Positions 1 to 37,419 of a stretch of DNA of 37,419 nt are shown here, in pieces; the stretch's first letter is position 1; each line of letters begins with the position of its first letter. The stretch is from a virus, in IMG/VR virus record IMGVR_UViG_3300005531_000020, positions 1 to 37,419 of that record; one strand, given 5' to 3'. Under the pieces are notes generated by a model. That model had not been told where the DNA came from. It was given only the letters and a program-made list of their open reading frames with translations, and searched no databases. Position numbers and translations under genes: made by a program.

Positions 1-33
1 AGCCAAGGTGATGGTTCGGCGGGTGCGCAAATG

Positions 34-65
34 AAAAAGGGCCGCCAGCTCATCGCCAGCGGCCC
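34..65 (-). terminator. Rho-independent terminator ending the late/lysis operon
   Basis: Read on the minus strand, a perfect 7-bp GC stem (GGGCCGC / GCGGCCC, 13-nt loop) is followed at once by TTTTTCATT. It lies about 75 bases past the last minus-strand stop codon (141), exactly where the long leftward transcription unit should end. The stem and T-run are read directly from the sequence; function is inferred. Confidence 0.8.
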
Positions 66-140
66 GAAGTCAGGGCATTGGACAGGGTCGCTTGGGAGGA
101 AGGCGCCCTGTATCCGGCCGGAAGACCGGATTGGTGGATC

Positions 141-668
141 TCACACGCGCCGATAGGCCACGACGCCTCCGAGTTTGTGCGGCGACATCCAGCGGGTGCG
201 GACGGCCCCGCCATCGTTGCCAGACTGCACCAGGATCATTCCGTTGCGGTGCTCGAGCAGGCGCCCAACATGATGGCGCCAGACGACTACGTTTGCCGTC
301 TCGATCGTCGCTGCCGCCCCTCGCCGCGCCCAATTGATCGCCAGATTGAGCGAGCGATCGGCGATGCCAAAATATGTCCGCAGCCAACAGCCGCACCACG
401 GAATGCCGTAGCAGTCGCGCGGACGGCTTCCCGACGCCGCTACGGGCGCCGCCCATGCGTTGAAACGGTTCTGGTGCTTCCAAGGATGCCTGCGGGTCTC
501 ATGCCATCCCCTGACATCGCAGGACGGCAGGTAGCGGTCGTCGCAGTGGACCGGACCTGAGCCGCCCGTTCCGAAGACATGGTGGTGATGGTGCCTGTGA
601 TGCCGCGCCTGCGCCGGCAGGCACGCCAAGAGAACGAGCGCGAGCGCGCCCGCAACGATGCGGAGCAT
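141..668 (-). CDS. Secreted NlpC/P60- or CHAP-like cysteine hydrolase (putative)
   Basis: A 175-aa protein with a clear Sec signal peptide (residues 1-21, ending PAQA) followed by a histidine-rich stretch (about residues 22-30). The C-terminal half has the layout of papain-like cell-wall hydrolases: a cysteine at the head of a helix (WCGCWLR), then a valine-rich strand with paired histidines (VVVWRHHVGR), then SGNDGGAVRTR. The mature chain has five cysteines, which fits two disulfides plus one catalytic Cys. It is the last gene of the lysis cluster, just before the terminator. Probable role is cell-wall degradation in the periplasm. The family call rests on motif pattern only; an adhesin-like wall protein is an alternative. 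Confidence 0.6.
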   Translation of the reverse strand: MLRIVAGALALVLLACLPAQARHHRHHHHHVFGTGGSGPVHCDDRYLPSCDVRGWHETRRHPWKHQNRFNAWAAPVAASGSRPRDCYGIPWCGCWLRTYFGIADRSLNLAINWARRGAAATIETANVVVWRHHVGRLLEHRNGMILVQSGNDGGAVRTRWMSPHKLGGVVAYRRV

Positions 669-716
669 GTTGGAGATTCCCCCGTTGTGAAAACGATCAG
701 GACGCGATCTGGATGA

Positions 717-1007
717 TTACGATTTCGTCGCGACCCACTTCATCACCAGCGCCCCGGCCGCCGTCCCGGCAAGCCCCCAAAGCGCGTGCATGATGTAGCG
801 CCCGATTTTGAGGGCCGTCCCGAAGTCCTGCAGCGTCAATTTGATCTCCTGCAGGGCAACGGAGTTCTCCTGATGCCGGGCGTCCTGGCGCTTCTGATTG
901 TCCTCGAACCGGCGCGTCAAATCGTCCACCTGTCGCTGCAGATTTTTGACATCGGCCTCGAGCGCGGGGATGCGTTCCGGCATTGAGCTACCAATCGGCG
1001 GGGTCAT
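717..1007 (-). CDS. XhlA-like coiled-coil membrane protein (holin accessory candidate)
   Basis: A 96-aa protein. Residues about 10-65 form a charged heptad-like coiled coil (ALEADVKNLQRQVDDL and onward), and residues about 72-90 form a single C-terminal membrane segment (ALWGLAGTAAGALVMKWV). An N-terminal coiled coil with a C-terminal anchor is typical of XhlA/haemolysin-type holin partners. The start is ATG after a GGGGGCGGG Shine-Dalgarno-like stretch. It lies between two secreted proteins in the lysis cluster. A spanin-like role cannot be excluded. Topology is visible in the sequence; function is inferred. Confidence 0.65.
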   Translation of the reverse strand: MTPPIGSSMPERIPALEADVKNLQRQVDDLTRRFEDNQKRQDARHQENSVALQEIKLTLQDFGTALKIGRYIMHALWGLAGTAAGALVMKWVATKS

Positions 1008-1129
1008 GCCCGCCCCCTGTGTTTACGTCCGGTTAGCTCCGTTGCTCGTATTCTCACTGCGGGCATCGGCAATTCATCCTTGCTGGTGTCCACGGGGCGT
1101 CCGGTCGTCTCACCGGCCGGGCGTCCCAC
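1004..1129 (-). CDS. Possible 41-aa small ORF in the gap between lysis genes
   Basis: A GTG-started ORF fills the 125-base gap between the 1133-1723 and 717-1007 genes, and its stop overlaps the next start as ATGA, the coupling style used throughout this genome. The peptide is polar and basic (ends GRKHRGRA). There is no good ribosome site at the GTG; an internal ATG would leave 20 aa. Not recognised; it may be only a leader that couples translation. Confidence 0.28.
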   Translation of the reverse strand: MGRPAGETTGRPVDTSKDELPMPAVRIRATELTGRKHRGRA

Positions 1130-1132
1130 GCA

Positions 1133-1723
1133 TCACGGGTTAGCGGGCGGCGCGGCGGGCGCTGGCGTGGGCGCCGCCGCGCTCGCCGGCACCGTCACGG
1201 GCGCTGCCACGGCGATCTGCGGCACCTTGCTGCACAGATCGTGCAGGCTCGGGATCGGGATCGACACGTTGAGCGGCGCCGCGGTCTGCACAGTGGTCGC
1301 GAGATCGGCGAAAACCTGCGTGCAATGCGGGTTGCCGCACAGGTTGTTCGCCGCCATCTGCGCAAGCCGTAGCGCCTCGAGATCGGTCGCGGCGCGGAAG
1401 GTCAGCGGGATCGGATGCGCCTTGACGACATCCCCGAAGGCTTTGGCGGCGATCCAGCACTGCTGCCCATGACCATCCTGCAAAGAGGGAATCGTTGTCG
1501 AAAGCGCAATCGCCGCGTCGAGATCGTTAGCCACGAAGTTGGCGAGGTCCTGAAACGGCTTGGCGAGAAGCGCGCCGATCTGTGCGCCGGGCGTGCCGGG
1601 CGCATCGTCCGGCCGTGCCTGCGGGATGAGATTGGGCAACGTGATCTTGTGGCCGGCGGTGCGGTCCTGCGCCGCCGCCGGCAGCGCGATCAGGAGGGCG
1701 ACGAGGATGGCGAGATGGCGCAT
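1133..1723 (-). CDS. Secreted protein of unknown function, lysis cluster
   Basis: A 196-aa protein with a signal peptide (residues 1-18, ending PAAA before QDR), a helical middle with four cysteines (QQCW, NLCG, PHCT, DLCS), and a low-complexity Ala/Pro tail. Four cysteines in an exported protein suggest two disulfides. It starts one base after the stop of the holin-like gene (TGACATG), so it is translated with it. No family was recognised. Its place among lysis genes suggests a periplasmic role such as a spanin-like or envelope-modifying function, but this is inference from context. Confidence 0.65.
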   Translation of the reverse strand: MRHLAILVALLIALPAAAQDRTAGHKITLPNLIPQARPDDAPGTPGAQIGALLAKPFQDLANFVANDLDAAIALSTTIPSLQDGHGQQCWIAAKAFGDVVKAHPIPLTFRAATDLEALRLAQMAANNLCGNPHCTQVFADLATTVQTAAPLNVSIPIPSLHDLCSKVPQIAVAAPVTVPASAAAPTPAPAAPPANP

Positions 1724-1724
1724 G

Positions 1725-1970
1725 TCAAGGTGCCTTGTGGTCGGGAGGCGGAAGGAGGGCGGATTCTTTCGTCTTGGACCCGGCTGACGAGCCCCAATAG
1801 AATTGGACGAGCGTCGTAAAGGCCGTGCCGAGAATTCCGACGAATGCCCATCCAGCCTCGGCGATCGTCGGCTTGATCAGCACGATCACGAACACCAAGG
1901 CGATGAAGGCAAGTGCGACGGTGGTGGCGATGAACTTCGGCACGTCGAAGGAATCGAAGAAAGATTTCAT
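1725..1970 (-). CDS. Holin-like small membrane protein
   Basis: An 81-aa protein with two hydrophobic segments (about residues 11-33, FIATTVALAFIALVFVIVLI, and 38-58) and a polar C-terminus (GSKTKESALLPPPDHKAP). Size, two membrane segments and position directly after the endolysin match small phage holins, which make membrane lesions that release or trigger the lysin. The chosen ATG sits after GGAGG overlapping the endolysin stop (TAGGAGG), a good ribosome site. Candidate holin; the upstream one-TM protein (3063-3221) is the competing candidate. Confidence 0.65.
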   Translation of the reverse strand: MKSFFDSFDVPKFIATTVALAFIALVFVIVLIKPTIAEAGWAFVGILGTAFTTLVQFYWGSSAGSKTKESALLPPPDHKAP

Positions 1971-1980
1971 AGGCGGCCTC

Positions 1981-3066
1981 CTAGGCAACCATCTCGAGGG
2001 CGGCTGCTTCAATCTGATCGACGCGCGACAGCCAGCCGCGGCCATAGCGGGGATACTGCGGGAGCGAGCGATAGAAGGAACGGCGCTGATCGGCGAAAGC
2101 CTTGATCAGTTGTGCCGCGTCAGCGGAACGAACTGCCGACAGGGTTGCGGGGCCGATCGCACCATCCGGCGCCACGCCGAGCGCACGCTGCAACTGCTTG
2201 GCTCCCTGTCCTGGACCGGCGTTCACTCCCGTGTCGAAATACATCAGGTCGACGCCTGCCGGCAGGGTGGGTGCGATCGGTAGCCAGTATTTGTGCTCGT
2301 AGATATCGGCGATTTCTGAATCGCTTGCGGACCATACGTCACGGGTTGGCAATCCCTTCTCGGCGCGATAGCGATCATACTCGCGCTGAATCACGCCGCG
2401 CGAGGTACGGCCACCATGGTCATAAGGATCGTCATCGTTGCCGCCCTCCATTTTGAGAATCCACGGCAGGCAGGCGGCAAAACGATCAGCAGCGGGCGAT
2501 GGCGGCGGCGAGAGCGCCTGAGCTGCGGACGGGGCGGCCTGCGTTGTGACGCCGTAATGCGCAAGCCATTCCTCAAACGTGCGGGATGGCTCGCCCGAGT
2601 CGCAAAACTCGAAATGCATCGGATCGGTGCGGCCGGAATAATCCCCACCCCAGCGCGCGCCTTGGGCCTTGAAGGCGGCAATCACCGGAAGCGGAATATG
2701 CCCATGGCCCGATCCCATCGGGTTTTCGTCGGCGTCGATATCGATCGCTGCACCGTAGGCGTGGTTTGACCACTTTGTGGTGCTGCCGCGGATGTAGCGA
2801 GGGTTGAACGCCCCGTCGAACCTCGATACGTGGAGCCTGTCGATTGTCGCCTGGTCACGGCCGTAATAATCCCAGATCGTCGCGAGTGCTGCCGCCAGCG
2901 CGTCAGCCGCCTTCCTGTGGAACATGATATGGGGAACCGTAGTCCCCTCGTAGGTCATTCGAAACGGGGGCGTGACCGCGACGAGTTGCGCGGCGGGCTG
3001 CCCCTTGGCGGGATCCCCATAGAATGCGATCAGGGCTTCCTGATTGTCCTTCGGCCAATTGCTCAC
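1981..3066 (-). CDS. Bifunctional endolysin: M15/VanY-type peptidase + GH108 muramidase
   Basis: A 361-aa protein. Residues about 45-170 carry an M15 (D-Ala-D-Ala carboxypeptidase/VanY) signature, with SNHAYGAAIDID (His102, Asp109) and the late DPMHFEF (His151) as zinc and catalytic residues. After an Ala/Pro linker (about 175-193) comes a GH108-type lysozyme domain with the catalytic EGG (207-209) in KMEGGNDDDPYDHGG. It ends in a peptidoglycan-binding-like segment (GQGAKQLQRALGVAPDGAIG). The fusion would cut both peptide and glycan in peptidoglycan. The start is GTG overlapping the upstream stop (GTGA). There is no signal peptide, so a holin should be needed. Confidence 0.88.
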   Translation of the reverse strand: MSNWPKDNQEALIAFYGDPAKGQPAAQLVAVTPPFRMTYEGTTVPHIMFHRKAADALAAALATIWDYYGRDQATIDRLHVSRFDGAFNPRYIRGSTTKWSNHAYGAAIDIDADENPMGSGHGHIPLPVIAAFKAQGARWGGDYSGRTDPMHFEFCDSGEPSRTFEEWLAHYGVTTQAAPSAAQALSPPPSPAADRFAACLPWILKMEGGNDDDPYDHGGRTSRGVIQREYDRYRAEKGLPTRDVWSASDSEIADIYEHKYWLPIAPTLPAGVDLMYFDTGVNAGPGQGAKQLQRALGVAPDGAIGPATLSAVRSADAAQLIKAFADQRRSFYRSLPQYPRYGRGWLSRVDQIEAAALEMVA

Positions 3067-3221
3067 AGTGCGCCCCTCTTTAGCCACGCAATCGTCTCAT
3101 CGTCTTTCGCCCTGACCTTGATGCCGCGGTCGTAGCCATTGCCGTCGCCGAAGACGTAACCAACCGCGGCGCCGACGCAGAAGCCGACCAGGGATGCGAC
3201 GATGAGGGCGAACACGATCAT
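3063..3221 (-). CDS. Small one-TM membrane protein, lysis cluster
   Basis: A 52-aa protein that is almost entirely an N-terminal membrane segment (residues 1-24, MIVFALIVASLVGFCVGAAV) followed by a charged tail (KVRAKDDETIAWLKRGAL). It is coupled on both sides: its ATG overlaps the upstream stop (ATGA) and its stop overlaps the endolysin GTG (GTGA). The topology could be a pinholin, antiholin or inner-membrane spanin piece. No family was recognised. Confidence 0.65.
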   Translation of the reverse strand: MIVFALIVASLVGFCVGAAVGYVFGDGNGYDRGIKVRAKDDETIAWLKRGAL

Positions 3222-3442
3222 CCTGCCGCCCCCGGCATGAAGCACCGAAGCTGCGGCGCAGCCGGCGGGTAGAGCCACACGATCGCGGTGTCGATCTTGT
3301 TGGTTCCCTTGACGACCATTTCCGCCGGCACCTTCTGCCATTCACCGTTGAGGCGAACTGCGTAGTTGACAGCCCCGGACGGGCCGGTCAGGATCGAGAA
3401 ATGAAGAAGATTAAAACATGCGGCGTCGCCGGCTGTGGCCAT
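3218..3442 (-). CDS. Small protein of unknown function, first gene of the lysis cluster
   Basis: About 74 aa, ending QLRCFMPGAAG, with a compact beta-like body (AVNYAVRLNGEWQKVPAEM). Its stop overlaps the next ATG (ATGA), which supports the frame. The start is uncertain: ATG at 3442 has a weak ribosome site, ATG at 3478 is possible, and an out-of-frame ATG at the TTTT run would join the frame if one T were missing. Its 5' end overlaps the plus-strand gene at 3401 by about 42 bases. Not recognised. Confidence 0.55.
   Translation of the reverse strand: MATAGDAACFNLLHFSILTGPSGAVNYAVRLNGEWQKVPAEMVVKGTNKIDTAIVWLYPPAAPQLRCFMPGAAG
3366..3394 (+). promoter_or_regulatory. Candidate sigma-70-type promoter for the plus-strand gene at 3401
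   Basis: A perfect TTGACA (3366-3371), a 17-base spacer, and a weak -10 CAGGAT (3389-3394). Transcription would start at or next to the ATG at 3401, giving a leaderless message. The -35 is exact but the -10 matches only three of six positions. Confidence 0.35.
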
Positions 3443-3637
3443 CCTGCAGATGTCCTTGATTTCGTGTGCCGCCAACATTGGGCCGCGCTCGCCGACTTCC
3501 GCCGGAACGCAATCGCGTATGGCGTTTCGGAAGGACGGATTGCGGAAATCAGGAAGCGCGAGGCGCTCGCTATCCTCAATGCTGTCAAGTCAGCGGAACA
3601 TTATCCCCAGGGAGACCCGATCTACGGCAAGGACTGA
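3401..3637 (+). CDS. Small zinc-finger-like protein on the opposite strand
   Basis: A 78-aa protein with an N-terminal metal-site pattern: CGVAGC, then VCRQHW about 14 residues later (Cys-x4-Cys ... Cys-x2-His). A helical, charged C-terminal part follows (EGRIAEIRKREALAILNAVK). It runs against all neighbours and converges on the tailspike, with only 21 bases between the two stops. AGGA lies about 8 bases before the ATG. It resembles small HNH-like or zinc-ribbon phage proteins but lacks a full nuclease motif. Likely a moron-type accessory gene. Confidence 0.65.
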   Translation: MKKIKTCGVAGCGHPADVLDFVCRQHWAALADFRRNAIAYGVSEGRIAEIRKREALAILNAVKSAEHYPQGDPIYGKD

Positions 3638-3658
3638 TCGGCCGGGACTGTTGTCAAC

Positions 3659-5941
3659 CTAGTTGATCCTTATCGCCGTAATCGTGCTGTCCTTGGAGTT
3701 GCCGCTCGCGTTGAACAGGATTTTTCCGCTGACAGATGTCACGTCCTTGCAGCTTATCCTGATATTAGCTGCAGGATTTGCCAAAACTCCAGACAGACTA
3801 ATTGAGTAGAAGGAATTTGCTGCACCAAATGCCCCAACCTGCCCCGACGAGATAACGGTCGTACCGTCCCACAGTTTGCAGTCGAAAGTAGCCCCACCAG
3901 CCGTGTCAGTCAAAGTAACTGTGCCATTAGCCTGCCACGTTCCCACCGTTCCCTGAGCAGCGCTCGGGCCGTCGAAATACGTACCCGTGTTGTTAAGAAG
4001 TACATCGGCGCCAAGAGAGTTAACTGCCGATTGGACCAGATTATTGGTGTAGCATGCTCCAACCGAATAAACCGCCCCGTTCCCGACATTATCGGTAACG
4101 GTACATTGTGTCGCCCCTGTCCCTATCGTCACGGCGTTGCCGGTGTTGGACCCAAACGCATTCGAGAAGAACGAGTTATTGGATATGGCAAACACGGAGC
4201 GGCTGTTGCCGACGTTTACGCCGATGCCGCCATTTCCGGCGATAGTGCTGCCATGCACGATGTAATTTGACCCGGAGCTGATGTCCACGCCATCCGCGGC
4301 ATTGGATAGGATCTGGTCGTTGTTCAACGAGACATCGCCGGTGAACGACGTAGAAAACGTCAGCCCCGATCCGCCACCGCAGCAAATCTGCGAATCCACA
4401 ATGTCCAAATAGCCGCCCGCGATGGCGAGGACGCCTTGATTGAGGCCGCCGTTGATGTAGCTGTGGAGGATGTGCATGCCCGTGGGCGCCGTCCCGGCCT
4501 GAGAATTCTGTATCGCCACAACCGCCGAGCTGGGGCCGGTCATGTCGACCTGAAACAGATTTGCCGCAGCGACCCCCGTGTCGAATACGACCATAGAGTA
4601 TGTTGCGGGCCGCAGGAGTTGCCACGTCACCGTGTTGTCGGGGATGTCGGTGCCGTAATTAGCAATCCCTGGGCTGCTGCCATTTCCGCTCGTGCCGCCG
4701 ACCCTAGCCTGCAAAACGTAGGAAATTGCGTTCGCCGTGACTGTTACGACCGCGCAGGTAGCGTAGACATGATTGGCGACCCATGCGCTTGGGGACACTG
4801 TTGCTTGCGCAAGCGTGCATCCCGATACGGCGTTTTGGTCATATTTGCTGCGGATGTGCCAGCTATTGGAAGATGCGCCGATCAGGCTTATGTTGGTCGG
4901 ACCGTAAGCGTATCCTGCCTGACTGTCTATGGAAACAAAGTCCTGACCAGACACAACTAGATTTTGATAACCTCCAGTCATCATCGAAAAATCAGCGAAG
5001 CACACCGCACATCCGTTGTTCACCACAACGGTCGAGTGCACTGTCGCAACACCCGCGATGACGCCGCCGCCATTAACATGCAGATGTCGAAACCCAACGC
5101 GCGTTGACGATAGTTGCAGAACCGTCACGTCGTGCCCGCAGGCATCCAACGATGACGCACCGCGTGCGAATCCTCCCGTAACAATGGTGCCATCACCGCC
5201 CGATCCAACCAAGACGAGGTTGGTAGAATTCAGGTTGATGCCCGAGAATGTGCAATATTCTCCCGGCGGCAGAAAGATATCACCCCCGCCGAGCGCCGCG
5301 AGCGTCGTCTTACATGCGTTGATCGCCGCCGTATCGTCGGCTACGCCGTTTCCCAAAGCACCATGCGCACGCACATCACACCACGGGCGACCAGAGCCCA
5401 TGTAGACATCGACCGCAAAAATATTTGTTCCTCCACCAGAAACGGCGCCGCTCCAAACCTGGTAGTTTGTTCCATCCGAAATAATAAAAACGCCGACGCC
5501 CTGGCCCACCGCAAAATTAGCCGCGCCATTGATCAGAGAACCGCCCTGTGGCGTGATCGTGACGATGCCGACCCCAATATTTTTTATGTAGAAATTGAAC
5601 GGATAGAACGAGCTCGCAGCCCCGGCCCCGCCGTTTACCGTCTGCGGCAACGTGACCGCAACAGCGCCAGCGTTGTTGAACGTGACGAGTTGCCCGTAAT
5701 CGCTCGCCTGGATCGTGTAGCTCGTTCCGACCTGCGCATTGACGCCGGCATATTGCTGGAACGATGTCACCGCATTGTTGAGGAATCCACGCAGGATAGA
5801 CGGCACGATCAGGTTCGATGTGTTGTCGGGGAAATCCTGCGTGATCTGAGTGTTGAGCGTCGCCTTCGGAAATGGCTGCTGCGCGCTCGCCGCAAATGGC
5901 ACGAGTGCAGACAGCGCCAACAGCAAAGCAACACGGATCAT
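3659..5941 (-). CDS. Tailspike with right-handed beta-helix and Sec signal peptide
   Basis: A 760-aa protein. Residues 1-20 form a signal peptide (ending FAASA). Residues about 45-165 are a beta domain with an NxGxGxVTITP-type motif (IKNIGVGIVTITPQGG). From about 175 a pectate-lyase-3-type start (DVRAHGALGNGVADDTAAI) leads into a long Asn/Ser/Gly-rich beta-helix, then a C-terminal beta domain (CKLWDGTTVISSG). Likely the receptor-binding, possibly glycan-cutting, tailspike. The mature chain has 14 cysteines. An upstream ATG at 5983 would add 14 residues before the signal peptide. It looks more AT-rich than its neighbours, suggesting exchange. The stop is TAG. Confidence 0.85.
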   Translation of the reverse strand: MIRVALLLALSALVPFAASAQQPFPKATLNTQITQDFPDNTSNLIVPSILRGFLNNAVTSFQQYAGVNAQVGTSYTIQASDYGQLVTFNNAGAVAVTLPQTVNGGAGAASSFYPFNFYIKNIGVGIVTITPQGGSLINGAANFAVGQGVGVFIISDGTNYQVWSGAVSGGGTNIFAVDVYMGSGRPWCDVRAHGALGNGVADDTAAINACKTTLAALGGGDIFLPPGEYCTFSGINLNSTNLVLVGSGGDGTIVTGGFARGASSLDACGHDVTVLQLSSTRVGFRHLHVNGGGVIAGVATVHSTVVVNNGCAVCFADFSMMTGGYQNLVVSGQDFVSIDSQAGYAYGPTNISLIGASSNSWHIRSKYDQNAVSGCTLAQATVSPSAWVANHVYATCAVVTVTANAISYVLQARVGGTSGNGSSPGIANYGTDIPDNTVTWQLLRPATYSMVVFDTGVAAANLFQVDMTGPSSAVVAIQNSQAGTAPTGMHILHSYINGGLNQGVLAIAGGYLDIVDSQICCGGGSGLTFSTSFTGDVSLNNDQILSNAADGVDISSGSNYIVHGSTIAGNGGIGVNVGNSRSVFAISNNSFFSNAFGSNTGNAVTIGTGATQCTVTDNVGNGAVYSVGACYTNNLVQSAVNSLGADVLLNNTGTYFDGPSAAQGTVGTWQANGTVTLTDTAGGATFDCKLWDGTTVISSGQVGAFGAANSFYSISLSGVLANPAANIRISCKDVTSVSGKILFNASGNSKDSTITAIRIN

Positions 5942-5972
5942 TCCGCCCGCGCCAAGCCAATGGAATCCCGTC

Positions 5973-7964
5973 TTAGTTCGCATTGACGGCGTCCTTCCAA
6001 CCCTGCAACTCTACGGCACATCCTGCCCCACCACCGGCATAGCCGATGGAGTTGCTCTCTAGGTTCATAATGGCCTGCTGATTGCGAACGTTGTTGTCGC
6101 TTGCATTGACGAAAAGAGGCCAAATCAAACCATTTGTTCCATTCGGACCGTTGTTGGTTCCACCCCAGCTCGTGCTCGGTGCAGCCATGACGTTGCAGGC
6201 GGCATTTCCCTGATATGTATCGGTGACGAGAAACCATCCGGCCGTTGCGGTCGGCGGGGCGCAAAATCCATTTCCTGTGACCTGCTCAGCCGCAAGCGTA
6301 GGCGACGTAAACGAAAAAGTGCCGGCCGATCCATGGAAGATAACGCATGGAAGCGTCGTATTGGAGGAAGCCACAAGCTGGTACTGCGCCAGAGCGCCGG
6401 TTTGTATCGTGCGGAAGAGGTTGCTGCTCCCATCAACCGCCATTGCTCCAAGTCGGCACTTGTAGGTGTAACCGCTCGGCATTGTCGGCGCCGTTGACGA
6501 CGTGGATGCGAGTCCTGCTGGCGCCGCGCCATTATCGATGAGCCAGATATAGAGCCACTGATTGGTGCCGGTCGATTCACCATCCATTCCGCCTGCAGTT
6601 GCGGTCGAAGTGCCGAGCGTGATGTTGATGTTCTGTGAGACGTTCGACCGGTTGATCACGAGCCCCGCATTCGTCTGCATCAAGGCTTGGCTCGCCGTGA
6701 TGGTCAGGATCGTGTTTGGCGTGCCGACGCTGTTGGTGATCTTGAGTCCAACAGCCCCGCATAGAGGCGCAGTTGCGCCCGACGCCGATGCGATCACCGT
6801 ATTGATCAGGTGAAACGAGTTGTCGCTCGCGCGAAAGGACACCCATACCGGATTGGACTGGGTGATTTCGGAGGGCGCACCCGTGAGCGCGACCGGACCC
6901 GCCGTCGTATCTTTCAGGACCGCGATATTCCCGAAGCCGGACGGATTGAGCGTGACAGGGCCGGTGTTGCTCGCAATCGCCGTGAAACCGACGATCGATC
7001 CATCGGTGCCATTGAATCCCGCATCGACGATGGTGATTGCGTTCGGCGTGCCGCCCGCAGTGCCGGCCCAGAAGGTCGAGGCGCCCGCGCTGGTGTCGGT
7101 CGTCGTCTGATCCCAGATCGTATTGCCGACCGAGTCCTTGAGGATCTGGCGGTAGCTCCCCGTCCCATAGATGACGGCGCAGCCGTTGGCGTCGAGCGGG
7201 ACCGGATTCGGGTTGAGGTGATTGGCCGCCTGGTCGGCGTTGAACCAAGTCGATTTGAGCGTGGTCGTGCCCGGGATATAGAATGTGACCGAGCCGCCCG
7301 CGAGGCTGTTGTTGATCGCGACCGACGCGACCGGGACGGTAAAACCGGACACGTTGCCGATCGATCCCGAGGCGGCCGTCAGCGTGTCGCCGACCACATA
7401 GCCCGATCCCGGATTGAGGATCGACACCGCCGTGACACCGCCACCGGATACCGTGATATTTGCAGTTGCTCCCGAGCCCTGTCCTCCGGTCAGGGTCACG
7501 TTGGCATAGGTGCCGGATGTCCCTCCAGTCCCCGCCGTAATGGTGCCGAGAAGCCCGATAAAGCCGGTGCCTGTCGTCGAAACGGAGTTGACGGGCACCG
7601 AGAAGCCCGCCCCGGAACCCCCGCCAATGGACGCCGTAGTGGCACTGAGCGTGTCCCCGGCCGCGTAATGGGACCCGGGGTTTGTGAGTGCAACGCTCGA
7701 CACCGAACCGAGCGTGACCGTGATGGTAGCCTGTGCGCCGAAGCCCGATCCGCCGGTCAACGGGACGTTGGTATAGGTGCCATTGACGTAACTTGCCCCG
7801 CCCGAGATCGCCCCGAAAACCGTAATGGGGCCAAGAGTGCCCCCGCTGGTGGGCGAATTGGCCGCGAAACACTGCTCCCCGGGGGGGAGCAATGTAGCCG
7901 CCGCCTGGGCTTGGCCGAGGCAGGCGAGCAGCAATAGAATGGCCGCGGCGAAGAACCGTTGCAT
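5973..7964 (-). CDS. Tail fibre-like protein with signal peptide and repeated beta module
   Basis: A 663-aa protein. The start at 7964 is chosen because it opens a signal peptide (residues 1-21, ending GQAQA) and has GGATGAG just upstream. Two related copies of about 65 residues follow (GTYTNVPLTGGSGFGA ... and GTYANVTLTGGQGSGA ..., each with NPGSxYxxGDTL), a repeat type common in phage tail proteins. Next is a head-binding-like segment (PVPLDANGCAVIYGTGSYRQ) and a Ser/Thr/Gly-rich C-terminus. Eight cysteines are in the mature part. Position after the ejection proteins and before the tailspike makes it a tail fibre or adaptor. Confidence 0.75.
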   Translation of the reverse strand: MQRFFAAAILLLLACLGQAQAAATLLPPGEQCFAANSPTSGGTLGPITVFGAISGGASYVNGTYTNVPLTGGSGFGAQATITVTLGSVSSVALTNPGSHYAAGDTLSATTASIGGGSGAGFSVPVNSVSTTGTGFIGLLGTITAGTGGTSGTYANVTLTGGQGSGATANITVSGGGVTAVSILNPGSGYVVGDTLTAASGSIGNVSGFTVPVASVAINNSLAGGSVTFYIPGTTTLKSTWFNADQAANHLNPNPVPLDANGCAVIYGTGSYRQILKDSVGNTIWDQTTTDTSAGASTFWAGTAGGTPNAITIVDAGFNGTDGSIVGFTAIASNTGPVTLNPSGFGNIAVLKDTTAGPVALTGAPSEITQSNPVWVSFRASDNSFHLINTVIASASGATAPLCGAVGLKITNSVGTPNTILTITASQALMQTNAGLVINRSNVSQNINITLGTSTATAGGMDGESTGTNQWLYIWLIDNGAAPAGLASTSSTAPTMPSGYTYKCRLGAMAVDGSSNLFRTIQTGALAQYQLVASSNTTLPCVIFHGSAGTFSFTSPTLAAEQVTGNGFCAPPTATAGWFLVTDTYQGNAACNVMAAPSTSWGGTNNGPNGTNGLIWPLFVNASDNNVRNQQAIMNLESNSIGYAGGGAGCAVELQGWKDAVNAN
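7911..7940 (+). promoter_or_regulatory. Candidate promoter for the plus-strand ORF at 7965
   Basis: TTGGCC (7911-7916), an 18-base spacer and TAGAAT (7935-7940, five of six matches to TATAAT) lie 24 bases before the divergent ATG at 7965. The site is inside the signal-peptide codons of the fibre gene. It is a pattern match only. Confidence 0.3.
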
Positions 7965-8264
7965 ATGGCTCATCCGATTCTGACCAGCATTCTGATCACA
8001 GCCGCGATTTCGGCTCTGCATGGCGCCTATCGGGGCCTGCAGAACCGGTTCGGGCGCAATGTGATCAGGGGATACTTGGAATACCGCGCCGAATGGCGGG
8101 CGTGGAAATGGTGTCAGGCAAACGATCCGGACTATCTCGCCGCGAAGAACTTCGGGGAGCAGATCGTCGCTTGGGAAGCGTTCAGGGCCCGCTGGATACA
8201 GGCTCGAGAGGCTGGGCGAGCTCGTAGCGACGGCGGTATTCCGCCTGACCCGGACCCGCAATAG
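7965..8264 (+). CDS. Plus-strand ORF between fibre and ejection genes, unknown
   Basis: A 99-aa ORF whose ATG abuts the fibre ATG back to back in a CATATG palindrome. The start is hydrophobic (HPILTSILITAAISAL), followed by a Trp/Arg-rich helical part (YLEYRAEWRAWKW, then AWEAFRARW) and a Pro/Asp tail. Composition looks like a real protein and it fills an otherwise empty 217-base gap. Its end runs 83 bases into the end of the opposite ejection-protein gene. No strong ribosome site. Not recognised; could be a moron. Confidence 0.45.
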   Translation: MAHPILTSILITAAISALHGAYRGLQNRFGRNVIRGYLEYRAEWRAWKWCQANDPDYLAAKNFGEQIVAWEAFRARWIQAREAGRARSDGGIPPDPDPQ

Positions 8265-10437
8265 CGAACTGACCCGGCCGCGCCACGTATTGCGACACGG
8301 CCCGATTGACGCTCGCGAGCCGTCGTCCTTCCTGCAGGATTGCATTCGCCACATCGGGTACTTGTGCCTGCGGCGTGAGCAGGATCGGAACTAGTGAGGG
8401 CGGAATGCGCCCGGCGCGTGCGGTCGCGAAGTCCTGTGCGACGGTGCCAGGCCGCAAGGCCTGCGGAATCACGCGCAGCGGATTGGTGAGATCGAGTCCC
8501 GGCATCCAATGCGATAGGGCGTTTTCCTGCGGGGCGAAGAGTTGAGCGCGCTGTGCCCGCGTCTGTCCGCTCGCGCCCGTGTTCCAGTTGGGCACGATCG
8601 CGGGAAGGCGATCGGCGAACTCCCCCTCGGAGCGCAGCGTCCCGATCAGCTCGTCGGCCGCCTGGTCGCCGAACATGATTCGCATCTTTGCCTGATTATT
8701 CGGCGATAGCAGCTTTCCGCGAGTTATGCCGGCCGAATTGCCGCCCTCGCCCATCGTCTCGGCGATCATCTTGCGCCAGCCCATCATGCGGGCGATGCGC
8801 TCGGGGCCCGTGAGACCATCCCATTCCTCGCGGAATTCATCGACGCTCTGCGCCGAGCGCCCGCCGAGCGGAGAATTGTACCCGGCCTCGAGCTGGTCGA
8901 TCACGTTGCTGCGCTCGGCAAAGGCCTGCCGCGCCTGATTCCAGACCTGCCCGGCATTGGTCTGCCCGATCTCGCCGACGAGATCGTTCTTCAACTGCAC
9001 GAGTCGGGAGGCGACGGTCTTATTGCCAGCACTGTAGGCCTGCTCAATTTTGCTGTCGAGACCGCGCTTCACGAGATCGTATTTGGCCGGCGTCATGCTA
9101 TCGGCGATCAACTCGTTTTTGCGCTGGATGAGCTGCGCGACGCGCGCCTGATCGTCGTCCTTGAACGCCTGCGCGATCTGGCTATCGAGATTGCGGGTCG
9201 CCAATTCCGACTGCGGCGAGGTCTCTCCGGTGATGCCGGCAAGGCGCTCGGCCTCGTCGAAGGCGCCCGCCTTCTGTAGCCGCGGGATGATGTTGTTCGT
9301 GAGCCGGTCGGTCGGCGTGACCGTCATGCTGCGAAACTGATCGTAAAGCGGCGCCGCCGCCGCCGAGCGCTGCTGGTCAAGCCAATCGGCATACTGGCGG
9401 ATATTGATGCCGCCCGGAATCTGCGTTGCCTTGGTCAACGCCTGATCGATTGCGCCGCCCTGCCCGGCCTGCCGCATCCGATAGGCGTCCTGGATCGTCG
9501 CGCGCGCCGGGATCGGCATATCCGAGATCGCTCCCGCAATGTCCGTCATCTGCGGATTGATATCGGCGAGAAAACCGCGCGGCCCCATGCGCTGCGTGGC
9601 CGCCACGATCGAGGCCGGCGTCTCACCCTCCAGGCCCCGATAGAGAATATCCATGCCAGCACGCGGAACGTTGGCGAGCGGCCCCGGCCGCGGCACGGCG
9701 CTGCGCGCCGCAAGGTTGACGGCGCCCTCCGCGCCCGCCCCGACGAATGGCGCCACCCCGCCAGATGCCCCGCCGATAATCGCCGGTGCGATGGGGTTCT
9801 CGCCGCGCATCGCCGCATCGACTGCATTGAGCGCACCGCCGCCAAAGATACCCTGCCACACACGCGCGCCAACTGTCGGACCGGACATGCCGAGCAAGCC
9901 GGGAGCCGCGCGCGCGATCCCGCCATAGCCGACGAGACTACCGGCAACATTCGCGCCGGTCGAAAGCAATGGGTGAAGCTGTGCATAGGCCCGATCGGCT
10001 TGCTGCTGATCATAGAAGCGCTGGCCGAAGGTAGGTGCCGACGATGTTGCGCCCGGCACCGCTGCCGAGAACAGATTTACGGCAGGGCCCGCGATCGGCA
10101 TGCCTCCCACGAATTGCGCCCCAAGCCCACGATTCAGTCCCGCGCGCACGGTCGCGGGCGGGAAATATTCGCCGGGCTGCCCGCCGATTTTCAGGTTGGG
10201 ATGCACTACCTCGGTGCTCGGTACGACGATCCCGTGTTGCGCCGCCGCACGATCGGCACTCGTTGCCGATGGCGGGCTCGGTTTGAGCGTGACACCGTAA
10301 CGCTGCATCACCTCCGCAGCATCATCGCTCGTTGCCGGCGCGACGACACGCGGCGCCCCGGGGCCGATGCCATAGCCGGCGAGCACTTGGTCAATCTGAT
10401 CTTGCGTCGGCGGCGTCGGAGTGACGGTATCGGCCAT
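8182..10437 (-). CDS. Large ejection / DNA-transfer protein (P22 gp16 position)
   Basis: A 751-aa protein, Ala/Gln/Arg-rich. The Pro-rich start is followed by a glycine/alanine-rich hydrophobic stretch (about residues 160-240) and then long charged helices (for example FKDDDQARVAQLIQRKNELI). It starts at the stop of the 455-aa gene (TGATG; a GTG three bases upstream is also possible). Size, helix content and place, last before the tail fibre genes, match the gp16-type internal virion protein that exits with DNA and helps it cross the envelope. No enzyme motif was seen. Assignment is by synteny. Confidence 0.6.
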   Translation of the reverse strand: MADTVTPTPPTQDQIDQVLAGYGIGPGAPRVVAPATSDDAAEVMQRYGVTLKPSPPSATSADRAAAQHGIVVPSTEVVHPNLKIGGQPGEYFPPATVRAGLNRGLGAQFVGGMPIAGPAVNLFSAAVPGATSSAPTFGQRFYDQQQADRAYAQLHPLLSTGANVAGSLVGYGGIARAAPGLLGMSGPTVGARVWQGIFGGGALNAVDAAMRGENPIAPAIIGGASGGVAPFVGAGAEGAVNLAARSAVPRPGPLANVPRAGMDILYRGLEGETPASIVAATQRMGPRGFLADINPQMTDIAGAISDMPIPARATIQDAYRMRQAGQGGAIDQALTKATQIPGGINIRQYADWLDQQRSAAAAPLYDQFRSMTVTPTDRLTNNIIPRLQKAGAFDEAERLAGITGETSPQSELATRNLDSQIAQAFKDDDQARVAQLIQRKNELIADSMTPAKYDLVKRGLDSKIEQAYSAGNKTVASRLVQLKNDLVGEIGQTNAGQVWNQARQAFAERSNVIDQLEAGYNSPLGGRSAQSVDEFREEWDGLTGPERIARMMGWRKMIAETMGEGGNSAGITRGKLLSPNNQAKMRIMFGDQAADELIGTLRSEGEFADRLPAIVPNWNTGASGQTRAQRAQLFAPQENALSHWMPGLDLTNPLRVIPQALRPGTVAQDFATARAGRIPPSLVPILLTPQAQVPDVANAILQEGRRLASVNRAVSQYVARPGQFAIAGPGQAEYRRRYELAQPLEPVSSGP

Positions 10438-11804
10438 CACCGATCCTCGAACCTGATCCAGCCCTGCTTATGCGCATTGGTCAGGGCATTGATGAACTGC
10501 TGTCGGTCGCGCGGGTCCATGTGATCGATGTAGCTCTGCCGCTCCTGCGGGGTGAGATACTTGAACTGGAATGTGCGCGGGTCGAAGCGCGAGTTGAAGT
10601 CCTGGGAGAACTCGTCGTAAGTCTGCGGGCCGAACTGATGGCGCCAGTTGAGCCAAGCCCGCTGCTTCGCCTGGATCGCGTCCTCGTTGCCCTTGAGCAG
10701 CCGGATGATGCCGCGGTTGCCGAGTGGCGAGAGCGCGTCGGTAGGGCTCGTCTCATAGGCCGAATTGAACTTGGCGTCCGTGCCGGTGCCCCCGATCGTC
10801 GCAAATTGCGACTGCACGAGCTGCACCGCCTGCTTCATGAACTGCTCTTGGCTGGCGATCGATTTCGGGTCGAACTGCCAGCCCGCCGGCAGCGGGATAT
10901 TGCGGTTGACCCACGCCTTCGCGAACTTGGTCCAATCGGCGCCGGGGCCCGAGGTGAAGTTCTGCAGATCGTCCTCGAGATTGCCGAGCATGCCTTTGCG
11001 GACCATCGATGAGTCCGCGGCCGCGCGCAGGACGTTCGAAGCGTCCGCACTCGCCGCGCCGATGCGCGTCGCCGCCTCGACCTGACCGGGTGGCGGTGCC
11101 GCAATGCCCGCCTGCGGGCCCGGGGCCGCCGCCGCGCCCGGAACAATGGGCTGGGGCGCGCCTGCGGCCGGCGCGGTCGCGGCGTTGATCGCCTGCCCGC
11201 GCGTGCCCGCGATCGGCGCGCCCTGCTGCGTGTAGCCGATCGTGGCGCCCGGCTCGAGCGAGGCATTACCGAGCGCGAGGTTCGCGATCGTCGGCAACTT
11301 CGCCTTGATGTTCTTCGGGTCAGCCAAGAGGATGCGCTGCCAATTGAGCAGCATGTCGCTCGGAATCTGCGTGTTGCGCGCCGCCGTCGCGATGAAGCTG
11401 TTCACATCGTCAGGCGTCACCTGATCCTTGTTCGCGAGCGTCGAGATCGCGGTCGTGAGGAACTGATTTTGCGCCGCGCGCAGGTTGAATGCGCCCGTCG
11501 CGTTCGAAATCTGCTGGCCCTGCCGCGCGAGTGCGCCCGCCGCCGCGTCGCCGGCAAGGAACGATGCTGCCGGCCGCGCCTGGATTTCGCGCATCAGCGT
11601 CGGCGTGTCGATCTGCCCGGTGCGCGGGTCGATCGCGCTCTGGTAGGCCTCGCCGACCGCCTTGCGCGCCGCGAATTCCTGCTGGAACAGCGCGTTCTGA
11701 TTGAGCGCACCGATCGCGCCGACGAGCTGCAGCGGATTCTGCGCGAGCAGGCTGCCACCGCCCGGCGCTGGCGGTTGCGGATAGAGCGAGGAGGGATCGG
11801 GCAT
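10437..11804 (-). CDS. Ejection / DNA-transfer protein (P22 gp20 position)
   Basis: A 455-aa Ala/Gln-rich protein. The Pro-rich start leads into a helical N-terminal region (LQLVGAIGALNQNALFQQEFAARKA cut short here), a Pro/Ala/Gly linker (about residues 205-245), and a charged C-terminal part (ERQSYIDHMDPRDRQQF). It is coupled to both neighbours by TGATG overlaps. In P22 the three ejection proteins gp7, gp20 and gp16 are encoded consecutively; this is the middle large one. No specific motif was seen, so the role is inferred from order and composition. Confidence 0.55.
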   Translation of the reverse strand: MPDPSSLYPQPPAPGGGSLLAQNPLQLVGAIGALNQNALFQQEFAARKAVGEAYQSAIDPRTGQIDTPTLMREIQARPAASFLAGDAAAGALARQGQQISNATGAFNLRAAQNQFLTTAISTLANKDQVTPDDVNSFIATAARNTQIPSDMLLNWQRILLADPKNIKAKLPTIANLALGNASLEPGATIGYTQQGAPIAGTRGQAINAATAPAAGAPQPIVPGAAAAPGPQAGIAAPPPGQVEAATRIGAASADASNVLRAAADSSMVRKGMLGNLEDDLQNFTSGPGADWTKFAKAWVNRNIPLPAGWQFDPKSIASQEQFMKQAVQLVQSQFATIGGTGTDAKFNSAYETSPTDALSPLGNRGIIRLLKGNEDAIQAKQRAWLNWRHQFGPQTYDEFSQDFNSRFDPRTFQFKYLTPQERQSYIDHMDPRDRQQFINALTNAHKQGWIRFEDR

Positions 11805-12373
11805 CAGTGCACCGTCTGCTGCTGATAGTGACCCATCAGCCCATCCATGTCGGCCGAATGATTATTCGGGTCAGCCGCCATCGCGCTTTCTTGCGCGTAA
11901 TCGAGCGACCCCGGGAATGCCGCTCGATGATGATCGAGCATGCCGGCCGCCGCGCGCATGACGTTGGCGAGATGGTTCATCACCCACATCTTTTGTTCGT
12001 AAGGTCGCTCCGGTACCGTCCCAAGCTCGGCAACCGCCTTGTCGGCGGTCATGAACTGATCGGCAACGAGCTTAGTCACGCCCTCGATGATGTCTTTCTT
12101 GATGTCGGCCTTGCCGAGATTGGGATTGGCGCGAAGCGTTTCAAGCTCGCCGAGCAATGCACCGAAGTGACGCAGACCCGCTACGGTCTGGGAGTGCGTC
12201 GGGGCTGGCGCAACGGGAGCCTGCGGCGCGGCAGCAGGGTTGGGCTGTAGAGATGCGCCCACCATCATCGGATTCGACGGCATCGGCCCCATGGGGCTCT
12301 GCGGCTGCGCGCCCCGCTCGGCAAGGTCGGGCGGCGGGGGTGGTACGTTTCCGCGCTGGAGGGGATTGGCCAT
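11804..12373 (-). CDS. Virion-associated protein of unknown function
   Basis: A 189-aa protein: a Pro/Ala/Met-rich disordered first 65 residues, then a helical domain (HFGALLGELETLRANPNLGK, later MNHLANVMRAAAGMLDHH). It lies between the gp7-like and gp20-like ejection genes with TGATG couplings on both sides, so it is co-translated with them. Not recognised. It could be a minor ejection protein or a chaperone for one. Confidence 0.6.
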   Translation of the reverse strand: MANPLQRGNVPPPPPDLAERGAQPQSPMGPMPSNPMMVGASLQPNPAAAPQAPVAPAPTHSQTVAGLRHFGALLGELETLRANPNLGKADIKKDIIEGVTKLVADQFMTADKAVAELGTVPERPYEQKMWVMNHLANVMRAAAGMLDHHRAAFPGSLDYAQESAMAADPNNHSADMDGLMGHYQQQTVH

Positions 12374-13089
12374 CAGGCTGCCGCCCCCTCGGTCCCGGAA
12401 TAGATGCCAGGGATGTTCGAATTCGCCGCTGGATTTAGCGCATTACCGCCGAAGAGCTTGCTCAACAGCAACGCATTCGATGCAGATCCCGCCGCGCCTG
12501 AGAGGCCGCCCGCAATCGCATTCGCCGACCCGAGCGTGCCCGACGCGAGAGCATTACCGATTCCGGTATAGGTGTTCGCCATGTTGGCGCCGGTTTGCGT
12601 GGCATTGCCGAATGCGGACGCAGCCGCACCAGCTCCGGTCGACAATCCGGTCTGTGTGAGGTTCTGTAGGAGTCCGGCGAGCTGGCCGAAACTCTGTTGC
12701 GCCTGACCAGTTGCAAAATTCGACGCAGCCGTGAGCGTGTTGCCGCCAAAGCCGAGCGTCGAGGCGTTGTTCATCACCGCCTTATTTCCCCAATCCTGCG
12801 CGAACTGGAAACCTGGCAATTGCGAGAGGATCGCGGTCTGATTTGGTCCAGGCGTAAGCAGGCCCTGCAACGTATTGCCGGCCGTCTGTCCAAGCTGGAG
12901 GCCATAATCCGCGAACGGCTTCACAAGGCCGAATCCCTGCTGAAAGAGCGCGTTTTGTTGAGCGAGCGCGCTTTGTCCGAGCTGCGCCTGCTGTTGGGCC
13001 GCCTTGCTTGCGGCACTCGCCTGAATCGCCGAGCCCGCAATCGAGCCGGCAGCGCCGATGCCCGCGCTTATGGCAGCCGTGAAGGGCAA
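12373..13089 (-). CDS. DNA-transfer protein, P22 gp7-like
   Basis: A 238-aa protein rich in Ala, Gly, Gln and Asn. The hydrophobic glycine-zipper N-terminus (AISAGIGAAGSIAGSAIQA) is followed by a Gln-rich helix (KAAQQQAQLGQSALAQQNAL), LPGFQFAQDWGNKAV, and an Asn/Gly-rich tail. This pattern is typical of P22 gp7-type ejection proteins that enter the cell envelope with the DNA. The start is TTG at 13089, six bases after GGGGGA. The family call is from pattern and synteny. Confidence 0.7.
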   Translation of the reverse strand: MPFTAAISAGIGAAGSIAGSAIQASAASKAAQQQAQLGQSALAQQNALFQQGFGLVKPFADYGLQLGQTAGNTLQGLLTPGPNQTAILSQLPGFQFAQDWGNKAVMNNASTLGFGGNTLTAASNFATGQAQQSFGQLAGLLQNLTQTGLSTGAGAAASAFGNATQTGANMANTYTGIGNALASGTLGSANAIAGGLSGAAGSASNALLLSKLFGGNALNPAANSNIPGIYSGTEGAAA

Positions 13090-13147
13090 GGATTTCCCCC
13101 AATTATCTTGAGAATCCCATTTCCGGCCACCGTATGCTCCGGCTTTT

Positions 13148-13969
13148 TCATCTTCGGCATTTCAGCACCTTGAAATCGTCGCCGTCGAGCATCAATACGG
13201 CCTCTCCGATGTCGACAATGACGGGATCCCGATTGACGAGCGCGATCAGCCCGAAGCCCGCAAACACCGCCATGTGGTTGTAGAGGTTGATGGCCTTGTC
13301 GATCTGTCCGCCTCGGATCATCTCGACGCAAGCACCGGCGATCACGTCATGCGCCTTGTCGTCAGAATGCGCATGGGGCGCGCGGCCGTGACGCTCATAC
13401 TCTGCGTCTAGCCGGGCGTGGAAGCGCTCGCCGGCCGATTGCAAGCCTTCCTCTAGCCACAGCCATTGCGGATAGTGCATGGCGTAGTGCTCGACATCGA
13501 CATCGCCGTGCTGTGTCGGCCACGTTCCGACCCGCACGAACTCGCATTTGAAGCCGACCCGCCGCACTGCGAGCGCGGCCGCCCGGTTGAACGCCGGAAC
13601 CTTCGTCCGCAGCGTCATTGCATCGGTACGGGTGAACATCCAGCGTCGGGCCGCCCGCGCCGCCTCGATCGCGTGGCGTCCTCGGGATGACGCGAGGAAG
13701 CTCGTATGGAATTCGTAGACGCCGCCGCCCTGCTGCACGAACATGATGCCGCCGCCCTCGGTCATCAGCAGCACATTAGCCGTGTTGGCGACGATCTCAG
13801 TGCAATCGAACGGCTTGCCAGCATCGGCCGGCACCGAGATCAGCGGAAAGACCTCCGCATCGTTCAAGATCGCGTTGAACTTTGCGGCGTCGGTCTCGCG
13901 CCAGATATGCGGCCGATCTAGCCGAGCTGCATCGACAATATCTGTCCGGGTGCCGTGCATCGAAACCAC
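13148..13969 (-). CDS. GNAT-like protein at the P22 gp14 position
   Basis: A 273-aa protein. Residues about 65-140 have an acetyltransferase-like core: beta strands GGIMFVQQGGGVYEFHTSF, then ASSRGRHAIEAARAARRWMF in the place of the acyl-CoA-binding helix, then TKVPAFNRAAALAVRRVGF. This kind of degenerate GNAT domain is known in P22-type head-assembly proteins. The C-terminal part is helical, with SDDKAHDVIAGACVEMIRGG. It overlaps the preceding gene by about 50 bases. Whether it binds acetyl-CoA cannot be told from sequence. Confidence 0.6.
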   Translation of the reverse strand: MVSMHGTRTDIVDAARLDRPHIWRETDAAKFNAILNDAEVFPLISVPADAGKPFDCTEIVANTANVLLMTEGGGIMFVQQGGGVYEFHTSFLASSRGRHAIEAARAARRWMFTRTDAMTLRTKVPAFNRAAALAVRRVGFKCEFVRVGTWPTQHGDVDVEHYAMHYPQWLWLEEGLQSAGERFHARLDAEYERHGRAPHAHSDDKAHDVIAGACVEMIRGGQIDKAINLYNHMAVFAGFGLIALVNRDPVIVDIGEAVLMLDGDDFKVLKCRR

Positions 13970-14352
13970 TGCATTTTGCCAGCCGCGAGATTGTAGGCCG
14001 CACCCTTTGCGAGCGCGTCGATCGTGTCCGTCGCCTGCGGCGTTACCGCGAGCGAATTCGCCCCGAGATTGAAAACGAGGAAATCAGCTCCGGCGGCGAG
14101 CGGGGGAATTTGTGCCGCGCCGCCATTCGGCACCGTGGTGAAGATGTTCCAATCGCCAGCAATGAGCGGGAGCGTTGCCGGCGCGACAACCGCGGTGAGA
14201 TTTGGTTGAATATTTGGGGCGCCGTCGCCCTGACCGGTGCGATTGAACAGCGCAAGCAGGAGATAGTACCAATCATTCGCCGGGGCTCCGCTTTTCGCCG
14301 CGATCGGCAATTGCGGCGTCGGCATCTGCTTGGGATAGACCAGCAGGCCCAT
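13918..14352 (-). CDS. Small beta-rich virion protein after the hub gene
   Basis: A 144-aa protein. The C-terminal part (LVFNLGANSLAVTPQATDTI ... FRCTAPGQILS) shares a beta motif with the secreted protein at 16105-16563 and with the tailspike N-terminal domain. It takes the position where P22 encodes the tail needle gp26, but it lacks the long coiled coil of a needle. It may be a decoration or tail-tip knob protein. It starts three bases after the hub gene's TAG. Confidence 0.55.
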   Translation of the reverse strand: MGLLVYPKQMPTPQLPIAAKSGAPANDWYYLLLALFNRTGQGDGAPNIQPNLTAVVAPATLPLIAGDWNIFTTVPNGGAAQIPPLAAGADFLVFNLGANSLAVTPQATDTIDALAKGAAYNLAAGKMQWFRCTAPGQILSMQLG

Positions 14353-14355
14353 GGG

Positions 14356-15867
14356 CTAAGCGGTGCCCACCACCGGATCGACATAGGCGCCATTGAGCGC
14401 AGAGCACATCTCGGCGGTCGAGGAAAGTTCGATCACCATATCGCGGGCGAGACCGCCTGCGCGCCAGCGCATGACGCGGCGATAGCGCCCGCTGGAAATG
14501 CCCGCCTTGAGCCGGTTGTTGCCGAACTTGTTGCCGCCGTCACGCGAGAGCCGCAGCGACACCGTGGGCGCCGGAATGCCAGTGACGGGGCCAAAACCCG
14601 ACGAAAACCCGGCGCTCCATGGCCCGACGAACTGCCCATTCTCTCCCGTTCCCGGATGCGTTCCCGTCTCCACATCGGCGATGATCGCCGGATAACTGAT
14701 CCGCTTCATCTCGTCGAGCGAATGCGGAAACGACCTGATCCACGGAATCGGCGCACCGTTATCCGTGAAAGCATTCGGATCGATGGCGTAGAGATTGCCA
14801 TTGGCGAAATCGAGCGCGACATTCTTGCCGTAGGCGAAGGCGCAGAACGTATTGCGCGCTCGATGCGGCACCCCGTTCGGGTCGAACCAGTTGTCCTCGT
14901 GCCACTGCTCCGTTGCCTGGTCGAATCCCCACGTCTTGTCGGCGGTCGGAAAGTGCAATTTGTAGAACGAGTGACCCTCTGTCTGGTAGACAGCGCCGAT
15001 CGCATCGTCGATCCGAGCGTATTTCCTGAACTCGGCCTCGATCGCATGCGTCGAGATGCGCTGAGCTACGTTTTGATTTCCGGCCCGCATCACCATACGA
15101 TCGCCTTCAGGCGATTGCGAGAGCCAATAAACGCTCGTGTCCATCTTCGCGGGCGAATACTTCGCGGCACAGCCCTGCTCGATGATGACGCCGGGGAGAA
15201 TCTGAAACGGAAACGGCACGGTCCCCGAATTGAACCATACCTCGCTTTTCTTCGGACCGAAGATATAGACCTCTCGTTCAACCGTGACGATGCGCAGGAT
15301 GTTGTCGGGCCATGCGGTTTTTTTTCCGAGATAGAGCGCATTGAATGCGACTTGCTGCGCGAGCGTCGAGCCCCACGTATTGGTTCCGGGAATATTATAA
15401 ACGAGAAAACCGTCGAGGAAGTCGACGGCATCTGCTCCGACGAAATTAGGATCGCCGATCTGCGCAAATTGTGCCGCACCGCGCCCCGGCAATGCGATCG
15501 TATAGCCCTGCGAACTTCCGTCAACCACCATCACGCTCGTGCCGTTGTCGGCCATATAGACAGGGGACGGCCCTTGCGTCTGCAGGGCTCCGAGGAGCGT
15601 GAAAACCCAATCCGGCGATATGTAGTAGAGGTTTTGCCCGATGACCGCGTAGAGATCGCCATTGGTCGCGCCATAGAGGCCACGGCCCGGAGCGGGTGCG
15701 GGAGCCACAGCAAGGAGAGACAGCCCCGGACGCGGATAGTGCGTAACTGGCGCCGCCGGCTTGATGTTGGCCGGGTTCATTTCCGGATATAGATTGATGC
15801 ACCTCTGCGCCGAGGCGATATAGCTTTCGGCCGAGTAGGCGCCGCTTGTCAGCGGGATGGCAACCAT
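14356..15867 (-). CDS. Packaged-DNA stabilization / tail hub protein, P22 gp10-like
   Basis: A 503-aa protein opening with the characteristic start of the P22 gp10 family: IPLTSGAYSAESYIASAQRC, then NLYPE and PRPGLSLLA. Repeated beta strands follow (GRGLYGATNGDLYAVIGQNL), giving a beta-propeller-like body, and a C-terminal section with VSLRLSRDGGNKFG. In P22 gp10 joins gp4 at the portal and carries the tailspikes, closing the head after packaging. Length is close to the family's (about 470). Order after the gp4-like gene fits. It ends in TAG. Confidence 0.82.
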   Translation of the reverse strand: MVAIPLTSGAYSAESYIASAQRCINLYPEMNPANIKPAAPVTHYPRPGLSLLAVAPAPAPGRGLYGATNGDLYAVIGQNLYYISPDWVFTLLGALQTQGPSPVYMADNGTSVMVVDGSSQGYTIALPGRGAAQFAQIGDPNFVGADAVDFLDGFLVYNIPGTNTWGSTLAQQVAFNALYLGKKTAWPDNILRIVTVEREVYIFGPKKSEVWFNSGTVPFPFQILPGVIIEQGCAAKYSPAKMDTSVYWLSQSPEGDRMVMRAGNQNVAQRISTHAIEAEFRKYARIDDAIGAVYQTEGHSFYKLHFPTADKTWGFDQATEQWHEDNWFDPNGVPHRARNTFCAFAYGKNVALDFANGNLYAIDPNAFTDNGAPIPWIRSFPHSLDEMKRISYPAIIADVETGTHPGTGENGQFVGPWSAGFSSGFGPVTGIPAPTVSLRLSRDGGNKFGNNRLKAGISSGRYRRVMRWRAGGLARDMVIELSSTAEMCSALNGAYVDPVVGTA

Positions 15868-16100
15868 TGCGCCTGCTCTTGTGCTCGCAGCATTTCTAGT
15901 CGCTGCACCTCAGCCAGAGCCGAGCCGCTCCAGATCACTTCGACCCTTCGGCGTCGCGATTCATTGAGCTTGATCACGTATTCCTCGGCGGCTTCGATGC
16001 TGTCGAAGATCAATGGCGGAATATGCGAGACATCGGGCGGCAGATGCGAAAGCGCAAAGCCGCCGATCCGGGCCCATCCGTAAAGAACCCGCGCCCGCAT
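15849..16100 (-). CDS. Small protein before the hub gene, unknown
   Basis: An 83-aa protein, basic, with a central SIEAAEEYVIKLNESRRRR helix and a Gln-rich end (MLRAQEQAQWLPSR). It starts four bases after the secreted 152-aa protein's stop and overlaps the hub gene start by 19 bases, so it belongs to the head-tail joining operon. No family was recognised. Confidence 0.6.
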   Translation of the reverse strand: MRARVLYGWARIGGFALSHLPPDVSHIPPLIFDSIEAAEEYVIKLNESRRRRVEVIWSGSALAEVQRLEMLRAQEQAQWLPSR

Positions 16101-16104
16101 ACGA

Positions 16105-16563
16105 TCACTTGCAGGCCCAGATGCCGACCTTGGCCACGAAGCAATACAGGGAAGAATGCGACGTGATGGTTGTGCTGGTCGAGTTGTTGATCGTATCCTG
16201 TGCGGCCGTTACCGGATTGTTGGCAACCGCTGGATAGACAGTCAGCGTGTTGGCGCCGTTGTTGTAGATGGAAATCTCGATACCGGCCTGCGCAGTGACG
16301 AGGTTTACCCCCGTCGAGGCCGCGACTGTGTCGACCTCGATGAGGGTGATGGCGGCAGGCAACTGCGTTGCAGTCGCCTGCGTGGTGCCGGCGGCCGTGA
16401 TGCCGCTCTGATAGGAGGCATTCTGGCCGTTGGCCACGCCAAGGAGCCATGTGCCGTCGGGCATCGACGGACCCTGCCCCGGGGTGGGAGCAGTGCCGAC
16501 GCCGGCAAGGGCCGCTGTGGCAGCAAGCCCGGCAAGAATAAGGGCAGCAAAAAACTTCTTCAT
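16105..16563 (-). CDS. Secreted small beta-rich structural-type protein
   Basis: A 152-aa protein with a textbook signal peptide (MKKFFAALILAGLAATAALA) and an AAGGAG ribosome site eight bases before ATG. The mature part is Thr/Ala-rich with IYNNGANTLTVYP, DTINNSTSTTI and FVAKVGIWACK, a beta motif shared with the 144-aa protein at 13918-14352. There are two cysteines near the end, enough for one disulfide. It sits between the gp4-like and gp10-like genes, so it is probably a virion component despite the export signal. Confidence 0.65.
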   Translation of the reverse strand: MKKFFAALILAGLAATAALAGVGTAPTPGQGPSMPDGTWLLGVANGQNASYQSGITAAGTTQATATQLPAAITLIEVDTVAASTGVNLVTAQAGIEISIYNNGANTLTVYPAVANNPVTAAQDTINNSTSTTITSHSSLYCFVAKVGIWACK

Positions 16564-16575
16564 GGTCGATCTCCT

Positions 16576-17358
16576 TCAGCGGCCGACATCATCTGACTGA
16601 TACGAATAGGCGCGGTTGCGCCCGCGCAAGAACGAGGGAAGCCGCAGACGGCCAACTGCGGTATTTGCGAGTCGGATCGTGTTGAGCGCGTCCCGTGCGA
16701 ACTGGTTGACCTCGGGATCGGCCGGCATCTGGTAGGACGCGCGCAATCGTCGTGCGAGGCACCAATTGAGAGCGGCCTCATACTCTGGCGGCAGGTTGAT
16801 TTTCTGCTGCACCGACGTGAAGCGCGGCAGAACGACCTTGAAGCCGACGTGGATTTCGTAAATGGTCGCCTGCGGCACCGGCCACGGAAACAGCAAGCCG
16901 ATCGGCCACACCGGATCATAGAAGATGCGCCAAGGCAGCGTGCCGACACCCTTCACCGGAATACGCGCGTAATCCTCGTGCGATTGGACGATCTCGATCG
17001 GAATGTCTGGCATCAAGTTGCCGGGGTTGGACTGATTCAAGAAGCGCAGGAACGCATACTCGAGCCGGTCCGGCCGCGGATTTATGTCGACGGTCGCTTT
17101 CAGACCGACTTGATAGCTCTGCGCTCCCGTCGAGACGAACGAGTAGTCCTGAATCCGATAGACGAGCCAGCGCTTACGCGCCCACTGAGCAAGGAGCCAA
17201 TTGACCTGCGTTAACGCCCGATTGATCTGCGCTTGCTCGGGCGCCTCGTCGATTCCTAGAACGCCGGAATCGACGAGGGCGTTTGTGAGCAACTGACCGC
17301 AGGTGTCGACCGGAGTCGCAGGTTCCTCAGGCGGCAGCGGATCGCCGGGCTCGGCCAT
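16576..17358 (-). CDS. Head completion / tail accessory protein, P22 gp4-like
   Basis: A 260-aa protein. The N-terminal part has the gp4-family layout: CGQLLTNALVDSGVLGIDE, then INRALTQVNWLLAQWARKRW, a helix pair found at the start of P22 gp4 and relatives. The C-terminal helices (YEAALNWCLARRLRASYQMP, then DALNTIRLANTAV) follow a beta insertion. The family forms the ring under the portal that seals packaged DNA and receives gp10. It is longer than P22 gp4 (166 aa). Its place before the hub agrees. Confidence 0.72.
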   Translation of the reverse strand: MAEPGDPLPPEEPATPVDTCGQLLTNALVDSGVLGIDEAPEQAQINRALTQVNWLLAQWARKRWLVYRIQDYSFVSTGAQSYQVGLKATVDINPRPDRLEYAFLRFLNQSNPGNLMPDIPIEIVQSHEDYARIPVKGVGTLPWRIFYDPVWPIGLLFPWPVPQATIYEIHVGFKVVLPRFTSVQQKINLPPEYEAALNWCLARRLRASYQMPADPEVNQFARDALNTIRLANTAVGRLRLPSFLRGRNRAYSYQSDDVGR

Positions 17359-17362
17359 CGGT

Positions 17363-18130
17363 TCATGCCGCCTTCAGGACTTCATCCTTGATGCGCTGGG
17401 TTCCCCAACGCTTGTCGATCTTGATGCCCTTGCGCTCGGCCTCGCTGATCCACGACGCGCGCTCCTCGTCGTCGGTCGGCGCTTCCGCTGTAAGCGCATT
17501 GACCGGAGCTTCCTGCGCGACGGCGTCCACGGCCTGCGCAGTCTTCTGCCAAGCCTTGAACTGCAGGAATTCCTGCCAATCCTTATCAGCGACGCCAGGA
17601 GGCGCGGTCGGCCCCTTGGCTTGCAGCTCGCGTGCAACCGCGCCGGCAACGGCCGGAATAAGCTCAGCGATCATCGCGCTCTGGGTGGCCATCTGACTGG
17701 TCGGGGGCGGGGCGAAGTTCTTGCCGCCATTCGCCGGGTTGGTCGGGTCGAAAACCCGTTCCCGCTGCGGGGTCGGCCGCCACAGGGAGCCTTCCTCCCA
17801 ATCCCAGACGTGATTGACGCCATACCGCGCCCGCTCATCCGCAGTGGTTGGCCGGAAACGAACGCCAAGTGCCGCCGCCTCGTCCTCGTTCTTGACGAGA
17901 CGATCGCGTTCCTTCGGGTGATAGAGCCACGCCGGAAATACCGGATGACTGCGCCTGTTGAAGTAGCGCGCGAGTGATTTGACGCCGCTGAGATCGGGAA
18001 AAACAGGCTTTGCCGGCAACACATTGGCAAGCGCCTGTTCGCCATCACTCATGATGACCTTCATGCCCTCCCCGGAAATCTCCGGGTCGAGCACGCCAAC
18101 TTGCGACCGAGGGGGAAGAACGAAATTCAC
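17363..18130 (-). CDS. Head-region protein with C-terminal HeH/SAP-like motif
   Basis: A 255-aa protein. The N-terminal half is mixed (LPPRSQVGVLDPEISGEGMK; YFNRRSHPVFPAWLYHPKER), followed by a Pro/Ala linker and a helical C-terminal half. The last 35 residues (WISEAERKGIKIDKRWG, then IKDEVLKAA) look like a small helix-extended-helix nucleic-acid-binding motif. The start is GTG, four bases after the previous stop. It lies directly after the coat gene and one small gene. Function unknown; head decoration or DNA contact is possible. Confidence 0.6.
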   Translation of the reverse strand: MNFVLPPRSQVGVLDPEISGEGMKVIMSDGEQALANVLPAKPVFPDLSGVKSLARYFNRRSHPVFPAWLYHPKERDRLVKNEDEAAALGVRFRPTTADERARYGVNHVWDWEEGSLWRPTPQRERVFDPTNPANGGKNFAPPPTSQMATQSAMIAELIPAVAGAVARELQAKGPTAPPGVADKDWQEFLQFKAWQKTAQAVDAVAQEAPVNALTAEAPTDDEERASWISEAERKGIKIDKRWGTQRIKDEVLKAA

Positions 18131-18133
18131 GGA

Positions 18134-18358
18134 TCAGCCCTCCGCGCTCGGATCGGACGGGTCTTCCGCCTTCGGCTCCTCGCGGGGCGAAGTCGCAAGA
18201 TGCTCGTCGTCGGCATCGTGACAAAGCACTGTGACGTTGCGGTCCCGGTCGACGTGGGACTCGAATTTCCCCAGCACCGAAAGGTGGTCACCCTGACGGG
18301 AAATCCAGCTTTCATGCGGCGCGACCCATTTCGGGAATTCCTGGTGATCTTCGCTCAT
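18134..18358 (-). CDS. Small acidic protein after the coat gene
   Basis: A 74-aa acidic protein. The beta-like middle (SWISRQGDHLSVLGKFESHV) is followed by an Asp/Glu/Pro-rich tail. GAGGA lies six bases before the chosen ATG; an ATG two codons upstream touches the ribosome site. The sequence between the coat stop and this start (about 200 bases) holds no clear gene or terminator. Possibly a decoration or coat-binding protein; not recognised. Confidence 0.55.
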   Translation of the reverse strand: MSEDHQEFPKWVAPHESWISRQGDHLSVLGKFESHVDRDRNVTVLCHDADDEHLATSPREEPKAEDPSDPSAEG

Positions 18359-18560
18359 TGACATTCCTCGTTTCGAGTTGACATTGCCCGACACGCGGCG
18401 CGCATCTCTCGGCTCATTCCGAGTCCATGCGCGTCGCGTGCTTTCTTCCCGTGCTTTCCGTAAATGCCCTGATGCCGCACAATCGCTCCGGAGCACGAGC
18501 GTGTTTGCGGGGAGTGCGGGCGACCCTAGCCCCGAGAGGCCGCGACTGGCGGGTCAGGGA

Positions 18561-19820
18561 TTACGGCGTCGAGTCCGCCACGCTTGAGATCCACTCCGGC
18601 CGCGGCACGCCCGAGCCGAATAGGATGTCGAGACGGTCGATCGGCTGGTCGGTTGTCGGCTCGTAACACACGAGTGATCGCATCGAGAGCTGATCGTAGT
18701 AGTGCCGCGCCGCCGCGATGACGCCCTTCTCGTTCGGCGGGATCCACAGCGGGGCGACCACCATAGTGATGGCGTCCGGCGCATAGGCGAGGTTCTGCCG
18801 GTAGGTCACGCTCGCGTTCGCGAACGGCGTGATCGTGGCATTGTTCGCCGGTGAGGCCGTGACGGTCTGATACTGCTGCGGCGTATAGGGCAGACCCGCA
18901 TACGGGTTGTTGTTGAGCGGCGGGATGATCGCCGGGTAAACCGAGATCGAGGTAGCGCCGGCTGCGGCAGCCGCTGTCACCACGAACTGGGCGAGTGTAC
19001 CCAAGCTCTGATAGTTGAGGCGATTGACCGCGTTGACGCCCGCGATCGTGATCACGTCACCGGCATTGAGCGTGCCACCGAGCGCGTTGACGACAAGCGT
19101 GTTGCCGGTCTGGTTCGCACCATTGACGGTCGCGGTAGTCAGCGTTCCGGTCGTGTGCGAGACAACGCTCTGGTCCTCGAACCAGCGGAACTGCAGCGCC
19201 TCGTACATCATGCCAGTGTTGTACTGACGGCTGATGCTGTCGACCGGGTTGAGCAGGCCGCGGAGCGCGAGCTGAACGCGGGTGTCGGAACGTGGCGCCA
19301 ACACCACCTTGCGCATGCCCATTTCGCCGAAGTTCGGCGCCGAGTTTTCCTCGAGGATCGCACGGGCGAGCGCGAACGGGGCATCCGTCACGGGCTGGAT
19401 GTTGTTGTTGGCGTCGACATTCGCCGTGATGTTGCGAACGACGGGCGCCGTGTTCGCCATGATCTGGATCGCAACGTTGGCCGCGAGCGCATTGACGCGG
19501 GGAAGAACGATGCGCTCCATGTAGTCGTCGACATCGAGGGTGGTTTCCGCCGACGTGAATGCCACGTCGACATGGCGCTGTGTCGCGACCGTGAGCAGGA
19601 ACTGCTGCTCGGTCGTGTCCTGGATGGAGGCCGCCGGACCATCGGTCACGGTGTACTGATTGGGCAGGCGAATGCGAAGCTGTGCACCGATCCTTGCGCC
19701 CTCGATGCCGAATTGGCTTTCGAACTGACGCGAGATGTTCTGAATGAAGTAGTTGGTATTCAGAAACATGCGGATCGAGTACCGAGTGATCATGCTCGGC
19801 GTGAGGATATTATTGGCCAT
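18561..19820 (-). CDS. Major capsid (coat) protein, P22 gp5-like
   Basis: A 419-aa protein close in length to P22 coat (430). It starts MANNILTPSMITRYSIRMF, followed by QFGIEGARIGAQLRIRLPNQ, matching the opening of the P22 coat family (HK97 fold). Later parts include QQFLLTVATQRHVDVAFTSA and a Gly/Asn/Thr-rich stretch (residues about 240-300) at the place of the I-domain/beta insertion. AGGAG lies nine bases before the ATG. It follows the scaffold gene, as in P22. Confidence 0.88.
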   Translation of the reverse strand: MANNILTPSMITRYSIRMFLNTNYFIQNISRQFESQFGIEGARIGAQLRIRLPNQYTVTDGPAASIQDTTEQQFLLTVATQRHVDVAFTSAETTLDVDDYMERIVLPRVNALAANVAIQIMANTAPVVRNITANVDANNNIQPVTDAPFALARAILEENSAPNFGEMGMRKVVLAPRSDTRVQLALRGLLNPVDSISRQYNTGMMYEALQFRWFEDQSVVSHTTGTLTTATVNGANQTGNTLVVNALGGTLNAGDVITIAGVNAVNRLNYQSLGTLAQFVVTAAAAAGATSISVYPAIIPPLNNNPYAGLPYTPQQYQTVTASPANNATITPFANASVTYRQNLAYAPDAITMVVAPLWIPPNEKGVIAAARHYYDQLSMRSLVCYEPTTDQPIDRLDILFGSGVPRPEWISSVADSTP

Positions 19821-20022
19821 CGGGATGGCTCCTGAGAATTCGTGCGCCATCTCCAAGGCGCATGGGTTTTGGGGCGGCGAAGCGCGCCGCGGTGATGCCT
19901 AGTTCCCGAGCTAGGACAGGGTTTCGGGTGGTACCTTGCTGACCGCGCAAGTCGGGCGGGGGCTAGACCGCGTGAGCCCTGCCGGGATACGCCCGGCGCG
20001 GCGGGGACGGGCCGCTTACGTC
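19821..20022 (-). other. Intergenic region upstream of the coat gene
   Basis: About 200 bases without a gene. It holds a 6-bp GC hairpin with a 5-base loop (GCCGGG-CGTAT-CCCGGC on the minus strand, near 19980-19996) without a T-run, and a weaker CCTAG/CTAGG pair. It may be a processing or translation-control element ahead of the abundant coat message. No clear promoter was seen. Confidence 0.35.
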
Positions 20023-20259
20023 CTAAGCCCAATCGTATTTTCCGAGAGTGCGCGGCTTTCCACGCAGGCAATCCCGGAGCCTACGAAAAAACATTGCAAT
20101 CCGTTTGCGCCGCGGTAATGAGAAGCCTTCTTCGGCTTCTCTTTCCCACATCTCATCCAACGCGCGCTTGCTAGAAGAACGGATATCCGGGACGCTATTA
20201 AGCCATGCCGGTTCTGGGACGAAATCGGCGCGCGAGCTTATCTCAACCGTCTCGCGCAT
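20023..20259 (-). CDS. Small basic protein between scaffold and coat genes
   Basis: A 78-aa protein, acidic then strongly basic (SSSKRALDEMWEREAEEGFS; LPRRKRIAMFFRRLRDCLRG). Its ATG overlaps the scaffold stop (TGATG), giving coupled translation. The basic C-terminal helix could bind nucleic acid or the coat. No family was recognised. Confidence 0.55.
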   Translation of the reverse strand: MRETVEISSRADFVPEPAWLNSVPDIRSSSKRALDEMWEREAEEGFSLPRRKRIAMFFRRLRDCLRGKPRTLGKYDWA

Positions 20260-21080
20260 CAGCGTCCAAGCCCGCGACGCTTCGCCAAGCGCGCCGGATC
20301 GAAGAAGCCCTTGTCGAAATCGGCGTCGCTGGCCTCGTCCGAATACCAAGGCGGCGGCTCTTTCGATGCGCTCGGCTGGACCGGCGGCGGCGGGGCCGGG
20401 GCACGGGACACGGCGCGAGCGGCCGGAGCGGGTGCCGCGGGAGCCGCAGCGGGCTTTGCGGTCATGGACAACCTCGTGAGTTCGGCGATACGGGCGCGGG
20501 AATCGAGCTGAGAGAGGCGCCCTGCCGTCTCAGGCTGCATTGCAAGCGTCGTAAGCAGCTTGTGCGCGTTCGTGCGGTCGACCGCCAGCACGTCGGCAAT
20601 GAAGCCGTCGTTGACGCAATCGAGGGCGGCGAGGATGTTGCAGGCCTGATCGAACTGCTGGGGCCCGAATTCGGCATGTCCGGCCCGAACGATCTCGCCG
20701 CGGGCCTGCTGCATCAGCTTGGCGTCGGCGCGCTGTTCGATTGCCTGGTCGATCTGTGCCTGACTGACGGCCGCCTGCTGAGCAGGCGTGGCGGGCTGCT
20801 GGGCCGGGGGCTGTCCACCACGAGCGGCCTCCAATTGTCTACGGAGGGTTGCGACCTCGTCGCTGAGTTCGGCAACCTTGCCCTCGACGGCGCGACGCTT
20901 GCCGGTCTCTTCGGCGACCCGGTCGAGCATCCACTTCGGGGGCGGCTCCTTCTTGGGAGGGGTTGGAGCCGCATCGGTCGGCAACGGATCGGCTGCCGGT
21001 GGCACCGCAACCGGATCGACATTGGCGACAACCGCATCAGGCGCAGGATCGGGGGCCGCAGAATCAACGACAGGGTCCAT
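20259..21080 (-). CDS. Scaffolding protein (P22 gp8-type)
   Basis: A 273-aa protein. Acidic Asp/Pro/Ala-rich start, then a coiled coil (residues about 55-90, RVAEETGKRRAVEGKVAELS), Gln/Ala-rich helices (QAQIDQAIEQRADAKLMQQA), a Pro/Ala linker, and a short C-terminal end with a basic tip (DPARLAKRRGLGR) like the coat-binding helix-turn-helix of P22 scaffold. Location immediately before the coat gene and size near P22 gp8 (303) support the call. Confidence 0.78.
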   Translation of the reverse strand: MDPVVDSAAPDPAPDAVVANVDPVAVPPAADPLPTDAAPTPPKKEPPPKWMLDRVAEETGKRRAVEGKVAELSDEVATLRRQLEAARGGQPPAQQPATPAQQAAVSQAQIDQAIEQRADAKLMQQARGEIVRAGHAEFGPQQFDQACNILAALDCVNDGFIADVLAVDRTNAHKLLTTLAMQPETAGRLSQLDSRARIAELTRLSMTAKPAAAPAAPAPAARAVSRAPAPPPPVQPSASKEPPPWYSDEASDADFDKGFFDPARLAKRRGLGR

Positions 21081-21088
21081 GGATTACC

Positions 21089-21538
21089 TCAATGATAGGT
21101 GTTCTTGTTAGCGGAGGAGAGAAGGAGGTCCTTGAAGGTGTTCGAGCGCTTGCCGAACTTCTCGATGATCGAGACGTTCTCGCGCTTGTCGCCCTCGAAC
21201 TGTTGCGTGCCGGGCGTGAGCTGGAGCCGCGTATCGGCCTCGCCACCTTTGGCGATCTCGCGCTCAAGCACCAAGGCAAGGTGCATCATCCGCGCCTCAG
21301 CCGGGGGCGTCTTGGGATCGCCAAGACGCTGTGCGTACATCTGCCGCACGGCGCCGACGAACGATTTCCAGTTGGCCTCAGCATATAGATATTCGTTCGG
21401 CCAATTGGCGCGAAATTTCGCCGACCGGTTCATGTTGTGGAATTCGCCCGCAACCTTCTCCGCATCCTTGTAGATCATGCGCAAGAGCTTTTGCGCCTCA
21501 TCCTTATCAATCGTCTCGCCATTGATCACGATCGCCAT
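21089..21538 (-). CDS. Head-region protein of unknown function
   Basis: A 149-aa protein, charged and mostly helical (INGETIDKDEAQKLLRMIYK; EARMMHLALVLEREIAKGG), ending LLLSSANKNTYH. The ATG at 21538 is preferred because GGAG lies nine bases upstream; it overlaps the previous gene by 13 bases. It precedes the scaffold gene by eight bases. Not recognised; a head assembly helper is possible from context. Confidence 0.6.
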   Translation of the reverse strand: MAIVINGETIDKDEAQKLLRMIYKDAEKVAGEFHNMNRSAKFRANWPNEYLYAEANWKSFVGAVRQMYAQRLGDPKTPPAEARMMHLALVLEREIAKGGEADTRLQLTPGTQQFEGDKRENVSIIEKFGKRSNTFKDLLLSSANKNTYH

Positions 21539-21798
21539 GACGCGCCGCTCCAGTAAAGATGCCACGGGCTGAGATGCACTCTCCGTGCCGCATGCTCGGC
21601 TTCGGCAACGCGCTCGACCAACGCCATGCGGCGCGCGATCGACTCGGCAAGCTCGGTGCGTGCCGCGAGAAGCCCGCGCCCGGCCGCTTCAAGCTCGTCG
21701 GCGGCTCGCGTGATCAGCAGCCGATCTGCCGACGGCAGGCTCTTGGCGTCGGTTGCGAGCACCCGCAATTCATCGGCGGTCTCGACTGCGGCGATCAT
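21526..21798 (-). CDS. Small coiled-coil protein, unknown
   Basis: A 90-aa, Ala/Glu/Arg-rich protein that is almost all helix (SADRLLITRAADELEAAGRG; ELAESIARRMALVERVAEAE), ending SPWHLYWSGASWRS. Its ATG overlaps the phosphatase stop (ATGA). The composition suggests an oligomerising helical bundle. No family was recognised. Confidence 0.6.
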   Translation of the reverse strand: MIAAVETADELRVLATDAKSLPSADRLLITRAADELEAAGRGLLAARTELAESIARRMALVERVAEAEHAARRVHLSPWHLYWSGASWRS

Positions 21799-22487
21799 AC
21801 GTGCACGCCCGCGAAAGGATCATGGTCGACTGGTACGAGCTGCGCGCCTCGCCCGGTTAGAGCCTTGAGGTTTACCACCATCGTCCGAAAACTAGCCGGC
21901 GGTTCGCCGTGCGTGAACATCACGTTGGGGTCGATCTCGAGGTCGGGGCTCTGACCCGCCTTCTCCCATGCGGCGAGAAGGCGGTCGACCCGGTGATGGG
22001 TGACGAGCGCAAGCGAGGCATTGCCGGCGATCTGCAGCGCCTGGCGCACGCCCGTGAAGACCCGCTCCTTGAACGTATTGAACGCCTCCCCGCCCGGGAT
22101 CGGCTCGTCGGGATCGCGGCAGACGAAGTCGCGCAGCTTCGGCGTGACGACGTCGGATTCGCGGCCCGTGAAGTGCCCGACGTTCCATGGCCGCAGTGCC
22201 GGCGACGGGATCGAGGTCGCGCCCGTGGTGCGTGAAACGGCTTGTGCGGTCTTTGCCGCCCGCGATAGATCGGAATGCACGAGCACCTGCAGGCCGCTGT
22301 CCGCGAGCTTCTCGGCGGTCGCCTTGATCTCCTGCTCGCCCTTGGGCGAGAGCGGCACGTCGCGCCAGCCGCGGATGCGATCCTTGCCGCCGCTGCCCGC
22401 ATTGAGCGCGGTCGAGCCATGGCGGATGATCATGATGTCCTTCTTCTCGCCGAAGGGGTCATGGTCGATGCGCATGAGGCTGATCAT
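21795..22487 (-). CDS. Histidine phosphatase (phosphoglycerate-mutase-like) with DHDPF motifs at both ends
   Basis: About 230 aa. The histidine-phosphatase core begins at IMIIRHGSTALNAG (RHG at about residues 22-24, phospho-accepting His), continues RIRGWRDVPLSPKGEQEI and HSDLSRAAKTAQAV, and has the second catalytic His in LVTHHRVDR. Substrate unknown. The peptide IDHDPFGE lies just before the core and VDHDPFAG at the end; the neighbouring polyvalent protein ends with VDHDPFQE. The start is uncertain (22487 or 22475; weak ribosome sites). Its place between portal and scaffold genes hints at a virion-linked enzyme. Confidence 0.75.
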   Translation of the reverse strand: MISLMRIDHDPFGEKKDIMIIRHGSTALNAGSGGKDRIRGWRDVPLSPKGEQEIKATAEKLADSGLQVLVHSDLSRAAKTAQAVSRTTGATSIPSPALRPWNVGHFTGRESDVVTPKLRDFVCRDPDEPIPGGEAFNTFKERVFTGVRQALQIAGNASLALVTHHRVDRLLAAWEKAGQSPDLEIDPNVMFTHGEPPASFRTMVVNLKALTGRGAQLVPVDHDPFAGVHV

Positions 22488-22506
22488 TGTGCAGCCGGGG
22501 GGCGCC

Positions 22507-22635
22507 TTAGCGCTTTTTCCCAGATTTCTTGCTGTCGCCCGCCTTCTTTGGCGAGTAGCCCGAAGATGATCGGATGGGATGGAATTTGCCTCCCTCTTCA
22601 AATCCCTTGAGTTCCTTTTTCGACTTCTTCGCCAT
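22507..22635 (-). CDS. 42-aa lysine-rich basic peptide
   Basis: Starts MAKKSKKELKGFEEGG and ends KKAGDSKKSGKKR, with about a third lysine or arginine. AAGGAG lies nine bases before the ATG. It sits between the polyvalent protein and the phosphatase. The charge suggests binding to DNA, RNA or an acidic partner inside the head. Not recognised. Confidence 0.6.
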   Translation of the reverse strand: MAKKSKKELKGFEEGGKFHPIRSSSGYSPKKAGDSKKSGKKR

Positions 22636-22639
22636 GACT

Positions 22640-23899
22640 TCAGTCTCCTTGCTCCTGGAACGGATCGTGGTCGACCGGAGCGAGCAGTTGCGCGCCAACT
22701 GGCATCATCACCAGCCCGGCAAGCCCGGCGAGCAGATTTCGGCTTGTTTTCAGCTCCGGATCGAAAGCCGCGGACGGGCTGCGAATTTGGTTGGGATCGC
22801 GCACGACGATAACCGGCTCTGGTTTTTGACCGCCCGGTCGGGTATAATTCTTGACCATCACAGCATCGTGGCCGCGATCCCATGCGTCCTTCAACCTCGC
22901 CTGAATTTCCGAGTCCTGCAGCCCCTGAGCATCGACAACTGCCGGCCGCTCAGTCCGATGCCATAGCTGTGGATTACCCGCCGTTCCCAGATCGCCCCAT
23001 ATGCCGTGCCCTCCCGGCAATCCCGGCGCTGTGGCCGCGATATCTGGACCTGTCGGCGTCCCCGAGCGCTGCTGTATCTGGCGCGCGAGAGATGCCTGCC
23101 CAGCCGCATCGTTCGTCGCCCACTCGGTGAACGGCGCAACCTGCTTGGTGTTTTCGGAGGCGAGTCCGCGCGTGGCGCCGAACGCGCCGCTCGGTGTCCC
23201 CTGCTTCGCCCGCGCCGCGATGTCGGCGGCCTCCCACCGGCTCACGAAACGCCCCGTATTGGTCACGAACCCATCGAGAATCGGACCTTGGCGCATTTCG
23301 TCGAGGGGCATCTTTTCAATGCGCTCGGCGGCCATCATCGCGTCCATATGGGACGGGCCGGTGTAGATGCGGCCGTTGACGTTGAGGGCCGCGGTCGCGA
23401 TCTTCTCGTCGGCCGGCGCCACGGCGAAGCCGAGCGGCATGTCGCTGCGAAAACCCATCGCTTGCGCGCGCGCCAATCGTGCGGCCTCATCCATTGGCAA
23501 CGCTGCCGCTTGTGCAACCCGCGCGCTCCGCACCGCGCCGGAGCCGAGCGTTGCCGCCCCGCGCGCACCGGCAAGCGGCGAGGCGGTCGCCAGCCCCGCG
23601 ATATTCGTCGCGTCCTCGATCGCCTGAAGTCTGAACCTACCCGTCGCCGGGTCGATCGGATTGGTGTTTGCGACATCCCAGATGGCGTTCCCGAGCGAAG
23701 TAGCGGCATCGTTCAGTAGGAGCGCTGGTGCCCCCGCGAGTCCGGTCGCGCCCCACGCGAGCGGCCCCGGTTCCGCACTCCACTGCGGCGAGATTGCCGG
23801 CCCCGTGTCGATACCGCGCTGCGCGAGCCAATAGGGCGAGCGCAGTGCAGGCGCCGCAATCAGCGGATTATCATCCGAAGCCTGCAGCGCGTTTGCCAT
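22640..23899 (-). CDS. Polyvalent / ADP-ribosyltransferase-like head-region protein
   Basis: A 419-aa protein. The N-terminal half is Ala/Gly/Pro-rich; residues about 172-235 carry ALNVNGRIYTGPSHMDAMMA and GFVTNTGRFVSRWEAADIA, a module known from large phage polyvalent proteins. The last 100 residues (GHDAVMVKNYTR; VIVVRDPNQIRSPSAAFDP) resemble the end of phage-borne ADP-ribosyltransferase-type domains. A hydrophobic stretch follows (LLAGLAGLVMMPVGAQLL) and the tail VDHDPFQEQGD. Its ATG overlaps the portal stop. Possibly injected with DNA to modify the host; inference only. Confidence 0.55.
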   Translation of the reverse strand: MANALQASDDNPLIAAPALRSPYWLAQRGIDTGPAISPQWSAEPGPLAWGATGLAGAPALLLNDAATSLGNAIWDVANTNPIDPATGRFRLQAIEDATNIAGLATASPLAGARGAATLGSGAVRSARVAQAAALPMDEAARLARAQAMGFRSDMPLGFAVAPADEKIATAALNVNGRIYTGPSHMDAMMAAERIEKMPLDEMRQGPILDGFVTNTGRFVSRWEAADIAARAKQGTPSGAFGATRGLASENTKQVAPFTEWATNDAAGQASLARQIQQRSGTPTGPDIAATAPGLPGGHGIWGDLGTAGNPQLWHRTERPAVVDAQGLQDSEIQARLKDAWDRGHDAVMVKNYTRPGGQKPEPVIVVRDPNQIRSPSAAFDPELKTSRNLLAGLAGLVMMPVGAQLLAPVDHDPFQEQGD

Positions 23900-26214
23900 C
23901 AGGAGACCACCATCATGTATTTTCCCGGCCGCGTCGTATCGGGAACGTACCAGTTCCCGTCCGGCGCCTGCCGCGCACCCTCGATCGGCGCCTGACCATT
24001 CGGCGCAGGAGCGCCGTTGCCATTCTGGTCCTGCGTCCCATCCGGATTCGTCATCTGGCCAATGATCGCCTCGTTGGCGCTCTCGATCGTCGAATAGACG
24101 TGCTCATGTGCACGCTGCTCGATCTCATGATCCATTTGCGCGCGCTGCTGCGGGGTCAGCGCAATCTTGGCAATGGCATTGACCATGGCCTCAAGCCGCT
24201 TGGTATCCGCATTGAAGGACTCGATGTCACGCCGTTCGTCGCGGCCACGGATCGTGATCTGCTTCTCGGCGAGCTTCTGCATCAGCTCCTTGTTCAATTC
24301 CTGGAACCGGGCAAGCTGCTGTTGAAGCTCGGTGACGGCCGGCGGCGGCCCCTGATCGAACAGGTACGGCTTGGTCGCCCTGATCTCCTTCTCGAACCGC
24401 TCGCGCAACTTGTCAGCACCGGGAAAGTCCGAGTAGTTGAAGAACAGATCGGCGCCGATCAGGATGGCTTCCTTTTGCGCAGCGAAGATCTGGCTCAGCG
24501 CGTTGACGGCTTCCTGCCGCTGCGTTGCGTAGTCAGGGCCGGGATCGGAAATGCACTCGTATTCGCCGATGGAGGGGTTGAAGGCCAGTTGAACGGCCTC
24601 CTGATCTTCCTTTTCGTGCTGGAGGTGCTGAAGCGCCTCGGCCTGGTCCGGAACGATGCTGATCCAGCGCCGCTCGCCGTCCTCGTCCTCGATTTGGAGT
24701 GCCCGCTTTGTATCGTAAATCTTCGGGATCAGATCAAGGAGCTGCACACCAATGAATCGCAGCATGTCGGAGTTGTGCTCGACGAAATGATATGTTGCGG
24801 TGTCACCCTGCTCTTTCCTCTCGTTGATCGCCTTGCCCGAGGCGGCCGATTGAGTGTCGTTCTCGCCCATCTGCGCCTGGAACTGGCCCGAGGCCATCAT
24901 CATGTGGCGCTCGGCGTCCTCGGCAACCTTGATCCATCCCGCGGCGGGCTGGGGCGGCTCGATACGCTGCGGCGGCGCGATCTTCGCCAGTTCCGGGCTC
25001 TGCGCCTCGTCGTCTATGTCGTTGTAGGTCGCTACCGCGAGGTCGTTGATGTTGCCGTCCTTCCAGCCTTCCTGCCCTTCGATCGCACGGGCTGGCGCGA
25101 GCCACTGCGATTTCGTCTGGAACGCAACAACCTGGACCGCAACCGAGGAGCCGTAATTGAGCATGCGGTTGCCGTCGATCAGCGCGCGGGTGTGTCCCTT
25201 GAGGTCGAGGGTATTGTCGATCACGAGCTCGCGGCCGACACAGCGGCAGATCGGAATGTACTTGCCGGCCCAGTCTCCGCGCTGAATGATTTTGTCGCCA
25301 GCGATCAGGAACCATTTCACCTTGTTGTTGGTAACCGAGCGCGTGCGACCGTCGATTTCGCCATTCTCGATGTCTGCGAGCAGCGCGTCGCAGATCTCAT
25401 CGCCGCTTTCTTCCCTGATTTCCGACTCGAGCTTGTCGAAGTTGTTACCTTCGCGGTCGGTCCACGAAACGAGCGTGTCCTCACTGCCTTCCTTGCGGTA
25501 ATACTTCGCGACCATGATCTCCTTGTCGGTGATCCATGATTGAAAGACGCCGCTGTCGATCGGCGCAGAGCCGACCTTATCGGCCCATTTCTTGTATTTC
25601 CGGTTGAATTCCTTGCGCGGAATCTTCTCGAACACGAAGCCGAAATTTGCGTCCGAGCCATCGGTCTCTCTGATCCATGGATCGAGATAGACGCCGGTCG
25701 GATCACGCGAGGCCTTGAGGAAGATATCCTGGTCGTGTGAGCGTTCCGAGATGTAAGCCGTCTCGATGAGGATATAGCCGATACCTCCATCGACCTGTTG
25801 CTCACGCACCTTGCGGTAGGCGGCCGTCGCTTTCGAGATGTACTCGATGCGCCGGATCAGGCTTTGCATCACCTCGGCTGATTTGTAACTCGCCTTGCCG
25901 CCGATCGGCCGGACCTTGATGCCATAACCGTTCTTCGACAACGAGTTGATGATGATGTCGTTGTGAACCCGCGTGTTGTTGATCGTCAGGCACGGAAGAT
26001 TGCTTTCCTCGCCGGTGCGCGAGTCATAGATCGACTTATCCCACTGCCAAGTGTTGCGAGCATCCCCGTTTGCGAACTTGATATCCTCGCGAATGCGCTC
26101 ATCCTGCACGCCCTGCCAGTCCTTGCAGGCCTGGAAGCGTTCGGCGGCCTCAGTGAGGATCGTGAGATCGCCTTTGAGGTTGCGATCGTCGGCGGGGGTG
26201 ATGAGAGCGACCAC
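23899..26214 (-). CDS. Portal protein, P22 gp1-like
   Basis: A 771-aa protein (P22 portal 725). The beginning (TILTEAAERFQACKDWQGVQ; CLTINNTRVHNDIIINSLSK; IKVRPIGGKASYKSAEVMQS) has the classic P22-type portal layout. The middle has VDGGIGYILIETAY and DPTGVYLDPW; a C-terminal coiled coil (ELQQQLARFQELNKELMQKL) and a Gln/Asn/Pro tail fit the barrel/tail. Twelve copies would form the DNA entry vertex. The start is GTG with a weak ribosome site. It follows the large terminase, as in P22. Confidence 0.88.
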   Translation of the reverse strand: MVALITPADDRNLKGDLTILTEAAERFQACKDWQGVQDERIREDIKFANGDARNTWQWDKSIYDSRTGEESNLPCLTINNTRVHNDIIINSLSKNGYGIKVRPIGGKASYKSAEVMQSLIRRIEYISKATAAYRKVREQQVDGGIGYILIETAYISERSHDQDIFLKASRDPTGVYLDPWIRETDGSDANFGFVFEKIPRKEFNRKYKKWADKVGSAPIDSGVFQSWITDKEIMVAKYYRKEGSEDTLVSWTDREGNNFDKLESEIREESGDEICDALLADIENGEIDGRTRSVTNNKVKWFLIAGDKIIQRGDWAGKYIPICRCVGRELVIDNTLDLKGHTRALIDGNRMLNYGSSVAVQVVAFQTKSQWLAPARAIEGQEGWKDGNINDLAVATYNDIDDEAQSPELAKIAPPQRIEPPQPAAGWIKVAEDAERHMMMASGQFQAQMGENDTQSAASGKAINERKEQGDTATYHFVEHNSDMLRFIGVQLLDLIPKIYDTKRALQIEDEDGERRWISIVPDQAEALQHLQHEKEDQEAVQLAFNPSIGEYECISDPGPDYATQRQEAVNALSQIFAAQKEAILIGADLFFNYSDFPGADKLRERFEKEIRATKPYLFDQGPPPAVTELQQQLARFQELNKELMQKLAEKQITIRGRDERRDIESFNADTKRLEAMVNAIAKIALTPQQRAQMDHEIEQRAHEHVYSTIESANEAIIGQMTNPDGTQDQNGNGAPAPNGQAPIEGARQAPDGNWYVPDTTRPGKYMMVVS

Positions 26215-26246
26215 GGATCAGTTGCCCGATATCCGACGCGCAGAGA

Positions 26247-26348
26247 TTATCGCGAGCGGTTCCTCGCGCGCCGACGTGCCAGAAGATCGAGCGCAAATGT
26301 CGCCAGCGCGCCGACAATGGGAATCAGCAATGCCCACCATGCGCTCAC
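26247..26348 (-). CDS. 33-aa single-membrane-span microprotein between terminase and portal
   Basis: GTG start overlapping the terminase stop as GTGA. The peptide is one hydrophobic helix (SAWWALLIPIVGALATFALD) with an Arg-rich tail (LLARRRARNRSR). Overlap coupling and the clean transmembrane-plus-positive pattern argue for a real gene. Function unknown. Confidence 0.55.
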   Translation of the reverse strand: MSAWWALLIPIVGALATFALDLLARRRARNRSR

Positions 26349-27715
26349 CGCCGCCCCATCCATGCCGTCCCGCGATTGTGCGGCATCGCCGCAAATGACG
26401 GCAGCGCTGGCGCCACCGGCGGCTTGTCCGGCTTCACCTTCGGATCGCGGAAGCCCATCGCGTATGTCTCCAGGGCCTTCGCTCCATGCGAGGCCCAGTC
26501 ATGCAAATACTTATCGTGGAACACCTTGCGCTTTTCGTCCCACTGGCGGCGGAAGTTGCGAAGCGCATTCAGGCCGCGTTCGCAGCGCGTTTCATCGATA
26601 TAGGCCGTGTCAAGTAGACGACGAACCGCATTCACGCCGTCCATGTCGTGGTGCTGATCGACGATGATCGGCTGGTAGCCGAGCTGCTTGGCAGTGTCGA
26701 CGCGCGAAAGCTTGTTGCCCCATTCATGCTGCGCCATGTCGTGCGGGAAGTAGTGCTTGCCGTAAACCCAGCGATATTTCGCGCGCCGGTCATCGAGGAT
26801 CGCGGCGTATTCCGTCAGGCCGATGCCTGACGCCTCGTGATAGTCGATCAATCGCGTCTGCAGCCCGACCCGCTGAATGAACCAGATGGCCGTGGAGTCT
26901 GATCGGCCGAGGTCCCATGCCGTGTGAACAAGCGCGCCGCGGTCGATCGGGATATTCTGAACAATGCGACCTTCCTGCGCCATTCTCGTGAGATACGGAC
27001 CATAATAAGACCCGATCATCGGCTCACTGAAGGAACAGCAATACTCCTGTTCGAATAGAGCCTTTCCTTCCTCTAGACCATATTCAGATTGGTACTCGCG
27101 AAGCTCGCGCTCAAGATCCTCACGCGAAAAGACGCCGCTGTCCTGCGCCGTGATGATTTGCCAGAACCAGTTAGGATCGGCCTTCGCCAGCTTCAATGTT
27201 CCAGCCGCGTGGTTGTCACCACGCGGCGTCGTGATGAAGATCACCCATCCCTTATTTTCAGTGAGGATAGGCCGCAGGAACGCCCATGATTGGGGATTGG
27301 CAAGCGCCCACTCCGAGAAAACAACGCCAGCCGGCGTCGAGCCAAGGAGCGATTGATAGTTGTCTGATCCAACGACTCTCCAAAGGGAGCCGTTCTTGAG
27401 CCTGATCATCATCTCGTCTTCGCGGGTCTTCTCGCGAAGTTCGAGCGGGAACGCCTGGTCTATACGCCGTCGACCGGTATGCGGGTTGACCGCATCCCAG
27501 ATCGCTTTGCGGGCCTGCGCCGCCTCCGGGAGCATGTGCCAGTATTCAGCGACCCGCTCATGAGCTGCAACGGCCGCCCAGTTCAGAGCAACGTCGTCCT
27601 TGCCAATGCGGCGCGACCAGATCAGGCAGGCCCGCTTTCCCCCATTCTCGAGGTAGGACCATGCTTTGAGCTGATAGGGTCGCGGCTTCCAGCCGTTGGG
27701 GAGCTGAATGCGCAT
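26345..27715 (-). CDS. Terminase large subunit
   Basis: A 456-aa protein, the DNA-packaging motor and nuclease. ATPase motifs: a P-loop variant SRRIGKD (residues 34-40), a Walker B-like VVFSE (131-135) and the coupling motif ITTPRG (161-166). The nuclease half starts at TAWDLGRSDSTAIW (Asp267), an RNase H-like first acidic strand; later acidic positions include VDQHHDMDGVN. It starts directly after the previous stop (TGAATG). Headful packaging is likely by analogy with P22. Confidence 0.9.
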   Translation of the reverse strand: MRIQLPNGWKPRPYQLKAWSYLENGGKRACLIWSRRIGKDDVALNWAAVAAHERVAEYWHMLPEAAQARKAIWDAVNPHTGRRRIDQAFPLELREKTREDEMMIRLKNGSLWRVVGSDNYQSLLGSTPAGVVFSEWALANPQSWAFLRPILTENKGWVIFITTPRGDNHAAGTLKLAKADPNWFWQIITAQDSGVFSREDLERELREYQSEYGLEEGKALFEQEYCCSFSEPMIGSYYGPYLTRMAQEGRIVQNIPIDRGALVHTAWDLGRSDSTAIWFIQRVGLQTRLIDYHEASGIGLTEYAAILDDRRAKYRWVYGKHYFPHDMAQHEWGNKLSRVDTAKQLGYQPIIVDQHHDMDGVNAVRRLLDTAYIDETRCERGLNALRNFRRQWDEKRKVFHDKYLHDWASHGAKALETYAMGFRDPKVKPDKPPVAPALPSFAAMPHNRGTAWMGRR

Positions 27716-28216
27716 TCACTGCTGAAATCCCCAAGCATTCACGTCGACCGCCGTGGCCGTCCCGTCCGCTGTGGTCGTGACCGTGATGGCAGTGTTGATC
27801 GCATTGCCAGCGATGCACGGCGTGAACGTGCGCGACAGCGTCGTGCCTGCGGCCGTCGAGGACATCTGATAGGTAAACGAATTGCCGCCCGAAAGGCCCG
27901 CTACCACAATCGGCCCGATCGCCGCCGTGCCGCCGATCGCGCTCACGTCAAATCCACAGATGAACGTTGTCCTATTGGCGCTCGCCGCGAGCGTTGCGAC
28001 GACCGCGCCCGTCGAGCCGGCGCCAACACCTGTGATTGAAGTCGATCCCGTCGGCGCGATCATCACTGGCAGCGGATTGACGCCTGATACGTCCGGGCAG
28101 TTGTTCGATCCGTTGGCACCGATCGATTGGACGCACACGCGGGTGACACCCTGTGCATGCGCCTGCCCACAAATGGAAAGCGCGGCCAGAAAGACCGCCG
28201 TCAGCAATCGTTTCAT
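27716..28216 (-). CDS. Secreted beta-rich protein upstream of the terminase large subunit
   Basis: A 166-aa protein with a signal peptide (MKRLLTAVFLAALSICGQAHA) and AGGA about ten bases upstream; a GTG at 28243, overlapping the previous stop as GTGA, is an alternative start. The mature chain is Gly/Ala/Thr/Ser-rich with four cysteines (RVCVQ, NNCPD, FICGF, TPCIA). It looks like a small decoration or adhesion domain. No family was recognised. Lying between terminase subunits is unusual for a secreted protein. Confidence 0.65.
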   Translation of the reverse strand: MKRLLTAVFLAALSICGQAHAQGVTRVCVQSIGANGSNNCPDVSGVNPLPVMIAPTGSTSITGVGAGSTGAVVATLAASANRTTFICGFDVSAIGGTAAIGPIVVAGLSGGNSFTYQMSSTAAGTTLSRTFTPCIAGNAINTAITVTTTADGTATAVDVNAWGFQQ

Positions 28217-28239
28217 GGTCGCGCTTCCTGACACGAGAT

Positions 28240-28407
28240 TCACTTCGGCATCGGCACCGGCTTTTCCGCCGGCTTGGGCGGCTTGGTGTTACCCGGATTG
28301 GCCGTGCCGGCGCTCGTGGATGGCTTCTGCGTGCCCTCTCCGGGCTGCGTGTTGAGGTTCATCGAGGTGCCGGTCACGCCGCGCACCGAGCCGATATCGT
28401 CAGCCAT
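28240..28407 (-). CDS. 55-aa proline-rich small protein
   Basis: ATG with GGAG eight bases upstream. The start MADDIGSVRGVTGTSMNLN is followed by a Pro/Lys/Thr-rich tail (NTKPPKPAEKPVPMPK), likely unstructured. Its stop overlaps a GTG of the next gene. Not recognised. Confidence 0.55.
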   Translation of the reverse strand: MADDIGSVRGVTGTSMNLNTQPGEGTQKPSTSAGTANPGNTKPPKPAEKPVPMPK

Positions 28408-28436
28408 GGTGGTTCTCCGTTCGATTGTGGGTGGAT

Positions 28437-28751
28437 TCAGATGCCGAGCAGCGCCCGCAGATTGGGATTGCCGTCGATCATGGTGATGCCGGCGACGACG
28501 AGGCGGCTCGAGCCGTCGATCGAGGCCGTGATCCCCGGGATTCCATTGAGCAGATTGACGATGTCCGAGCCCGACATGGTCCGAACGTCGATGATCACGG
28601 TCTTGCCGTTGATCGCCAGCGGCGATGGCGGCGGGACCGCGACAGCGGGCGCCGCCGCGGCGGTCCCCGTGGGCACCGAGTGAAGGGCGCCCACGGCCTT
28701 GGCGATCGGGAACGCGGTCGCGAGGTTCCCGACCTTGGTCTGACCCGACAT
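28437..28751 (-). CDS. Small protein of unknown function, terS-terL interval
   Basis: A 104-aa protein. N-terminal Ala/Pro-rich linker-like part, then a compact alpha/beta part (TVIIDVRTMSGSDIVNLLNG; ITASIDGSSRLVVAGITMID). Its ATG overlaps the previous stop (TGATG). It has no signal peptide although both larger neighbours do. No family was recognised. Confidence 0.6.
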   Translation of the reverse strand: MSGQTKVGNLATAFPIAKAVGALHSVPTGTAAAAPAVAVPPPSPLAINGKTVIIDVRTMSGSDIVNLLNGIPGITASIDGSSRLVVAGITMIDGNPNLRALLGI

Positions 28752-30124
28752 CACATGCCGGCCCAGGCGGTGAACTTGCCCGAGCCGCCGTTGTCGAAGA
28801 CCGTAGCGCTCAGGCCAACCGCTGCGGTCGTGCCGCCCGAGGTGCACTGCGCCATCATGTGCGTCATGCCGGCAACAGCCACGATCGTGCCCGCCGTCGC
28901 ATCGGCCGCGAGCGCCGTGCACGCCGTCAGCGCGGTTTCCGCCGTGGTCGTCGGCACCGCAAAGCCCGCCGCGAACGTGAAGGTCGGGGCGAGATACATC
29001 GGCTGCGGGAACACGATATCCCACTGGCATGCGGTGTTCGCGGTCGTGAAGTGGCAGGTACCGCGCGGCGTCGGCCCGGCCGTCTCCGAGATCGCATAGA
29101 AGAACTGCTGGGCACGGTTGAGGTCATCCTGCTTGCGGATCACCTCGAAGTTCGAGGCTGCGGCCCCGATCTCGAGCTGCGCGCCGGTCCAGGCGAAGCC
29201 GTCAGTCGCACCCGCACCAGTCGCGGTTGGGGTGAAGCAGATCGCCACGCCCACCTCAGTCGCGGTCGACGGGATCGACGCCGAAACCGAGTAGCGCGTG
29301 AACGTGGTCGTGATCGTGAGTGCCTGGTTGACCGCAGTTGCGATACCGGTCCAAGCAGGCGTGATCGCCGGTGATGCCGTCCACGAGCCGAAGCCCTGAT
29401 CCGTGCCGGTCCCGGTATAGACCACCATATTCACGATGTTGTTGTTGTCGGCCGCAAGGCCCGCAAGCGCGTCGAGCCACGCGCTGAACGTGACGGTCTG
29501 GCCGGCGAGCTGCGTCGCGATCGCCGACGGGATCTCCTGATGCACGCACACCGGCTGGGTGAGCGCGCCCGAGGTCCGAAACACCTTCATCACGTTGGTG
29601 AAGCCGGTCGGCGGGGACGGGGACGAGGTGACGATCGCACTGCGGCCCGCGCCCGAACCGACGTTGGTGTCGAGCGCCCAGCGATCCGCCGACATATTGG
29701 TCACGGCGAGCGCCGACGTGGTGGCGCCTGTCACTGTGGCGGTGCCGTTGATCGCCGTGATGTTGAGCGCAGCGTTGTCGAGGTAGTTGCGCGGCGTGCC
29801 GCCGTAGTTGCCCAAGAGCGTGACCGGGATGCGAACGGTCTGCGGCGAGGCACCGCCGCCGAGCTGCGTATCGGCCGGGATCATTTCCTGGCCGGTCAGG
29901 AACGACGGTCCTGCCGGAACGGTCTGGCCACAGATCGAGCCGGTCGAGCCCTGACCCTGGCCGGTGATGCCGCCGAGGCCACCGGTGCCGGTGACGGTCG
30001 AGGCACAGAACGACGCCGAGCCGACGATCGGCAGGGTCGAGAACAGCCCGGCCGCGATGGCGGACGGGATACCGATGGCGGCGACGAGGACGGCCGCAAG
30101 CATCACGCGGGGCGTGATCTTCAT
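28751..30124 (-). CDS. Secreted tail-fibre-like / carbohydrate-binding-like protein
   Basis: A 457-aa protein. The chosen ATG (30124) has GGAG seven bases upstream and opens a signal peptide (MKITPRVMLAAVLVAAIGIP ... AIAA). The C-terminal half has the jelly-roll pattern common in phage fibre and appendage proteins: VTFSAWLDALAG, then FAWTGAQLEIGAAASNFEVI and LNRAQQFFYA, where relatives typically read QLEVG..A..FE...LxxCQRYY. Eight cysteines in the mature chain. Probably a virion appendage or adhesin; encoded unusually between terminase subunits. Confidence 0.62.
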   Translation of the reverse strand: MKITPRVMLAAVLVAAIGIPSAIAAGLFSTLPIVGSASFCASTVTGTGGLGGITGQGQGSTGSICGQTVPAGPSFLTGQEMIPADTQLGGGASPQTVRIPVTLLGNYGGTPRNYLDNAALNITAINGTATVTGATTSALAVTNMSADRWALDTNVGSGAGRSAIVTSSPSPPTGFTNVMKVFRTSGALTQPVCVHQEIPSAIATQLAGQTVTFSAWLDALAGLAADNNNIVNMVVYTGTGTDQGFGSWTASPAITPAWTGIATAVNQALTITTTFTRYSVSASIPSTATEVGVAICFTPTATGAGATDGFAWTGAQLEIGAAASNFEVIRKQDDLNRAQQFFYAISETAGPTPRGTCHFTTANTACQWDIVFPQPMYLAPTFTFAAGFAVPTTTAETALTACTALAADATAGTIVAVAGMTHMMAQCTSGGTTAAVGLSATVFDNGGSGKFTAWAGM

Positions 30125-30193
30125 GGGTTTCTCCATTGGATTTGGATTACCGGCGCGGCCGGCGCTGTTTGGCGGGAGGGTGACGGCACCCGC

Positions 30194-30388
30194 CTATGCC
30201 GAACCTTGTCGCTGCTTAAGCAGACTCACCCACTGGGTGATACGGACAAGGGCCCTGAACAGAAATTCCCTTTGCTCGTGCTCAGGTAGCTCGAGAAATT
30301 CCAGTAGTGCGACCTCGTGCTCGGCTGCTGTCGTCTTACGCAGGTCCGCAAGCAGGTCGGGAACTGGGCGCTCCTTCATTTTTTTCAC
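30194..30388 (-). CDS. 64-aa helical protein, unknown
   Basis: Charged helices (PVPDLLADLRKTTAAEHEVA; ELPEHEQREFLFRALVRITQ) with the end LLKQRQGSA. GTG at 30388 overlaps the previous stop as GTGA; the alternative ATG at 30379 lacks a ribosome site. Not recognised. Confidence 0.55.
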   Translation of the reverse strand: MKKMKERPVPDLLADLRKTTAAEHEVALLEFLELPEHEQREFLFRALVRITQWVSLLKQRQGSA

Positions 30389-30603
30389 GAATACCGATAG
30401 GCCTGCTCGGTGAAATACTTCTTGCAGTAGCCAAAGCTGCGGATAGGGTCCTCGACCCGAACGCAGTGCGGCTCTTTCCGATGCTGCCCCGGCTGGAACC
30501 AGCGGCATGAAATGCACATTTCGCCCTTCGCGCCGGGCTGTTCGGAATACTCGGCTTCCTCGTGGGTTGCCTTCTTGAAGGTCTGTTCACCCGGCTTTGA
30601 CAT
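30385..30603 (-). CDS. Small four-cysteine protein, HiPIP-like pattern
   Basis: A 72-aa protein with four cysteines spaced Cys-x2-Cys-x13-Cys-x12-Cys (CISCRWF ... HCVRV ... GYCKKYF). The spacing and the aromatic residues near each Cys recall high-potential iron-sulfur proteins, though a zinc knuckle is equally possible. It overlaps the end of the small terminase gene by 17 bases. No signal peptide. Role unknown. Confidence 0.6.
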   Translation of the reverse strand: MSKPGEQTFKKATHEEAEYSEQPGAKGEMCISCRWFQPGQHRKEPHCVRVEDPIRSFGYCKKYFTEQAYRYS

Positions 30604-31039
30604 CGGCGAACCTCACGATTTCGATTTTCAGAGGCCCGCCGCCCTCGCCGGCATGGCGCAAATCGACTTTGTCGCCATACTTCTTAGGCGCCAGCTTGGA
30701 CATCAGCCACTTTCGGGTGTCCACCCGAAGCCGAGAGCGGTTGATGTGCTCGTTGTCGACGCGCTCGTTGCCATTTGCATCCGTAAACTTGTCGGACGCT
30801 GCATCGTCCGCGATCTCGATGATCTCCTCAGACCAGACCTCCATCTGGAGTTCACGCGCTCTCGCGTATTGGTCCGAGAAGTCCTTATGTTTCAACACCC
30901 AAAGGTGCACGGTCGATCGCGTCGGCATACCGTCTCCCTCGCAAATGCTGCGGAGAGACTCGCCATTTGAGATACGAGCACAGATCAGGTCTGCCGTCTT
31001 TTGCGAGAAAGTGGATGGGCGACCACGGGGTTTTGACAT
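30587..31039 (-). CDS. Terminase small subunit
   Basis: A 150-aa protein. The chosen ATG (31039) has CGAGG five bases upstream. N-terminal helix-turn-helix (ADLICARISNGESLRSICEG; MPTRSTVHLWVLKHKDF), an oligomerising helix region (ARARELQMEVWSEEIIEIAD), then RVDTRKWLMSKLAPKKYGDK and a C-terminal tail. This is the layout of Sf6/P22-type small terminases that recognise the packaging site. It is the first late gene, preceded by a structured untranslated region. Confidence 0.85.
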   Translation of the reverse strand: MSKPRGRPSTFSQKTADLICARISNGESLRSICEGDGMPTRSTVHLWVLKHKDFSDQYARARELQMEVWSEEIIEIADDAASDKFTDANGNERVDNEHINRSRLRVDTRKWLMSKLAPKKYGDKVDLRHAGEGGGPLKIEIVRFADVKAG

Positions 31040-31061
31040 GGCGCCTCGTGAGGGAAAGGAG

Positions 31062-31106
31062 GCTGGCGGGACCCGTAGCGGGAGGGGACCGACAAGTCCC
31101 GCCAGC
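31062..31106 (-). other. 11-bp perfect hairpin in the terS leader
   Basis: GCTGGCGGGAC pairs with GTCCCGCCAGC (11 bp, 23-base loop) ending 23 bases before the terS ATG. No T-run follows it on the minus strand, so it is a stable leader hairpin rather than a classic terminator. It could control terS translation, be an RNase site, or be part of the packaging site. Confidence 0.6.
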
Positions 31107-31158
31107 AAAAGCGCTCTGTCCCTTTGGGTGTGGGGCGGGGGGTGAAGGGACGGCGCTT
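31107..31158 (-). terminator. Terminator-like hairpin between the tRNA operon and late genes
   Basis: On the minus strand AAGCGC/GCGCTT (6 bp) plus GTCCCTT/AAGGGAC (7 bp) with a small internal bulge and 20-base loop, followed by TTTTG. The stem is strong but only four Ts follow. It would stop transcripts coming from the tRNA genes before terS. Confidence 0.5.
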
Positions 31159-31168
31159 AGGGTGATTT

Positions 31169-31192
31169 GCGGGGGCCTTTTGTGCTCCCCGC
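31169..31192 (-). other. GC-rich hairpin downstream of the tRNAs
   Basis: GCGGGG/CCCCGC, 6 bp with a 12-base loop, no T-run. It is part of the roughly 200-base structured stretch between the tRNA genes and terS. Confidence 0.35.
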
Positions 31193-31238
31193 GCGGGTCA
31201 CTGCCGGATCGCGTCCGGTTCCGTGCCCGCCTGCAGTT

Positions 31239-31313
31239 TGGTTGCAGAGGCCCGAATCGAACGGGCTACCTGCTGGTTATGAGCCAGCCGAGCTGCCAAT
31301 GCTCCACTCTGCT
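31239..31313 (-). tRNA. tRNA with CAT anticodon (Met, or Ile2), CCA encoded
   Basis: A full cloverleaf on the minus strand: acceptor AGCAGAG/CTCTGCA, D arm GAGC-ATTGGCA-GCTC, anticodon arm GCTGG-CTCATAA-CCAGC, 5-base variable loop, T arm GCCCG-TTCGATT-CGGGC, discriminator A and encoded CCA (31239-31241). Position 1:72 is an A:A mismatch and 11:24 is A:U, both initiator-like traits; the anticodon stem has two of the three G:C pairs typical of initiators. CAT can also be an Ile2 anticodon if lysidine-modified. Confidence 0.85.
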
Positions 31314-31318
31314 GAAAT

Positions 31319-31394
31319 TGGTCAGGGCGGCAGGCCTCGAACCTGCAACCCCCGGATTCCAAGTCCGGTACTCTGCCAACTGAGCTACGCCCTG
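31319..31394 (-). tRNA. tRNA-Pro (TGG), CCA encoded
   Basis: A cloverleaf on the minus strand: acceptor CAGGGCG/CGCCCTG with C1:G72 as in bacterial tRNA-Pro, D arm GCTC-AGTTGGCA-GAGT, anticodon arm CCGGA-CTTGGAA-TCCGG (anticodon TGG), T arm GCAGG-TTCGAGG-CCTGC, discriminator A, encoded CCA (31319-31321). It lies seven bases after the stop of the upstream ORF and five bases before the CAT tRNA, so the two are co-transcribed. Confidence 0.92.
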
Positions 31395-31401
31395 ATGCGC
31401 C

Positions 31402-31551
31402 CTATTGCGCTGGCGTCGGCTCGATGGGTGGCGGAAAAACGCGGTCAAATTCCTCTTGAATGCGCCTTTCAACCTCGGGCGAATTGCGTAGGTTGTCCCG
31501 CATCCACTTGCGGGCCGCCTTCATGTCCTCTTCTCGGATAAAGGCGTTCAT
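31402..31551 (-). CDS. Small helical protein before the tRNA genes
   Basis: From ATG 31551 a 49-aa charged helical peptide (FIREEDMKAARKWMRDNLRN; ERRIQEEFDRVFPPPIEPTP). The frame stays open upstream to a TTG at 31725 (107 aa; includes VDPRAPWQSAAPAIQSPGYS), so the true start may be earlier. Neither start has a clear ribosome site. If the short form is right, 31552-31733 holds no other gene I can see. Not recognised. Confidence 0.5.
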   Translation of the reverse strand: MNAFIREEDMKAARKWMRDNLRNSPEVERRIQEEFDRVFPPPIEPTPAQ

Positions 31552-31733
31552 CTTGAACTCTGAATTTTGGGCGTATTTTCCAGTCGGACGCGGCGGTATC
31601 GCAGCGTGCGAGTAGCCCGGACTTTGTATCGCCGGAGCGGCCGATTGCCAGGGTGCCCGCGGGTCAACCCCAAGAATGGCGAAGCGGCTGGCGACACAAG
31701 ATATTGATTTTCGGAACAGAAGCAAGGGGAATT

Positions 31734-31979
31734 TTATCCCTCGATCCGCACCTTAACCGGAGCTTCAATGAAGCCAAGCAGCCGAAGCGCCGTCGCGGAA
31801 ATGTTTTCCAGCCTAGCATAGGCGGGAACATCCGCCTCTTGCGCGATTTCCACTATATCATTCAATCCCTTAGTGACGCGCGCGATTACTTGCTCGTGGC
31901 GAATGTCGCGCGCCGTCTTAGCTCGCGTGAATTGCGATAGCTCAAGAAAAAGCCGATCAATCGTCTCTGTGTCAGTCAT
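31734..31979 (-). CDS. 81-aa protein of unknown function
   Basis: Starts MTDTETIDRLFLELSQFTRA, helical, with RLENISATALRLLGFIEAPV near the end. Its ATG overlaps the stop of the upstream interrupted ORF (ATGA) and GGA lies just ahead, supporting the start at 31979 rather than the longer open frame. No family was recognised. Confidence 0.6.
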   Translation of the reverse strand: MTDTETIDRLFLELSQFTRAKTARDIRHEQVIARVTKGLNDIVEIAQEADVPAYARLENISATALRLLGFIEAPVKVRIEG

Positions 31980-32239
31980 TCCTTGATTGCCCCATGCTCT
32001 TGCAGCGCAGCAATGACTTCGCTCGCGTAAGGATCGCAGCCGCAACACGGCCAATTGCATTCCTGCGGCGGATCTCTCTTTTCCCATGGCCGCGCCGCGC
32101 ACGTCCAATCGAGGTGGACGGCCTAAAGCGCCGCATCCGCCATGGTCAACCACGGCCAAGCCTCGGGATTAGCGAGGCCGGGCATGGCGTTCTGCAGGGC
32201 TTCCGCTATCGCCAATCGTCGCGCGATCATGCCCGTCAT
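31976..32239 (-). pseudogene. Small gene split by an in-frame TAG (38 + 48 residues)
   Basis: The ATG at 32239 overlaps the upstream HTH gene stop (ATGA). It gives a 38-aa peptide (MTGMIARRLAIAEALQNAMP ... TMADAAL) ending at TAG (32123-32125). The same frame then stays open for 48 codons with protein-like, Cys/Trp-rich sequence (HLDWTCAARPWEKRDPP; ECNWPCCGCDPYASEV) and stops exactly at the next gene's ATGA. The second part has no ATG, GTG or TTG. Three readings: a recent nonsense mutation, stop readthrough, or a base error. Confidence 0.6.
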
Positions 32240-32445
32240 TTCTTGGCCCTTTTGTATGTAACGATGACCTTCTTTTCGCGCCGCAAACCAAATGCCTCGC
32301 AAATTGCCGGGCCGGGCTCTCGCCGCCCAAGGGTCACGTCGCTGACGTAGGCGGCCGATAGGTCATGCCGGCGCGCCCATTCGCGGACGCTGCCGGCTTC
32401 CTCACACGCCGCTTTGAGCATAGCCCTTACCTCGTCGGCGGTCAC
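32236..32445 (-). CDS. Small helix-turn-helix regulator (Xre-like)
   Basis: A 69-aa protein with one HTH: KAACEEAGSVREWARRHDLS followed by AAYVSDVTLGRREPGPAIC, the Xre/Cro-type layout with a recognition helix around AAYVSDVTLGR. Basic C-terminal end (REKKVIVTYKRAKK). GTG start overlapping the previous stop (GTGA). It could bind the paired inverted repeats at 32987-33016 that overlap this operon's promoter. Confidence 0.7.
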   Translation of the reverse strand: MTADEVRAMLKAACEEAGSVREWARRHDLSAAYVSDVTLGRREPGPAICEAFGLRREKKVIVTYKRAKK

Positions 32446-32759
32446 ACTGCGGCTCCGTCGAGGGCCGCGCGGGCTTGATCGCGGAACTCGCTGAGCGTCG
32501 CACGGAACAACCTAAGATCGGAACTAACCAGTAGCCGATCATCAAACGCGGCTACGTTGCGCGCCAAATCAACCAATTCCGCATCCTTCTCATTCACTCG
32601 CAGAAGCGACTCGCAAACCGTCCGCGCGGCCTCGATAGTGCGCGATCGGTGCCGGTAATCATTGGCACTCATGTCCTGTGCGTGGTGGTGCAGCATATTG
32701 TCCGCAGTGGCGGACACGTTGTCGAGCATTTCGAGCAGTTCGTCATAGGTTGGCTTCAT
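32442..32759 (-). CDS. Small helical protein, unknown
   Basis: 105 aa from ATG 32759, which has GGAG six bases upstream (an ATG two codons earlier touches the ribosome site). Helical and charged: KPTYDELLEMLDNVSATADN, a His-rich spot (LHHHAQDMSA), then RLLVSSDLRLFRATLSEFRD. Its stop overlaps the HTH gene's GTG. Not recognised. Confidence 0.6.
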   Translation of the reverse strand: MKPTYDELLEMLDNVSATADNMLHHHAQDMSANDYRHRSRTIEAARTVCESLLRVNEKDAELVDLARNVAAFDDRLLVSSDLRLFRATLSEFRDQARAALDGAAV

Positions 32760-32771
32760 GGACATCTCCCT

Positions 32772-32948
32772 TCACGCTTGGTATTGGCGGATCATCGCGC
32801 CGAGATTGTCGGCATGCGCTTCAAGAAAAGCGAGATAATCGGCCTTCTGGAACTTCGGGAGATAGGACCGCTCTTTGGCGATCAGGGCGTCGGTCTCGGC
32901 GAGAGCCTGAACCGTGCGGCGGAATTGATCTTGATTGGTGATCTGCAT
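32772..32948 (-). CDS. 58-aa small protein, first gene after the internal promoter
   Basis: Starts MQITNQDQFRRTVQALAETD with AGGAG six bases upstream; an ATG two codons earlier (32954) lies on the ribosome site. It is all helix, with LPKFQKADYLAFLEAHADNL. The pattern is like the N-terminal helices of HigA-type antitoxins, but no HTH follows. It is expressed from the promoter at 32973-33001. Confidence 0.6.
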   Translation of the reverse strand: MQITNQDQFRRTVQALAETDALIAKERSYLPKFQKADYLAFLEAHADNLGAMIRQYQA

Positions 32949-32972
32949 GGCCATCTCCTATCTGATGACCGC

Positions 32973-33001
32973 AATGTAAGCATGTTTTGCGTACAGCGCA
33001 A
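32973..33001 (-). promoter_or_regulatory. Candidate minus-strand promoter for the small-gene/tRNA operon
   Basis: On the minus strand TTGCGC (33001-32996), a 17-base spacer and TACATT (32978-32973). This short intergenic stretch is less GC-rich than its surroundings and precedes a strong AGGAG ribosome site. Both boxes match the consensus at about four of six positions. Confidence 0.5.
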
Positions 33002-33016
33002 GTAACGAATTGTTAC
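32987..33016. promoter_or_regulatory. Two abutting 15-bp inverted repeats (operator pair)
   Basis: TTGCG-TACAG-CGCAA (32987-33001) is followed without a gap by GTAAC-GAATT-GTTAC (33002-33016). Each has perfect 5-bp arms. The first covers the -35 box of the candidate promoter. This is a typical repressor or activator arrangement, perhaps for the HTH protein at 32236-32445. Confidence 0.6.
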
Positions 33017-33018
33017 AG

Positions 33019-33123
33019 TCACCACGGCAACGGCGGCTTGGCGTTTCTGGCGAGGGCTGCGCATATGCTAAAACCAATGACCATGCCCAGAATGATGGCC
33101 ATAAGCGCGATGAGCCAAATCAC
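33019..33123 (-). CDS. 34-aa membrane microprotein
   Basis: GTG start overlapping the previous stop as GTGA. One hydrophobic span (IWLIALMAIILGMVIGFSIC) and a short basic/Pro tail (ALARNAKPPLPW). It ends three bases before the inverted-repeat pair. It could be an exclusion or membrane-signalling peptide; not recognised. Confidence 0.55.
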   Translation of the reverse strand: MIWLIALMAIILGMVIGFSICAALARNAKPPLPW

Positions 33124-33314
33124 GGTTGATCTCCCATTGCGTCACGAAATGCCTGAAAAGCGCGGGCGATGTCGGAACGGCGCCGCGGATTGCGTGTCGG
33201 CGTCCGCATGACATTCGCTTGCGCAAGGTCAAAGACCTCTTGCAATGCCCAACGCGGAACCGGGATCAGCTTTTGCTGGTCTTCGCGGTCGGCCAGTTCA
33301 TAAATGTCGGTCAT
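33120..33314 (-). CDS. 64-aa small protein, unknown
   Basis: Starts MTDIYELADREDQQKLIPVP and continues with helices (WALQEVFDLAQANVM) and a basic part (RNPRRRSDIARAFQAFRDAM). Coupled on both sides: ATGA with the NusG-like gene and GTGA with the membrane microprotein. Not recognised. Confidence 0.6.
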   Translation of the reverse strand: MTDIYELADREDQQKLIPVPRWALQEVFDLAQANVMRTPTRNPRRRSDIARAFQAFRDAMGDQP

Positions 33315-33898
33315 ATTTTCCGCACCTGATGCGCGTCCAGCTCAATCGTGCCCAATTCCGCGAGTATGAGCTGAACACGCTTTTTCTTGCTGGCCGATTT
33401 GACGCGGGCGATTAGGCCGGAGAACCGATCGTCAAGGATCTCCACCCGATCCCCGGCCTTGAACCCCTCCCCGCCGAATAGGCCGGCTTCCTCAGCACGC
33501 CTGAGGGCCTGGATAAGCCCGTCCGGCACCCGCTGCGGAACATCCATCGCGCCTAGAAGCGAATGGACGCCCTCCGTATTCAGGATGGCGGACCGATCCC
33601 GCGCCCGGCAGGGTTCAAACCGCACGAACACATAGGGCCCCAGTACCGGATGCTCCCGCCGCAAGTGCTTCCCCCGCTTGTATTCCTTTTTGACCTCGAT
33701 CGGAACGTAGGTCTCGAAACTGGCCTCGTTGATTCGACGCTCTACCGGGAAGAAGAAATTACCCTCCCGGTCTTTTGACCGCTGCATTTCCAAGGGCGAC
33801 ACGAATGCCACAAACCAAGCGAGCCCCCTCGGGAAGCTCGCCGGCACGATCGGGGTGATCAGTTTGGTCATCTCGGTGGAGGTGAGTGGGGCGAGCAT
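33311..33898 (-). CDS. NusG-family transcription elongation/antitermination protein
   Basis: A 195-aa protein. The NGN-type N-terminal domain (GLAWFVAFVSPLEMQRSKDR; SFETYVPIEVKKEYKRGKHL; HPVLGPYVFVRFEP) is followed by a KOW domain (FKAGDRVEILDDRFSGLIAR and VQLILAELGTIELD). ATG at 33898 has GGAG five bases upstream. NusG paralogues bind RNA polymerase; phage and RfaH-like versions let it read through terminators. It could carry transcription past the terminator at 31107-31158 into the late genes. Confidence 0.82.
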   Translation of the reverse strand: MLAPLTSTEMTKLITPIVPASFPRGLAWFVAFVSPLEMQRSKDREGNFFFPVERRINEASFETYVPIEVKKEYKRGKHLRREHPVLGPYVFVRFEPCRARDRSAILNTEGVHSLLGAMDVPQRVPDGLIQALRRAEEAGLFGGEGFKAGDRVEILDDRFSGLIARVKSASKKKRVQLILAELGTIELDAHQVRKI

Positions 33899-33911
33899 GG
33901 GGGCTCCATGA

Positions 33912-34214
33912 TCAAATTTCAGCTTGTGAGGCCAGCCGCAGCCGAGGCTTGGGGGGATCAAGAATGCTCTTGTCGATGGTCAGCCATTCCGGCCATTGGC
34001 AAGGCGCTGTCCACCTCGCATTCGGCTCTTTGCGCATGCGATGAAAGGTTTGCGGCGTCCAGCCCAGATCGCGAAAGTACGCTTCCCAAGCTTTGTGCTC
34101 CTCGCTGTTGGGCCTCACCTCGAACCAGCCCTCGTTCAGTTTCCCGAAGTCGTAGGCCGCCCGCATCCACGGGTGCGCCTTGCTCCAGTCGAATTCCTGC
34201 TGCTTGCTGCTCAT
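33912..34214 (-). CDS. 100-aa Trp-rich protein, unknown
   Basis: Starts MSSKQQEFDWSKAHPWMRAA and has seven tryptophans (EAYFRDLGWTPQTFHRMRKE; QWPEWLTIDKSILDPPKP). The sequence is clearly protein-like. It overlaps the end of the upstream replication-type ORF by 257 bases in another frame. No family was recognised. Confidence 0.65.
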   Translation of the reverse strand: MSSKQQEFDWSKAHPWMRAAYDFGKLNEGWFEVRPNSEEHKAWEAYFRDLGWTPQTFHRMRKEPNARWTAPCQWPEWLTIDKSILDPPKPRLRLASQAEI

Positions 34215-35004
34215 TGGCTAAAATCTTTCGATATTTTTCGCGAAGTTCGTCCGATCCCGGCTTGCCGGGTGGTGGTCCCTTGGGGGGCGCCTGCACGGGA
34301 TAGTCTTTCCACCGCTGTTGGGAGAGCCACGTCGCGGCCTGCGCCACGAATTCGGTTCCAATCTTGGCGTTCTCCCGCTCGGCGACGCACCAGCGTTCCG
34401 CACCAGCGATGATCGCCGCAGCAGTTTCTCGGTCGATGTCGTATTTCCGACCCGTCGCGACAGCCGTCAGGAAGCGCTTCAGCGCCAGCGTCTTTGGGTT
34501 GGCACCCTTCCGATCCGGCTTCTTCCTCCAAAATTCATCGAAAAGCTGTTCGCATTCGGTGCGCGTCGCGTTGGCGACCGCACGAGAGTCGGTACTAGGT
34601 ACTAGGTCCTTGGTACTAGGTACTAGGTCCGTCGCCGAAGGCTCGCGAGCATTCGCGAGCGATCGCGATCCCTCGACGAATGGGGGGATTTTAGACTTCG
34701 ATGGCCTGTCAATCTTCTGGTGTTTCAACCAATTAACGATTTCGAGGTATGTTGATCCTTCGACCTCGTAAATCCGGATGCACTCTTTGACCTCAAGCTC
34801 CTCAAGCCAGTCGTCGATAAGGTCGCGCGCATCATCATCGTATGGGTATAGAAGGCTCGCGAGCATTCGCGAGGCCGCGCGAGCCCTCCCGTCATCGTCC
34901 GCGATGGTCCAAAGCTGGATGAAAAGCAATCGCGCGTCACGCGACAGTTTGCCGACGGTTTCGGATTGGGGAAATTCCGGCTTGATGGTCCGAATTCGGC
35001 TCAT
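33958..35004 (-). CDS. Phage replication-initiator-like protein with suspicious 3' extension
   Basis: Up to 348 aa. The N-terminal winged-helix-type domain (MSRIRTIKPEFPQSETVGKL; ARLLFIQLWTIADDDGRARA; VEGSTYLEIVNWLKHQKIDR) is typical of phage replication proteins in the O/DnaD-like group. The middle has the DnaD-like part CEQLFDEFWRKKPDRKGANP. The last about 85 residues overlap the clearly real 100-aa gene out of frame and look like shadow sequence, so the true end may be near 34214 and the original stop lost. ATG overlaps the HNH stop (ATGA). Confidence 0.72.
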   Translation of the reverse strand: MSRIRTIKPEFPQSETVGKLSRDARLLFIQLWTIADDDGRARAASRMLASLLYPYDDDARDLIDDWLEELEVKECIRIYEVEGSTYLEIVNWLKHQKIDRPSKSKIPPFVEGSRSLANAREPSATDLVPSTKDLVPSTDSRAVANATRTECEQLFDEFWRKKPDRKGANPKTLALKRFLTAVATGRKYDIDRETAAAIIAGAERWCVAERENAKIGTEFVAQAATWLSQQRWKDYPVQAPPKGPPPGKPGSDELREKYRKILANEQQAAGIRLEQGAPVDAGGLRLRETERGLVRGEAQQRGAQSLGSVLSRSGLDAANLSSHAQRAECEVDSALPMAGMADHRQEHS

Positions 35005-35540
35005 TCGGAGTCCTTCAGCTTTTTCCAGCAGACGCCGCAAAAATATTTGAACATCCGCAAGTCCGAATAATAGATTTTGGCTCGCGCGATCTCCGCGGCG
35101 TCTATGACCTCATGAAGAGGCAGTCTCTTGTTGAAGGTCTTGATTGATTGGAGATAGTCGCGACGGGTGCCTTTTTCCGAACAGCCGGGGAAAAGCACCT
35201 CCGCCACCACCCACATATCGGTTTCAATGCGGTCGACTTGTTCCTGCACGATCTCGCGGTAGCCGGCGAGCTGGGCCTCTCGCTCCTGAATCTCGGCCGC
35301 CTTCTCGGCCAACGATTTCGGCACGACGGAAAGCGAGATTCCGGCTTTCCCGCGATTGCAGTTGAAACAAGCGGTTACGAGGTTCCCCTCGCCGTTCTCG
35401 CCGCCCTCGCAAACAGGCGTGATATGGTCCACCTCAAGCAGCACGTTGGGCGGTGTGGCCCCACAATATTGACAGGTAAAGCCATCGCGCTTGAATACCT
35501 CAAAGCGCGCTTTCTTCGAAATTGGCTTCCGACCGGTCAT
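35001..35540 (-). CDS. HNH endonuclease
   Basis: A 179-aa protein. Classic HNH core: CQYC (Cys23, Cys26), VDHITPVCEGG (His39) and NLVTACFNCNRGKAG (Asn53, Cys58, Cys61, Asn62) with structural zinc. A helical C-terminal region follows (EIQEREAQLAGYREIVQEQV), with an extra Cys pair near the end (FCGVCW). It is coupled by ATGA on both sides between the CtrA-like regulator and the replication protein. Probably a DNA nuclease for replication, recombination or host DNA. Confidence 0.85.
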   Translation of the reverse strand: MTGRKPISKKARFEVFKRDGFTCQYCGATPPNVLLEVDHITPVCEGGENGEGNLVTACFNCNRGKAGISLSVVPKSLAEKAAEIQEREAQLAGYREIVQEQVDRIETDMWVVAEVLFPGCSEKGTRRDYLQSIKTFNKRLPLHEVIDAAEIARAKIYYSDLRMFKYFCGVCWKKLKDSE

Positions 35541-35881
35541 GCGGCATTCTCCAGCATGGCCTTTAGCCGCTTGCGGTCGGCCTCGGGAATGCGATATCCG
35601 ACGTTGTGGATATTCTCGATATTGGCTCCAAACATCTTGAGACGCTTGCGAATCTTCGACACATGCACGTCGATGATCTTGTCGCAAACGTTACTCTCGC
35701 CGCCCCACACTGCGGTGAAAATGAAATCCCGCGTCGCAATTTCGCGGTTGAGCAGGATACCCAATATCTGGGCTCTTCTCTTGCTGAACCCGAGCGGGCG
35801 ATGATCCTCGAATGCGAGGCGCATGCCGATGAGCGCTTCAAGCTCCTCCACTCGATCCCTGAGATTCTGCAGCTCGCTCAT
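35537..35881 (-). CDS. CtrA/OmpR-type winged-helix DNA-binding protein without receiver domain
   Basis: A 114-aa protein. A short coiled coil (residues 1-20, SELQNLRDRVEELEALIGM) replaces the receiver domain; residues about 30-98 are an OmpR/PhoB-class winged helix. The recognition helix KIIDVHVSKIRKRL closely resembles CtrA's (KIIDVFICKLRKKL, from memory), and the wing ends HNVGYRI. Without a receiver it should bind DNA independently of phosphorylation. The ATG overlaps the GcrA-like gene's stop. Confidence 0.8.
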   Translation of the reverse strand: MSELQNLRDRVEELEALIGMRLAFEDHRPLGFSKRRAQILGILLNREIATRDFIFTAVWGGESNVCDKIIDVHVSKIRKRLKMFGANIENIHNVGYRIPEADRKRLKAMLENAA

Positions 35882-36360
35882 GCGGGGCGGCGCTCCGCGC
35901 GCATCTGGTAGGGTGTCCAGCAAAGTCGGGTATGCCTGAGGCAGTATGGACTACCCGCTTCCTCGAGCTTCTGTGCCCCACAAAACCGGAAGCTATTAAG
36001 ATCGGACGGCTCCCCAATCGGGTAGCGGCATTGGTGCGGTTGTACGTCCATGAATGAAACGGCGCAGTCCGATTGATCCGCTGGCTGCTCGTTTGATTCG
36101 CAAGCGAACATGCGGCGCCGCGCATTCTTCAATCTTTGCGAACGCTGCACGCCGACCGCTCCTCCAGACGCTCGACGTGGCCGAGGAACCTTGTTTCCCT
36201 TCGGGACGGTGCCGGATAGCCCCAGGCGATTGAGCTTACCCATGACCGCGTTGCGGGTGATGCCAAGCTCGGCACCGATCTGCGAGGATGAATAGCCGGC
36301 CGCCCACATGCGCGAGGCCGTCGCGATCTTCGCCTCGTCCCATCCGCATCCAGGATTCAT
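35878..36360 (-). CDS. GcrA-like cell-cycle regulator
   Basis: A 160-aa protein. The N-terminal HTH (residues about 6-50: WDEAKIATASRMWAAGYSSS; IGAELGITRNAVMGKLNRLG) is the GcrA signature. A basic linker follows, then a C-terminal Cys-containing motif (HQCRYPIGEP; FCGAQKLEEAGSPYCLRH) as in GcrA proteins. GcrA binds sigma-70 holoenzyme and activates promoters with CcrM-methylated GANTC. ATG 36360 has GAGGG seven bases upstream. Confidence 0.88.
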   Translation of the reverse strand: MNPGCGWDEAKIATASRMWAAGYSSSQIGAELGITRNAVMGKLNRLGLSGTVPKGNKVPRPRRASGGAVGVQRSQRLKNARRRMFACESNEQPADQSDCAVSFMDVQPHQCRYPIGEPSDLNSFRFCGAQKLEEAGSPYCLRHTRLCWTPYQMRAERRPA

Positions 36361-36409
36361 GCTGCGGCCCTCGTCCAACGTTAGATGTGATCTTGCGGGC
36401 GCCGCATTA

Positions 36410-36904
36410 TCAGCACCCGCAGGCCTGCATGAGGCTCGTCATCTCAGCCGCGAATCCTGGGCTGCCATTCATGCGCGTAACTATGCAGCGCACTCCGTAG
36501 GCAACGGTTGTGTGATCGCGATTTCCGATAAAATGGCCGGTCTGGGTGTGGGAATATCCGAAACCGCGAACGCAAATGTACATAACGATCTGGCGCGGCC
36601 GGACGAGGTGGCGCGCAGTGCTCTCGCCGATAATCTCCCGCCAGCTTAGCCCAAAATGTTTGGAGACAATTTCGCAGACGCGCCGGCCGCTCGGCCGCCA
36701 AGCGATCGAAATGTCATTCGCCCAGGCACCTAGGAGCTGCGCATATGCGTCCTCGCCGATCAGAGATGCCGGGATTGGCGTGATTGTGGGCGCCCCAGGC
36801 GCCACTACGAGCCGTCGATTTTGGGCGGCGCGTTCGATCCGTTCCCGCGCAGCCCGATAATTCTCCCGCAGTTCAGCACCAGTCATCGGCGTATGAACAA
36901 GCAC
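36410..36904 (-). CDS. DnaA domain IV-like DNA-binding protein (no AAA+ domain)
   Basis: A 164-aa protein. Residues about 75-145 match DnaA domain IV, the DnaA-box-binding module: VCEIVSKHFGLSWREIIGES, VRPRQIVMYICVRGFGYS and the signature GNRDHTTV (127-134). The N-terminal part is a charged helix with no ATPase motifs, so it cannot act as a full initiator. It may occupy DnaA boxes in host or phage DNA. The start is GTG at 36904 behind GAGGGGAGGGG; ATG at 36886 is the alternative. Confidence 0.82.
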   Translation of the reverse strand: MLVHTPMTGAELRENYRAARERIERAAQNRRLVVAPGAPTITPIPASLIGEDAYAQLLGAWANDISIAWRPSGRRVCEIVSKHFGLSWREIIGESTARHLVRPRQIVMYICVRGFGYSHTQTGHFIGNRDHTTVAYGVRCIVTRMNGSPGFAAEMTSLMQACGC

Positions 36905-36923
36905 TATCCCCTCCCCTCTTGCG

Positions 36924-37043
36924 TTATTCTGTCGCGGAACGAGAAACGAGTTCCCGCATTTGGAATTGCGGGAGGGTGTAAGCCTTTGTTCCCTCGTCAC
37001 AAAAGCGACTTGCTATGTTGTCGGTTTGTTCGACCATCATCAT
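36924..37043 (-). CDS. 39-aa microprotein, early operon
   Basis: Opens with three consecutive ATG codons overlapping the upstream stop (TGATG). The peptide (MMMVEQTDNIASRFCDEGTK, then LPQFQMRELVSRSATE) has balanced, protein-like composition and fills the gap before the DnaA-like gene. Not recognised; it could be a small regulator. Confidence 0.5.
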   Translation of the reverse strand: MMMVEQTDNIASRFCDEGTKAYTLPQFQMRELVSRSATE

Positions 37044-37393
37044 CACGCCTCGTTGAGCGTTTCCCGGATCGAGGCCATCTGACTTTCAATCGCAGCCAGA
37101 TCGTCCGTGCGATGGCTGCCATTAGCCTGCCGATAGAGATGGATTTCATGCTCGAGCTGCCGCATTTGCTGTTCTAGGACTCGAACTAATTCCCCCCGAA
37201 TAGCGTTCATGAGCCAAGCCGGAATGATCTTGCGGCGCTGGCGACGGATGTTGCGTAACGTGCCGGCCCCGGTTCGCAGGCGACGCGCAATCGAGGTCCG
37301 CGCCTCTGCAACCCGAACGCCTAGACGCCTGGCCTCGCTATCTTCGAGGCGACTGAGCATCCCGGCCGCAATCGTCGAATCTGCGCCCATCAT
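37043..37393 (-). CDS. Small basic DNA-binding-type protein, first early gene
   Basis: A 116-aa protein. The basic, HTH-like first half (EARRLGVRVAEARTSIARRL; TLRNIRRQRRKIIPAWLMNA) is followed by a coiled-coil second half (LVRVLEQQMRQLEHEIHLYR; AAIESQMASIRETLNEA). AGGGG lies immediately before the paired ATGs at 37393. The layout suggests a dimeric DNA-binding protein heading the early operon. Family not named with certainty. Confidence 0.6.
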   Translation of the reverse strand: MMGADSTIAAGMLSRLEDSEARRLGVRVAEARTSIARRLRTGAGTLRNIRRQRRKIIPAWLMNAIRGELVRVLEQQMRQLEHEIHLYRQANGSHRTDDLAAIESQMASIRETLNEA

Positions 37394-37419
37394 CCCCTGC
37401 CCGCTTTGGGCCTCACTGA

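Follow-up and report, generated by a model that had tools for sequence, protein, structure and literature searches.

In the textbook account, tailed phages are assembled entirely in the cytoplasm. The tailspike of P22 is the last part to be added and binds tailspike-less particles in extracts. Virion proteins that are made as Sec precursors are known from the filamentous phages, whose coat proteins, such as pIII and pVIII, are produced in this way. Tailspikes with the head-binding domain (HBD) discussed below are also known, and the literature searched here (signal peptides in combination with tailspikes, tail fibres or virion proteins, with subscription journals mostly outside) holds no description of one that is exported by Sec. 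In bacteria, an exported protein with a tailspike fold, WceF, has been described from Pantoea stewartii (PMC7949094). The tail of Agrobacterium phage Milano is disulfide-rich, with a network in the sheath and baseplate; neither periplasm nor cytoplasm turned up in a term search of the paper (PMC10811340).

Here we examine a virus genome in which both genes at the tailspike position begin with a predicted signal peptide (SP; genes with and without one are referred to as SP+ and SP-). The window analyzed spans 37,419 bases and corresponds to one IMG/VR virus record.

The tailspike locus and the other signal-peptide proteins of the window

The window carries P22-type portal and coat genes together with large and small terminase, ejection and endolysin genes. 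The portal protein is encoded at 23899..26214 (minus strand; PF16510, E 5e-125) and the coat protein at 18561..19856 (minus strand; PF11651, E 3e-26). The gene at 14356..15867 (minus strand; phrog_578, E 9e-88) encodes a tail protein related to a Pam1/Pan3 tail-complex chain (PDB 7eeq_1, E 4e-11; 9vyg_M, E 9e-9), which is presumably the docking partner of the tailspikes. Genes B (7964-5973, minus strand) and A (5941-3659, minus strand) lie in the interval that separates the ejection from the lysis genes. A first-pass annotation of this DNA had drawn attention to their hydrophobic N-termini, and the open reading frames, coordinates, peptides and cysteine counts that it gave (8 in B, 14 in A) all proved correct. 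Elsewhere in the window, a tRNA-Met and a tRNA-Pro gene lie adjacent to each other at 31239-31394.

The B precursor starts with MQRFFAAAILLLLACLGQAQA/AATLLPPGEQCF, where the slash marks the predicted cut, from an ATG at 7964 or from an alternative MSH-MQRFF start at 7973. The Sec-type SP (MQRFFAAAILLLLACLGQAQA; 7902..7964, minus strand) is predicted from the sequence, from the SP+ relatives L004-L008 and from 68 SP+ family members. It would leave a mature chain of 642 residues with 8 cysteines. The HBD (AATLLPPGEQCF...; 7080..7901, minus strand) begins immediately after the cleavage site. This domain comprises about 90 residues and contains a cysteine pair at mature residues 11 and 241. In B it is enlarged by two Gly-rich tandem repeats (window about 7862-7311), which are present as a single copy in the close relatives L004-L007.

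A profile built from 101 relatives of B matches the tailspike head-binding domain of cyanophage Pam1 (PDB 7eeq_A, 'Tailspike head-binding domain') with an E value of 2.4e-18 and also matches the Pan3 tail spike. For structural comparison the HBD was modelled on a relative with an uninterrupted domain (L160), the window HBD with its inserts being reached through the family alignment. The resulting model (pLDDT 86, pTM 0.76) is matched by Pan3 (Z 10.3), Pam1 (9.3), P22 (1lkt, 8.8) and Sf6 (8.7), and the first unrelated fold appears at Z 6.2. The remainder of B (5973..7079, minus strand), presumably the receptor-binding part, contains 6 cysteines; the whole-B model, built with 12 sequences, has a mean pLDDT of 49, mostly below 50 over 5973..7079, and yielded no fold for this part, so it was set aside.

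We also asked whether the phage might encode a second B without an SP. None is present in 26 SP+ phage records, in which the SP+ copy is the only HBD (one record has two copies, and the SP state of both was taken from a near twin, L118). The identity of the HBD, the P22-type portal, coat and tail genes in the same genome and the absence of an SP-less copy together make the assignment of B as a P22/Pam1-type virion tailspike well supported at the level of sequence. A genome whose B protein carries the "plug", the HBD, thus also encodes the likely "socket" of such a tailspike (14356-15867).

The A precursor begins with MIRVALLLALSALVPFAASA/QQPF, from an ATG at 5941 or from a start 14 residues earlier at 5983. 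Its predicted Sec-type SP (MIRVALLLALSALVPFAASA) occupies 5882..5941 (minus strand), and A-type relatives in L004, L025, L069, L113, L154 and other loci also have one. Mature A (3659..5881, minus strand; 740 residues, 14 cysteines) consists of an N-terminal PDNTSNLIVPSILRGFLNN motif and a probable right-handed beta-helix at about 4070-4465 (PF13229, E 4e-5, just short of the cut-off). The position beside B and the SP+ relatives argue well for A as a second fibre or spike of the virion. The first-pass annotation had called B a tail fibre and A a tailspike. These labels need correcting: it is B that bears the tailspike HBD, and the probably beta-helical A begins with another motif.

Five more genes of the window, all on the minus strand, encode proteins with a predicted SP. 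The small protein at 16105..16563, in the head-tail gene block, has 2 cysteines; its relatives in L004-L007 are all SP+ with 2 cysteines and the SP-less relative in L163 has none. We presume it to be a surface or decoration protein. The SP-less product of 13918-14352, with a single cysteine, resembles it, both matching one open reading frame in L006. The protein at 28751..30124 (8 cysteines), perhaps a third fibre, has relatives downstream of B in several phages, and all 9 called members of its family are SP+ with an even cysteine number. In the window the gene is flanked by the terminase genes, but elsewhere it is found downstream of the tailspike gene (L204 5505-6980, L088 7584-9012). The other three were identified by SP call and cysteine count: 27716..28216 (4 cysteines), 1133..1723, beyond the endolysin gene (4 cysteines), and 141..668 (5 cysteines). 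A further segment flagged by the SP rule, 1725-2045 (1 cysteine), reads as a holin-like membrane protein and was set aside.

In window order, the mature cysteine numbers of the seven SP proteins are therefore 5, 4, 14, 8, 2, 4 and 8. The claim that every SP protein of the window but one has an even number stands, 141-668 being the only odd one. In one genome, six even counts out of seven have a chance probability of about 6%, which is weak alone. Density gives a sharper contrast: cysteines are more frequent in mature SP+ chains than in 16 SP- proteins of the window (45 in 2424 residues versus 28 in 5960, p 6e-9).

Signal peptides and cysteine parity across the family

HBD relatives were gathered from IMG/VR, INPHARED and GTDB loci, giving 187 distinct domains. 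In 68 of them an SP ends at the HBD, and in the other 119 the gene starts at the HBD (M-ATLLPN); four labels were set by eye (L249, L148 and L103 as SP+, L054 as SP-). The SP calls come from an in-house rule, not from SignalP. Restricted to ATG starts, this rule finds an SP in 56/68 SP+ rows, in 0/119 SP- rows and in 14% of shuffled SP+ upstream stretches. Across the family, the segments have a positive n-region, a hydrophobic core and an AXA-type cleavage site at the domain border, as Sec-exported proteins do. Tat export was considered and rejected, as neither SP contains a twin-arginine (RR) motif.

The SP state of B extends to its neighbor. A-type genes adjoining an SP+ B are SP+ by eye in 16/16 loci, the window included, and the 11 that are complete with an SP found by program all have an even cysteine number. 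The A-type protein of L120, with an SP assigned by eye, has 5 cysteines, and the A-type relative in L270 has no SP and one cysteine. Three loci combine an SP-less tailspike with an SP on a downstream second fibre (L194 7959-9164, L026 8211-9905 and L030 9460-10308); these fibres are of mixed parity, with 2, 4 and 3 cysteines.

All matches to B that we opened in cultured phages are without SP. They include Rhodoferax phage P26218, Pam1, X14, PBR31, BA3, PAE2 and FGH, with a Vibrio phage among them; the same SP- state is seen in three phage assemblies from Manatee Spring. No cultured SP+ phage was found among these matches, and searches of cultured phages for relatives of A, of the 28751 family or of the 16105 protein gave no match. 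In Pseudomonas phage PAE2 (OK041467.1; L009 3001-3258) the HBD gene is unannotated, the annotated frame at that position being one on the other strand.

SP+ HBD genes also occur in bacterial genomes. Among the Acidobacteriota relatives seen, 4 of 5 are SP+ (L102, L103, L290 and L291), with even cysteine numbers in all four. In L291 (wider stretch L299, 7693-13680) the SP+ HBD gene opens a series of three SP+ genes within a prophage-like block. Two Acidobacteriota SP+ HBD genes, L103 9911-11641 and L298 7584-8426, are without evident phage neighbors and may represent domestication or remnants. Order-level samples around a Hyphomicrobiales MAG (397 genomes) and a Pandoraea genome (399 genomes), small as they are, gave 17 and 4 matches with no clear SP+ row; L289 is doubtful.

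If SP+ proteins fold in an oxidizing compartment, cysteines should come in pairs. Among complete chains with at least one cysteine, the mature number is even in 54/58 SP+ versus 46/95 SP- chains (Fisher 3e-9), a count in which L249, L148 and L103 are still under their program labels and whose members are not independent: the HBD tree requires at minimum 9 switches of SP state, leaving few independent contrasts. After thinning to low similarity, the difference persists (35/39 SP+ versus 37/72 SP- even, p 3e-5). Members that were SP+ or cysteine-rich supplied two of the query alignments, which biases the frequencies; the first scan used a query selected without regard to cysteines, and there 15/17 SP+ and 17/39 SP- chains are even (p 0.0017). 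The C-terminal part alone behaves in the same way (55/60 SP+ versus 36/87 SP- even), and strictly unrelated C-terminal sets give 5.8/7.1 versus 8.8/22.3 (p about 0.06, not significant alone). Five complete SP+ chains are odd, namely those of L008, L088, L116 and L242 and the A-type protein of L120. Three further SP families behave likewise among their counted members (11/11, 9/9 and 4/4 even).

The positions of the cysteines follow the same division. In SP+ HBDs, they occur as couples at columns 10 and 58 (16 rows, with L148 a 17th by eye), at columns 31 and 68 (8 rows), or at column 23 together with a cysteine in an insert. SP- HBDs have isolated cysteines, mostly at columns 12 or 59, or none, and no such pair. 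In the L160 model, the two HBD cysteines are predicted to lie in short strands at 8-10 and 57-59. Cysteines that come in couples in SP+ HBDs and singly in SP- HBDs point to disulfides made in an oxidizing compartment. Even numbers and paired gain or loss are thus both observed, within the limited phylogenetic independence of the family, and the formation of disulfides by mature SP+ chains after export is strongly supported.

The first-pass annotation had proposed export with disulfide formation in the periplasm and suggested looking for the same pattern in related phages. The pattern is there, and the proposal gains strong support from it. Because SP state predicts cysteine parity and pairing across the family, we reject the idea that the parity is a curiosity of one genome.

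A candidate two-compartment assembly route and its alternatives

Taken together, we consider it probable that B and A of this P22-like podovirus are Sec precursors that fold oxidatively in the periplasm and dock at or after lysis. Signal peptidase would cut the SP exactly at the HBD, and the chains would then fold in the oxidizing periplasm, where disulfides would form within each chain, including one that clamps the HBD; the SP and cysteine patterns of the family strongly support both steps. By analogy with P22, we infer that heads and tail hubs would be constructed and filled in the cytoplasm, with folded trimers held meanwhile in the periplasm. Opening of the inner membrane at lysis would then let the HBDs engage the tail hub, completing the virion. 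The virion membership of the exported proteins, as had been assumed, is well supported for B by the HBD, the tail genes and the lack of an SP-less copy, and for A by its place beside B and its SP+ relatives; their actual incorporation, and its timing, we infer. Attachment late or at lysis is plausible and would need no new chemistry, since the P22 tailspike is itself added last and binds tailspike-less particles. On balance, although with less confidence, we favor the generalization that a large group of uncultured P22-like phages assembles its virions in two compartments: the cytoplasm would produce heads and tail hubs, the periplasm disulfide-bonded tailspikes and fibres and perhaps also decoration proteins, and the two sets would be joined at lysis.

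The main alternative is that the proteins are exported and oxidized but virion-free, acting as soluble depolymerases or receptor blockers, perhaps partly virion-bound, and released before or at lysis. WceF offers a bacterial example of an exported tailspike-fold enzyme (Tat; PMC7949094) to which the HBD model has a weak match (6tgf, Z 5.1), and the SP+ HBD genes of L103 and L298 stand outside an evident phage context. We nevertheless regard this explanation as unlikely: the HBD has been kept, with conserved positions identical to those of SP- tailspikes, the 26 SP+ phage records are without any SP-less HBD protein, and A and B occupy the usual tailspike place, with ejection genes on one side and lysis genes on the other. 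Shared descent could also be invoked, SP and even cysteines being by-products of ancestry in few lineages and parity a chance state fixed early. The small number of SP-state changes (as few as 9) and the small size of the strictly independent sets fit such a history, but SP+ cysteine counts range widely yet remain even, the HBD pairs have several distinct geometries, and the three further SP families are even as well (11/11, 9/9, 4/4), making it improbable.

The remaining alternatives question the SP itself. An uncleaved N-terminal segment, serving as a membrane anchor or as an ejection-related hydrophobic tip on a protein folded in the cytoplasm, would be compatible with a hydrophobic stretch that is a prediction and with the missing ideal cleavage site in some SP+ rows. 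We give this little credence, because cysteine parity and pairing track the SP, which would be needless in a cytoplasmic protein, and because in most rows the cut coincides with the beginning of the domain. Even less likely is that translation truly starts downstream of the hydrophobic segment, giving an ordinary cytoplasmic tailspike. In only 16/66 SP+ rows is the region of the cut free of ATG, GTG and TTG (B of the window has a single TTG there); with such codons present in the other 50/66, codons alone cannot rule out a downstream start. However, relatives retain an SP of the same character although its sequence varies, and it abuts the HBD; SP- relatives begin where the SP would be cut; and the cysteines behave unlike those of true SP- relatives. 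Export through Sec followed by late docking is the reading we retain.

If shown, this assembly route would be new for tailed phages. Lysis would double as an assembly step, the host Sec and Dsb enzymes would become phage host factors, and disulfides would be a means of stabilizing receptor-binding proteins. Phages of this type could be recognized from sequence alone by the SP rule, and for recombinant production of B-like tailspikes the periplasm would be preferable to the cytoplasm.

Comparison with known systems

The tailspikes of P22 (gp9), Sf6 (gp14), Pam1 and Pan3 resemble B in their HBD, by profile and by fold, and have similar tail and capsid genes nearby. Unlike B, the P22/Pam1-type relatives checked in cultured phages begin at the HBD, with neither an SP nor the HBD cysteine pair. 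Filamentous phages share virion proteins made as Sec precursors with the route proposed here but are extruded through the membrane, with no tail and no lysis. WceF is an exported protein with a tailspike fold, as proposed for B (PMC7949094). It differs from B in that it is encoded by a bacterial gene, uses Tat rather than Sec, targets the cell's own stewartan and is not on a virion. WceF is the nearest precedent for B.

Follow-up and report, generated by a model that had tools for sequence, protein, structure and literature searches.

Stand-alone DnaA domain IV, GcrA-family and receiver-less winged-helix genes lie side by side ahead of the replication gene of a tailed phage

Why would a phage carry, side by side, three genes that recall the alphaproteobacterial cell-cycle regulators DnaA, GcrA and CtrA? 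Such a trio had been predicted at 35537-36904 of the window, by which we mean the whole 37,419-nucleotide stretch of viral DNA analysed here (IMG/VR record IMGVR_UViG_3300005531_000020). Profile searches with Bac_DnaA_C, GcrA and Trans_reg_C confirmed it, with 62.1, 95.9 and 45.8 bits against Pfam cut-offs of 31.5, 26.9 and 26.2, respectively. On the minus strand, the region encodes a stand-alone DnaA domain IV (DnaA-IV), a GcrA-family protein and a receiver-less OmpR-type winged helix, and HNH, replication-initiator and NusG/RfaH-like genes (Pfam, PHROG) follow downstream on the same strand:

36410..36904, minus strand: stand-alone DnaA domain IV protein, no AAA+ (Bac_DnaA_C; fold matches 1j1v/3pvp; start context)
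35878..36360, minus strand: GcrA-family protein of 160 aa with N-terminal DNA-binding and C-terminal sigma70-interacting parts (Pfam GcrA; 7ye1, 5yiu, 5yix)
35537..35881, minus strand: receiver-less winged-helix protein of 114 aa (Trans_reg_C; model; family alignment; trees)
35001..35540, minus strand: HNH endonuclease gene (Pfam HNH, 45.3 bits; PHROG 14314)
33958..35004, minus strand: phage replication initiation protein (PHROGs 16167 and 2149)
33311..33898, minus strand: NusG/RfaH-like transcription antiterminator (Pfam NusG, 37.8 bits; PHROG 6386)
30587..31108, minus strand: terminase small subunit (PHROG 1482, E 4.5e-51; Pfam Sf6_terminase, 143.6 bits)

The cassette is a set of phage-encoded regulators shortly ahead of a replication gene, the product of which (33958..35004) had no match in the Pfam scan. 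Terminase, portal, head and tail genes lie downstream of the regulator block, the terminase small subunit being the first structural or packaging gene found there, and their presence identifies the record as a tailed phage; no exact end repeat was found in its 37,419 bases. Judged by gene order alone, the trio would be early genes. Translational coupling had also been predicted, and this fits GcrA and the winged helix, the genes of which overlap by ATGA, as do those at the next two junctions (winged helix/HNH and HNH/replication initiator). It does not fit DnaA-IV and GcrA: the former ends at 36410, 49 nt from the GcrA ATG at 36360, or 31 nt if GcrA starts at an alternative TTG at 36378. The DnaA-IV gene itself begins either at a GTG at 36904, behind a purine-rich stretch, or at an ATG at 36886 (158 aa).

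The DnaA-like protein lacks the ATPase, as predicted. Its Pfam match covers residues 70-134 only, with no part of the ATPase matched, and a search for a full initiator failed, with 60.7 bits for the NCBIfam DnaA model (cut-off 343.9) and the AAA+ and other domains absent. An AlphaFold model built from 12 window and contig sequences (mean pLDDT 85.7) matched 1j1v and 3pvp with a target TM of 0.86-0.91, and the best PDB matches were box-bound DnaA domain IV. Residues of the RPRQ, RDHTTV and LPEIG regions have a role in DnaA domain IV. In an alignment, the window protein retains RPRQ and RDHTTV but differs at the turn corresponding to LPEIG of host DnaA; of the 27 phage rows aligned, 23 have kept DH from DHT, the motif that reads the DnaA box. 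The role of these motif residues is in part described in PMC9638019. Mesorhizobium DnaA (33% over 83 residues, 51.6 bits) was closer to the window protein than a DnaA-IV protein of Shinella (26.6 bits).

DnaA domain IV proteins of phage-like elements are known as transcriptional activators. In Caulobacter, GafY, itself a DnaA domain IV protein, binds domains 3-4 of RpoD (sigma70); its proposed function is the recruitment of polymerase to the promoter of the gene transfer agent, and its partner GafZ is presented as an antiterminator acting with NusA, NusG and NusE (PMC11150451). The N-terminal part of GafA is likewise DnaA-like (PMC9638019). What Caulobacter GafY/GafZ and Rhodobacter GafA have in common with the window is a phage-like element that encodes DnaA domain IV, alone or fused, and an antiterminator in the same programme. 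The Shinella protein belongs to a GafYZ-type locus, between MucR and DUF6456/SufE genes, which is the arrangement given for split GafA genes (PMC9638019). GafY identity was considered for the window protein and rejected: NF004687 (PRK06030.1-2) gave it 16.4 bits, versus 111.9 for the Shinella protein, with neither attaining the cut-off of 181 bits. Moreover, the window protein keeps RDHTTV where the Shinella protein has RDRTT, its gene is found alongside GcrA and a replication gene, and no DUF6456 protein, the GafZ partner, was found among the 31 window proteins scanned with Pfam. By sequence, the window DnaA-IV is not a member of the GafY family.

In contrast to the other two, GcrA has not been stripped, so the predicted trio of stripped versions holds for DnaA-IV and the winged helix only. 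The Pfam match (PF07750) spans residues 7-155 of 160 and profile positions 3-152 of 155, Caulobacter GcrA (7ye1) aligned over residues 6-155 with both ends covered, and 5yiu and 5yix matched the two ends. From these alignments, the window GcrA is full length and appears to retain both functional ends. It matches PHROG 16311 and missed the cut-off of the host cell-cycle equivalog (NCBIfam NF050816; 86.7 vs 280 bits). At methylated promoters, GcrA serves sigma70 as a cofactor (Haakonsen 2015, by its title, cited in PMC6630229). Phage GcrAs have been published for phiCbK (PMC3556154), Agrobacterium phage Atu_ph08 (PMC6630229), a brucellaphage (PMC11836647), a coral-associated phage (PMC11309003) and phiLM21-like prophages, for which the gene table also lists one DnaA (PMC12429752). 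Unlike the window GcrA, none of these is mentioned beside a DnaA-IV and a winged helix in the available portions of those papers.

The third protein had been predicted to be CtrA-like and to lack the receiver. No receiver with a phospho-acceptor aspartate was found in its 114 aa by Pfam or NCBIfam. Its model (mean pLDDT 78.0) has an N-terminal helix at residues 2-24 (23 residues), which carries LRDRVEELE, followed by an OmpR-type DNA-binding domain, and its first 32 fold neighbours were response-regulator-type DNA-binding domains (best E 0.0026, none below 0.001). Its likeness to CtrA is less clear. The first NCBIfam model was PhoB (NF053854, 40.4 bits), with CtrA 14th of 22 (16.6 bits). The NCBIfam-named CtrA proteins of two rhizobial genomes were weak matches (19.4 and 18.8 bits), and the top four places in those genomes went to stand-alone members of the window protein's own family. 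Winged-helix scans matched two viral contigs and three bacterial ones; the relatives come from viral contigs and from Mesorhizobium, Sinorhizobium and Shinella genomes, and most share the LRDRVEELE-type helix. The bacterial sources include prophage-like stretches of Mesorhizobium sp. B2-3-4 and Shinella pollutisoli. Several relatives with the window protein's coiled coil carry KIVDVFVCKIRKKL and then a TVWGQGY-type stretch, both close to host CtrA. CtrA was the best NCBIfam model for three of eight relatives (L143, L138 and L144; for L143, 48.9 bits vs 22 for the next model), and PhoB, TctD or MtrA models fitted the remaining five better. Some relatives look like another regulator present in both host genomes, L160 and L171, taken here to be FtcR/Rem; L160 had only a CtrA match below cut-off in NCBIfam, and L171 had no NCBIfam match at 1e-20.

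Two trees gave the window protein different neighbours. In the first, calculated without ph_L161_1870, host CtrA fell inside the phage winged-helix rows and the window protein lay near CtrA (forks 86/83 and 87/82); a phage-only clade was rejected (p-AU 0.0216), whereas phage plus CtrA was not (0.31). For the second, the long branches ph_L144_7230 and L157rr were additionally removed and five rows added. A branch (75/89) then had phage, CtrA and the L160/L171 pair together on one side; the window protein, however, joined other regulators at a weak fork (60/78), and its grouping with non-CtrA regulators was not rejected (p-AU 0.233). A firm assignment to CtrA was abandoned after this second tree. 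The window protein is a winged helix without receiver in a phage family that leans towards CtrA, with its own descent from CtrA not favoured over descent from other regulators. It shares the winged-helix domain with CtrA; unlike CtrA it has no receiver, hence no phosphorylation site, and it is a diverged member. PHROGs already cluster receiver-less winged-helix proteins, described no further than 'transcriptional regulator': PHROG 31800 gave 57 and 49 bits for relatives, and PHROGs 31800 and 731 matched the window protein weakly (28.9 and 23.3 bits). Control of phages by host CtrA is in print (PMC9437464, PMC10589892).

The original prediction treated the ordered trio as a unit, and we examined how often its members recur together. 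An alignment scan of viral contigs with GcrA confirmed 388 stretches, from which the best 80 loci were taken. Bac_DnaA_C was matched at E up to 0.001 in 20 of these 80 contigs (13/45 + 7/35; 17 over the curated cut-off), Trans_reg_C in seven (7/45 + 0/35; six over cut-off) and all three in three (L028, L033 and L037), two of which look alike and in which DnaA-IV is 11.5 to 12.8 kb away. In these counts, the look-alikes L044/L047, L073/L074, L028/L033, L024/L029 and L060/L062 are each counted singly, and contigs may be fragments. Pairs did recur. The winged-helix gene was within 3 kb of GcrA on the same strand in 7/7 contigs with both. DnaA-IV was on the GcrA strand within 4.5 kb in 11/20 and at 7 kb in one more, and on the opposite strand, 5.7 to 16.4 kb distant, in 8/20 (for contig L025, with four DnaA-IV matches, the first was used). 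Exact-pattern scans of viral contigs with the window GcrA or DnaA-IV singly confirmed no relatives, likely due to their exact-pattern first step, since the alignment-based scan confirmed so many.

Relatives of this phage gave a similar picture. Its portal protein had relatives in three contigs at 58-59% identity. One of these (G084, 59.8 kb) has DnaA-IV then GcrA in the same order as the window, with a 4 nt overlap; then come a 106-aa gene, a ParB-like gene, another frame and the replication gene shared with the window (50% identical). The 106-aa product looked like a helix-turn-helix protein by eye, a candidate we rejected, since Pfam matched nothing and the PHROGs gave a single weak match, to a family of unknown function. 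The other two contigs (21 and 29 kb, perhaps fragments) matched neither DnaA-IV nor GcrA, and no winged-helix relative was found in the examined parts of the three. A search with the replication gene confirmed 139 loci; among the best 80, 63 had at least 3 kb upstream, where the same strand carried DnaA-IV in nine, GcrA in three, the winged helix in one and none of the three in 52, G084 being the sole contig with both DnaA-IV and GcrA. Whole-contig searches of 50 of these best 80 loci, mostly longer contigs and leaving out G084 (L209 in this set), found DnaA-IV in nine, GcrA in five (three over cut-off) and the winged helix in three; DnaA-IV occurred with GcrA in two and with the winged helix in two, and all three in none. 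In phage MW202785, GcrA comes first, then a replisome organiser and then an RfaH-type gene, separated by small frames; on Sinorhizobium contig L147, which carries the winged helix, a NusG-like gene lies 5 kb further along. Two other phages, Bradyrhizobium ppBjS10J-1 and the uncultured MW202613, resemble the window in having DnaA-IV with small genes, directly before a replisome organiser gene in MW202613; unlike the window, they have no Trans_reg_C match, and the three phage records that matched the window GcrA do not include them. The adjacent trio was met only in this window among the best 80 GcrA contigs and the portal and replication-gene relatives. What these data show is the gene order, the domain make-up and the recurrence of pairs; they do not support the trio as a fixed unit. 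A link among the three genes exists, but it is loose.

Target sites were sought in the phage DNA. GANTC is depleted in the window (85 vs 192 expected, sd 13) and three-fold in 18 DnaA-IV phage sequences (389 vs 1181 expected), with milder depletion in 68 stretches without DnaA-IV (2443 vs 3301 expected), which we read as a sign of hosts with CcrM-type methylation. Promoter GANTC as a sign of GcrA targets was rejected: in a placement test with a hand-picked gene list, 11/85 sites were near starts (p 0.16) and 7/85 between genes (p 0.68), i.e. no enrichment. Both GANTC sites ahead of terminase fall inside tRNA genes, and the density at 35-37.4 kb was not significant (10 vs 5.5 expected at the genome rate, p 0.054). 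One promoter-like site was found at 30000-37419, versus 2.6 expected. The window has no canonical DnaA box (TTATCCACA) and no full CtrA site (TTAA-N7-TTAA), which is weak evidence as fewer than one of each is expected by chance. The wider box TTWTNCACA is also missing from the window and is at expectation in the 18 DnaA-IV phage sequences (5 vs 6.4), in which TTATCCACA occurs twice versus 0.5 expected, too few to claim. No clear iterons were found in the window, only scattered repeat pairs.

Based on GcrA and GafY, we tentatively propose that the cassette recruits host sigma70 RNA polymerase, the reading we favour although it falls somewhat short of an even chance. The sigma-binding end of GcrA would bring this polymerase to GANTC-containing promoters, DnaA-IV would bring it to chosen promoters in a GafY-like manner, and the winged helix would add a third, signal-independent DNA-binding activity. 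The NusG/RfaH-like protein would assist the passage of polymerase along the lengthy late operon. Phage promoters would be the chief targets, and host promoters might be affected in passing; what we infer here is the binding to sigma, the promoters targeted, antitermination and timing. This proposal is favoured because GcrA keeps both functional ends, stand-alone DnaA-IV proteins of phage-like elements are known promoter activators, and DNA-binding regulators and a NusG/RfaH-like gene lie on one strand ahead of terminase. Further points in its favour are the RfaH-type and NusG-like genes near GcrA or the winged helix in MW202785 and L147, the same-strand closeness of GcrA and the winged helix (all seven contigs) and of DnaA-IV (11 of the 20), and the retention in G084 of the order DnaA-IV, GcrA, replication gene. 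It is weakened by a DnaA-IV that is not of the GafY kind by sequence, by the missing DUF6456 partner, by the lack of GANTC enrichment and scarcity of promoter-like sites, and by the nine of 63 contigs with DnaA-IV upstream of the replication gene, which would fit a replication role equally.

That replication role is itself an unlikely explanation, in which DnaA-IV would mark the phage origin, or its transcription, and work with the neighbouring initiator, and GcrA and the winged helix would set timing. The same nine contigs, MW202613 and the two TTATCCACA occurrences agree with it; the wider box at expectation, its absence and that of clear iterons from the window, and the 52 of 63 relatives with none of the three genes in the examined upstream stretch do not. 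We consider it rather unlikely, though slightly less so, that the proteins override the host cell cycle, with DnaA-IV on host DnaA boxes free of ATP control, the winged helix on CtrA-type sites free of phosphorylation, and GcrA driving S-phase genes, so that the cell is held fit for phage replication. A similar role has been proposed for phiCbK GcrA (PMC3556154), the DH of the DHT motif is largely kept, and canonical targets, if any, would lie in the host, since the window has none; however, so few sites are expected by chance that this absence says little, the window winged helix is not clearly CtrA, and the trio does not recur as a fixed set. Furthermore, GafY, once studied as HdaB in chromosome replication, has been reinterpreted as a particle-gene activator (PMC9632790). 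The broader idea that alphaproteobacterial phages assemble such an override from interchangeable parts (DnaA without ATP control, a CtrA-type DNA-binder without phosphorylation control and intact GcrA), aimed at host promoters and oriC, we regard as doubtful. Least probable is that small DNA-binding genes were gained singly in a variable slot with no joint function. Their mosaic spread (three of the best 80 GcrA contigs with all three, two of them alike; none of 50 replication-gene contigs, and pairs in two plus two) and the different third gene in G084 would suit this, but the consistent closeness of GcrA and the winged helix and the DnaA-IV/GcrA order kept in G084 argue against it.

Among the matches listed in the open-licence literature, no description was found of the three genes together or of a CtrA-type phage family lacking the receiver; GcrA of phages and DnaA-IV activators had each been known singly. 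The trio, beside a family that is in part of CtrA type, suggests that alphaproteobacterial phages repeatedly gather DNA-binding components of the circuit that controls the host cell cycle. The cassette invites comparison with GafYZ control of gene transfer agents, and provides a small operon with which to distinguish three roles for such components: at phage promoters, in phage replication or in the cell cycle of the host.

Within the window, the 3′ end of the phage replication initiation gene (33958..35004, minus strand) is overlapped by 257 nt by a 100-amino-acid reading frame on the same strand (33912-34214), and the replication protein's C-terminus as read within this overlap may not be real. 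A pair of tRNA genes, Met-CAT and Pro-TGG (31239-31394), lies a short way upstream of the small terminase gene. Amid the structural genes, the product of the phage gene at 21795-22883 has a PF00300 histidine phosphatase domain, scoring 100 bits. The head-closure gene has on its antisense strand an open frame of 636 amino acids (13882-15792, plus strand), which is probably a by-product of the high G+C content.

One other phage contig (locus L025, G014:17965-19626) has four consecutive matches of the DnaA domain IV type, three of which exceed the Pfam curated cut-off. The DnaA domain IV protein of G084, the 59.8 kb relative found with the window's portal protein, has a possible additional helix-turn-helix at its C-terminus (L133 6818-7501), with an HTH_38 score of 24.9 bits that is below the cut-off of 27. 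In a phage other than that of the window, a 97-amino-acid protein (L003 8861-9154) weakly matches the GcrA alignment and is similar to the C-terminal part of GcrA; a winged-helix gene is located two genes downstream.

Stand-alone winged-helix genes of bacterial genomes include one in Mesorhizobium (L146) that is preceded by a DUF6551 gene. In the Shinella pollutisoli genome (L148/L153, L149 and L161), such genes occur as neighbouring pairs, one member having a CtrA-like stretch and the other stretches of the VVESHVSKLR or TLESHISKLR type.
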